Shown in pieces: positions 1-38,545 of a DNA stretch of 38,545 nt (within the stretch, counting starts at the first letter, position 1; every line of letters begins with the position of its first letter). The translations under genes and the position numbers were made by a program. This stretch comes from Pyrinomonadaceae bacterium (GTDB lineage Bacteria > Acidobacteriota > Blastocatellia > Pyrinomonadales > Pyrinomonadaceae): assembly GCA_013811945.1 (NCBI GenBank), contig JACCUI010000103.1, positions 1-38,545 of the forward strand, written 5' to 3'. A model generated the notes under the pieces. It worked only from the letters and a program-made list of their open reading frames with translations. It was not told the origin of the DNA and did no database searches.

Positions 1-67
1 GCTCGAGGCAGTCCATGTTCGCTGCGGTCGGCGTAAAGGCTTGAGAATCAAGGTCGTAGATACTCAT
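1..67 (-). CDS. possible 5' end of a truncated gene, product unknown
   Basis: An ATG on the minus strand at 67 opens a frame that stays open to the window edge. It would encode MSIYDLDSQAFTPTAANMDC followed by a few more residues. An AGG lies immediately upstream, too close for a standard ribosome binding site. I do not recognise the protein and only about 22 residues are visible. It lies just downstream, on the same strand, of the broken group II intron, so it could be the gene whose upstream region the intron entered. This is a weak call resting only on the open frame. Confidence 0.25.
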   Translation of the reverse strand, partial: MSIYDLDSQAFTPTAANMDCLE

Positions 68-105
68 CCTAGTCTTTTTCACAACCAATCATGAATCGGA
101 GGGCA

Positions 106-765
106 TTATGAAGCGGCATCCAAGAACGAGCTGAGGTCGCCATCCAGCACCCAGTTCACCCTTCGCGTCAGCAAGCCGGCGTACAAAGCGTCCAGCGCAT
201 TATGCTGGCCTTTGCCGGGCCGGTAGCCATACGAATAGCCGAGGAAATCAGTCTCGTAGATGGCATTCATCACTTCCACCGTCGCGCGTTGGACTATCTT
301 GTCTTCCAACGCCGTGACGCCCAGCGGTCTGAGCCGTCCGTCGTCTTTGGTGATGAATACTCTACGCACCGCTTTCGCTCGGTAAGCCCCGCGCCGCAGC
401 CGGGCGGAGAGGTCCGCGAGATTGCTCTCCAGATTCTCTCCGTACTGTCGCCACGTCTCCCCATCTATCCCCGGAGCCGCATCGCGCTTCAACCCATAAT
501 AGGCTTCCCGCAAGATGCTCAGGTTGTAGATGTGGTGCATCAGGCTGGTGAACCTCTGCCTCTTATCTTTCACGGCTGCTTGCCGTATCCGCCCCAGCGC
601 ACTTTGCACGAAGGCCCGGTCCAGTACCCGGTTCGTGTTTTGCCGCGGCGGTTTCCCTTCGGCCAGCCCCCTTCGCTCCACCTGCTCCGCCACCGGCGCA
701 CCGGCTTTGTTCGCGGGCTTCGTTGCTACTACGGGTCTGTCCGACTTCCTGTGGCCGTTCATCAT
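106..765 (-). pseudogene. truncated group II intron reverse transcriptase/maturase
   Basis: The 219-residue frame matches the N-terminal half of a group II intron-encoded reverse transcriptase. Visible parts are the leader before the RT0/RT1 blocks, the GIDGETW motif near residue 100, the RRVFITKDDGRLRPLGV block, the YSYGYRPGKGQHNALDAL block, and the start of the catalytic block at VLDGDLSSF. The protein then ends abruptly at LDAAS-stop. The YADD catalytic box, maturase (X) domain and any endonuclease domain are missing. Full-length family members are usually over 400 residues, so this is a 3'-truncated, inactive copy. The breakpoint lies near position 118. It belongs to the intron remnant described separately. 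I did not assign an RT subclass. Confidence 0.85.
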
Positions 766-1085
766 CGCCGTGCGTCCTTAGACTTCTCGATGCGACCCAA
801 GCGTGCCGGCTTGGGTGGCCGCAGGATCTCCCGGTTCTCGCGCAGGTTGTTTCCGTGCATGCCTGGGGTCTCTGACCTCGCGGGATACCGCCATGCCTTG
901 CCAGAACGGCATAACGATTGTGGCCTTCCCCACGTCATTAAAGGGTCGGCATCCCGAACTGAGTTTATTTCGCGGCTCAATACCCAGCCTGCACGTACCC
1001 CTGTCAACGCTTCGCCTAATGTATCTCTCTCCACTCGACGCATGACTCGGGGCCGTTATGGTTGGCTAGACCTTTAACGTATGGC
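106..1085 (-). mobile_element. 5' remnant of a group II intron (RNA domains I-IV plus start of the ORF)
   Basis: Read on the minus strand, about 320 bases between the end of the neighbouring repeat and the reverse transcriptase start show no independent protein but carry the text typical of ribozyme domains I-III ahead of an intron ORF. Examples are the GAGTCATGCGTCGAGTGG and CATGCACGGAAACAACCTG stretches and the CGGGAGATCCTGCGGCC stretch just before the ORF. The 3' end (rest of the RT, domains V and VI) is absent. The exact 5' boundary was not determined; it probably lies between 1085 and 1125. The upstream flank is an arm of the repeat at 1127-1182, so the intron probably inserted beside a hairpin-forming repeat. 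Confidence 0.6.
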
Positions 1086-1126
1086 TCTTTCATCCACTGC
1101 AACCTGCCGGTTTATCCCGGCGCTCA

Positions 1127-1182
1127 ATGACCAATGGAAAATTCTCCCTCCTGCTCCTGCCGTCTGCTCTTGCCTACTCTTT
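1127..1182 (-). repeat. lone arm of the purine-rich intergenic repeat
   Basis: On the minus strand this reads GGCAAGAGCAGACGGCAGGA, then GCAGGAGGGAGAATTTTCC and ATTGGTCA. The same text in the same order (GGCAGACGGCAGGAGCAGGA, then later TTTTCATTGGTCATTTT) forms the left arm of the long palindrome at 4961-5215. Here no matching right arm is visible: the sequence runs into the group II intron remnant instead. It sits directly behind the stop codon of the ATP-binding protein gene at 1185. Confidence 0.55.
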
Positions 1183-1184
1183 TT

Positions 1185-2492
1185 TCAGCTTCCATGAAGC
1201 CGCAGGCGAAACTCATCGTTGAAAGCGTAGGTCTCGGTGCGCTTTCCGGAGAACACGCGCGATTCACGCAGTAGCATTGGTAATCCACCAGTCGGCAGGT
1301 CCAACGCATATGCAGGACTGGAGAAGATTGCCGTGACTTGAGGATTAAGTCTCTCCGGCAATCCATAGCGGATAGCTTTCTGAGCCACCGGAGAGAACCC
1401 CAGAGTTCGACGGGGATTGATCAATTCAATTGTGCGGTCGAAAATGTTGAGACGTGTCGGCTGATCCCTGAGAGCCAGATCCCGGTGCACCAGCATGTTG
1501 GCGACAGCTTCTCTCAAAGCGCCACGATGATAATTGGCCCGGGCCGGAACCGGACTCTCCTCAACCTCTACCGGCCGGGAAACCCTGGGACGCGCATCCC
1601 ACAAGTCACAATAACGATTAATAAAACGGAGAGCCGAGTCGTAAAGAGTGGATAGATTGCCACTGAGTTTTACGCGCTCGACAAATCCGGCCTGTACCGA
1701 ATCACCTGCGAATCGTGTCGCCGTGATTGTCGAGCGCGGCAGCAGTTCGCTAACTTTCTCATCGTGCCCGAAAAGAAGCAGGCCGGCTGTGCTAGGTACA
1801 ACCTCGACTCCGTTGTTCGTAGCCAGCAGTAGATCGCGCTGCAGAACTTCGGCGGTGGGATAGCCGGAAGCGGTTGCTTCGTCAAAGGCGTCTCCGGTGA
1901 ACTCACGCAGGAAACTCCAGAGATGTGCCTCGTCAATGTCTTTGATCGCGGCGCCAATTACCGCAACGTTCTCATACCCCAATGGTCGCGCATCGTCCAA
2001 AAGCGTCGCCAGCTCCTCGGGCGTAGCCTCGCGTTTCTCGGCACCGATGCGCAGGTAGAAACGCCCATCACGAGTGCGATAGGGGCGCCGCTTCCCTTCC
2101 ACGTCGAGGGCCACAATGCGCCGGCCATTGTCAAAGGCAATGCGGTCAATAAAGGGAATGATTGGCGGGTGGATTTCTTCGCGGCAGATGCGCACCAGCT
2201 CTTGCTGGACGTCTTCGGCATCGTCGACGCCTGCTACGCGCATTTGATCGTTCACGCCAAAGATTATGACGCCACCGCCCGTGTTTGCTAGGGCAACTAT
2301 CCCCTGGGCAATCTTTTCGGGATTCGAAAGTTTTACTTTAAGTTCGAGGAATGTATCTTCGCCGCCGCGAATAAGCCGGAGCAATTCGACTCTCGAGGTC
2401 TGGGGCGCAGTTGTGGAGAGGAGGTACTCCTGAAAGGAGCGTTCGGTAGCCGGTTCGTGCCGCTGATTGCTGCGAAATCTTCTGCGAGCCAT
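1185..2492 (-). CDS. AlbA_2 (Schlafen-like) domain ATP-binding protein
   Basis: The 435-residue protein has an N-terminal AlbA_2 domain at roughly residues 38-160, with TFLELKVKLSNPEKIAQGIV followed by ALANTGGGVIIFGVND, the nucleic-acid-binding fold of this family. A GHKL-type ATP-binding region at about 300-420 carries REAVANMLVHRDL and later a glycine-containing loop, as in COG2865-like proteins usually annotated as transcriptional regulator or ATP-binding protein. The family is cytoplasmic; roles range from regulation to defence-associated functions, and no specific function can be read here. It lies 66 bases downstream of the ABC permease gene on the same strand. The C-terminal residues RLRLHGS are followed directly by the repeat arm at 1127-1182. 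The start was chosen at the first Met before the basic MARRRFRSNQR segment. Confidence 0.75.
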   Translation of the reverse strand: MARRRFRSNQRHEPATERSFQEYLLSTTAPQTSRVELLRLIRGGEDTFLELKVKLSNPEKIAQGIVALANTGGGVIIFGVNDQMRVAGVDDAEDVQQELVRICREEIHPPIIPFIDRIAFDNGRRIVALDVEGKRRPYRTRDGRFYLRIGAEKREATPEELATLLDDARPLGYENVAVIGAAIKDIDEAHLWSFLREFTGDAFDEATASGYPTAEVLQRDLLLATNNGVEVVPSTAGLLLFGHDEKVSELLPRSTITATRFAGDSVQAGFVERVKLSGNLSTLYDSALRFINRYCDLWDARPRVSRPVEVEESPVPARANYHRGALREAVANMLVHRDLALRDQPTRLNIFDRTIELINPRRTLGFSPVAQKAIRYGLPERLNPQVTAIFSSPAYALDLPTGGLPMLLRESRVFSGKRTETYAFNDEFRLRLHGS

Positions 2493-2558
2493 TTGTGTAT
2501 TGACGGGGCCGCTAACTTCTGCCCGCCCGGATGCCGCGGGGCGACATCACTGGAATAG

Positions 2559-4244
2559 TTAGTCATCTGTCGGTTCGCGGACGGCTTCGAGTATTTCCAC
2601 TTCGCGCCGCTGTAGCGCTCGTCCCTGGAGATCGATCAAGAGCGAATAAGAGCAAACTGCCAGTGTGGCGAACAGGCTCAGTGTAACATATTCGATGATC
2701 AGACTCTGGGTGAAGTAGCCAGCCGCGGTGGCCGCAAGCGGCGGTATCGCCAACAAAATAAGGAGAGGAATTATTAGCAGTCCGACCACGCCGGACACGT
2801 TCAGGCGTTTGCCAAACTTCATCCGTTTTGGAAAACGTATGGAGAGCCAGTTGCCGATTACGGACATGGTCGCGGCGAACGTAATGAAGCAAAGGGTCAC
2901 GAACACGATGACGCGAGGCGTGAGGTCGCGGAACACCAACTGATTGATAGCCAGCAGCGCGGCAGAGAAGAGAAATGCAACGATGGTCAAAGCGATGTTC
3001 TTACCAACTAGTATAGTACGGCGATCTACTGGGGACAGCATAAGCGACCGCATACCTCCCTCTTCGAAAGCGAACTGATTGCATGAGAGCCCGGTAAGGA
3101 TTAGAAACACATACAACACGCCGCCGCTGGCCATCAAGCCTTCGCCATACGTCAGGAAGTCGGTGGCGAATGATCTCGGACCCTCTGTCACCTCAGCGCT
3201 CAGACGGTTTGTATTCACCAGTCTGACCACGATCAGGATTAAGGGCATTAACACCATCATACGGAGCTGCGCATTACGCATTACATAGCGCAACTCTTTT
3301 TCGATCACCGCTGAGAGCTGCGGCGATACCAAAGGAAGTTCCCACCCCGTGTAGACCTCAGTTTTTGCGAGTCTTGTCGCGGCACCAGTTCGACGCTTTC
3401 CTCCTCCCCCGAGCACTGAGCGTTGGGCGATCCAATAAGTGGCCGCGATGAGAAGCAGCGTGTAGCCCGTGAGCGTAGCTAGGGCTAGCAGGTAGTCTCC
3501 CGTGGCGTTTTGGCCTAAACCGCTGGTTAGTGCCACCGCGGCAGCGCCTGGGGGTGTCCAACGTAGACCTCTGAATGATTCGGCGTGCCTGAGCAACGCG
3601 GGCGCAAGCTGGCCAATCAACGCGCCGCCAAGGCCGGCCACGACCCCGATCAACGCCAACACAGTTTCGCCGCGCGTGCGCCTTCGGCGAGTGAGTGAAC
3701 CCAGTGAGATCGACAGCCATTTCGAAAGCGCCACTCCGAAGACTGCCGCAGGTATTGTCGCAATTACCGCCAGGCCAAGCATTCCGCTTCCCAAACCTGC
3801 GCCTAGACCCACCGCGATGATCGCGGGAATAGCAAAGATGGACTGAAGGTTTGTCACCTCGCTGATGAAGTCGATGACAAATAGTTTGCGCAGGCTAATC
3901 GGATACATCAGCAGACGTCCCGGCTCAAATTGTCTGTTGCTGCCGATGCTGAGCGGTAGGGTCGCCCACATCAGGTAGCAAAGCGCGAAGATGGAGAAGA
4001 AGATGAACTCAGCCGACGGAAGGCCGCCAGTCCTTGTTCTATTTGGAGTGGCCTGAACCACTATCGCCGGCGAGGTGAGAGCAAATGCTGCTAAACCCAA
4101 CCCTAACGCGACGACCACTGCAAAAACCAGCGCAGCCAACATTCCTAAAATTGACGCAACGCGGTTGGCGACCGCCTTGGACGACCTCAGTGAATTCCGA
4201 AACAACATCCACTTCAGCCAGAGTAATGTGGTTAGTTGAGACAA
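2559..4244 (-). CDS. multi-pass ABC-2 type transporter permease, orphan
   Basis: This 561-residue integral membrane protein has about ten or more hydrophobic segments. The first follows a short cytoplasmic N-terminus (LWLKWMLFRNSLR) at roughly residues 30-60. Groups of segments lie near 110-190, 200-270 and 320-540, and a charged cytoplasmic tail ends in EILEAVREPTDD. The LLWLKWMLFRNSLR opening and the paired halves resemble the ABC-2 exporter permeases often annotated as putative ABC exporter. No ATP-binding subunit is adjacent, although such permeases usually sit next to one, so the ATPase must be elsewhere if the protein is functional. The substrate cannot be inferred. The upstream gap holds an inverted repeat at 4251-4420. 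Confidence 0.7.
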   Translation of the reverse strand: MSQLTTLLWLKWMLFRNSLRSSKAVANRVASILGMLAALVFAVVVALGLGLAAFALTSPAIVVQATPNRTRTGGLPSAEFIFFSIFALCYLMWATLPLSIGSNRQFEPGRLLMYPISLRKLFVIDFISEVTNLQSIFAIPAIIAVGLGAGLGSGMLGLAVIATIPAAVFGVALSKWLSISLGSLTRRRRTRGETVLALIGVVAGLGGALIGQLAPALLRHAESFRGLRWTPPGAAAVALTSGLGQNATGDYLLALATLTGYTLLLIAATYWIAQRSVLGGGGKRRTGAATRLAKTEVYTGWELPLVSPQLSAVIEKELRYVMRNAQLRMMVLMPLILIVVRLVNTNRLSAEVTEGPRSFATDFLTYGEGLMASGGVLYVFLILTGLSCNQFAFEEGGMRSLMLSPVDRRTILVGKNIALTIVAFLFSAALLAINQLVFRDLTPRVIVFVTLCFITFAATMSVIGNWLSIRFPKRMKFGKRLNVSGVVGLLIIPLLILLAIPPLAATAAGYFTQSLIIEYVTLSLFATLAVCSYSLLIDLQGRALQRREVEILEAVREPTDD

Positions 4245-4250
4245 AGCGTT

Positions 4251-4420
4251 AGAGTCAGGAGTCGGGAGTCAGAAGTCAGTGGTCGGTGGACACTAATCAG
4301 GAGTCCCATTGGTCCGTTACTCACATTCCGAATCGAAATCCATGGGGGATTACGAGCTTCCATTCTATACTGATGTCCAATAGTTTTGCTGGATACTGAC
4401 TCCTAACCCTGACTTCTGAC
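4251..4420. repeat. inverted pair of heptamer arrays flanking the permease/folK divergent region
   Basis: The left arm at 4251-4279 is a run of the 7-base unit GAGTCAG with variants (GAGTCGG, AAGTCAG). The right arm at 4396-4420 is the same text on the other strand (CTGACTCCTAACCCTGACTT, then CTGAC). The arms can pair imperfectly. Between them lie about 115 bases, including a TATACT at 4366-4371 that might serve folK. The right arm runs almost into the folK start. Confidence 0.8.
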
Positions 4421-4439
4421 CTTGAGCGCCGCTTTTTCA

Positions 4440-4949
4440 ATGCTTCACCCTTCCTCGAACGCCAACGCTTACATCAGTCTGGGTTCCAACCTTGGGGACC
4501 GGGCCGGTAATCTACTGATGGGAATTCAAGGAATGCTCAATGAGGGTTTGGAGATTAGTAGAGTATCAAACGTCTATGAAACTGAACCTGTGGAGACATT
4601 TCCGCAACCGGCATTTCTGAACATGGTTGCCGAACTCTCTTCCAGAGTGCTTCCGCCACCTGAACAGTTGATGACCCGTTTGCTCCGAGTGGAGTATGCG
4701 CTTGGCCGCATGCGCGAAACTGCGATGGCCCCGCGGACAATTGATCTTGATCTTCTTCTTTACGGAGATGATACGCGCAGCACCGAGTTCCTCACTCTTC
4801 CTCATCCGCGCTTTCATCTTCGGAGGTTTGTGCTAACGCCCTTGGCGGAGCTTGCACCTCGCATTGTGCACCCGAGACTCAATCTGACAGTCACCGACCT
4901 CCTGAAGAATCTTGAAGACAGATCAGAAGTGAAGCGCTGGCAACCGTAG
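4440..4949 (+). CDS. folK: 2-amino-4-hydroxy-6-hydroxymethyldihydropteridine diphosphokinase
   Basis: FolK (HPPK) transfers pyrophosphate from ATP to 6-hydroxymethyl-7,8-dihydropterin in folate synthesis, in the cytoplasm. The protein of about 169 residues shows the family's N-terminal AYISLGSNLGDRAGNL, the VYETEP segment, the NMVAEL strand and the signature APRTIDLDLLLYGD, followed by LPHPR and the FVLTPLAELAP helix. The length fits a stand-alone HPPK. An in-frame TTG at 4422 would add six residues, but it lies at the end of the heptamer repeat. I prefer the ATG at 4440, although neither has a clear Shine-Dalgarno. The panB and panC genes follow after a 400-base repeat-rich gap, giving a small folate/pantothenate biosynthesis neighbourhood. 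Confidence 0.93.
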   Translation: MLHPSSNANAYISLGSNLGDRAGNLLMGIQGMLNEGLEISRVSNVYETEPVETFPQPAFLNMVAELSSRVLPPPEQLMTRLLRVEYALGRMRETAMAPRTIDLDLLLYGDDTRSTEFLTLPHPRFHLRRFVLTPLAELAPRIVHPRLNLTVTDLLKNLEDRSEVKRWQP

Positions 4950-4960
4950 GGCGTCAAGGA

Positions 4961-5215
4961 GGCAGACGGCAGGAGCAGGAAGCACGAGCATGAGGGGGCT
5001 TTTTCGATTTATCATTTGACATTTTTCATAATTTTTCATTGGTCATTTTTCTGAACTCATTTCGTGGTGATTCGTGTCACTTCGTGGATCGCTCGTTTGA
5101 CTGAGATGAAGAACGATCCACGAAATCACACGAACGGACACGAAACAATAGGCAGAAAATGGCAAATGGAATGCTTGCCTCGTGCTCCTCTCCTGCCCCT
5201 GCCTCCTGCTCCTCC
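4961..5215. repeat. 250-base nested imperfect palindrome between folK and panB
   Basis: Three different degenerate arrays are nested as one large hairpin. Outermost is GGCAGGAGCAGGAAGCACGA (from about 4969), opposite CTCGTGCTCCTCTCCTGCCC (from about 5180). In the middle is the ATTT/TCA-rich stretch 5008-5050, opposite GCAGAAAATGGCAAATGGAA (5152-5171). Innermost is TTCGTGTCACTTCGTGGATC at 5071-5090, opposite GATCCACGAAATCACACGAA (5115-5134). The loop is about 14 bases near 5097-5110. The innermost unit recurs as an inverted pair at 13943-14032, and the outer unit recurs at 1127-1182. Confidence 0.8.
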
Positions 5216-5245
5216 CCTCTTTTCCCCTTTTTCCCGGTTTCCCGT

Positions 5246-5251
5246 TATAAT
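5246..5251 (+). promoter_or_regulatory. possible -10 element for panBC
   Basis: A perfect TATAAT lies about 95 bases upstream of the panB start, just after the palindrome. The candidate -35 region (TTCCCC, about 18 bases upstream) is poor. A transcript starting near 5258 would have a leader containing CGGGCC and GGGCCCG, which can pair. The assignment rests on the hexamer alone. Confidence 0.3.
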
Positions 5252-5347
5252 GCCGCCACTTGATAGCACGCCTTGAACATCTCCGAATTTCCGGGCCTAT
5301 TGGCAATTTAGTTGGTCACGGGCCCGAGTGGCTAGAGAGCTGAAACA

Positions 5348-6241
5348 ATGCCGTATCTCAAACCAGAGCGTCCGGAAAAAGTCAGTGCGCCCTCGTTGCG
5401 AGCTAGCAAAGAGCGGGGCGAGCGGCTGGTATGTTTGACAGCTTACGACTACCCCACGGCCCGTATCGTCGACGAAGCCGGCATCGACATTGTTCTGGTG
5501 GGCGATAGTCTGGGTAACGTCGTACTTGGGTATGGGAACACGGTTCCCGTCACGCTCGATGAAGTCATGATTCACTTAAAGGCCGTGCGTCGGGCAGTGC
5601 AGCGAGCGCTGCTGGTGGCCGATATGCCTTACGGATCGTTTCATACCGGCGCCGACGATGCCGTGAGAAACGCCCTGCGCCTGGTGAAGGAAGGTGGGGC
5701 CGAAGCGGTCAAGCTCGAAGGTGGACGGAAGCGTCTTCCGTTGATCAAACGTCTCGTCGACGAAGAGATCGCGGTGATGGGTCACATCGGCTTAACGCCC
5801 CAATCGATCAACAAGCTGGGAGCCTACCGCGTACAAGGCAAAACCGCCGAGGCGGCGCGGGAACTGCTCGACGATGCTTTGGCCTTGGAAGAAGCCGGGG
5901 CCTTCGCGATTGTGTTAGAGGTTGTCCCGCGCGAAATTGCCAAGCTCATCACCGAGAGTGTCAGTATACCTACTATCGGCATCGGGGCCGGGGTTCACTG
6001 CGACATTCAGGTGCTGGTCCTCCATGACATGCTGGGACTGTCATTCGGAAAACTCGCGCGCTTCGTCAGACCTTACGCAAATCTGAATCAGACAATCACA
6101 GACGCCGTCAGCCGGTATGCAGACGACGTGCGAAACGGCAGCTATCCATCAACGGCAGAATCCTATGCGCTGCCGGCAGAAGCAGCCGAAGAATTAAATC
6201 TACCCACGCCCGTGAAAGACTCAAAGAGCAAGAAGTCCTGA
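5348..6241 (+). CDS. panB: 3-methyl-2-oxobutanoate hydroxymethyltransferase
   Basis: PanB catalyses the first committed step of pantothenate synthesis, adding a hydroxymethyl group from 5,10-methylenetetrahydrofolate to 2-oxoisovalerate to give ketopantoate. The 297-residue protein is slightly longer than usual because of a C-terminal tail rich in Lys and Ser. Family motifs in order are LTAYDYPTARIVDEAGID, LVGDSLGNVVLGY, VTLDEVMIH, VADMPYGSF, AVKLEGG, MGHIGLTPQSIN and GIGAGVHCDIQVLVLHDMLG. The metal-binding Asp in VGDSLG and Asp in ADMPYGS are present. The start ATG at 5348 has only an AGAGAG-like upstream purine run. panC follows after 15 bases on the same strand, so the two are probably cotranscribed. 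Its folate cofactor links it to the folK gene upstream. Confidence 0.95.
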   Translation: MPYLKPERPEKVSAPSLRASKERGERLVCLTAYDYPTARIVDEAGIDIVLVGDSLGNVVLGYGNTVPVTLDEVMIHLKAVRRAVQRALLVADMPYGSFHTGADDAVRNALRLVKEGGAEAVKLEGGRKRLPLIKRLVDEEIAVMGHIGLTPQSINKLGAYRVQGKTAEAARELLDDALALEEAGAFAIVLEVVPREIAKLITESVSIPTIGIGAGVHCDIQVLVLHDMLGLSFGKLARFVRPYANLNQTITDAVSRYADDVRNGSYPSTAESYALPAEAAEELNLPTPVKDSKSKKS

Positions 6242-6256
6242 ATTCCCCCAAAAACT

Positions 6257-7141
6257 ATGGAGATTATCAATCGTCGTCAGCGCATGAGTTCCGTCGCGCG
6301 CAAAATTCGCCGCGAGATGGATCGGACCGTCGGGCTTGTGCCCACGATGGGCGCGCTTCATGAAGGCCACCTGAGCCTGGTGCGAGAAGCACGCCGGATG
6401 TGTGATGTGGTCGTCGTTTCCGTCTTCGTGAACCCAGCCCAATTTGGACCAGGCGAAGACTTCGAACACTATCCGCGAGACTTGACGAAAGACACCGCCC
6501 TGCTGACCGACTACAACGTTGATTTTATCTTTGCACCCCCGATTGAAGAGATTTATCCCAAGGGCTTTTCTACCTATGTGAATGTCGAGGGGCTGTCGGA
6601 GCAGTTAGAGGGCACAACGCGTCCGGGTCATTTTCGCGGCGTTGCCACCGTCGTTACGATCCTGCTCAACGTGGTGCGTCCTGATTTTGCTTTCTTTGGT
6701 CAGAAGGATGGACAGCAGGCGATTATTATCCGGCGACTCGTTCGAGACCTCGCTCTTGATTCGGAAATCATCGTACTGCCAACCGTGCGCGAGGATTCCG
6801 GATTGGCCATGTCCTCCCGCAATCTCTATTTGAAACCCGAAGAACAGGAAGCGGCCTCGGTCATTCATCATGCTCTGGCAAAGGCGAAAGAGACTTACAA
6901 GGCGGGCGAACGAAATTGCACTAAACTCACGGAACTTGTAAGAACCATCATTGAAGCCGAGCCCAGAGTGCGTGTGGATTACGTGAGCATCACAGACGGG
7001 GAAACGCTGGAAAAGCTCGACAAGCTGGACGAACGGCCAATGCTGATTGCCGTCGCCGCTTACGTGGGTAAGACGAGGTTGATAGACAACACGACGCTCA
7101 ACACCTCTAAGAAAAAAGATGGTGCTTCAGCCAAGGCATGA
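6257..7141 (+). CDS. panC: pantothenate synthetase
   Basis: PanC condenses pantoate with beta-alanine using ATP through a pantoyl-adenylate intermediate, completing pantothenate synthesis. The 294-residue protein has the nucleotidyltransferase HIGH-type motif in PTMGALHEGHLSLV near residue 30 and the KMSKS-equivalent LAMSSRN near 180. The VFVNPAQFGPGEDFEHYPR segment and FFGQKDGQQ, both typical of the family, are also present. The C-terminus has a short extra Lys/Ser-rich tail (NTSKKKDGASAKA), like that of the neighbouring PanB. No Shine-Dalgarno is seen in the 15-base gap after panB, suggesting translational coupling. The long inverted repeat at 7157-7344 begins 15 bases after the stop codon. 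Confidence 0.95.
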   Translation: MEIINRRQRMSSVARKIRREMDRTVGLVPTMGALHEGHLSLVREARRMCDVVVVSVFVNPAQFGPGEDFEHYPRDLTKDTALLTDYNVDFIFAPPIEEIYPKGFSTYVNVEGLSEQLEGTTRPGHFRGVATVVTILLNVVRPDFAFFGQKDGQQAIIIRRLVRDLALDSEIIVLPTVREDSGLAMSSRNLYLKPEEQEAASVIHHALAKAKETYKAGERNCTKLTELVRTIIEAEPRVRVDYVSITDGETLEKLDKLDERPMLIAVAAYVGKTRLIDNTTLNTSKKKDGASAKA

Positions 7142-7156
7142 GATGGGCCCACAAAT

Positions 7157-7344
7157 ACAGAACCGGGAGCGATAGCGACCGCACTCAACTGACGCCATGA
7201 TGACTGATCAGCGGGCCAGTTTTCTTTTGAAAAGAGATTGCAAGAACAGAAGATTTTTGAGCTTAAGACGACACGCTTGTTCTTCTATTTCGCCAAGGCC
7301 AGGTCGCGTAAGTTGAGTGCGGTCGCTACCGCTGCCGGTTCTGT
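7157..7344. repeat. long inverted repeat, family A copy 1
   Basis: The arms 7157-7190 and 7311-7344 are complementary at 32 of 34 positions. The outer part carries the family core (AGAACCGGGAGCGATAGCGA on one arm, TCGCTACCGCTGCCGGTTCT on the other). The inner part CACTCAACT / AGTTGAGTG is unique to this copy. The 120-base centre has no convincing ORF. Two further copies lie at 15573-15693 and 37114-37228. It separates panC from the molybdenum hydroxylase genes and could act as a terminator-like hairpin, although no T-run follows. Confidence 0.9.
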
Positions 7345-7432
7345 AATCGCCCGTGCCTTTCAACCCCGCAGGCAGCACCTTCTGCCCTTTTGTTTTTTTC
7401 TGGCCCTTCTGTGACAATTCACCCCAGGACTT

Positions 7433-7963
7433 ATGTCTGAGACAACAAAACAGAAAGTACACATCCGGTTCACGCTGAATGGTGAACCCAGTGAAGTTGC
7501 GTTTGCTCCGCATAAGACGCTGCTGGAAGTGCTGCGCGAAGATCTGAATCTGACGGGGACTAAGCATGGTTGTGAACTGGGCGAGTGTGGTACTTGCGCG
7601 GTGTTGGTCGATGGCCGGGCAATCCTCTCGTGTCTGATGCTGGGACTCGATGCCGCAGAACGCGACGTCAAAAGCATTGAAGGTATGGCTGATGGAGCAC
7701 AACTTCATCCACTGCAGGAAACATTTGCGGACACAGGCGCTGCACAGTGTGGTTATTGCTCTCCTGGATTTCTACTCGTCGCTGAGGAACTTCTCAAAAA
7801 GAACCCCAGCCCCACTCGCCAGGTAATCAAGGAAGCTCTGTCTGGGAATATCTGCCGCTGTACCGGCTACATAAAGATCTACGAAGCCGTGGAACTGGCG
7901 GCAGCGCGTATGCGTGGCGAAGAAATGGAATTGCCTCGGGAGAGCGTTTATGGCTATGAATAA
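7433..7963 (+). CDS. hcrC: [2Fe-2S] subunit of a molybdenum hydroxylase, 4-hydroxybenzoyl-CoA reductase type
   Basis: This is the small electron-transfer subunit of a xanthine oxidase-family enzyme. The 176-residue protein has the plant-type ferredoxin cluster motif GCELGECGTCAVLVDGR...SC at about residues 44-66, and the second [2Fe-2S] domain with CGYCSPGF near 104 and NICRCTGYIKIYEAVE near 140. Both clusters are intact. The length is typical of HcrC/CoxS/XdhC-type small subunits. The assignment to the 4-hydroxybenzoyl-CoA reductase branch comes from the beta subunit at 12870 rather than from this gene. A weak CCAGGA lies upstream of the ATG. The large subunit follows after a 196-base gap containing a hairpin at 8055-8115. 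Confidence 0.85.
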   Translation: MSETTKQKVHIRFTLNGEPSEVAFAPHKTLLEVLREDLNLTGTKHGCELGECGTCAVLVDGRAILSCLMLGLDAAERDVKSIEGMADGAQLHPLQETFADTGAAQCGYCSPGFLLVAEELLKKNPSPTRQVIKEALSGNICRCTGYIKIYEAVELAAARMRGEEMELPRESVYGYE

Positions 7964-8054
7964 AGTTAGCCGCAGATACGCGCGGATCGCCCGGATAAGG
8001 AACCAGGTTAGAGAATTAGCAGGGATCACTCAGGAACAGTAGTCTCAAAGGTCA

Positions 8055-8115
8055 GGAAGAGTGGTTCACCCCCGCCTGCCTATCATGAGAGTTGGGCGGG
8101 GTAAACCACCCTTCC
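8055..8115. repeat. hairpin between the small and large molybdenum hydroxylase subunit genes
   Basis: GGAAGAGTGGTTCACCCCCG (8055-8074) pairs with CGGGGTAAACCACCCTTCC (8097-8115) with few mismatches. The stretch just before it, 7968-8005, is another degenerate array (CCGCAGATACGCGCGGAT). No T-run follows, so it may be an mRNA processing or stability structure inside an operon rather than a terminator. Confidence 0.7.
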
Positions 8116-8159
8116 CAACCTGCAAATTTATTCAGGATGAGAGACAAACAAAAGATTGA

Positions 8160-10613
8160 ATGTCTAACAATCGGAAAAACGAAGAGCCTCTAAGAGTAGT
8201 TGGCAAACCATTCCGCAAAGTCGATGCCCGGGCAAAGTGCATGGGCCAGACGAAGTTTGCCGACGACATCGTGCTGCCCAGGATGATCTACGCGAAGATC
8301 CTGCGCAGCCATCATCCCCATGCCCTGATAAAACGAATCGATGCCTCCAAGGCGCTCGCGACCCCGGGCGTTTTTGCAGTTATCACCGGCCAGGACTTGC
8401 CCAACTCCTATGGAATCCTTCCGGTCAGCCAGGATGAACATGCGCTCTGTATCGACAAAGTCCGTTTTATCGGCGACCCGGTCGCAGCCGTGGTGGCAAG
8501 CGACGAAGACACCGCCTTCGACGCGATGAATCTCATTGAAGTCGAATATGAGAACCTGCCCTCAATCTCGACGATTGACGAAGCGCTGCTGATCGAAGAG
8601 CCGCGCATTCACGAATACGGGGATGGCGGCAACATCCACAAAAAGGTTTCGTTGGAATTTGGCGACGTCGAGGAGGGTTTTGCTGAGGCCGATCTGGTTC
8701 GCGAAGACACTTTCTTCTACGAAGGCAATACCCATCTACCCCTCGAACAACACGCTGCCATTGCTTATTTCGATACCGACAATAAATTAACAATCTGGAG
8801 CTCGACGCAGACGCCGCATTACGTTCATCGCGCCCTCGCGAAAGTTCTGGAGTTGCCGGCGAGCCATGTTCGCGTCATTGCCACCCCCAACGGAGGCGGC
8901 TTTGGCGGCAAGAGTGATCCTTTCAATCACGAGATCATCGTCTGCAAGCTATCGATGATCACGGGTCGTCCGGTCAAATGCACGCTCACCCGCGAAGAGG
9001 TTTTCTACTGCCACCGCGGCCGTCATCCCGTGTTGATGCAGGTGAAGACGGGAGTTAAGAAAGACGGCTCGATTACCGGGATGCACTTCAAGTCGTTCCT
9101 GGACGGCGGGGCCTATGGCAGCTACGGCGTCGCCAGCACCTTCTACACGGGCGCGTTGCAGACCGTCACGTACGACGTGCCCCGCTACAAATTTCAGGGT
9201 GTACGCGTGTTTACCAACAAGCCGCCGTGTGGCCCCAAGCGCGGTCACGGCACACCCCAGCCGCGTTACGCAGTCGAAGTTCAACTCGACAAAATCGCCG
9301 AACAACTGGCCCTGGATCCGGCACAGATCCGCAGACAGCACTTGGTGAAACCTTACTCGGTCACCGCCAACTATCTACGCATCGGCAGCATGGGACTCGG
9401 GAAGTGTATCGACAAGGTTGTCGAAGGCTCAGACTGGAAGAGCAAGTTTTCAGGCTGGAACAAAGAGAATCGCAAGTTGCCTTTTGGCAAAGGCATTGGC
9501 ATCGCTTGCAGCTCCTATATCTGCGGTGCAGGCCTGCCGATTTATTGGAACAGCATGCCGCAGTCGGGCGTGCAGCTGCGGCTGGATCGCCAGGGCGGCG
9601 TCTGTGTGATGTGTGGCTCGATAGATATTGGCCAGGGCTCTGATTCAATCCTCGCCTACATCGTCGCTGAAGTTCTGGGAATCGATCCCTTCGATATACG
9701 CATCGTCACCGCGGACACGGATCTGACGCCGGTAGATCTCGGCAGTTACTCGAGCCGCGTTACGTTGATGACCGGCAACGCCGCAATACAGGCGGCTGAA
9801 AGGGCGCGCGAGCTGTTGGTGATGGCGGTATCGGAAAAACTCGGCGTACCAATCGAGAATATCTCGCTGGCCGAACGTAGAGTCTTCGACGTGGAAAATC
9901 CGGATGTTGGAGTGTCATTTGCCGAGGCAGTGGTATTGGCGGAATCGAAGTTCGGCACGATTGGCACTGTCGGATCCTACTCGCCGCCGCCGTCGCCCGG
10001 TAAGTTCAAAGGCGCCGGTGTTGGACCATCACCTGCTTACAGCTACACGGCCGCGGTTGCGGAAGTGGATGTCGATCCCTCAACCGGCATTGTGGTTGTC
10101 GAGCGCATCTGGATTGCTCACGACATCGGCCAGTCAATCAACCCTATGCTGGTAATGGGTCAGGTTGAAGGCAGTGTCTACATGGGTCTGGGCGAAATTC
10201 TGATGGAAGAGATGGCTTATCGCGGTAATCGCAACGTGGTCCACAAGTTTCCTTCCATGCTGGAATACAAGAGCCCAACGACGATGGAGATGTGCGACGT
10301 TAAGACCTATCTCATCGAGGACGCCGATCCCAATGGGCCGTTTGGCGCGAAGGAAGTCGGACAGGGACCGTTGCTTCCCGTGCCTCCGGCAGTCGCTAAT
10401 GCTGTTTACGATGCGGTGGGAGTGCGTATCGACGAAGTGCCGATCATGCCGGAGAAGGTTTTGAAGGCGCTGCGTGAAAAAGCGAAGGGTGGCGACGGCC
10501 GTTACGGCCCTGATTCAGTGCCTGGGGTTGAGTGGCCCCCGCCGATGCGAGTGCTAACGCCGGCAGAAGGCGGCGACGGACGCGAGATGCCGCGGGTGGC
10601 GGTGCATTCGTGA
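8160..10613 (+). CDS. hcrA: molybdopterin-binding large subunit of a 4-hydroxybenzoyl-CoA reductase-type enzyme
   Basis: The 817-residue catalytic subunit of a xanthine oxidase-family molybdoenzyme. The N-terminal domain (about 10-125) has GQTKFADDIVLPRMIYAKIL and FIGDPVAAVVA. The cofactor domains include ATPNGGGFGGKSDPFNHEII, CGPKRGHGTPQPRYAVE and CGSIDIGQGSDSILAYIVAE. Near the C-terminus NGPFGAKEVGQGPLLPVPPA carries the expected catalytic glutamate at about residue 732. In the 4-hydroxybenzoyl-CoA reductase family the enzyme reductively removes the para hydroxyl of the CoA ester; related enzymes instead hydroxylate aromatic or aldehyde substrates. The real substrate is unknown here. The ATG at 8160 lacks a strong ribosome binding site. 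The beta subunit gene is separated from this one by a 2.2 kb accessory block, which is unusual. Confidence 0.85.
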   Translation: MSNNRKNEEPLRVVGKPFRKVDARAKCMGQTKFADDIVLPRMIYAKILRSHHPHALIKRIDASKALATPGVFAVITGQDLPNSYGILPVSQDEHALCIDKVRFIGDPVAAVVASDEDTAFDAMNLIEVEYENLPSISTIDEALLIEEPRIHEYGDGGNIHKKVSLEFGDVEEGFAEADLVREDTFFYEGNTHLPLEQHAAIAYFDTDNKLTIWSSTQTPHYVHRALAKVLELPASHVRVIATPNGGGFGGKSDPFNHEIIVCKLSMITGRPVKCTLTREEVFYCHRGRHPVLMQVKTGVKKDGSITGMHFKSFLDGGAYGSYGVASTFYTGALQTVTYDVPRYKFQGVRVFTNKPPCGPKRGHGTPQPRYAVEVQLDKIAEQLALDPAQIRRQHLVKPYSVTANYLRIGSMGLGKCIDKVVEGSDWKSKFSGWNKENRKLPFGKGIGIACSSYICGAGLPIYWNSMPQSGVQLRLDRQGGVCVMCGSIDIGQGSDSILAYIVAEVLGIDPFDIRIVTADTDLTPVDLGSYSSRVTLMTGNAAIQAAERARELLVMAVSEKLGVPIENISLAERRVFDVENPDVGVSFAEAVVLAESKFGTIGTVGSYSPPPSPGKFKGAGVGPSPAYSYTAAVAEVDVDPSTGIVVVERIWIAHDIGQSINPMLVMGQVEGSVYMGLGEILMEEMAYRGNRNVVHKFPSMLEYKSPTTMEMCDVKTYLIEDADPNGPFGAKEVGQGPLLPVPPAVANAVYDAVGVRIDEVPIMPEKVLKALREKAKGGDGRYGPDSVPGVEWPPPMRVLTPAEGGDGREMPRVAVHS

Positions 10614-10639
10614 GGCTCTAAAACCAATGGGCAAAGGTG

Positions 10640-10852
10640 ATGCATAAATATGAAGTGATTATTTACTGGAGCAATGAAGACCAGGTCTTCGTTGCCGAGG
10701 TGCCTGAACTCTCAGGTTGCATGGCTCATGGCGAGACGAAGGTTGACGCACGGGCGAAGGCAGACCAAGCAGTTCAACTCTGGCTCGACACTGCGGCAGA
10801 ATTTGGTGATCCGATTCCAGAACCGAAGGGTCAGCGTTTGATGCTGGCGTAG
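10640..10852 (+). CDS. HicB-like small protein
   Basis: The 70-residue protein has the HicB-type N-terminal fold: a YEVIIYWSNEDQVFVAEVPE strand pair followed by LSGCMAHGETKVDARAKADQ and AVQLWLDTAAEFGDPIPEP. HicB proteins are antitoxins partnered with HicA mRNA interferases, but no HicA is adjacent and the C-terminal DNA-binding domain is absent. It may be an orphan antitoxin or one of the stand-alone HicB-domain proteins. A GTG lies immediately before the chosen ATG. It starts the accessory block inserted between the hydroxylase large and beta subunit genes. Confidence 0.75.
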   Translation: MHKYEVIIYWSNEDQVFVAEVPELSGCMAHGETKVDARAKADQAVQLWLDTAAEFGDPIPEPKGQRLMLA

Positions 10853-10892
10853 ATCGATGGCGAAGGCGTGACGGCACATTCGTGAGTAAGAA

Positions 10893-11186
10893 ATGAAGCA
10901 TGGCCTTCTGGAATTTGAATGGGATCCAAAGAAGGCCGCGAGGAATCTTCGAAAGCACCGCGTCTCGTTTGAAGAGGCGGCTTCAGTCTTCAACGACGAG
11001 TTTGCGACGGTCTATGAGGATCCTGATCACTCGCAACACGAACGAAGATACCTGTCGGTCGGCGCTTCCGCACGCGGGAGACTGTTAATGATTGCCTACT
11101 CCTATCGAGGTGTAAGGATAAGAATAATCAACGCAAGAAAAGTGACAAAGGAGGAAAGGGAAATGTATGAAGAAGAAGATCGATGA
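10893..11186 (+). CDS. brnT: BrnT family toxin
   Basis: The 97-residue protein matches BrnT, a ribonuclease toxin of the RelE fold. It has the FEWDPKKAARNLRKHRVSFE opening, then EAASVFNDEFATVYEDPDHS, ERRYLSVGASARGRLLMIAY and the IRIINARKVTKEEREMYEE end. The BrnT signature residues (WD..KA..N..KH.VSFE, R.I.AR..T..ER..Y) are all visible. BrnT cuts RNA and is neutralised by a partner that also represses the operon. The gene overlaps the next one by 20 bases, the usual coupling of a toxin with its antitoxin. Confidence 0.88.
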   Translation: MKHGLLEFEWDPKKAARNLRKHRVSFEEAASVFNDEFATVYEDPDHSQHERRYLSVGASARGRLLMIAYSYRGVRIRIINARKVTKEEREMYEEEDR

Positions 11187-11445
11187 AGATTCGGATGAAT
11201 TGAGACCCGAGTATGATCTCAAAAAGCTCAAATTTGTTGGACGAGGGATCTTTGCAAAACGTTATCGTTCAGGCACCAACCTCGTTTTGTTGGAGCCCGA
11301 TGTTAGGAAAGCTTTTCCGGATGACGAGTCGGTGAACGAAGCCTTGCGAGTTATTGCGAAGGTAGCGAAACAACAAGCTTCGCGAGTTCGGAAGACCCCC
11401 GTTCGAACTCGAGCACAATCATCCCGAGTGCGGCGGGCCGGCTAG
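11167..11445 (+). CDS. antitoxin partner of BrnT
   Basis: This 92-residue basic protein has the pattern YDLKKLKFVGRGIFAKRYRS, then GTNLVLLEPDVRKAFPDDES and VNEALRVIAKVA. It resembles the small antitoxins found beside BrnT that have an MNT/ribbon-helix-helix-like core, not classical BrnA. The overlap with brnT and a strong AAGGAGG upstream of its start (about 11148-11154) support tight coupling. A basic tail (RVRKTPVRTRAQSSRVRRAG) could bind DNA for autoregulation. The start at 11167 overlaps the end of brnT. Confidence 0.7.
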   Translation: MKKKIDEDSDELRPEYDLKKLKFVGRGIFAKRYRSGTNLVLLEPDVRKAFPDDESVNEALRVIAKVAKQQASRVRKTPVRTRAQSSRVRRAG

Positions 11446-11450
11446 GATTG

Positions 11451-11603
11451 ATGAGCCAACAATCAACCGATAGGCCTTTGGTCTTTTCCGTTGTTGACGA
11501 CGACGGCGAAAACGTAACCATCGAAATCTCGGAAGAGGACTATCAGCACGATCTGGCAGCCGGGATCGATGAAGCGGACACCCTCAAACCCGGGTCGCTA
11601 TAA
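11451..11603 (+). CDS. small acidic protein of unknown function
   Basis: A 50-residue frame begins at an ATG five bases after the antitoxin stop: MSQQSTDRPLVFSVVDDDGE, then an acidic stretch NVTIEISEEDYQHDLAAGID. I do not recognise a family. A second, 21-codon frame (MKRGGFLARHPELKLKDRKK, 11605-11670) follows one base later and may be a basic partner or chance. The tight spacing after the toxin-antitoxin pair suggests cotranscription, but coding potential is uncertain. Confidence 0.4.
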   Translation: MSQQSTDRPLVFSVVDDDGENVTIEISEEDYQHDLAAGIDEADTLKPGSL

Positions 11604-11697
11604 GATGAAACGTGGTGGTTTTCTCGCGCGCCACCCCGAGTTGAAGCTCAAGGATAGAAAGAAAGCGTGACGCTGAACGAATTACGACCGCAAAATT

Positions 11698-12873
11698 ATG
11701 AACCCCGGAATATTTCTAATCCAGGATAACGACGAGCTTGTTGAAATGAATGAGCAGGCGTACGACTCCGAGGATCTATTACAGACACTACTTGCCAAGT
11801 ATCCTTCGCTATTGGCAGGGAGCCAAATAGATGCCAAGGCGCCAAGGAAATGGCTCTTAATCGGCCGCGAGTTCGGCGTGCCTTCTGAAGAAGGCGGCGC
11901 CGATCAGTGGTCGCTGGACCACCTGTTTCTTGATCAGGATGCGATACCAACCATCGTGGAGGTGAAACGAAGCACGAACACAACCATTCGCCGAGAAATC
12001 GTTGGCCAGATGCTGGATTACGCGGCAAATGCAGTTGTTTATTGGCCCGTTGACCGAATTCGCTCGAGGTTCGAAACTAATTGCGAAAGACAAGGCTTTG
12101 ATCCTGAAGAGAGACTCAGAGATTTCCTCGAGTCAGTAGTAGAGCCAGAGGAGTTTTGGCAAAAAGCCAATACAAATCTTCAAGCCGGCAAGATACGTCT
12201 GCTATTCATTGCTGACGAAATTCCTACAAAGCTTCAACGCATTGTCGAGTTCTTGAACGAACAGATGAACCCCGCCGAGGTGCTTGCGATTGAAATCAAG
12301 CAATTTGTCGGGCAGGGCTTGAGGGGCCTCGTGCCAAGAGTTATTGGTCAAACCGCTGAAGCAATAGAGAAGTCTCCCATTTCGGAGGTTGGTCAGATTC
12401 AGCTTGAGTTCTGGACTGCCTTCAAAAGTTACATGGATGGTACCAGTAAAATTGCCTGTCCAAAGCCAGCACCCCAGAGTTGGATGAATCATTCGATTGG
12501 TGTAGGTGGTTTTGGTCTGTCCTCGATAGCATCAACATGGAGTTCGGAGACATCGAGCTACGAGCATCCTGAAATCCGGGCTGAATTCTGGATGAACGGC
12601 AGTGATTTCAGGACTCTTTTTGGCATGTTGGAGGCTCAGAGATCAGAGATTGAAAGCGAAGTGGGACAAGGACTAGTCTGGGACAATTCACCAGAGAAGA
12701 AGCGCTCGCGCAAGATCTACATGCGGAAATCTGCTGATTTCCTTGATCAAACTAAGTGGCCTGAACAACATGAGTGGTTGCGCGTCAGTCTTGAAAAGCT
12801 TAACCGAGTATTCGCCCCGCGCGTGAAAAACCTAGACGGCTTGAGAGTTAGCGCCAGTACTCAGTCACCATGA
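11698..12873 (+). CDS. PD-(D/E)XK nuclease-like protein with DUF4268 region
   Basis: The 391-residue protein has a restriction-endonuclease-like N-terminus. The pattern D74...E88-V-K90 (in LDHLFLD and TIVEVKRST) followed by QMLDYAANAV fits the PD-(D/E)XK core, as in NucS/DUF91-like and DUF4268-associated proteins. The middle (about 190-215) predicts an IRLLFIADEIP strand-turn. The C-terminal part (about 240-380) resembles DUF4268, with FWTAFKSYM, IRAEFWMN and KIYMRKSADF. Proteins of this type occur in accessory and defence-like regions; the function is unproven. Its stop overlaps the start of the FAD subunit gene in an ATGA arrangement, so the two are probably translationally coupled although functionally unrelated. 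Confidence 0.75.
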   Translation: MNPGIFLIQDNDELVEMNEQAYDSEDLLQTLLAKYPSLLAGSQIDAKAPRKWLLIGREFGVPSEEGGADQWSLDHLFLDQDAIPTIVEVKRSTNTTIRREIVGQMLDYAANAVVYWPVDRIRSRFETNCERQGFDPEERLRDFLESVVEPEEFWQKANTNLQAGKIRLLFIADEIPTKLQRIVEFLNEQMNPAEVLAIEIKQFVGQGLRGLVPRVIGQTAEAIEKSPISEVGQIQLEFWTAFKSYMDGTSKIACPKPAPQSWMNHSIGVGGFGLSSIASTWSSETSSYEHPEIRAEFWMNGSDFRTLFGMLEAQRSEIESEVGQGLVWDNSPEKKRSRKIYMRKSADFLDQTKWPEQHEWLRVSLEKLNRVFAPRVKNLDGLRVSASTQSP

Positions 12874-13874
12874 TGCGTCTACCCAAATTCGACTACCGTG
12901 TGCCGCGAGAAATCTCGGAGGCGGTGAAGATCATGGGCGATGTCGGACCTGAGGGGCAGTTTGTGGCGGGAGGTACGGATCTCTATCCCAACATGAAGCG
13001 CCGGCAGCAGACGCCGAAGACTGTTATCTCAGTCATGCGGGTGACTGAGTTGAATCAGATCTCAGGTGAGGGGAAGTCAGGTTTGAGGATCGGTGCGTCG
13101 GTAACTCTAACTGATGTCTGCGATCACCCAATCGTCAACCGTGATTATCCAGTTGTTGCCCACGCCGCGCGCACCATCTCCACTCCGATTCTGCGCAACA
13201 TGGGCACGATTGGCGGCAACTTGCTGCTCGACACACGCTGCAACTATTACGATCAAAACTACGAGTGGCGCAAAGGCATCAACTTCTGCTTAAAGAAGGA
13301 CGGCGACATCTGTTGGGTGGCGCCCGGGAGTTCCAAGTGCTGGGCGGTGCAGTCCTCGGATCTCGTGCCAGTAATGGTGGCCATCGGCGCGAGGTTGCGA
13401 TTTGCTTCGACACTTGGCGATCGGGTGATCGATGCCGCAGGTCTATACAACGACGATGGTATCTACTATCTGCACAAAAGGCCTGATGAGCTCCTCGTCG
13501 ATATTCAACTACCGCCAACCAACGGCTGGCGCGCTTCTTACCAGAAGCTTCGCCGTCGAGGGGCGTTCGATTTTCCGGTGCTGGGCGTGGCCGCCTGGGT
13601 GCAGTTGGAACCGCGAGCCGGTGGCGCTAGTGGCAGCGAGCGAGTCGTTAAAGACGCAAAGATAATCCTTGGAGGAATTGCGCCTTCGCCGATCGAAGTA
13701 AAAGAGGCTGCGGGTTCACTGATCGGCCAACCCCTCGATCGTGAGCACATCGAAGCGGCTGCTGAAGCTGCTTACGTCAAGGCCCGTCCACTCGACAACA
13801 CCGACTTCGTCATGAACTGGCGCAAACAGATGACGCGACAATACACGCTCCGCGCGCTCAACGAATTAGTCTAA
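12870..13874 (+). CDS. hcrB: FAD- and [4Fe-4S]-binding subunit, 4-hydroxybenzoyl-CoA reductase beta type
   Basis: The 334-residue protein has the FAD-binding fold of xanthine oxidase-family medium subunits (FVAGGTDLYPNM near 31-42, TISTPILRNMGTIGGNLLLD near 102-121). Unlike most of them it carries an inserted loop with four cysteines at residues 124, 140, 148 and 157, a CX15CX7CX8C pattern. From memory this is the spacing of the extra [4Fe-4S] cluster ligands in the beta subunit of Thauera aromatica 4-hydroxybenzoyl-CoA reductase, offset by two residues. That cluster lets ferredoxin electrons flow backwards to the molybdenum site. Its presence is the main reason to place this enzyme in the reductase branch. 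An alternative start is the ATG at 12873. Confidence 0.85.
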   Translation: MMRLPKFDYRVPREISEAVKIMGDVGPEGQFVAGGTDLYPNMKRRQQTPKTVISVMRVTELNQISGEGKSGLRIGASVTLTDVCDHPIVNRDYPVVAHAARTISTPILRNMGTIGGNLLLDTRCNYYDQNYEWRKGINFCLKKDGDICWVAPGSSKCWAVQSSDLVPVMVAIGARLRFASTLGDRVIDAAGLYNDDGIYYLHKRPDELLVDIQLPPTNGWRASYQKLRRRGAFDFPVLGVAAWVQLEPRAGGASGSERVVKDAKIILGGIAPSPIEVKEAAGSLIGQPLDREHIEAAAEAAYVKARPLDNTDFVMNWRKQMTRQYTLRALNELV

Positions 13875-13942
13875 AATCACGACTCTGAAGTCTCAGAGTC
13901 AAGAATTCAAAAGAATGGGACTCTTAGCAGGCTGCTGAAAAA

Positions 13943-14032
13943 CTAAGAACGGTCCACAAAATCACACGAACGGACACGAAGAGCCCTTAGTTCGAGTCAT
14001 TTCGTGTGGTTTCGTGGATCGTCCTATTCTTT
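13943..14032. repeat. inverted pair of TTCGTG/CACGAA arrays upstream of the nucleotidyltransferase gene
   Basis: The left arm contains ATCACACGAACGGACACGAA (13961-13980). The right arm contains TTCGTGTGGTTTCGTGGATC (14001-14020). This is the same text as the inner stem of the palindrome at 4961-5215, and both sites keep the inverted arrangement. Just before it, GCAGGCTGCTGAAAAACT (13927-13944) resembles the terminal sequence of some insertion elements, but no transposase is present. The right arm ends about 15 bases before the ATG at 14047. Confidence 0.8.
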
Positions 14033-14046
14033 CTGAGAATGGTTTC

Positions 14047-14706
14047 ATGAGTGAAGTTTCTGCAATCCTCCTGGCCGCTGGTCGATCAGAGCGCATGGGC
14101 GCTTTTAAACCTCTCCTTCCCTTCGGTGAGACAACCGTTGTTCGTAAGTGCATCCAAAACCTCCGCGGGGCTGGAGTTGAAGACATTGTTGTGGTGCTGG
14201 GCCACCGCGCTGAGGACCTTCAGCAGGCTGTAGATGATCTCGATGTCAGATTTACCATTAACCCAGATTCAACCAGCGAAATGAGTACCTCAATCGCCTG
14301 TGGCGTCAGAGAACTCCTTCCAGAAATCAGGGCTGTTCTTATTGCCTTGACGGATCAGCCGGCGGTTCCGCCCGACGTCATAAGGGCCATCGTGAAAGAA
14401 TGGACATCAGGAGAGAGGCTGGTCGTCCCCGAGTTTGAAGGCCACGGTGGTCATCCCGTCCTGATTGAGCTCCGCTTTCGCGACGAGCTGTTAAAGCTGG
14501 ATTCGGGCGGGGGCCTTAGATCCTTTCTCAGAGCACACCAGGAGCAGGTCCGACGGTTACCTGTTAATTCGGCCTTCATTGCGCGGGACATGGATACATG
14601 GGATGATTACCGAGCCTTACACCAGGAAGTCTTCGGTGTTCCACCAGCAGACCGGGAGTCAACGGGCCCAAGTAACCCGGACTCCGAAAGAGACTCGCTT
14701 AATTGA
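14047..14706 (+). CDS. MobA-like nucleotidyltransferase, probable molybdenum cofactor cytidylyltransferase (MocA type)
   Basis: The protein of about 219 residues is a GT-A fold nucleotidyltransferase. It has AILLAAGRSERMGAFKPLLP near the N-terminus, VVVLGHRAEDLQ, and ALTDQPAVPPDVIRAIV, where the DQP motif is characteristic of the MocA/xanthine dehydrogenase maturation branch. It also has the GGHPVLI segment. MocA converts molybdopterin to the cytosine dinucleotide form used by xanthine oxidase-family enzymes, so its place directly after the hydroxylase subunit genes fits. An in-frame GTG at 14014 lies inside the repeat, so I use the ATG at 14047. There is no clear Shine-Dalgarno. Confidence 0.8.
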   Translation: MSEVSAILLAAGRSERMGAFKPLLPFGETTVVRKCIQNLRGAGVEDIVVVLGHRAEDLQQAVDDLDVRFTINPDSTSEMSTSIACGVRELLPEIRAVLIALTDQPAVPPDVIRAIVKEWTSGERLVVPEFEGHGGHPVLIELRFRDELLKLDSGGGLRSFLRAHQEQVRRLPVNSAFIARDMDTWDDYRALHQEVFGVPPADRESTGPSNPDSERDSLN

Positions 14707-14794
14707 CCCAACTAAACCCGGCCTCTGGTCATCTAATGCGGTGTCGGTTTTCCCAAGTCTCAACGACGAGGCTGGAGGTCACAAAGGAGAAAAG

Positions 14795-15328
14795 ATGATT
14801 CTCTCAAACTACAAGGCCTATGCGGCCGCATTCCTTTTGGTGCTGCTTGGTTCAAGCCTCGCTTTGGCGCAAAAGAGTGACAGTGGGCCCGTTGACTTCT
14901 CGATGCGGTCAATCGACGGTCAGTCGGTTACCTCTGAGAGCCTCCGCGGCGAAGTTGTGGTGCTTGCTTTTGGCGCTTCATGGCTCCCACTTTCGCGGAC
15001 TCAATTACAGGGAATCAGAAAACTCGCCGACGAGTACAGCGACCGCGGGGTAGTTGTCTACTTCGTGAGCACGGAGTCAGAAGATTCGAAGTCGAAGAAC
15101 TTTGCATCAGACGAGCAACTCCGCGCCTTCGCGCAAAAGTATGGTCTGAAGGTTACGGTGCTGCGGGATCCGGACGGCGCGATCTCCAAGAAGCTCGCCA
15201 TCGATCAATTGCCCTCGACAGTCATTCTCGACAAGCAGGGAAATATTGTCGGCGAGCCCATTCGCGGATTAGACCCACAGGGAAAGCTCGCGGATCAGTT
15301 GGCATCACGTCTGGACAAGATTCTCTAA
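14795..15328 (+). CDS. exported thioredoxin-fold (redoxin/TlpA-like) protein without cysteines
   Basis: The ATG at 14795 is preceded by a good AAAGGAG. The first 26 residues form a signal peptide (YAAAFLLVLLGSSLALAQ). The rest is a redoxin/TlpA-like thioredoxin fold: VDFSMRSIDGQSVTSESLRG, VVVLAFGASWLPLSRTQLQG, RDPDGAISKKLAIDQLPSTV and ILDKQGNIV. Where active family members have WCxxC, this one has WLPLS, and the whole 177-residue protein contains no cysteine. It therefore cannot do thiol-disulfide exchange. It may act as a scaffold or chaperone-like binding protein in the periplasm. It follows the MocA-like gene by 88 bases and precedes a 440-base gap. Confidence 0.8.
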   Translation: MILSNYKAYAAAFLLVLLGSSLALAQKSDSGPVDFSMRSIDGQSVTSESLRGEVVVLAFGASWLPLSRTQLQGIRKLADEYSDRGVVVYFVSTESEDSKSKNFASDEQLRAFAQKYGLKVTVLRDPDGAISKKLAIDQLPSTVILDKQGNIVGEPIRGLDPQGKLADQLASRLDKIL

Positions 15329-15572
15329 CCCCTGGCATATAAGCATTAACTTCGGGAGGTCGCCTATCATCGAGAGCGGCCTCTTCCCTTTTCAGGTGAA
15401 AGAAAATCTGGCGGGCATCGGCTAGGAAGCTCTTGCTCATCGGAGCGGAATCTAATACCTTGCTGCTTCGTCGAGACACGCCAGACCATGGTCCAAGAGT
15501 GTAGCTCTGCGAAATCTACTTTGCCGAAGATATGGTACTGGTGCAATTGGTTAGGCGATCATAGCTCGACCG

Positions 15573-15693
15573 CAGAACCGAGGAGCGGTAGCGACCGAGT
15601 AAGGTTCGACGTCACTTACACTTGGTGGAACCCTGAATTCTTCTTGCTTGACCCTAGCGAACCTGACCCGGTCGCTACCGCCCCTCGGTTCTG
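15573..15693. repeat. long inverted repeat, family A copy 2
   Basis: The arms 15573-15608 and 15658-15693 pair at 33 of 36 positions. The outer core (CAGAACCGAGGAGCGGTAGC and GCTACCGCCCCTCGGTTCTG) is shared with the copies at 7157 and 37114. The inner part AAGGTTCG / CGAACCT is specific to this copy. It fills much of the 15329-15767 gap; I see nothing else interpretable in the rest of that gap, including 15330-15570. Confidence 0.9.
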
Positions 15694-15767
15694 TCCTTGA
15701 GTAACACCCGGATGGTTGCTCCAACCGCAAGTTATCGACGGCGTCATTGTTCTTAGTCTTCTGTCCT

Positions 15768-16166
15768 ATGAGCCTCAAGTTCATTAATCCCGCGTCGCTC
15801 GGTCCCCCGCTAGGTTATTCGAATGGCGTTTTGACTGAGCCGGGAACGCGATTGCTATTCATTGCCGGACAACTCGGCTGGAATGAACGACAGGAGATTG
15901 TTAGCGCGGATTTTGTCGAACAGTTTGATCGCGCGCTAGCCAACGTAGTTGCAGTTGTGACCGAGGCCGGCGGACGGCCAGAACAAATCGCACGCCTGAT
16001 TATGTACGTTACCGATAAGAACGAGTACGACGCCCACACACCTGAAATTGGTGATCGCTACCGCACCCACATGGGGAAACACTTTCCGGCGATGGTGCTG
16101 GTGGAAGTGAAGAGCTTGCTTGATGACGAGGCGAAGGTCGAAATCGAAGCGATCGCGGCTCTGTGA
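15768..16166 (+). CDS. RidA/YjgF family protein lacking the catalytic arginine
   Basis: The 132-residue protein has the RidA fold: LGYSNGVLTEPGTRLLFIAG, FDRALANVVAVVTEAGGRPE, LIMYVTDKNEYDA and the C-terminal PAMVLVEVKSLL...AKVEIEAIAAL. Classical RidA enzymes hydrolyse reactive enamines and imines using an arginine in the PARSxVEV segment; here that position is methionine (PAMVLVEV), while the downstream glutamate is kept. It therefore belongs with Rid relatives of unknown activity. Such proteins are common in pathways with amino-substituted intermediates, and this one starts the run of CoA-ester genes, so a role in handling the amino group of anthraniloyl-CoA products is possible. The start is MSLKF at 15768; an upstream in-frame start at 15747 is less likely. 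Confidence 0.8.
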   Translation: MSLKFINPASLGPPLGYSNGVLTEPGTRLLFIAGQLGWNERQEIVSADFVEQFDRALANVVAVVTEAGGRPEQIARLIMYVTDKNEYDAHTPEIGDRYRTHMGKHFPAMVLVEVKSLLDDEAKVEIEAIAAL

Positions 16167-16279
16167 CGTCGGCTCGTGTTTGCAACAGAGTTGGTCGCCT
16201 TCGACTCCGTGGGCGATTGATGGTTACCGCCGGCAACCTGCGCGGGAATGGAGCGGGCCGCAACTAGACAGCTGTAGGC

Positions 16280-16296
16280 GCGTCCCTGCGGGACGC
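16280..16296. repeat. short perfect hairpin ahead of the enoyl-CoA hydratase gene
   Basis: GCGTCCC, loop TGC, GGGACGC, inside a longer motif TGTAGGCGCGTCCCTGCGGG. It resembles a REP-type element: a TGACGCCCCTACA text related to it appears near 19660. It lies about 45 bases upstream of the chosen start at 16340. Confidence 0.6.
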
Positions 16297-16339
16297 CCCG
16301 ATCAGTTTTATGTGCGGAGGCATCGGATTGATCACCAGC

Positions 16340-17134
16340 ATGAATCAGCCCACGAGTTTTCTTTACGAGCAGACGGACACGGGCGTGGCCACCATCACTC
16401 TCCACCGCCCCGGACGCCTGAATGCGCTTACATTCGAGGTTTATCGAGAGCTAACTGATACGTTCGCGGCCCTGCGCGTCGAAAGCGACGTGCGCGTGGT
16501 GGTTATCACCGGATCAGGGCGGGCTTTCTGTTCCGGCGGCGACGTTCATGACATTATTGGAAAACTCTTCGGGCGCGACATGGAAGGTCTGCTGGAATTC
16601 ACCCGAATGACTTGCGATCTGATTCGCAACATTCGTAGTTTGCCGAAGCCGGTGATTGCAAGTTTGAATGGCACAACGGCAGGAGCTGGCGCTTGCCTAG
16701 CACTAGCGTCCGATATCAGGATCGCCAGCCCGGAAGCCGGGATTGCTTTCCTTTTTGTAAAGGTGGGTCTCTCAGGCGCCGACATGGGAGCAGCGCACTT
16801 ATTGCCGCGAGTGGTTGGTTTGGCAAAGGCCACTGAATTGCTATTAACCGGCGATTTTATTACCGCGCCGGAGGCGGAACGAATTGGTCTATATAACAGG
16901 GTGGTACCCGCGGAAGAGTTGGTGAACGTTACTCGCGAGTTCGCAGAACGCCTGGCGCAGGGACCTTCTTTCGCGCTGGCCAAGACGAAGGAGATGCTCA
17001 ATCGGGAGATTGATATGAGTCTCAACGCTGCTCTGGACTGCGAGGCCCAGGCTCAGGCCATTTGCATGCAGCATCCTGACTATCGCGAAGCTTATGAAGC
17101 ATTTGTTGAAAAGCGCGCGCCTAAGTTCAAATGA
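16340..17134 (+). CDS. enoyl-CoA hydratase/isomerase family protein
   Basis: The crotonase-fold protein of 264 residues (if started at 16340) shows VATITLHRPGRLNALTFEVY, the oxyanion-hole segments SGRAFCSGGDVHDI and NGTTAGAGACLALASDIRIA, and the C-terminal helix ending in FVEKRAPKFK. The segment that normally holds the first catalytic glutamate reads FLFVKVGLSGADMGAAHLLP, with no glutamate there, as in PaaG-like isomerases rather than true hydratases. It may act on the ring-reduced or amino-substituted CoA ester produced by the neighbouring flavoenzymes. An ATG at 16310 in frame is an alternative start. The acyl-CoA dehydrogenase gene follows after a repeat. Confidence 0.82.
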   Translation: MNQPTSFLYEQTDTGVATITLHRPGRLNALTFEVYRELTDTFAALRVESDVRVVVITGSGRAFCSGGDVHDIIGKLFGRDMEGLLEFTRMTCDLIRNIRSLPKPVIASLNGTTAGAGACLALASDIRIASPEAGIAFLFVKVGLSGADMGAAHLLPRVVGLAKATELLLTGDFITAPEAERIGLYNRVVPAEELVNVTREFAERLAQGPSFALAKTKEMLNREIDMSLNAALDCEAQAQAICMQHPDYREAYEAFVEKRAPKFK

Positions 17135-17143
17135 CTGGGTTCT

Positions 17144-17268
17144 GAACTTTGTACTTTGTGCTTTGAGCTTTGTACTTAGATATTTGCGGTTTGAGTCGCG
17201 CTACATGGTCAGATAGGGAGCTCCGCGTGCAAGCACAAAGTACTAAGTTCAAAGAACAAAGTTCATAC
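17144..17268. repeat. inverted pair of CTTTGTA heptamer arrays
   Basis: The left arm 17144-17179 is a tandem run with a 7-base period: CTTTGTA, CTTTGTG, CTTTGAG, CTTTGTA. The right arm 17233-17268 is its degenerate complement (GCACAAAGTACTAAGTTCAA, then AGAACAAAGTTCATAC). The loop is about 53 bases. The repeat fills the gap between the hydratase stop and the dehydrogenase ATG at 17278, ending 9 bases before that ATG. Confidence 0.85.
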
Positions 17269-17277
17269 TTATAACTC

Positions 17278-18429
17278 ATGGATAAGTTCATCGATCAACT
17301 GCCCTTCTTCACTCCTGAGCACCGGAACCTTGCGAGCGCCGTGGCATCCTTTGTAGAAGAGCAGATTGAACCTCGGGCTATTGAAGAACGCGATGTAGAC
17401 GGGGGTACGCGCGACTACGTGAGTGTGCTGGCCAGTGCTGGTTTGCTCCGCTATGCGGTCGCTTCGCACGATAAGCGGTTTGATGTTCGCTCCCTCTGCT
17501 TGATTCGGGAGGCTCTGGCCTACTCGTCAGCCTTGGCTGACCTGGCTTTCGTTATGCAGGGGTTGGGTACATATGCGATTAGCCAGGCGGCCCCGGAGCA
17601 TGTCCGGGATTTTTGGGTTCTGCGCGCAGCGGAAGGAAGGGCCATCGCTGCATTTGCTTTGACAGAACCCGAAGCCGGCTCCGACGTTTCCGCCATTAGA
17701 ACCACCGCTCAGCGCGATGGTGACGCCTGGGTCATCGACGGTAGCAAGCGTTTCATCTCAAATGCGGGAGTCGCGGATTTCTATACCGTGTTTGCCCGAA
17801 CGGGAACTCAAACCGGCGGACGGGCAGACCTTTCCGCGTTTGTTGTGAGTGCCCGGATGCCCGGCTTCACCGTAGTCGAGCGGACCGAGATGATATCACC
17901 GCACCCCATCGGTGAAATTGCTTTTAACGGATGTCGCGTCCCGGCGGAGGACATGGTGGGACCTGAAGGAGATGGTTTTGTCCTGGCGATGCGTACGCTC
18001 GACACCTTTCGTGCCAGCGTGGGAGCCGCTGCTTGCGGCATGGCCCGGCGCGCGCTTGATGAATCTCTTCGCTATGCAGCCAACCGTAAACAATTTGGGC
18101 GCTTACTAGCGGAGCATCAACTCATTCAGGAGAAGCTGGCCGATATGATCACAGAGCTTGACGCCGCCCGGCTGTTGGTTTATCGCGCTGCCTATCTCAA
18201 AGACATTAGGACCGGACGGGCGAGTCGTGAGGCCAGCGAGGCTAAGCTCTACGCCACCGAAGCTGCCGGCCGAATTATCGATCAAGCCGTGCAGATTCAT
18301 GGCGGTGCTGGGCTCGTGCGCGGGAGCGTGGTGGAACGTCTTTACCGGGACGTGCGCGCTTTGCGTATCTACGAAGGGACCTCCGAGATCCAGAAACTCA
18401 TCATTGCCGGCCAGCTTTTGAAGGAGTAG
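17278..18429 (+). CDS. acyl-CoA dehydrogenase family protein
   Basis: The 383-residue flavoprotein has the full acyl-CoA dehydrogenase architecture: an N-terminal helical domain (LASAVASFVEEQIEPRAIEE), the FAD-contacting segment AFALTEPEAGSDVSAIRTTA, DGSKRFISNAGVADFYTVFA, the C-terminal helical domain YAANRKQFGRLLAEHQLIQE, and RALRIYEGTSEIQKLIIAGQ near residue 370. It would introduce a double bond next to the CoA carbonyl. Its gene ends directly at the start of the flavin monooxygenase gene (TAG then ATG), strong evidence for one transcript. In the anthraniloyl-CoA pathway known from Azoarcus such dehydrogenases act after the ring is dearomatised, so this is a plausible role. Confidence 0.92.
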   Translation: MDKFIDQLPFFTPEHRNLASAVASFVEEQIEPRAIEERDVDGGTRDYVSVLASAGLLRYAVASHDKRFDVRSLCLIREALAYSSALADLAFVMQGLGTYAISQAAPEHVRDFWVLRAAEGRAIAAFALTEPEAGSDVSAIRTTAQRDGDAWVIDGSKRFISNAGVADFYTVFARTGTQTGGRADLSAFVVSARMPGFTVVERTEMISPHPIGEIAFNGCRVPAEDMVGPEGDGFVLAMRTLDTFRASVGAAACGMARRALDESLRYAANRKQFGRLLAEHQLIQEKLADMITELDAARLLVYRAAYLKDIRTGRASREASEAKLYATEAAGRIIDQAVQIHGGAGLVRGSVVERLYRDVRALRIYEGTSEIQKLIIAGQLLKE

Positions 18430-19557
18430 ATGAAGATCAACATCATCGGCGGCGGGCCGGCGGGTTTGTACTTCGCCATCCTGATGATGAAGGCGAATCC
18501 GGTGAACGAAATCACAGTCCATGAACGCAACGGGCCAGATGACACTTTCGGTTGGGGCGTAGTTTTCTCCGGTAGAACGCTCAGAAATCTTCGTGATGCT
18601 GACGCAGAATCTCACGCCCAGATAACCAGACAATTTGAGGCCTGGGACAATGTCGACGTGGTGCGCGGCGACGAAAAGATATCTGTTCGCGGCAACAGCT
18701 TCTCCGGCGTCTCCCGCCTGCAGTTACTAAAGATTCTGCAACGACGCGCGCAGCAACTCGGAGTTGCAATTCTTTTTCATTCGGAAATTAATGACATCGA
18801 GTCACGACGGGCCGATTGCGATCTGCTGGTGGGTGCCGACGGTATCAACAGCACTGTTCGACAGCGCTTTGCAGAACACTTTGGTCCGACTCTGAGCGTT
18901 CGCTCGAATCGTTACATCTGGTATGGCACGAATCAGCTATTCCACGGTTTGACGCTGACTTTCCGGGAGAATGAAGCCGGAATCTTCTCGGCGCACTCCT
19001 ACAAATTCAACCAGACTACAAGCACTTTTATTGTCGAGTGTGATCCTCAGACATGGGAGCAGGCGGAGTTGACTACCATGAATGAGGCCGACACCCGATC
19101 GTACATCGAACAGGTCTTTGCGCCAGATTTGCAGGGGCATCCCCTGCTCTCAAACAATTCAAAGTGGATTAATTTCATTTTAGTTAAAAATGCGCGTTGG
19201 GCTTTTGATAATGTCGTGCTCTTGGGAGACGCCATGCATACGGCCCATTTTTCGATCGGTTCGGGAACCAAGCTGGCAATCGAGGATGCCATTGCGCTGG
19301 CGGAGAGTTTTCAACGCCACGATGACGTGAGCGAAGCTCTCCTTGAATTTGAGTCGAATCGGAAACCGTACATCGAGGAGTATCAAGCGGCCGCCCTCGA
19401 GAGCATGCTCTGGTTCGAGAACATAAGGCAGTACTTGCACCTTGACCCGATAAGATTGGCATACTCGCTAATGATGCGCAGTGGGAGAGTGGACCCCGAG
19501 GAACTAAAGAAACGCGATGCGGCGTTTGTAGCAGCGTACGAGGCAGCAATTTCGTAG
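18430..19557 (+). CDS. FAD monooxygenase matching the N-terminal half of 2-aminobenzoyl-CoA monooxygenase/salicylyl-CoA 5-hydroxylase
   Basis: The 375-residue class A flavin monooxygenase has a Rossmann FAD motif IIGGGPAGLYFAILM at residues 4-18. It also has the diagnostic ERNGPDDTFGWGVVFSGRTL, the DLLVGADGINSTVR segment, and LLGDAMHTAHFSIGSGTKLA near residue 264. The TFGWGVVFS and HTAHFSIGSGTKLA-like blocks are those I associate with salicylyl-CoA 5-hydroxylase and 2-aminobenzoyl-CoA monooxygenase/reductase. Those enzymes are about twice as long and carry an Old Yellow Enzyme domain after this part. Here the protein stops after the monooxygenase domain, and a separate OYE gene lies next to it on the other strand. 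Expected role: hydroxylation of anthraniloyl-CoA with NAD(P)H and oxygen. Confidence 0.85.
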   Translation: MKINIIGGGPAGLYFAILMMKANPVNEITVHERNGPDDTFGWGVVFSGRTLRNLRDADAESHAQITRQFEAWDNVDVVRGDEKISVRGNSFSGVSRLQLLKILQRRAQQLGVAILFHSEINDIESRRADCDLLVGADGINSTVRQRFAEHFGPTLSVRSNRYIWYGTNQLFHGLTLTFRENEAGIFSAHSYKFNQTTSTFIVECDPQTWEQAELTTMNEADTRSYIEQVFAPDLQGHPLLSNNSKWINFILVKNARWAFDNVVLLGDAMHTAHFSIGSGTKLAIEDAIALAESFQRHDDVSEALLEFESNRKPYIEEYQAAALESMLWFENIRQYLHLDPIRLAYSLMMRSGRVDPEELKKRDAAFVAAYEAAIS

Positions 19558-19566
19558 AGGAAGTCT

Positions 19567-19660
19567 CTCCGTGGGCCCCACCGCTGTCGCCACCGAGAGC
19601 GCTCGGGGAGTGACGTCCTTTACAATATGTTCTCCAACACCAGGTGGGGCGCCCACGGAG
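19567..19660. repeat. inverted repeat between the convergent monooxygenase and OYE genes
   Basis: CTCCGTGGGCCCCACC (19567-19582) and GGTGGGGCGCCCACGGAG (19643-19660) are complementary apart from two extra bases. A GGAGTGACG text follows both a central copy (near 19607) and the right arm. The element begins 9 bases after one stop codon and ends 8 bases before the other, where it could end transcription from both sides. Confidence 0.8.
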
Positions 19661-19668
19661 TGACGCCC

Positions 19669-21141
19669 CTACAACTGCCACTTAGGAGGCAGCAGGCGAC
19701 GACGACCATCCGCTGCCAAACTAATTTCCGGGTCATCGAGTTCCGTGCGGTCCCAAAGCTTGCAGGTAACCTGCTTGTGCGCCTGATCGAGGGCCTCGCA
19801 ATAGTTGGTGTAGGTACAACGACGAATTTCCGTACCGCGACCGAGTCGGACTTTCACGAACCAATCAGGATCGGCAAGCGCTTGACGAGCTAGACCGGCG
19901 AGGTCAGCTTCGCCTCGCCGCAAAATTCCCTCCGCTTGCTCAAACGTGGTAATTCCGCCGCAGGCTACAACGGGAGTGCTGAAACCTGCGGCGTTTACGG
20001 CCCGCTTGATCGCCGCGACCTGCGGAACATTCCTACCGAATGGTCCGGTTTCGTCAGAGAGAGTTGTCGGCATGCATTCATAGCCGCTCTTGCCGGTATA
20101 GGGGTAAACGGCCTGCCCAACTTTAGGTTGTTGCGCATCCTCAAATTTGCCGCCTTTTGAGATCGAGAGAAAATCCAATCCCGCCCGAGCAAACTCAACC
20201 CCGAAGTAGGTCGCGTCATCAACCCGGTTTCCCCGTTCAATCACTTCGTCACCAAGAAAACGAACGCCCACTAGGTAGTCATCACCGACGCACTCGCGCA
20301 CAGCGCGGTACACCTCCAGCGGCAAACGAACGCGGTCCTCACGCTGTCCGCCGTAACCATCTGTGCGAGTATTTCGCGCACTCAGAAACGAGGCCATGGT
20401 GTAAGCATGCGCGTAGTGGAGTTCGACTCCGTCAAATCCTGCTTCGCGGGCGCGCCCGGCGGCCGCGGCGAAGATTTCCGGCAACACCTCCGGCAACTCA
20501 CGCACGTGCGTTAACTCGGTGTCGGTGACGCGCTCTCGATATCCAAAGCGGAGTGACTCCAACTCCCGCTCATCAAGGATGTGCTCAAGGACTTCGTCGC
20601 TGGTGCTCGCCAGAAACGCTCGCACCTCGGCTTCGTTACGTCCGAGCCAACTTTGATCGTTGCTTATCTCAGCAAGTGTTTGTAAGTGACGGTCAGTTAT
20701 ACGTAGAAATTGTTTGAAATATTTCGCCTGCTCGGGTCGACGCTTGACCGCGAGAAAATCGATGATCTGAATAAAAAGATGCGTCCGGCCTTCGCTCGCC
20801 TCGCGAACCGCTGCCACCAGCTGCCGCAACCCCGCGATGAAACGATCGTCGCCGATCCTGAGTAGCGGTCCACTGGGGATGTCACGGACTCCGGTGGCCT
20901 CAACGACGAGCGCTCCCGGCTGTCCTGCTGCAAATCTGCGATACCAATCGATGTTTGCCTGGGTTACGAAACCATCTTCAGTCGCACGCCAGGGCACCAT
21001 TGCCGGAACCCAGGTGCGGCTGGTTAAGTCACTACGTCCAATTCGTATCGGCTGGAAAAGCAGCGAGCGGGCCGCCTCTAACGCATTGGGCCAACGCGTT
21101 TCAGGAATTGCGTGTTTAACAGGATTTGGAAACTTCCACAT
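19669..21141 (-). CDS. NADH:flavin oxidoreductase, Old Yellow Enzyme family
   Basis: The 490-residue protein is an FMN-dependent TIM-barrel enzyme: LFQPIRIGRSDLTSRTWVPA at the first strand, GFDGVELHYAHAYTMASFLS near residue 240 with the paired His-x-x-His, ARNTRTDGYGGQREDRVRLP, GGITTFEQAEGILRRGEADL and LARQALADPDWFVKVRLGRG. An unusual insert of about 80 residues follows the strand ending in HLFIQI. The C-terminus has three cysteines (CTYTNYC and later KQVTCKLW) that might bind a metal cluster. OYE domains reduce activated double bonds; in 2-aminobenzoyl-CoA monooxygenase/reductase this activity is the C-terminal half. Adjacency to the monooxygenase suggests the two could be separate halves of that activity. 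It is convergently oriented, so not in the same transcript. Confidence 0.85.
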   Translation of the reverse strand: MWKFPNPVKHAIPETRWPNALEAARSLLFQPIRIGRSDLTSRTWVPAMVPWRATEDGFVTQANIDWYRRFAAGQPGALVVEATGVRDIPSGPLLRIGDDRFIAGLRQLVAAVREASEGRTHLFIQIIDFLAVKRRPEQAKYFKQFLRITDRHLQTLAEISNDQSWLGRNEAEVRAFLASTSDEVLEHILDERELESLRFGYRERVTDTELTHVRELPEVLPEIFAAAAGRAREAGFDGVELHYAHAYTMASFLSARNTRTDGYGGQREDRVRLPLEVYRAVRECVGDDYLVGVRFLGDEVIERGNRVDDATYFGVEFARAGLDFLSISKGGKFEDAQQPKVGQAVYPYTGKSGYECMPTTLSDETGPFGRNVPQVAAIKRAVNAAGFSTPVVACGGITTFEQAEGILRRGEADLAGLARQALADPDWFVKVRLGRGTEIRRCTYTNYCEALDQAHKQVTCKLWDRTELDDPEISLAADGRRRLLPPKWQL

Positions 21142-21285
21142 CTTCTTTTGATCACTTTATCACTAAGTGAGGCGTGGGCACGTTAGCCAGGCGGCGTAGG
21201 GGCCTTTTTGAAATGCTCCTGCCGTCCGGGGTCACCAGCGGTGCAATTGGATTTAGAGCGCGCGAAGCGTGGCGAAAGCATAAAG

Positions 21286-21485
21286 CCTGGGCGTGAGCCC
21301 CAGGACAGTCGCACATGAGTTCCTAGCCCGAGAAGCGGGCGGCAGCGGCAACAAAAGAATCATCGCTGATGAAGATCAAACGCGAACCAGATTCTTGATC
21401 TGCTGTCGCCCGCTATCGCGGGCTGAATGAGCGGTTCTTGCGCGGTGCTAGAGGATTGGTCCTGCGGCCCGCAGGGTTTGGTTGG
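21286..21485. repeat. cluster of REP-like hairpins upstream of kynureninase
   Basis: Three elements are visible: CCTGGGCGTGAGCCCCAGG at 21286-21304; AGCCCGAGAAGCGGGCGGCA (from 21325) with its inverted degenerate copy TGTCGCCCGCTATCGCGGGC (21404-21423); and the perfect palindrome CCTGCGGCCCGCAGG at 21471-21485. The middle pair extends into an AAGAATC / GATTCTT match, giving a larger foldback. The rest of the 21142-21618 gap contains no gene that I can support; a weak TAAATT at 21582-21587 could be a -10. Confidence 0.7.
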
Positions 21486-21605
21486 AGCGTTTGCTCGAGC
21501 GAACATCCAAAGAGGTGTCGCTCTTCGCTTGCGACCGCACTCCTAAATCGAGGCTACCTGCCTTAAGATTCTTCTCTGTGGTAAATTAACTCCAATCAAA
21601 AATGC

Positions 21606-21610
21606 AGGAG
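21606..21610 (+). promoter_or_regulatory. Shine-Dalgarno that decides the TTG start of kynureninase
   Basis: AGGAG lies 8 bases before the TTG at 21619. No ATG or GTG at a suitable place keeps the conserved N-terminus (the next Met is at residue 29), so the TTG start is favoured. This strong ribosome site contrasts with neighbouring genes, which have none. Confidence 0.75.
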
Positions 21611-21618
21611 ATACCTTT

Positions 21619-22806
21619 TTGACTGACGACCTGCTCAAATGGCGTAGCGAGTTTCCTATCCTAGACGAGACAGTCTACCTGATCTCGCATAGCCTGGGAG
21701 CAATGCCTAGGGCCACTTACGATCGAATGCACGATTATGCTGAGGCCTGGGCGACACGCGGGGTGCGGGCGTGGTCCGAGGGCTGGTGGAATATGCCGGT
21801 GACGGTGGGCAACGACGTGGCGCGAATCATAGGCGCGGACCCGGGCACCGTGGTCATGCATCAGAATGTCTCAGTTTGTCAGTCGTTGATTCTTTCCTGT
21901 TTCGAACCTACAGCGGGGAGAAATAAGATTGTCTATTCGGAGCTCAACTTTCCTTCGGTGATGTATGTCTACGAGGCTCACGCACGTAACGGGAGTTTGC
22001 GCATTGAAACAGTGAAATCCGATGACGGTATCACGGTGCCAATCGAGCGCATGTTGGCAGCCATCGACGAGGAGACTCTTCTCGTGCCTTTCTCCCATGT
22101 TCTATTCAAGAGCGGTTTTCTCCAGGACGCCAGAGCGATTACCGAGCGGGCCCATGAGGTAGGCGCAATGGTCGTGCTCGATGCTTATCAGTCCGCCGGA
22201 ACCGTTCCGTTTAGTGTCAAAGATCTAAATGTAGATTTCGCAACCGGCGGATCGGTCAAGTGGCTTTGTGGCGGGCCAGGCGCGGGGTATCTTTACGTCC
22301 GTCCCGATTTGCATACTCAGCTCCAACCAAAAACTACGGGTTGGATGGCCCACGAGGAGCCTTTTGCCTTTGATAAAGAGCTCCGCTACGCTCCAGGTGT
22401 TGCTCGCTTTCTGCACGGCTCGCCCGCGATTCCGGCGCTTTACGCCGCCCAGTCGGGTTATCAAATTATTAATGAAATAGGTGTGGAGAATATTCGCAGC
22501 AAGAGTGTAAGCCAAACTTCTCTTTTGATCGACCTGGCCCAGGAAGCAGGCTTCACCGTCACGAGCCCAAGGAGTTCATCACAGCGGGGGGGCACCGTCA
22601 CGGTTATGCACGAGCATGCGGCGGCCATCACCAGCGAGTTGGTGAGCCGCGAGTTTATTGTTGATTTTCGCCCCGGCGCGGGTGTGCGCATCTCTCCTCA
22701 CTTCTACACCACGGACGAAGAGTTGAAACTAATCATCGGGGAGATGAAGACGATCAGGGACAGTCGCGCGTACGCCAGGCACGAAGCGGCCGGTGCGGCA
22801 TTCTGA
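21619..22806 (+). CDS. kynU: kynureninase
   Basis: Kynureninase is a PLP enzyme that cleaves kynurenine to anthranilate and alanine. The 395-residue aminotransferase class V protein has the family's VYLISHSLGAMPRATYDRMH, RAWSEGWWNMPVTVGNDVAR and IIGADPGTVVMHQNVS. It also has VVLDAYQSAGTVPFSV with the PLP-ring aspartate (D188), and SVKWLCGGPGAGYLYVRP with the probable Schiff-base lysine K214. The tail has VDFRPGAGVRISPHFYTTDE. Length and motif order are typical, although some residues differ from classical kynureninases, so a related beta-elimination activity cannot be excluded. The next gene is tryptophan 2,3-dioxygenase, which supplies the precursor. Anthranilate would pass to the CoA ligase downstream. 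Confidence 0.85.
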   Translation: MTDDLLKWRSEFPILDETVYLISHSLGAMPRATYDRMHDYAEAWATRGVRAWSEGWWNMPVTVGNDVARIIGADPGTVVMHQNVSVCQSLILSCFEPTAGRNKIVYSELNFPSVMYVYEAHARNGSLRIETVKSDDGITVPIERMLAAIDEETLLVPFSHVLFKSGFLQDARAITERAHEVGAMVVLDAYQSAGTVPFSVKDLNVDFATGGSVKWLCGGPGAGYLYVRPDLHTQLQPKTTGWMAHEEPFAFDKELRYAPGVARFLHGSPAIPALYAAQSGYQIINEIGVENIRSKSVSQTSLLIDLAQEAGFTVTSPRSSSQRGGTVTVMHEHAAAITSELVSREFIVDFRPGAGVRISPHFYTTDEELKLIIGEMKTIRDSRAYARHEAAGAAF

Positions 22807-22809
22807 AAA

Positions 22810-22893
22810 GCTGATCTTGATCCTTTGGTTTTGGACTTGATCCAAACCTCAAAGAAGTGGAATTCAAAGATCAAAGTACAGAGATCAAAGCTC
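22810..22893. repeat. degenerate CTTTGATC-type array with foldback
   Basis: The stretch before the dioxygenase start contains CTTTGGTTTTGGACTTGATC (22835-22854), which folds on CCAAACCTCAAAG, then AAAGATCAAAGTACAGAGAT and CAAAGCTC. The text resembles the CTTTGTA arrays at 17144-17268. It continues to 4 bases before the ATG at 22897, and the ORF read through it upstream is not conserved-looking. Confidence 0.55.
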
Positions 22894-22896
22894 ATT

Positions 22897-23757
22897 ATGT
22901 CTAATGACTACGGCAAGGCAGCCCCGCTTTCATACAACAAATACCTCCGAGTTCCTGACCTGATCGGTTTGCAAGAGTGTCTCTCGGGTCCGGAACACCA
23001 CGATGAACTTCTTTTTATCACCGTCCATCAAGCCTACGAATTATGGTTCAAACAGATTCTTCACGAGCTTGACGCGGCCATGGTAATGATGAATAAAGAC
23101 CGCCTTCCCTCCGCCGGCCGCACCCTGCGGCGTGTAGTCGAGATAGAAAAACTGCTGGTTACCCAGATTCACATTCTGGAGACTATGACTCCCATCAGTT
23201 TTTTAGGGTTCCGCGAACAATTGAATCCCGCCAGCGGCTTCCAATCAATGCAGTTTCGCGAGATTGAATTCGCCTCGGGTCTCAAGCTCGAGGGCATCCT
23301 GAATGAGTTTCGCAACGATTTGTTTGCTTACGAACGCCTGCAGAAACGGTATCAGGCCCCGTCCTTAAATGAGATCTTATTTGCGGTGTTAAGACATCGC
23401 GGACTTGACGCACCGGCGGATGACAAATCCCTAACCGAAGGAGAAAGGAAAAAGCTATACGAGAGGCGGGGCCAGGCAGTGCTCGAGGTTCTTACCCACT
23501 TCGAGGAGCGCTACGAAGAGTTTCAACTGGCTGAAGCGCTGCTGGAACATGACGAGTTTTTTTCGCTCTGGCGCTCACATCACATAAAGATGGTCGAGCG
23601 CATGGTAGGCGCAAAGCGAGGCACTGGCGGTTCCGAAGGAATTGGGTATTTGCAAACTACTCTGAGCCAGAAATTCTTCCCTGAGCTTTGGGAGGCGCGT
23701 ACCTATCTGGACGTCAAACATGGAGCTGGAGGTTGTCCCTTTTCATCACCCACATAG
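22897..23757 (+). CDS. kynA: tryptophan 2,3-dioxygenase
   Basis: A haem enzyme that opens the tryptophan indole ring to N-formylkynurenine. The 286-residue protein has LSYNKYLRVPDLIGLQECLS, the substrate-contacting FITVHQAYELWFKQILHELD with His44, LETMTPISFLGFREQLNPAS and SGFQSMQFREIEFASG. Near the C-terminus, HHIKMVERMVGAKRGTGGSE supplies the expected haem-ligand histidine and GTGGS loop. The length is that of bacterial dioxygenases. An in-frame upstream start at 22825 only translates the repeat, so I start at the ATG at 22897. It follows kynureninase by 90 bases. A formamidase needed between the two steps is not present in the window. Confidence 0.96.
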   Translation: MSNDYGKAAPLSYNKYLRVPDLIGLQECLSGPEHHDELLFITVHQAYELWFKQILHELDAAMVMMNKDRLPSAGRTLRRVVEIEKLLVTQIHILETMTPISFLGFREQLNPASGFQSMQFREIEFASGLKLEGILNEFRNDLFAYERLQKRYQAPSLNEILFAVLRHRGLDAPADDKSLTEGERKKLYERRGQAVLEVLTHFEERYEEFQLAEALLEHDEFFSLWRSHHIKMVERMVGAKRGTGGSEGIGYLQTTLSQKFFPELWEARTYLDVKHGAGGCPFSSPT

Positions 23758-23859
23758 GAACGTCGGCGAGATGTCGACCGCTGAAGGCATCCCAAAGACT
23801 GACAAGCTATTACTCTTGTCCGTGGATAGCGGAGAAAAAATCTTGAGCGAAATAACCTT

Positions 23860-24183
23860 ATGAAAAACGAGCGACGATCCGCCCCACGGATCAATATAAG
23901 TGTTCCCGTACGTTGGGAAGGAGTGCTCACCCAGCAAACAGCTACCGTCACCAGCCTCAGTGAGACCGGTTGCTTCGTCCTTACCGGCGGCAAGGTGGAA
24001 CCCAAAGAGCTGATCCGGCTTGAGATTGAATTACCCGGTCAGGAGGCCCTCTACTTTTGGTCTGAGGTCGTTGATGAAGCGAACGAAATCGGATTTGCTG
24101 TGCGGTTCACTTCTTCCGAAGAAGACGACCGAGCGCGGTTGGTTGCTTACGTGAAGGCGAACTCGCTCCCGAGGGCTGATTGA
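23860..24183 (+). CDS. PilZ domain protein
   Basis: The 107-residue protein is a single PilZ domain: an N-terminal ERRSAPRINISVPVRWEGVL with the RxxxR c-di-GMP-binding arginines, then TATVTSLSETGCFVLTGGKV and a beta-barrel ending in EIGFAVRFTSSEEDDRARL. In the second binding motif (D/N)xSxxG the first residue is serine (SLSETG), so binding may be weakened. Position within the tryptophan/anthranilate cluster is unexpected. The nearest c-di-GMP enzyme is the HD-GYP/GGDEF protein at 31148-33103. The start at 23860 is followed by a typical N-terminal MKNERR. Confidence 0.85.
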   Translation: MKNERRSAPRINISVPVRWEGVLTQQTATVTSLSETGCFVLTGGKVEPKELIRLEIELPGQEALYFWSEVVDEANEIGFAVRFTSSEEDDRARLVAYVKANSLPRAD

Positions 24184-24198
24184 TAGGGAATTGAGATC

Positions 24199-24235
24199 GG
24201 GTCCCCAAGTGGGCAGCCCGCTTGGGGTGGTGGTA
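24199..24235. repeat. REP element, family B copy 1
   Basis: A 37-base hairpin element: GGGTCCCCAAGTGGGCAGCC, then CGCTTGGGGTGGTGGTA. It matches the copy at 31197-31233 at 34 of 37 positions in the same relative orientation. It lies just upstream of the ligase start and explains why an upstream in-frame start of that gene (24191) is not credible. Confidence 0.85.
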
Positions 24236-24253
24236 AGAATCTTATTGTCTGCG

Positions 24254-25861
24254 ATGAGCATAGAGTTTCCGGAGAGGTTCAATATTGCTGATTACTTCCT
24301 CTATCACAATCTGGAGGAAGGACGTGAGAACAAAACCTGTCTTTATTTTCAGGATCAATCCTTCACCTACGGCGACGTTGCTCGTATGTCCAATCGCGTG
24401 GGCAACACGCTTCGCGATCTGGGACTCGACATTGAAGAGCGAATACTGATTGTCCTGCCTGACTGTCCTCAGTTTGTCTGGACTTGGTTTGGCGCCGCCC
24501 GCATCGGGGCCGTGATCACGATGGTCAACCCGCTGCTACCTGCGACTGACTACAGGTATTACCTCGAATACACGCGCGCTCGTGTCGCCGTCATCCATTA
24601 CTCGCTGTTGAAGACCTTCGCCGAAGCTGCGGAAGGCGCGCGCTACCTCCGAGCCGTGCTCGTAGCTGGGGGTACATCCGAGGATAGCGAAGATATTAAC
24701 TTTCACAGCCGTAGTGCGCAGTGGTTCTCTTTTCCCGGTACGGTGGAGGCCGGCTCTGACGAATGCACACCGGCGGATACTCACCGCGATGACATCGCCA
24801 TCTGGTTGTTTACATCGGGGTCGACCGGGCATCCGAAAGGCGCGGTCCACCTTCAACACGACCTTCCGTTCAATACCGAGGTGTATGCGAAACGCACCCT
24901 GGGCGTAAACGAGGACGATCTTACGGTCTCGGTACCGAAGCTGTTTTTTGGTTATGCAACCGGAACCAACCTGCTGTTTCCTTTCGCGGTGGGCGGGGCA
25001 ACGGCTCTCTTTGAGGAACGCTCCACTCCGGAGAAAGTATTTGAAGTCATTAATCGCTATCGTCCCACAATCCTAACTACCGTGCCAACGATGATCAACG
25101 GAATGCTCAATGCCGAGGGGGCAACATCGCACGACCTGTCGTCATTACGCTTTTGCTATTCTGCGGGAGAGGCTCTGCCCGTGGAACTTTATCAGCGCTG
25201 GCTCAAGACATTTGGAGTGGAAATCTACGATGGAATCGGCTCAGCTGAGATGTTTCATATCTACATAACAAATCGACCGGGTGACGTTAAGCCGGGTAGC
25301 CTGGGTCGTATTGTAGAGGGTTACCAGGCCGCAATAGTAAACGCCGAGGGTGACCAGTTACCAAAGGGTGAAATGGGGACGCTTAGGATCAAGGGAGACT
25401 CAGCGGCGTTGTGTTACTGGAACGTCCATGAAAAATCCAAAGAAAGCTTTGCCGGAGATTGGTGCACGACCGGCGACCAGTTCCATGTCGACGAAGCAGG
25501 TTATTACTGGTATCACGGTCGCACCGACGACATGTTGAAGGTTTCTGGTGTCTACGTAGCTCCCAGCGAAATCGAAAACTGTTTGCTCCAGCACGAGGCA
25601 GTCCTCGAATGCGCTGTAATTGGTCACGATGCTGGCGACGGTTTGGTAAAACCCAAGGCTTTCATCGTGTTGCGCCAGGGCTACGAGGCTGACACTAAGC
25701 GGGAAGAAGAAATTAAAGGCTTCGTCAAATCGAGACTGGCGCTGTACAAGTATCCCCGCTGGATTGAGTTTGTTTCTTCAATGCCAAAGAACGACCGCGG
25801 GAAAATCGATCGCAAGACCTTAAAAACGCGTGAATCGTCAATCGTCAATCGTCAATCTTAG
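24254..25861 (+). CDS. benzoate/2-aminobenzoate-type CoA ligase
   Basis: The 535-residue acyl-CoA synthetase of the adenylate-forming superfamily resembles benzoate-CoA ligases: FNIADYFLYHNLEEGRENKT at the N-terminus, the ATP-binding LFTSGSTGHPKGAVHLQHDL near residue 187, VSVPKLFFGYATGTNLLFPF, EIYDGIGSAEMFHIYITNRP and the catalytic-lysine motif MPKNDRGKIDRKTL at the C-terminus. It would activate an aromatic acid to its CoA ester with ATP. In this context, downstream of kynureninase, anthranilate is the likely substrate, though benzoate or hydroxybenzoate are alternatives. The last residues (ESSIVNRQS) are encoded by a heptamer repeat. The ATG at 24254 follows a REP element. The thioesterase gene comes next. 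Confidence 0.88.
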   Translation: MSIEFPERFNIADYFLYHNLEEGRENKTCLYFQDQSFTYGDVARMSNRVGNTLRDLGLDIEERILIVLPDCPQFVWTWFGAARIGAVITMVNPLLPATDYRYYLEYTRARVAVIHYSLLKTFAEAAEGARYLRAVLVAGGTSEDSEDINFHSRSAQWFSFPGTVEAGSDECTPADTHRDDIAIWLFTSGSTGHPKGAVHLQHDLPFNTEVYAKRTLGVNEDDLTVSVPKLFFGYATGTNLLFPFAVGGATALFEERSTPEKVFEVINRYRPTILTTVPTMINGMLNAEGATSHDLSSLRFCYSAGEALPVELYQRWLKTFGVEIYDGIGSAEMFHIYITNRPGDVKPGSLGRIVEGYQAAIVNAEGDQLPKGEMGTLRIKGDSAALCYWNVHEKSKESFAGDWCTTGDQFHVDEAGYYWYHGRTDDMLKVSGVYVAPSEIENCLLQHEAVLECAVIGHDAGDGLVKPKAFIVLRQGYEADTKREEEIKGFVKSRLALYKYPRWIEFVSSMPKNDRGKIDRKTLKTRESSIVNRQS

Positions 25862-25916
25862 ATTGAGTCTCGCTTGACCTTGATTCACATTTACGATTCA
25901 CGATTCACGATTAACG
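25829..25916. repeat. inverted pair of TGAATCG/TCAATCG heptamer arrays
   Basis: The left arm 25829-25857 reads CGTGAATCGTCAATCGTCAA and continues with the same 7-base unit. It overlaps the last codons and the stop of the ligase gene. The right arm 25881-25916 is the complement (TTTACGATTCACGATTCACG). It ends 4 bases before the ATG of the thioesterase gene at 25921. Confidence 0.85.
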
Positions 25917-25920
25917 AAGC

Positions 25921-26334
25921 ATGCCCGTCGCTACACGTATCAAAGTGCGGTTTGGCGATACCGATCCTGCGGGACTTGTCTACTACCCCAATGTCTTTAA
26001 CTACTTTCACATTGCGATGGAGGAGTTTTTCGCTACCCAGTGTGGCGTTGGTTACGACCAATTACTCGCGGCCGAACGTATCGGCTTTCCCACTGTTAAT
26101 ATTCAGACTGAGTTTCGAGCCCCAATCCTTTACGGCGACGAGATCGATGTCGAAGTTTTTGTCTCTCGTCCAGGCCGAACCTCGGCGATATTCGAGTACC
26201 GCGTAACACGCGTCAGCGATGGCCAGCTCTGCGCTCAGTCCACTCAGGTTCACGTTGCTATGAATCTCGACAGCCGCCGCCCTGTTCCCCTGCCGGAATG
26301 GTTTCGCGAAGCATTCGGCGCCAGGGCTTCCTGA
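25921..26334 (+). CDS. hotdog-fold acyl-CoA thioesterase, 4-hydroxybenzoyl-CoA thioesterase family
   Basis: The 137-residue protein has the diagnostic VRFGDTDPAGLVYYPNVFNY segment with the catalytic aspartate in TDPAG. The long central helix (FHIAMEEFFATQCG) and the strands NIQTEFRAPILYGDEIDVEV and AIFEYRVTRVSDGQLCAQST are also present. Such enzymes hydrolyse aromatic or aliphatic CoA esters. Directly behind the CoA ligase it may rescue CoA from dead-end esters, or supply a hydrolysis step in the pathway. No Shine-Dalgarno is visible because the heptamer array runs up to the ATG. Substrate is not determined by sequence. Confidence 0.9.
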   Translation: MPVATRIKVRFGDTDPAGLVYYPNVFNYFHIAMEEFFATQCGVGYDQLLAAERIGFPTVNIQTEFRAPILYGDEIDVEVFVSRPGRTSAIFEYRVTRVSDGQLCAQSTQVHVAMNLDSRRPVPLPEWFREAFGARAS

Positions 26335-26709
26335 CGTGCCTTGCGCCGCTATCGACGGTCCGGATGCCGTCTAGACTCAAGTCTGAACCTAGACGAAATG
26401 CCGGCAGTTGTTGTAAGGGTTAACGCCAACCTGCATTGGGTTGGAGGATTTTTGGAAAAACCATGTTGTTGGCCTTCTAATTGCTACGGGACCTCAACGT
26501 ACTTTCACATTCTGACCTCGTGAACGATTAAGGGGGTTGTTATCAGATTTGTGAGAGCCGGCAAATTGGCTTTGCATCTGTTCTCCGGAATAGGAAGAAG
26601 TGAACCAACGCTCCAGGGAACCAAGATCTCAGCAGTCCTGGAAAATGCGAAACCGGTCAGGGGCGAGGTTGCCAATAGTAACTCGTGCGAGGAGATAATT
26701 AAGGAGAAA
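26335..26709. other. intergenic leader region before the PEP-CTERM gene
   Basis: This 375-base gap has an imperfect hairpin around 26360-26404 (CGTCTAG at 26368-26374 pairs with CTAGACG at 26389-26395, flanked by CCGG ends). It ends with a good ribosome site AAGGAG at 26701-26706 just ahead of the ATG at 26710. I looked for a sigma-54 type -24/-12 promoter because of the NtrC-type regulator nearby, and found none with correct spacing. Confidence 0.5.
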
Positions 26710-27372
26710 ATGGTGACCAAGACAATCTCAAGAATCATGCTGGGCTGCGCGCTTTATGCATTTCTAGGACTGGCCATGACAGCCAAGGCCGACACCGTGA
26801 CAATCGTGGGAAATTCCACTGGCAGTTTGGCTACGGCTACCGTTAATTGTACGTTCAATTGGTACTAACACCCGGACCTTCACTATCACCAATGTGTCGC
26901 CTTTTGACGCGAGGGTCACCGGTGTCGGATTCGACCTCATTGCGGGCGATTTCTCGGGCAATAATTCCTCGGGCCTCAATAACTTCAGTGGCGGCAACGT
27001 CGCCGGATTTACCTTTCGCAACGACGCATTGGGGAATGTGCCTCAGTTCAACGGCGCCGTGCTAGACTTCGGATGGACAACTGGGAACTCGGGCAACTTC
27101 AGCGGCGGTAGCCCGAACAATGGTCTTGCACCTGGCGCAAGTTTAATTTCTCAGTGAGCGGGTCGTCGTTTGCGGGCCTGACGGAAGAGCAAATCTGCAA
27201 CGCTATTTTCGTGCGTTTCCAGCGAGTTGCAGAAAACGGCAACGGCAGCGACGTCGGTGTCCCGACCGGAACAGAACCGATACCAGAGCCTGCGACTATG
27301 CTGCTGCTTGGTACAGGTCTAGCGGGAGCCATGGGAGCGATCAGGCGCAGGGTAAGGTCTGATAGAGGTTAG
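26710..27372 (+). pseudogene. PEP-CTERM sorting-signal protein with two frameshifts
   Basis: Translation starts at ATG 26710 after AAGGAG and gives a signal peptide (LGCALYAFLGLAMTAKA), then breaks near 26855 at TTCAATTGGTACTAAC. The protein continues in the next frame (GTNTRTFTITNVSPFDARVT, then GVGFDLIAGDFSG), breaks again near 27140, and returns to the first frame (KFNFSVSGSSFAGLTEEQIC). It ends with the sorting signal PEPATMLLLGTGLAGAMGAI and a basic tail RRRVRSDRG. PEP-CTERM proteins are exported and anchored through the exosortase system, often linked to extracellular matrix. The two shifts compensate. They may be real inactivation or sequencing errors; neither lies in a homopolymer. 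A terminator follows at 27422. Confidence 0.8.
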
Positions 27373-27421
27373 TACGTTACAGCAGAGAAGGTCTCGTAAC
27401 TCTCTAACATTCGACAACAAG

Positions 27422-27463
27422 TCGGCGCGAATGGTTTGCCCCATTCGCGCCGATTCTTTTTCC
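27422..27463 (+). terminator. rho-independent terminator of the PEP-CTERM gene
   Basis: A perfect 13-bp stem, TCGGCGCGAATGG (27422-27434) with CCATTCGCGCCGA (27441-27453) and loop TTTGCC, is followed by TTCTTTTTCC. The T-run is on the plus-strand side, so it serves the PEP-CTERM gene. It lies 50 bases after that stop and 33 before the convergent regulator gene's stop. Confidence 0.92.
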
Positions 27464-27495
27464 AAATTGCGCGTCTTCTATAAGCTAGTCATCAC

Positions 27496-28908
27496 TCAAA
27501 TCCTTCGCTTTTCCAGGTCGTAGTCACGCAAGCGGCGATATAGTGTTGACGGCGAGATTCCCAGAACCTCAGCCGTCTTGCCTCGATGCCAACCCGTCTG
27601 TTCGAGTGCGGATAGGATTTGCTGACGTTCCATATCTCGGAGTGAGGCGGGCGAGGAGGCGGCCGCCGGCGAGCCGGGGGCAGCATCGGAACCGGCCGGC
27701 GTCGAAGCCATCAACACCGGAAACGAAACAGTTGGCCGTGCTACTTCAGGAGGTAATTCTGCGAGCGTAATGCGCCCGTTGTTGGCCAGGATAACCGCGC
27801 GCTCGAGACAGTTTTTCAGTTGCCGCACATTGCCCGGCCAACTATACGAACGTAGTGCCTCCATTGCGTCGCCTTCGAGAGCGGGGGGATTCATGCCACC
27901 TACGTGTTGGAGCAGATGCTGCGTCAGCGGTTCAATATCCTCCGGCCGCTCTCGCAATGGTGCGAGGCTAATCTGAAAACCATTGATACGGTAGAGAAGA
28001 TCGGAGCGGAAGGATCCATCAGTTACAACAGATTCCAGGTTTCGATTCGTCGCTGCGACAATACGCACGTTCACTTCAACCTTGCGTACGCCGCCGACGC
28101 GGAAAAACGTTCTGGTTTCAATCGCTCGTAAGAGTTTCGCTTGTAGCTGGGCCGGAAGCTCCGTAACTTCATCCAGGAAAAGCGTGCCCCCATCCGAGAG
28201 TTCGATCAGTCCGAGCTTGCGACCCTTGGCGCCTGAAAAGGCGCCCGCTTCGTAACCGAAGAGCTCCGACTCAAGCAACGACTCCTGGAAAGCAGCGCAA
28301 TTTAGATCGATAAAAGAAGAGTTTGCACGAGTTGACAAGCGATGGATGGCGTGCGCAATCAATTCTTTTCCGGTGCCTGACTCTCCCGTGATCAAAACTG
28401 ACGCATCCGAGGGAGCAACTCTTTCCACCAGTCTAATAGCTTCCTTCATCAAGTCCGAGACCGAAACGATTTCGGGCAAGGCAGATTGCCGCGCCAGTTG
28501 TTCGCGCAGACGAAGATTGTCCACTCGCAGCCGGCGCTTTTCCGCCGCCTGCTTAACCCGAACATCGAGCTCTGTGATGGTATAGGGTTTCGTGAGGTAG
28601 TCGTACGCGCCCAGCTTCATCGCTTCTACGGCCGTTTCCACCGTCGCCTGCCCAGTCAACATAATCACTTCAGGAGGATTCGGTCTTTCGTGAACGCGGC
28701 GCAGCACCTCTATGCCATCAATGCGCGGCATATTTATGTCGCACAACAAGACGTCAACATTGCTCTCTTCGAGCTTGCGCAAGGCGGCTTCGCCATCAGG
28801 GGCGGCTTGCACTCTGTAACCCAGGCGTTCGAGTTCCTTCTGCAATACGAGCCGCAGATTCACTTCGTCTTCCGCAATCAGAATTCGTGCTGCCTGTTGC
28901 TCGCTCAA
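27496..28908 (-). CDS. NtrC-family sigma-54-dependent response regulator
   Basis: The 470-residue regulator has a receiver domain (residues 8-125, acidic pair in AEDE, phosphoacceptor D57 in LLCDINMP, K107 in LTKPY). A AAA+ domain has Walker A GESGTGKE at 175-182 and Walker B GGTLFLDEV near 240-248. A Fis-type helix-turn-helix ends the protein (GWHRGKTAEVLGISPSTLYR near 445-465). The sigma-54 contact motif is GAFSGA (222-227) where almost all members have GAFTGA. An Ala/Ser/Pro-rich linker precedes the DNA-binding domain. Its start overlaps the stop of the upstream kinase gene (ATGA), so the two form a two-component pair. Targets are unknown; the PEP-CTERM gene lies convergent to it. Confidence 0.93.
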   Translation of the reverse strand: MSEQQAARILIAEDEVNLRLVLQKELERLGYRVQAAPDGEAALRKLEESNVDVLLCDINMPRIDGIEVLRRVHERPNPPEVIMLTGQATVETAVEAMKLGAYDYLTKPYTITELDVRVKQAAEKRRLRVDNLRLREQLARQSALPEIVSVSDLMKEAIRLVERVAPSDASVLITGESGTGKELIAHAIHRLSTRANSSFIDLNCAAFQESLLESELFGYEAGAFSGAKGRKLGLIELSDGGTLFLDEVTELPAQLQAKLLRAIETRTFFRVGGVRKVEVNVRIVAATNRNLESVVTDGSFRSDLLYRINGFQISLAPLRERPEDIEPLTQHLLQHVGGMNPPALEGDAMEALRSYSWPGNVRQLKNCLERAVILANNGRITLAELPPEVARPTVSFPVLMASTPAGSDAAPGSPAAASSPASLRDMERQQILSALEQTGWHRGKTAEVLGISPSTLYRRLRDYDLEKRRI

Positions 28909-30968
28909 GCCTTCGATTCTCCGATTTCTGTTATCGCCGGTAGAGTAATCGTGAAAGTGGTGCCGACTCCCAGAGTGGATTGTACGTCGAGACTGCCGCC
29001 GTGCTCGGTTAAGATACCATAACAGACGGCGAGACCAAGGCCCGTGCCTCGTCCTACCTCTTTGGTTGTAAAGAAAGGCTCGAAGATTTTGGCTATGTTT
29101 TCGGGCGCTATCCCCACCCCGGTGTCACTAACCTCAACCAGCACCTCAGCTCCTTCGTGGCGCGCCGAAATTGTTAAGGTACCGCCAACCGGCATCGCAT
29201 CCACGGCGTTCGTGGCCAGGGCAATTATTGCCTGTTGCAGTTGGCCCGCGTCACCTGAGAGAGGCGGGAGAGGGTTGTCCGGCGTCTGGAACAGGAACTC
29301 GACTTTGGCATCACGTTGCTGATGAGCCAGCAATCGGGCGGCTGCGTTTATAACATCCGCCAAATCCAGCCGTGCATGTTCTGAGGCGCGGGCTCGGCTG
29401 AAATCGAGGAGGCCGTTGGTAATTGATTTACAACGAAACGCCTCGCTGCGAATTAGACCCAGATACTCCCTTAAGTCATCCAGGGTCTCGGAACTTTCGA
29501 TTTGCGAAAACGCCCCTTCCTGAAGCCGCGATTCCAGGGCTTCAGCACAAGCGGAGATCGTGGCCAGGGGATTGTTTATCTCATGGACTACTCCCGCCGC
29601 CAAACGTCCGATAGCGGCCAGCTTCTCGGCGCGCGCGACGGCGCGGTTGGCTTCAACTCTGGTACTGATGTCTTCCCCGACTGCGATCACATGTGAAACT
29701 CGGCCACTGTCATCAATCCACATTGGAATCTTGCTAATTAGCCAATGCTTAATTTCCCCGCTGGCCCTCGTGGCCTCATGTTCGATCCTTTCAATTTCGC
29801 CGCTCTCAAAGACGCGCGCGAACTCCTCCGATAGCACCTGCCGGTTTTGTAGGGTCAAGACGCTGAAGATGTTCTTGCCCAACACCGAGCCCCGCGGAAT
29901 GCCCAACTCACCCAACTCGCGATTCCGGTTCCACGCCACAATCCGGTAATCGCTGTCCACCGCGTACAGCGAAAGCGGCAAGCTATCGATTATCGCTTCG
30001 GTGAAGCGTCGCTGCGCTTCGGCTTCGGCGGTTCGGCGGTCTACCTCTTTTGCCAGGGTTGTAGACGATTCTCGCGCCGCCTGATAAAGCGACGAGATGT
30101 GCGCTGCGAGAGCAGCCTGTTGCGCGGCGGCGTCGACCAGCCGGCATTCTGTTTCGCCTAAATCCTCGCGCCGGTCAAAAGCCACCACCAGCGCGCCTTT
30201 TGCCCGCCCACCAAATCGTAGCGGCACTGCGTACTCGACCTGGTGCGCGTCCTCCCGCAGGAAGAAGCTGCTTGCAGCCGTAAGGAGGACTGGCGCTGCC
30301 GCACCTGGTGAGGCGAGCCAACCCTGCAAACGATCCAGGTGCATAAGCGAAGTATCCTCGGCGCTCCCCTCTCGGTCGAAAACACATCCGGTTTCGCAGT
30401 CGGGCGAGAGGTCGACAAAAGCTGCACAGAGTACTGCTCCCGTACCTTCGTAGGTTGAGCCGGCCACCCGACGCACGAGCTGGTCGGGTTCGATCGCCCG
30501 CAGGAGACCACGGCCGAGGTCCGCCAGAAACCTCAACTCGCGGTTACTTCCAATCAGATCCCACTCTCGTTGAGCGGACCGCAATTGTGAAGTCACTCGG
30601 GAAACTAGCTCATCGGCGTTTGACGGCTTGGTGATGAAGTCGTCGGCACCGGCGGCAAACGCATCTGCCTTTCGACTCTCAACGGTGCTATCGGAGAGCG
30701 CGATTACGGGTAAAGTCTTCGTGGCCGGCTGAGCCCGCAGCAGTCTGCACAGCGCCAGGGCATCGACGCCGGGGATCTCGAGGTCGAGCACAATGAGGTC
30801 GCAGGATTCCTTGTGAATGACCCGCAGCGCTGAGGGAGCATCTGAGACCGTCAACGCGCGGAATCCCGCAGCCTCAAAGATTTTGCGGAGCCTATCGCGC
30901 GCATCTTTCTCATTGTAAACAATTAGAAGAGTTGCGTTTTCTTTGGCGGTGATAGCCGGAGCAGACAT
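28905..30968 (-). CDS. hybrid sensor histidine kinase with N-terminal receiver, GAF and PAS domains
   Basis: The 687-residue soluble kinase has an N-terminal receiver-like domain (about 12-130). A GAF-like region (about 150-300) follows, then a coiled segment, and a PAS domain at about 325-435 ([20 protein letters not shown]). The HisKA domain has the phospho-acceptor [20 protein letters not shown], and the HATPase domain has [38 protein letters not shown] and [14 protein letters not shown]. In the receiver, the usual acidic pair is replaced by Y18-N19 although D62 and K114 remain, so it may not be phosphorylated normally. No transmembrane segment was seen, so the signal is probably cytoplasmic. 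It is translationally coupled to the NtrC-type regulator. Confidence 0.93.
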
Positions 30969-31147
30969 GCTTCAATCCTGGAGCCCAAGAGGACGCGACT
31001 GACGAATACGGATTCGCTGGGTTAGCGCGGTTCACCGGCTACAGGCAAACGCCGCGAAATCGCGCGCTGCGAACGATTGAAAGCGATGCAGGGGGCAATG
31101 TCAAGAATGTGATAAGGAAGGATGGCCGTTCAGCGCGGCGGGAGCCG

Positions 31148-33103
31148 CTAACTAACGGCGGTTGAGGAGGGGTTCTGCTTATCCAGGTCAGAACCGGGGT
31201 CCCCAAGCGGGCCGCCCGCTTGGGCTGGTGGTACTTTGTATGAGGGAACGGGTGTCCCGGTGGTTTGCTCGAGTTTGTGACCAGACTTGACCTGGTACAT
31301 AGCCCGGTCGGCAGCGATAAGAAGTTGATCGAGTGTTTCGCCGTCGCTGCCATAGGTGGCTGTGCCAATACTAATACCGACGCGCGCGCGATGGTCCGAG
31401 CGGACGTGCAGTGAAAATTGTGACACCGCATTCTCGATACGCGTGCGTAGATCCTCCACCTGGCTTCCTACCAGCTCCTGGACCACCAGCACAAACTCAT
31501 CGCCTGCGTATCTGGCGAGAAAGTCGTATTCGCGAAGCTGGGTCTGGATTATTCGGGCCATCTCGCGCAGCATCTTGTCGCCAACCGTGTGGCCAAAGGT
31601 GTCGTTAACGATCTTGAAATCATCAAGATCCAGCATCACAACCTGAAAGGGCCGACCCGTGCGACGGGCCCTTGACACTTCTTCTTCAAAGCGAAGGGCG
31701 AGATAGCGCGCATTCGGCAAGCCAGTGAGCACGTCTGTGAGCGCATTCGACTTCGCCTCGGCATGGTGCATAGAATTTGCGAGGGCGTCTGCCGCGAGCT
31801 TCGTCACCGTCTCAAGCAGCCGCATATGGTCGTCGGTATATTGGTCCAACCTAGACGAATAGACAGACAGCGCGCCCAATAACAATTCGTCCTTGACTAG
31901 CGGCAACGAGGCCATAGATCGATACTTAATGCAGCGTTCTGAGTCCCGTCCGGCAAAGTCCAGACTCGGTTCAAGCTGGTTAACCGCACTGCGATTGGCC
32001 ATCGCAAAACCAGTCACGCCTTCGCCTGGCGCGATGCACTTCGACTTCAACAGTATGGCATTCTTACCGGCCACGTGCGCCGCAGTGGCATAGCCTTGTC
32101 GCTCGTCATAAAGGTAAACAGCACACGTATCAAACGAGACCAGGTGGCCTACCTGGTCCACCAGAATTGCCAGGGTGTCGTCAATGTCCAGAGATGAACC
32201 GAATGTGCGGGCAATCTCATACAGGGCGTAGACCTCTCGATGCGCATTTTTGATCTGATCATAGGCCAGGTAACAGCCTCGCTCTCTGGTCTGCGCCATA
32301 TCAATCTCGACTAGCTTGGATGGCTCTAATACCTTGGTCGGAGGCTGCTGCTGCGGAAGGCCGAGAGCTGCAATCTCGGCTTCGAAGTCCGGCAGGTGTT
32401 TAATGAAGAGTTCAATAATTCTGGGATCGAAGTGCGTGCCCGACTCGCGTAGTAACAAAGCAATCGCATCGTCACACGTCATGCCGCACCTGAACGGACG
32501 GTCTTCTCTGACGGAATCGAAGCAGTCTACGACGGCAATTATGCGCGCCGCGATCGGTATCTGGTCACCTTTCAACCCGTCAGGGTAGCCCAGACCGTTC
32601 CACTGCTCGTGATGATGACGCACAATCGGAATTACGGGGGATGGGAACTCAACCCGGGTAAGCAAGAGTGCACCCACAGTCGAATGAATCTTCATTCGCT
32701 CAGACTCGGCGGATGTTAGCTTGCCGGGTTTGTTTAGAATGTGAAGCGGGACGGCCAGGTTACCCACATCATGAAGCAGCGCTCCCGCTTTCAAAGCTGC
32801 GATTTCAAGTTCTGAAAGACGAAGCACCTTGCCTAGCCCGGCCGCGTAGATCTGAACGCGGCGCACGTGGCCGTGGGTCGTCTGATCTTTCGCGTCTATG
32901 GCTGTAGCCAGGGCTTCGGCGGTCGCCAGGTGTAGCCGGGCAAGCGATTCGGCCTCGCGGGTTTTCACTTCCAGACGTTCAAACGAGGTGCGGTAGATCA
33001 GGTAAATAGCGGCCGCCACCCCTGCACTCAAGAGTGCGTAGGTCGCGTTGTTTTTGGAGACTGCGCTATAAATCACGGCAGCGGCTATGTTGATGAGATC
33101 CAT
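31148..33103 (-). CDS. membrane-anchored HD-GYP, GAF and GGDEF protein for cyclic dinucleotide turnover
   Basis: The 651-residue protein has one transmembrane segment near residues 21-40 (YALLSAGVAAAIYLIYRTSF). An HD-GYP phosphodiesterase domain (about 55-230) has HGHVRR, LLHDVGNLAVP, KPGKLT and HHHEQWNGLGYPDGLKGDQI. A GAF domain spans about 290-440. A GGDEF domain (about 455-610) has the active-site motif AGDEF near 532-536 and an RxxD inhibitory site (REYD) five residues upstream. Both active sites look intact, so it may make and break c-di-GMP. The C-terminus is extended by a translated REP element (about residues 624-636). The GGDEF glycine-to-alanine variant is still compatible with activity in known enzymes. 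Confidence 0.92.
   Translation of the reverse strand: MDLINIAAAVIYSAVSKNNATYALLSAGVAAAIYLIYRTSFERLEVKTREAESLARLHLATAEALATAIDAKDQTTHGHVRRVQIYAAGLGKVLRLSELEIAALKAGALLHDVGNLAVPLHILNKPGKLTSAESERMKIHSTVGALLLTRVEFPSPVIPIVRHHHEQWNGLGYPDGLKGDQIPIAARIIAVVDCFDSVREDRPFRCGMTCDDAIALLLRESGTHFDPRIIELFIKHLPDFEAEIAALGLPQQQPPTKVLEPSKLVEIDMAQTRERGCYLAYDQIKNAHREVYALYEIARTFGSSLDIDDTLAILVDQVGHLVSFDTCAVYLYDERQGYATAAHVAGKNAILLKSKCIAPGEGVTGFAMANRSAVNQLEPSLDFAGRDSERCIKYRSMASLPLVKDELLLGALSVYSSRLDQYTDDHMRLLETVTKLAADALANSMHHAEAKSNALTDVLTGLPNARYLALRFEEEVSRARRTGRPFQVVMLDLDDFKIVNDTFGHTVGDKMLREMARIIQTQLREYDFLARYAGDEFVLVVQELVGSQVEDLRTRIENAVSQFSLHVRSDHRARVGISIGTATYGSDGETLDQLLIAADRAMYQVKSGHKLEQTTGTPVPSYKVPPAQAGGPLGDPGSDLDKQNPSSTAVS
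31197..31233. repeat. REP element, family B copy 2, inside the HD-GYP/GGDEF reading frame
   Basis: GGGTCCCCAAGCGGGCCGCC, then CGCTTGGGCTGGTGGTA. It is 34 of 37 identical to 24199-24235. Read through on the minus strand it encodes VPPAQAGGPLGDP near the end of the gene at 31148-33103, after the conserved GGDEF domain has ended. Confidence 0.85.
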
Positions 33104-33692
33104 CTAAAACTTTTCAACTAACTGAAGGCGTAACGGCGATTGCTGCTCGTACCGCTCAACCATGCGGCGGGTATACAGACGGCTCTCTCAAATTCATCAG
33201 CCGGAAGCGAGTGGGAGCAATCACATCGCCTGCGGGTATGAAGGGCAAGGGCGGACCTCTTTTTCGCCCGCCATGCTGGGTGAGATTCTTTCAATACCGT
33301 CTGGAGCAATTCGTCCTTTTATTTTCGAGATTGCGGCTCGGGCTCCGTGCGGAGAGCCCGTGAAGCCCGAAGAGCCTCGCAGCCGCAGACATCTCTTTCT
33401 CAATTGTCGTGCCGCTGGAGTAAATCGCGGAAGTTATCCGGAAAGCTTAGCATTTCGGCGGTTTGGTGCACCTTGGTGGGTTATCAAGCAGAAGGGACTA
33501 AATAATCCCGACCACTATGACAGGTCAGATTGGAGAGTTCAGTCAAGCTGCACAATCGTTGAGTTGACAATGCGGAGGCCTTGCGGGCACCCTTCGTCTG
33601 GAGCTGCTATTTCAGCGGAGTTTGATATGGGATGAGAGGCGAGGCCTATCGTTATCCATCTCACCTCGGTCATCAGGTGTAGGCGTATTATC
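33104..33692. other. 589-base gap without a supported gene
   Basis: Open frames occur on both strands but none has recognisable protein content or codon pattern, and they look like chance. The region holds a GC-rich hairpin at 33339-33360 (CGGGCTCC, loop GTGC, GGAGAGCCCG). It is the likely promoter region for both the HD-GYP gene (minus) and the MFS gene (plus). I checked the leader of the HD-GYP gene for a c-di-GMP riboswitch and saw no match to its conserved core. Confidence 0.5.
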
Positions 33693-35039
33693 TTGACGAA
33701 AAGAGTCGGCAAAAGATTAGACGCAATACAACCGGTCGGTTACATCGAACTGCTGCGAAACAATTATGCCTTTCGCCAACTTTGGCTCGGGCAGGTCGTA
33801 AGCCAAATGGGCGATTGGTTCAACACGATCGCCATCTACACAATAATCCTCAACCTCACAGGATCGGGCCGAGATGTGGGTCTGTTGCTGGTCGCACGTT
33901 TCCTTCCCAGTTTCGTGTTCGGGCCGCTGTCAGGCGTACTCGCTGATCGATTCAGCCGGCGCTCAATCATGATCGTTTCGGATCTGCTCCGGGCGGTTGT
34001 TGTGCTGGGCTTCCTCGTGGTTCGCCGAGCTGATCAGTTGTGGATCGTATATGTGCTGACTGTGCTCCAGCTCGCCTTCTCAACCTTCTTCGAACCCGCG
34101 AAGACTGCCGCCATCCCCTCAATCGTCTCCAACCGTGAATTGGTTGCCGCTAATGCGATCTCGTCAGTGACTTGGTCGGTGATGCTGACGTTGGGAGCGG
34201 CAATTGGAGGGTTGATCACAGGATGGTTGGGCACGGATGTGGCCTTCGTACTTGATTCGCTGACTTACCTTCTCTCCGCTGCCTTGATCGCGACTGTGCG
34301 TCTTCCCAAACGGCCGAAGCGGGAGAAAGGCAAGCTCACGGTCGGCAGAGCGCTGGGAGTCACGGAGACAATCGAAGGAGCACGGTATGTCAAGGACCGG
34401 CCACGAGTGCTGGCACTACTGCTGGTCAAACCCGCGTGGGGTCTCGGCGGTGGCATTCTCACCTTGCTGGCGGTCTTTGGTGAGAGGATCTTTCCCGTCG
34501 GTAATAGCGCGGCTACCGGCATCGGCGTGCTCTTCGCCGCGCGCGGCATCGGAACTGCGGTGGGTCCAATCGTAGCGCGACGGATAGCAGGGGAAGGTAA
34601 GAAACGCATGCTAACCACCATAGGAATATCATTTCTAATTGGTGGTCTGGGTTACATTGCATTCGGCAGCACACGCAGCTTCATAGCGGCTCTGATCGTT
34701 CTGGGCCTCGCGCACACGGGCGGGAGTATCCTCTGGGTTTTTTCCACCGTAATGCTGCAACGAGACGTGGAAGACGGCTTTCGCGGTCGGGTCTTTGCGG
34801 CGGAGTTGGCCTTGCTCACGCTGACGATGGCTGCTTCAAACTATATAACGGGAGAATTACTGGACCGCTTTGGCCTTTCACCACGTTTGGTTACGGTTGG
34901 CATTGGGATCTTGTTCCTCATCCCGGGTCTTGTCTGGTTTGCTACAAAGCGATGGTGGGATCGAGGAGAACGGGACCAGACTCCTGACTTACGAATCGTT
35001 GAAGACCTTCAACCGGAAGGTGAAAAGGTGCCCGGATAA
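33693..35039 (+). CDS. major facilitator superfamily exporter
   Basis: This 448-residue, 12-transmembrane transporter is of the enterobactin exporter/macrolide efflux-like MFS branch. An amphipathic N-terminus is followed by LLRNNYAFRQLWLGQVVSQM, MGDWFNTIAIYTIILNLTGS, the loop motif GVLADRFSRRSIMIVSDLLR, and repeated Gly/Ala-rich helices through to LFLIPGLVWFATKRWW. The charged tail DQTPDLRIVEDLQPEGEKVP is cytoplasmic. The start used is a TTG at 33693 with no clear ribosome site; an internal ATG would remove part of the first helix. The substrate is not predictable. The next gene is a SLOG-like protein 74 bases downstream. Confidence 0.85.
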   Translation: MTKRVGKRLDAIQPVGYIELLRNNYAFRQLWLGQVVSQMGDWFNTIAIYTIILNLTGSGRDVGLLLVARFLPSFVFGPLSGVLADRFSRRSIMIVSDLLRAVVVLGFLVVRRADQLWIVYVLTVLQLAFSTFFEPAKTAAIPSIVSNRELVAANAISSVTWSVMLTLGAAIGGLITGWLGTDVAFVLDSLTYLLSAALIATVRLPKRPKREKGKLTVGRALGVTETIEGARYVKDRPRVLALLLVKPAWGLGGGILTLLAVFGERIFPVGNSAATGIGVLFAARGIGTAVGPIVARRIAGEGKKRMLTTIGISFLIGGLGYIAFGSTRSFIAALIVLGLAHTGGSILWVFSTVMLQRDVEDGFRGRVFAAELALLTLTMAASNYITGELLDRFGLSPRLVTVGIGILFLIPGLVWFATKRWWDRGERDQTPDLRIVEDLQPEGEKVPG

Positions 35040-35113
35040 GGAAGTCTTGAGAATAGCAAACACCGGCAATAGCCAGACTGTTAAGGAGAGTGAGGTGAGG
35101 AAATCAGAAGCCG

Positions 35114-35686
35114 ATGAAGATCACAATAGGAGTCATGGGATCCGCGAGCGACGGCGGCGAAGGCCTCCCCGGCCATACGCTGCGAGAAAAGGCCTCGGCG
35201 CTTGGGCGATCACTTGCAGGGCGCGATATCGTTCTTATTACAGGTGCTACAACCGGCATAGTCTACTTAGTCGGCAAGAGCGCGCAGGTGTCCGGGGTTT
35301 TCCACGTTGGCGTCTCGCCGGCGACCTCTCAGGGAGAACATGTCGCGCGCTATCAACTCCCGACGGACGCTTGTGATCTGATTGTCTACACAGGCTTTGG
35401 TTTAAAGGGCAGGAATGTTGTGCTGGTGCGCTCGTGCGAGATTGTAATATTTATCGCGGGAGCAATGGGATCCCTTAATGAGTTCAGCATAGCCCATGAC
35501 GAAGGCAAAGTAATTGGCTGTTTGACGGGAACGGGCGGGGTTGCTGACGAAGCCGACTATATTTTGCAGAAGTTCTCTACTGAAACCGGCACGAACGTAA
35601 TTAAAAACCACCACCCGGAACAATTGCTTGATGCCTGCCTGACAGCTTTGAGACCTGATGATCGTATGTTGCCGCCCCAGCCGTGA
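35114..35686 (+). CDS. SLOG/LOG-like (lysine decarboxylase-like fold) protein
   Basis: The 190-residue Rossmann-fold protein belongs to the SLOG superfamily (LDcluster4/TIGR00725-like). It starts with MKITIGVMGSASDGGEGLPG, has ALGRSLAGRDIVLITGATTG, and in place of the PGGxGTxxE motif of cytokinin-activating LOG enzymes it has AGAMGSLNEFSIAHDEGKVI. The missing PGG suggests it is not a cytokinin phosphoribohydrolase; it may bind a nucleotide-related ligand. It lies between an MFS exporter and a CBM9-like protein on the same strand. Function is not established. Confidence 0.8.
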   Translation: MKITIGVMGSASDGGEGLPGHTLREKASALGRSLAGRDIVLITGATTGIVYLVGKSAQVSGVFHVGVSPATSQGEHVARYQLPTDACDLIVYTGFGLKGRNVVLVRSCEIVIFIAGAMGSLNEFSIAHDEGKVIGCLTGTGGVADEADYILQKFSTETGTNVIKNHHPEQLLDACLTALRPDDRMLPPQP

Positions 35687-35702
35687 TGTAACTAACCTAA
35701 AC

Positions 35703-36347
35703 ATGAGTTCATCCGTCACAATCGAGACTCTTTACACGGTAAACGATCTTTCCGCAGCTGCTTTCGACCACGCGGACTGGGATCGAGTCAGGGCGATTCC
35801 ACTCACGCGCTATTGGTCAGGCAGTCCCGCCCCTGCCAACCGGCACGCGGAAGCTCGGATCCTCTGGTCTGATGAATCACTCTGGGTGCGTTTTGTTTGC
35901 CGCCAGACGGAACCTTTGATCGTGAGCTCAAAGCCGCAAACTAAATCAAAGACGATGGGATTGTGGGACCGTGACGTCTGCGAAGCCTTCCTCGCGCCGA
36001 ACCCGGAACAGCCAAATCGCTATTTTGAGTTTGAAGCGGCGCCCACGGGTGAATGGATTGATCTTGCGGTTCATTTAGAACCGGGTCAACGCGAGACTGA
36101 GTGGGACTTCCATTCAGGTATGACTGCCAAAGCACGCATCGGCATTGGCCAGATAATTATCTCGATGCGAATCCCCTGGGGCGACCGTATTCATAAGCCT
36201 GAACGAGGCGAGCGGTGGCGAGTTAATTTGTTTCGTTGTGTCGGCAGCAGCAAGCATCGTGGTTATCTTGCGTGGCAACCAACGCACACCGAACAACCGA
36301 ACTTCCACGTACCAGAGGCTTTCGGTTGGCTTGTGTTTGACGGGTGA
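35703..36347 (+). CDS. carbohydrate-binding family 9-like protein
   Basis: The 214-residue beta-sandwich protein has features of the DOMON/CBM9-like family: ARILWSDESLWVRFVCRQTE, LWDRDVCEAFLAPNPEQPNR, YFEFEAAPTGEWIDLAVH, RIPWGDRI and RWRVNLFRCVGSSKHRGYLA, ending in HVPEAFGWLVFDG. No signal peptide is seen in this start, which is unusual for a sugar-binding protein, so its site of action is unknown. The start is ATG 35703, 16 bases after the previous stop. It is convergent with the PilZ gene, with stops 10 bases apart. Confidence 0.8.
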   Translation: MSSSVTIETLYTVNDLSAAAFDHADWDRVRAIPLTRYWSGSPAPANRHAEARILWSDESLWVRFVCRQTEPLIVSSKPQTKSKTMGLWDRDVCEAFLAPNPEQPNRYFEFEAAPTGEWIDLAVHLEPGQRETEWDFHSGMTAKARIGIGQIIISMRIPWGDRIHKPERGERWRVNLFRCVGSSKHRGYLAWQPTHTEQPNFHVPEAFGWLVFDG

Positions 36348-36357
36348 AAGTCCGTCT

Positions 36358-36771
36358 TCATTTCAGATACGATTTCAGGCGTTCACGATCGGAAGCGCTC
36401 ATCTCCGTTATACTCACCCCAATCATGTAGCCCTCTTCGATTCGGTCTTCATCGACGGGTTCGTAGCGTATTGAGGTCGCGCGTATATGTATCGACCCGG
36501 ACGGTAACTCAAGTTCAACTTCCAGTGTGCGATCACCACCCGCAAGGTAGTGTCCGCCGATCCGTATGGCGGGAACGACAAGCGCCAGCCCGGTGGCGCT
36601 CACGTCAAGCGTAAAGCCGCTCAGCGTCGGCAGCGGCCGCTGGCCGTTCGCTTTTTTGCCTGGTTCGTGAAGGGAAAGAGTAAAGGGGAGGCTTGCACGG
36701 CGCCTGGGGGCGCGGCGGTCGCCGGCATATTCTCGTAACCGGCCCACTAATGTTCGGAGAAACTCCGACAT
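36358..36771 (-). CDS. PilZ domain protein
   Basis: This 137-residue protein has an N-terminal helix (MSEFLRTLVGRLREYAGDRR) and then a PilZ domain with arginine-rich RAPRRRASLPFTLSLHEPGK. The second binding motif is LDVSATGLALVVPAIRIGGH, a perfect DxSxxG. A final beta strand and helix follow (IGVSITEMSASDRERLKSYL). Unlike the PilZ protein at 23860, both c-di-GMP-binding motifs look intact. It may sense c-di-GMP made by the protein at 31148-33103, but there is no direct link. Confidence 0.85.
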   Translation of the reverse strand: MSEFLRTLVGRLREYAGDRRAPRRRASLPFTLSLHEPGKKANGQRPLPTLSGFTLDVSATGLALVVPAIRIGGHYLAGGDRTLEVELELPSGSIHIRATSIRYEPVDEDRIEEGYMIGVSITEMSASDRERLKSYLK

Positions 36772-36903
36772 CTCGCGCCACCTCGTGCCCTGCTTCTCTC
36801 TACAAACGGGAAGCTGTCACTGAATGTGAGGGGAATAGGGCAACTGGGGAAAGAATGAATACTCGCCCAGCCATTGTAAGTAAATCACTAAGCTGCTGGC
36901 AAT

Positions 36904-36923
36904 GGGCAATTTTTGAATTGCCC
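36904..36923. repeat. perfect short hairpin
   Basis: GGGCAATT, loop TTTG, AATTGCCC. It lies 20 bases before the structured element at 36944-37062 and is not followed by a T-run. Apart from this, 36772-36943 holds nothing I can name. Confidence 0.7.
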
Positions 36924-36943
36924 TCGGGAAAAACCCCTTAGTG

Positions 36944-37062
36944 TCGCGGCCAGTGGAGTTACCTGCTCGCAGGCTTGCGAACCTCGACGCTCGCTTTCGT
37001 CCCCTGATTGCAGCGTGATCCGCTGTGCTTCAGGGTATCCCCTGGGAAACCACTGGCCGCGA
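36944..37062. other. structured element with a 13-bp closing stem and internal hairpins
   Basis: A perfect 13-bp stem (TCGCGGCCAGTGG at 36944-36956 with CCACTGGCCGCGA at 37050-37062) encloses at least one strong hairpin. In that hairpin CCCTGA (37002-37007) pairs with TCAGGG (37030-37035) and GCAGCG (37010-37015) pairs with CGCTGT (37021-37026). Weaker ones are CGCAGGCTTGCG and GACG...CGTC between 36967 and 37001. It resembles a multi-branched RNA or a complex palindromic repeat. No coding sequence is likely there. It is next to family A copy 3. Confidence 0.6.
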
Positions 37063-37113
37063 ACGCGCCCTTGGCAAACGGCCGCCTCAAGATGTAGCTG
37101 GTGCAAAACACCA

Positions 37114-37228
37114 TGTCAGAACCGCGAGCGGTAGCGACCGGGTCCATAGCGTCGCCTGGTGAGCACGATGAATAACAATTTGATTGTTATCGCGGCGGAC
37201 CAGGTCGCTACCGCTCCCTGTTCTGACA
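37114..37228. repeat. long inverted repeat, family A copy 3
   Basis: The arms 37114-37145 and 37197-37228 pair at 29 of 32 positions. The core (AGAACCGCGAGCGGTAGCGA / TCGCTACCGCTCCCTGTTCT) is shared with the copies at 7157 and 15573. The inner part GGTCC / GGACC is specific to this copy. The loop contains a second perfect hairpin (ATAACAAT, TTG, ATTGTTAT). It lies 43 bases behind the stop of the secreted protein gene at 37272. Confidence 0.9.
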
Positions 37229-37271
37229 AGCGTCACAAGCCGTTAACACCGCTGCCGGGTGGGATCGCCCG

Positions 37272-38132
37272 CTAGTTCTTTAGCGGCGTCGCGGGGAGCG
37301 GTTTGCCGGCCACATCACCATTTCTAACTCCTGATTGGTCCAAGAAAAACGACAGTCGGCCGGTACGACCATACTGAGCGGGCTCAGCGGTGGCTATCCA
37401 GCTTTTTCCGTCGGGGGAGACGGTGATTCGAAAACGATAGCCTGTTGTTTCTGTTCCTTCGAGGTCTTTAGGTATTAGACCGGCAAGTATCAGAGCGGGC
37501 ATATCACCGAATTTTCCCGCGTGTTGCTGGTTGTAAACCAGTTGGGCCAATGAAATGCGCCGCATCAGGGCTTGCACTTCGCTATGATGGGTGTCGATTC
37601 GGGCGTTGAAGAAAAACTCACTCCCAGCCTTCTTCACTATCTCGTGATTTTCCTTGTCACCAACGATCCACTTGCCATTAACGCGAATCGAAGCGACTGG
37701 CTCTGCCTGCTCTTTGTCCTCCTCATCTTTGACTCTTACAAACACGGTCGCAGCCTCGCCGCTTATCTGTTCACCGCTAATGTCTACCTTCTCAGGAATG
37801 GCCGCTGCCAAACGTTCAAAGTCAGGCCGCAGGTCGTCAAATTCTGCAGGCTTCAATCCTTCAATCGCGGGCTGATAAATGGAGAGTGCAAAAGCTTCGC
37901 GAAACTTTTTCTCGCGCATCAACTTGTAAAACTCGCGGACTGCGTCGGATGGCGACCCCGTTTGGTTCGCAGCAGCGGTGGCCGGGCTTTTCAGTATGAA
38001 GTTTTGCGCTAAAGCATTCGTTTCAGCCAACCCGAGACCTGCGCTAGTCGCTATGAGCACAAAGGCAAAATTGAGCAGAAGGTAAACAGGCACCGTGCGT
38101 TGGATGACCGAAGTAATCATGAGTCTGTGCAT
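37272..38132 (-). CDS. secreted protein with pilin-like C-terminal region
   Basis: The 286-residue protein has an N-terminal hydrophobic segment (VYLLLNFAFVLIATSAGLGL) acting as a signal peptide or anchor. An exported domain follows at about 60-180, with SDAVREFYKLMREKKFREAF and a SIRVNGKWIVGD segment like NTF2-type (DUF4878-like) folds. The C-terminal part, about 195-280, has ISLAQLVYNQQHAGKFGDMP and YRFRITVSPDGKSWIATAEP, the pattern of globular pilin-like domains seen in Acidobacteria exported proteins, but lacking the prepilin N-terminus. Function is unknown. The start chosen is the MHRLMITSV methionine. Confidence 0.7.
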   Translation of the reverse strand: MHRLMITSVIQRTVPVYLLLNFAFVLIATSAGLGLAETNALAQNFILKSPATAAANQTGSPSDAVREFYKLMREKKFREAFALSIYQPAIEGLKPAEFDDLRPDFERLAAAIPEKVDISGEQISGEAATVFVRVKDEEDKEQAEPVASIRVNGKWIVGDKENHEIVKKAGSEFFFNARIDTHHSEVQALMRRISLAQLVYNQQHAGKFGDMPALILAGLIPKDLEGTETTGYRFRITVSPDGKSWIATAEPAQYGRTGRLSFFLDQSGVRNGDVAGKPLPATPLKN

Positions 38133-38166
38133 TTGAAGTCCTTAAAATTTGGGTTGCAACGCGAGG

Positions 38167-38205
38167 GCGGCGCGGCCCTCAATCGCGAGGTGCAAGCCGC
38201 GCCGC
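38167..38205. repeat. GC-rich hairpin after the OPT-family gene
   Basis: GCGGCGCGGC (38167-38176) and GCCGCGCCGC (38196-38205) form a perfect 10-bp stem 34 bases beyond the transporter stop. No T-run follows on the minus strand, so a terminator role is possible but not shown. Confidence 0.65.
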
Positions 38206-38239
38206 ACAAGATAGACACCATCCAGGCGAGAAAGGTTGC

Positions 38240-38545
38240 TTAGGTTCCCTTCTTCCGCCCGGCTGCGAGAATCCACTCACGTCCTACCGCGTAAAGCAAC
38301 ACCGTAATGGCCACGAACGGAAGGAGCGATAACAAGTCGGCATAGCGTTTGACGTGTCCCGGCGGCTCATCGAAGAAAGGGTTGTGCGCAAGCATCCACG
38401 CCTTCGTGGCTTCGAGCGCGTCTGTGAAGTAACCGGCCATGAAAGCAAAAACAATGCCGGCAAGTGCTGCTCCGGCGATGTAGCCTGAAGCCATCAATAC
38501 GCCTGGACTCTTGTCGCTTTCAGCGGCTAGTTCCTCTTCGGTCAT
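38240..38545 (-). CDS. C-terminal part of an oligopeptide transporter (OPT) family protein, truncated at the window edge
   Basis: The visible 101 residues read into the window from its right edge, and the first codon is probably internal. The segment SPGVLMASGYIAGAALAGIV, followed by FAFMAGYF, then AHNPFFDEPPGHVKRYADLL and two hydrophobic helices, match the C-terminal end of OPT-family peptide or metal-chelate transporters of about 600 or more residues. The family imports small peptides or iron chelates across the inner membrane with protons. The upstream part lies outside the window. Confidence 0.75.
   Translation of the reverse strand: MTEEELAAESDKSPGVLMASGYIAGAALAGIVFAFMAGYFTDALEATKAWMLAHNPFFDEPPGHVKRYADLLSLLPFVAITVLLYAVGREWILAAGRKKGT

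Follow-up and report, generated by a model that had tools for sequence, protein, structure and literature searches.

Gene Organization of the Locus

The window, by which we mean the whole 38,545-nucleotide stretch that was analyzed, is from a Pyrinomonadaceae bacterium. Its genes at 7433–13874 are predicted to encode the gamma, alpha, and beta subunits of a molybdenum/FAD/iron-sulfur enzyme belonging to the 4-hydroxybenzoyl-CoA reductase (4-HBCR)-like branch of the xanthine oxidase family (Table 1). The Pfam domains found on the three subunits (Fer2/Fer2_2, FAD_binding_5/CO_deh_flav_C, and Ald_Xan_dh_C/MoCoBD) correspond to the layout of that family. The enzyme is found in the genus, family, and class of this organism and in many other families of one phylum, which gene content indicates to be the Acidobacteriota, near Pyrinomonadaceae. 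Measured against near relatives, dN/dS was 0.03–0.07 for alpha, 0.03–0.04 for gamma, and 0.06–0.12 for beta, a value that places the beta gene under purifying selection. The MocA-like gene comes after beta across the family.

The gamma-alpha-beta genes are split between alpha and beta by a toxin-antitoxin-like insertion of 2.3 kb (10614–12869). The alpha-beta gap is mostly 0.3–2.6 kb in relatives from the family and from f2, and less than 0.2 kb in the other lineages read; this gap is a repeated insertion spot. An ORF at 106–765, at the contig's left end, has a reverse-transcriptase-like translation that resembles a group II intron protein.

Table 1. Coordinates of Genes and Sites in the Window
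Feature	Coordinates	Strand	Basis
Gamma subunit, two [2Fe-2S] domains (Fer2, Fer2_2)	7433..7963	+	Pfam PF00111/PF01799
Alpha subunit, molybdopterin-binding (MoCoBD_1/2), HcrA-like	8160..10613	+	PDB, fold, and TIGR03194 matches
Alpha codon 679 (Glu here; Gln in 75/75 proteobacterial Hcr-like alphas)	10194..10196	+	Alignment
Alpha codon 735 (Gln), aligned with the catalytic Glu of the family (HcrA E726)	10362..10364	+	Gapless alignment
HicB-like antitoxin, between alpha and beta	10640..10852	+	PF15919
BrnT-type toxin, in insertion	10893..11186	+	PF04365, 91.9 bits
Probable BrnA-like partner	11167..11445	+	Position only, no Pfam match; similar ORF in other loci
DUF4268 protein, in insertion	11698..12873	+	PF14088
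Beta subunit, FAD-binding domain with four-cysteine loop	12870..13874	+	Pfam domains, PDB alignment, AlphaFold2 model, fold match
Predicted [4Fe-4S] loop, C124–C157	13239..13340	+	Cysteine spacing
MocA-like molybdenum cofactor cytidylyltransferase	14014..14706	+	TIGR03310, 142 bits (below cut-off of 186)
RidA-family protein	15747..16166	+	
Enoyl-CoA hydratase family	16310..17134	+	NF006107, above cut-off
Acyl-CoA dehydrogenase	17278..18429	+	
Flavin monooxygenase, like N-terminal half of salicylyl-CoA/2-aminobenzoyl-CoA monooxygenase-reductase	18430..19557	+	NF006101, 469 bits, profile positions 1–384 of 768
Old-yellow-enzyme family reductase, like C-terminal half of monooxygenase-reductase	19669..21141	-	PF00724; NF006101 positions 544–673
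Kynureninase-like	21619..22806	+	TIGR01814, 161.5 bits (below cut-off of 246)
Tryptophan 2,3-dioxygenase-like	22825..23757	+	TIGR03036, 247 bits (below cut-off of 390.7)
Benzoate-CoA ligase family protein	24191..25861	+	TIGR02262, 542 bits (above cut-off of 375)

The Four-Cysteine Loop of the Beta Subunit

The beta ORF is intact and encodes 334 amino acids. Cysteines lie at positions 84, 124, 140, 148, and 157, and the last four are spaced CX15CX7CX8C, the ligand spacing that the initial annotation had ascribed to the Thauera enzyme. That observation was correct. The best PDB match of beta was 1rm6_B (HcrB; E = 7.8e-48, 166 bits), with CO dehydrogenase next (112 bits), and the alignment with 1rm6_B places C-X15-C-X7-C-X8-C in the same columns of both proteins with no gaps. 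The exact spacing was present in 51 of 52 acidobacterial orthologues, in 78/80 proteobacterial Hcr-like betas, and in both betas of an intermediate type (2/2), but in 0 of 12 FAD subunits from elsewhere in the xanthine oxidase family, among them PaoB and XdhB of E. coli. Three betas without the exact spacing keep the four cysteines and have a short insertion. Judged by these alignments, the spacing is shared with HcrB and is not due to chance, and the loop is real and homologous to that of 4-HBCR, as had been proposed. Fold comparison of the AlphaFold2 model of beta (pLDDT 93.9) likewise ranked 1rm6_B first (TM 0.89/0.92). The loop is, by its sequence pattern, common (at least 581 loop-bearing relatives in a scan of the collection). 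A plasmid search for close relatives of beta found none.

The initial annotation linked the loop to reductive dehydroxylation as in anaerobic aromatic degradation, the process in which 4-HBCR removes a hydroxyl group from an aromatic acid. Of the two readings offered there, an aryl-CoA reductase step and a facultatively anaerobic lifestyle, either may hold. The loop alone is no proof of this, because aerobic-looking groups have it and because the aldehyde-oxidizing PaoABC has a cysteine loop, albeit with another pattern; the FAD subunit of that E. coli enzyme, PaoB, carries an Fe-S subunit annotation. A literature search by exact terms on a [4Fe-4S] cluster in PaoABC found nothing. What does favor the claim is the enrichment of benzoyl-CoA-dearomatizing enzymes in genomes that carry the enzyme (see below). 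These genomes also encode FAD subunits of a second type (L067–L070), with a cysteine pattern of their own (C-X4-C-X9-C-X7-C in both L067 and L069) that is perhaps another cluster loop.

Relationship to 4-HBCR

Alpha matched 1rm6_A with 601 bits (next family, 308), and the top fold match of its model was 1rm6_D/A (TM 0.88); the input rows for this model were Hcr-like only (pLDDT 78), and its loops were not relied on. Structure prediction for both alpha and beta thus pointed to 4-HBCR. For gamma, the best PDB matches, 3hrd_D and 1rm6_C, were nearly tied. All three subunits scored below the NCBIfam cut-offs for 4-HBCR: gamma with 169.6 against 257.8 bits (TIGR03193), alpha with 824 against 994.55 bits (TIGR03194), and beta with 248.1 against 404.55 (TIGR03195).

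The alpha tree supported both the window clade and the proteobacterial clade containing Thauera at 100 (SH-aLRT). Together with the intermediate Acido2 type, they were set apart from nine other xanthine-oxidase-family rows (SH-aLRT 99). The beta tree gave the same groups (window clade, SH-aLRT 99), with weak support (17) at the root of the superclade, and the gamma tree did not resolve them. The Thauera clade of HcrA and HcrB excludes the alpha and beta of the window, which fall in a separate, deep acidobacterial clade. By phylogeny, alpha groups with 4-HBCR and not with aldehyde or xanthine dehydrogenases, and beta likewise stands apart from the latter; for gamma, the tree does not decide. 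The scores, the position outside the Thauera HcrA clade, and the replacement of the catalytic Glu by Gln speak against an identification of the enzyme as 4-HBCR itself. On this sequence evidence, the enzyme is its own clade in the 4-HBCR-like branch and not a 4-HBCR orthologue.

Replacement of the Catalytic Glutamate

The HcrA E726 column, which by its motif and by residue numbering is that of E1261 in bovine xanthine oxidase, is Gln in 47 of 47 window-type (own-clade) alphas. Outside the clade it is Glu in 89/89 sequences (75/75 Hcr-like, 2/2 Acido2, and 12/12 others). In a set of 20 near genomes, Gln was present in each of the 10 window-type alphas read and Glu in 19 of 20 other alphas; the one paralogue without Glu contains an internal stop and does not align at this column. 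Position 679 shows the reverse exchange, from Gln to Glu, relative to the Hcr-like enzymes. There are about 30 fixed differences between these alphas and 4-HBCR-type sequences, the catalytic residue among them. According to reviews (PMC3624778, PMC8305194), this Glu acts as a base in the activation of Mo-OH, and its substitution by Ala abolished the activity of D. gigas aldehyde oxidoreductase (PMC3624778) and of KdhL (PMC8305194). As the residue is held to be essential in the chemistry of the xanthine oxidase family, a clade without it could be used to test which hydroxylation or reductive dehydroxylation steps need it.

Association with Benzoyl-CoA Pathways

In a near set of 78 genomes (42 carriers of the enzyme and 36 others), BoxB was found above cut-off in 29/42 carriers versus 7/36 others, and BcrB-like proteins in 14/42 versus 0/36. 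Across 396 genomes of the phylum, 30 of 55 carriers had BoxB, compared with 35 of 341 non-carriers (odds ratio 10.5, p = 7e-13). These statistics treat genomes as independent, and kinship was handled only by collapse to genus level (p = 2e-8) or to family codes (p = 9e-4). Outside the class, BcrB reached at least 200 bits in 19/41 carriers versus 6/39 controls, and 13 carriers exceeded the curated cut-off. Either BoxB or a class I benzoyl-CoA reductase was present in 69 of 83 carriers and in 16 of 75 others; in about one in six carriers, neither dearomatizing enzyme was detected. In the assembly that contains the window, which is 67% complete, a cytochrome oxidase was detected, and BoxB and BcrB were not. 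The Acido2 type had no BoxB association in the same 396 genomes. The phenylacetate pathway was rejected as a partner, since PaaA was present in only 7 of the 396 genomes and was not associated with the enzyme.

Translations of the relevant operons place BoxB beside a BoxC-like gene, bcrC-B-A-D-like genes with an enoyl-CoA hydratase family gene, and bcrA-B-C together with genes for a hydrolase and a zinc alcohol dehydrogenase-like protein. Operons resembling class I benzoyl-CoA reductase occur in a genus mate (G005, with bcrB-A-D-like genes) and in other Acidobacteriota. On the genome associations, many members of this common, little-cultured soil phylum may send aromatic acids through benzoyl-CoA by the aerobic Box and the anaerobic class I reductase routes. 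The bcrC-B-A-D-like operons at L205 and L245–L252, in which BcrB scores 200–320 bits (below the benzoyl-CoA reductase cut-off), may represent a benzoyl-CoA reductase branch that has yet to be described; in several of them, amidohydrolase-like and SDR genes lie upstream.

Gene Neighborhood

Genes of a 2-aminobenzoyl-CoA route sit downstream of gamma-alpha-beta: those for the enoyl-CoA hydratase, the acyl-CoA dehydrogenase, the flavin monooxygenase and old-yellow-enzyme halves, the kynureninase-like and tryptophan dioxygenase-like proteins, and the benzoate-CoA ligase family protein. The two halves of what is elsewhere a fused 2-aminobenzoyl-CoA monooxygenase/reductase are here separate genes in opposite orientation (18430–21141), an arrangement that is consistent in the genus. 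The initial annotation had remarked on the tryptophan genes beside the enzyme. They do adjoin it in this genus, but nowhere else among the loci read, and in one genome (G043) part of the block adjoins BoxB-BoxC instead. Because the adjacency is limited to this genus, 2-aminobenzoyl-CoA is only suggested as a possible substrate by the gene order.

Outside the genus, the neighbors vary, the exceptions being MocA and, in part of the lineages, a TetR gene. Conserved neighborhood was rejected as a guide to the substrate, as only gamma-alpha-beta, often MocA, and sometimes TetR recur across the phylum; across the clade, no neighboring gene directly ties gamma-alpha-beta to an aryl-CoA step. In 11 loci outside the family, the gene immediately upstream of gamma encodes TetR; loci with this arrangement include L178, L182, L185, L190, and L061–L064, from several lineages, and the two TetR genes scanned have a TetR_C_24 domain (PF17932).

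Discussion

We give roughly even odds to the interpretation that the enzyme, which forms a separate clade with 4-HBCR-like machinery, reduces an aryl-CoA and supplies benzoyl-CoA pathways. An aromatic-ring reductase of a new variety is the probable identification, and its mode of action on some aryl-CoA is most likely that of 4-HBCR. Sequence and models show the beta fold, the domains that bind the cofactors, and the HcrB-type four-cysteine loop. The loop would bind a [4Fe-4S] cluster, and electrons would pass from a low-potential donor through this cluster, FAD, and the two [2Fe-2S] clusters to molybdenum. There, a hydroxyl or amino group would be removed reductively from an aryl-CoA ester, and the product, benzoyl-CoA or a close analogue, would enter the Box or benzoyl-CoA reductase pathway. 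Since Gln735 would remove the general base needed for hydroxylation, the enzyme may be reductive-only, or protonation may occur via another group, for which Glu679 is a candidate. The exchange perhaps locks the enzyme in the reductive direction, but it could equally mean a different reaction, as 4-HBCR-type sequences keep the Glu. A more speculative extension, which we offer tentatively, is that in an old lineage of xanthine-oxidase-family enzymes, strongly selected in Acidobacteriota, the change from Glu to Gln made a dedicated one-way aryl-CoA reductase (e.g., a reductive deaminase of 2-aminobenzoyl-CoA) that serves both oxygen-dependent and oxygen-independent degradation of benzoyl-CoA.

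A conceivable though doubtful alternative is that the enzyme oxidizes an aryl or acyl substrate, acting as a hydroxylase or dehydrogenase in the usual direction; the [4Fe-4S] cluster would serve just as a link to a ferredoxin-type acceptor, and another residue, such as Glu679, would stand in for the Glu. The cytochrome oxidase encoded in the genomes, the wide occurrence of the loop in Proteobacteria (aerobic-looking groups included), the Fe-S annotation of PaoB, and the new conserved carboxylate at alpha 679 are all consistent with such an enzyme. Against it, the family's hydroxylation base is replaced in every one of the 47 alphas, and the genome association is with benzoyl-CoA dearomatization. 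It is unlikely that the enzyme is a true 4-HBCR of an acidobacterial lineage in which the exchange of Glu for Gln is tolerated: 4-HBCR is the closest characterized relative in sequence and fold, and many carriers have benzoyl-CoA reductase operons, but all three equivalog cut-offs are missed, the enzyme lies outside the Thauera clade, and the fixed differences in alpha extend to the catalytic residue.

We know of no gene assigned to the reported 2-aminobenzoyl-CoA reductase activity, a gap that this enzyme would fill if it were a true 2-aminobenzoyl-CoA reductase. The proposal that it takes the amino group off 2-aminobenzoyl-CoA, derived from tryptophan through kynurenine, to give benzoyl-CoA draws on the adjacent kynureninase-like, tryptophan dioxygenase-like, benzoate-CoA ligase family, and monooxygenase/reductase genes, on the part of the same cluster beside BoxB-BoxC in G043, on an association of the enzyme with tryptophan dioxygenase (odds ratio 5.5), and on the conversion of anthranilate to benzoyl-CoA reported for Azoarcus evansii (PMC4539516), but we consider it improbable, as the neighborhood is confined to the genus, the dioxygenase was not detected in 23 of 55 carriers, and the adjacent monooxygenase represents another fate for 2-aminobenzoyl-CoA.

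Comparison with Known Systems

The aryl-CoA reductase that we favor can be set beside four known or related enzymes. E. coli aldehyde oxidoreductase PaoABC also has three subunits and a cysteine-rich loop in its FAD subunit, but the cysteines are at 121/131/140/159, the reaction is aldehyde oxidation, and the catalytic Glu is present. Ucdh, the urolithin C dehydroxylase from Enterocloster bolteae, compared by its published description, carries out a reductive dehydroxylation within the xanthine oxidase family, and its nearest characterized relative, like that of the window enzyme, is 4-HBCR; unlike the window enzyme, it is listed with FAD and [2Fe-2S] clusters only and acts on a free phenol (PMC12771579). 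The Acido2-type Hcr-like enzymes (L065 and L066) share the loop and the phylum, but they keep the catalytic Glu, are nearer to the proteobacterial Hcr clade, and are without the BoxB association. HcrABC of Thauera aromatica (1rm6) is the most similar in its three-subunit layout, its identical loop spacing, and the best sequence and fold matches to alpha and beta. The window enzyme differs from it in sequence (identity with Thauera sequences about 41% for alpha and 31% for beta), in scoring below the TIGR03193, TIGR03194, and TIGR03195 cut-offs, in belonging to a separate deep clade, and in carrying Gln735 in place of Glu and Glu679 in place of Gln.
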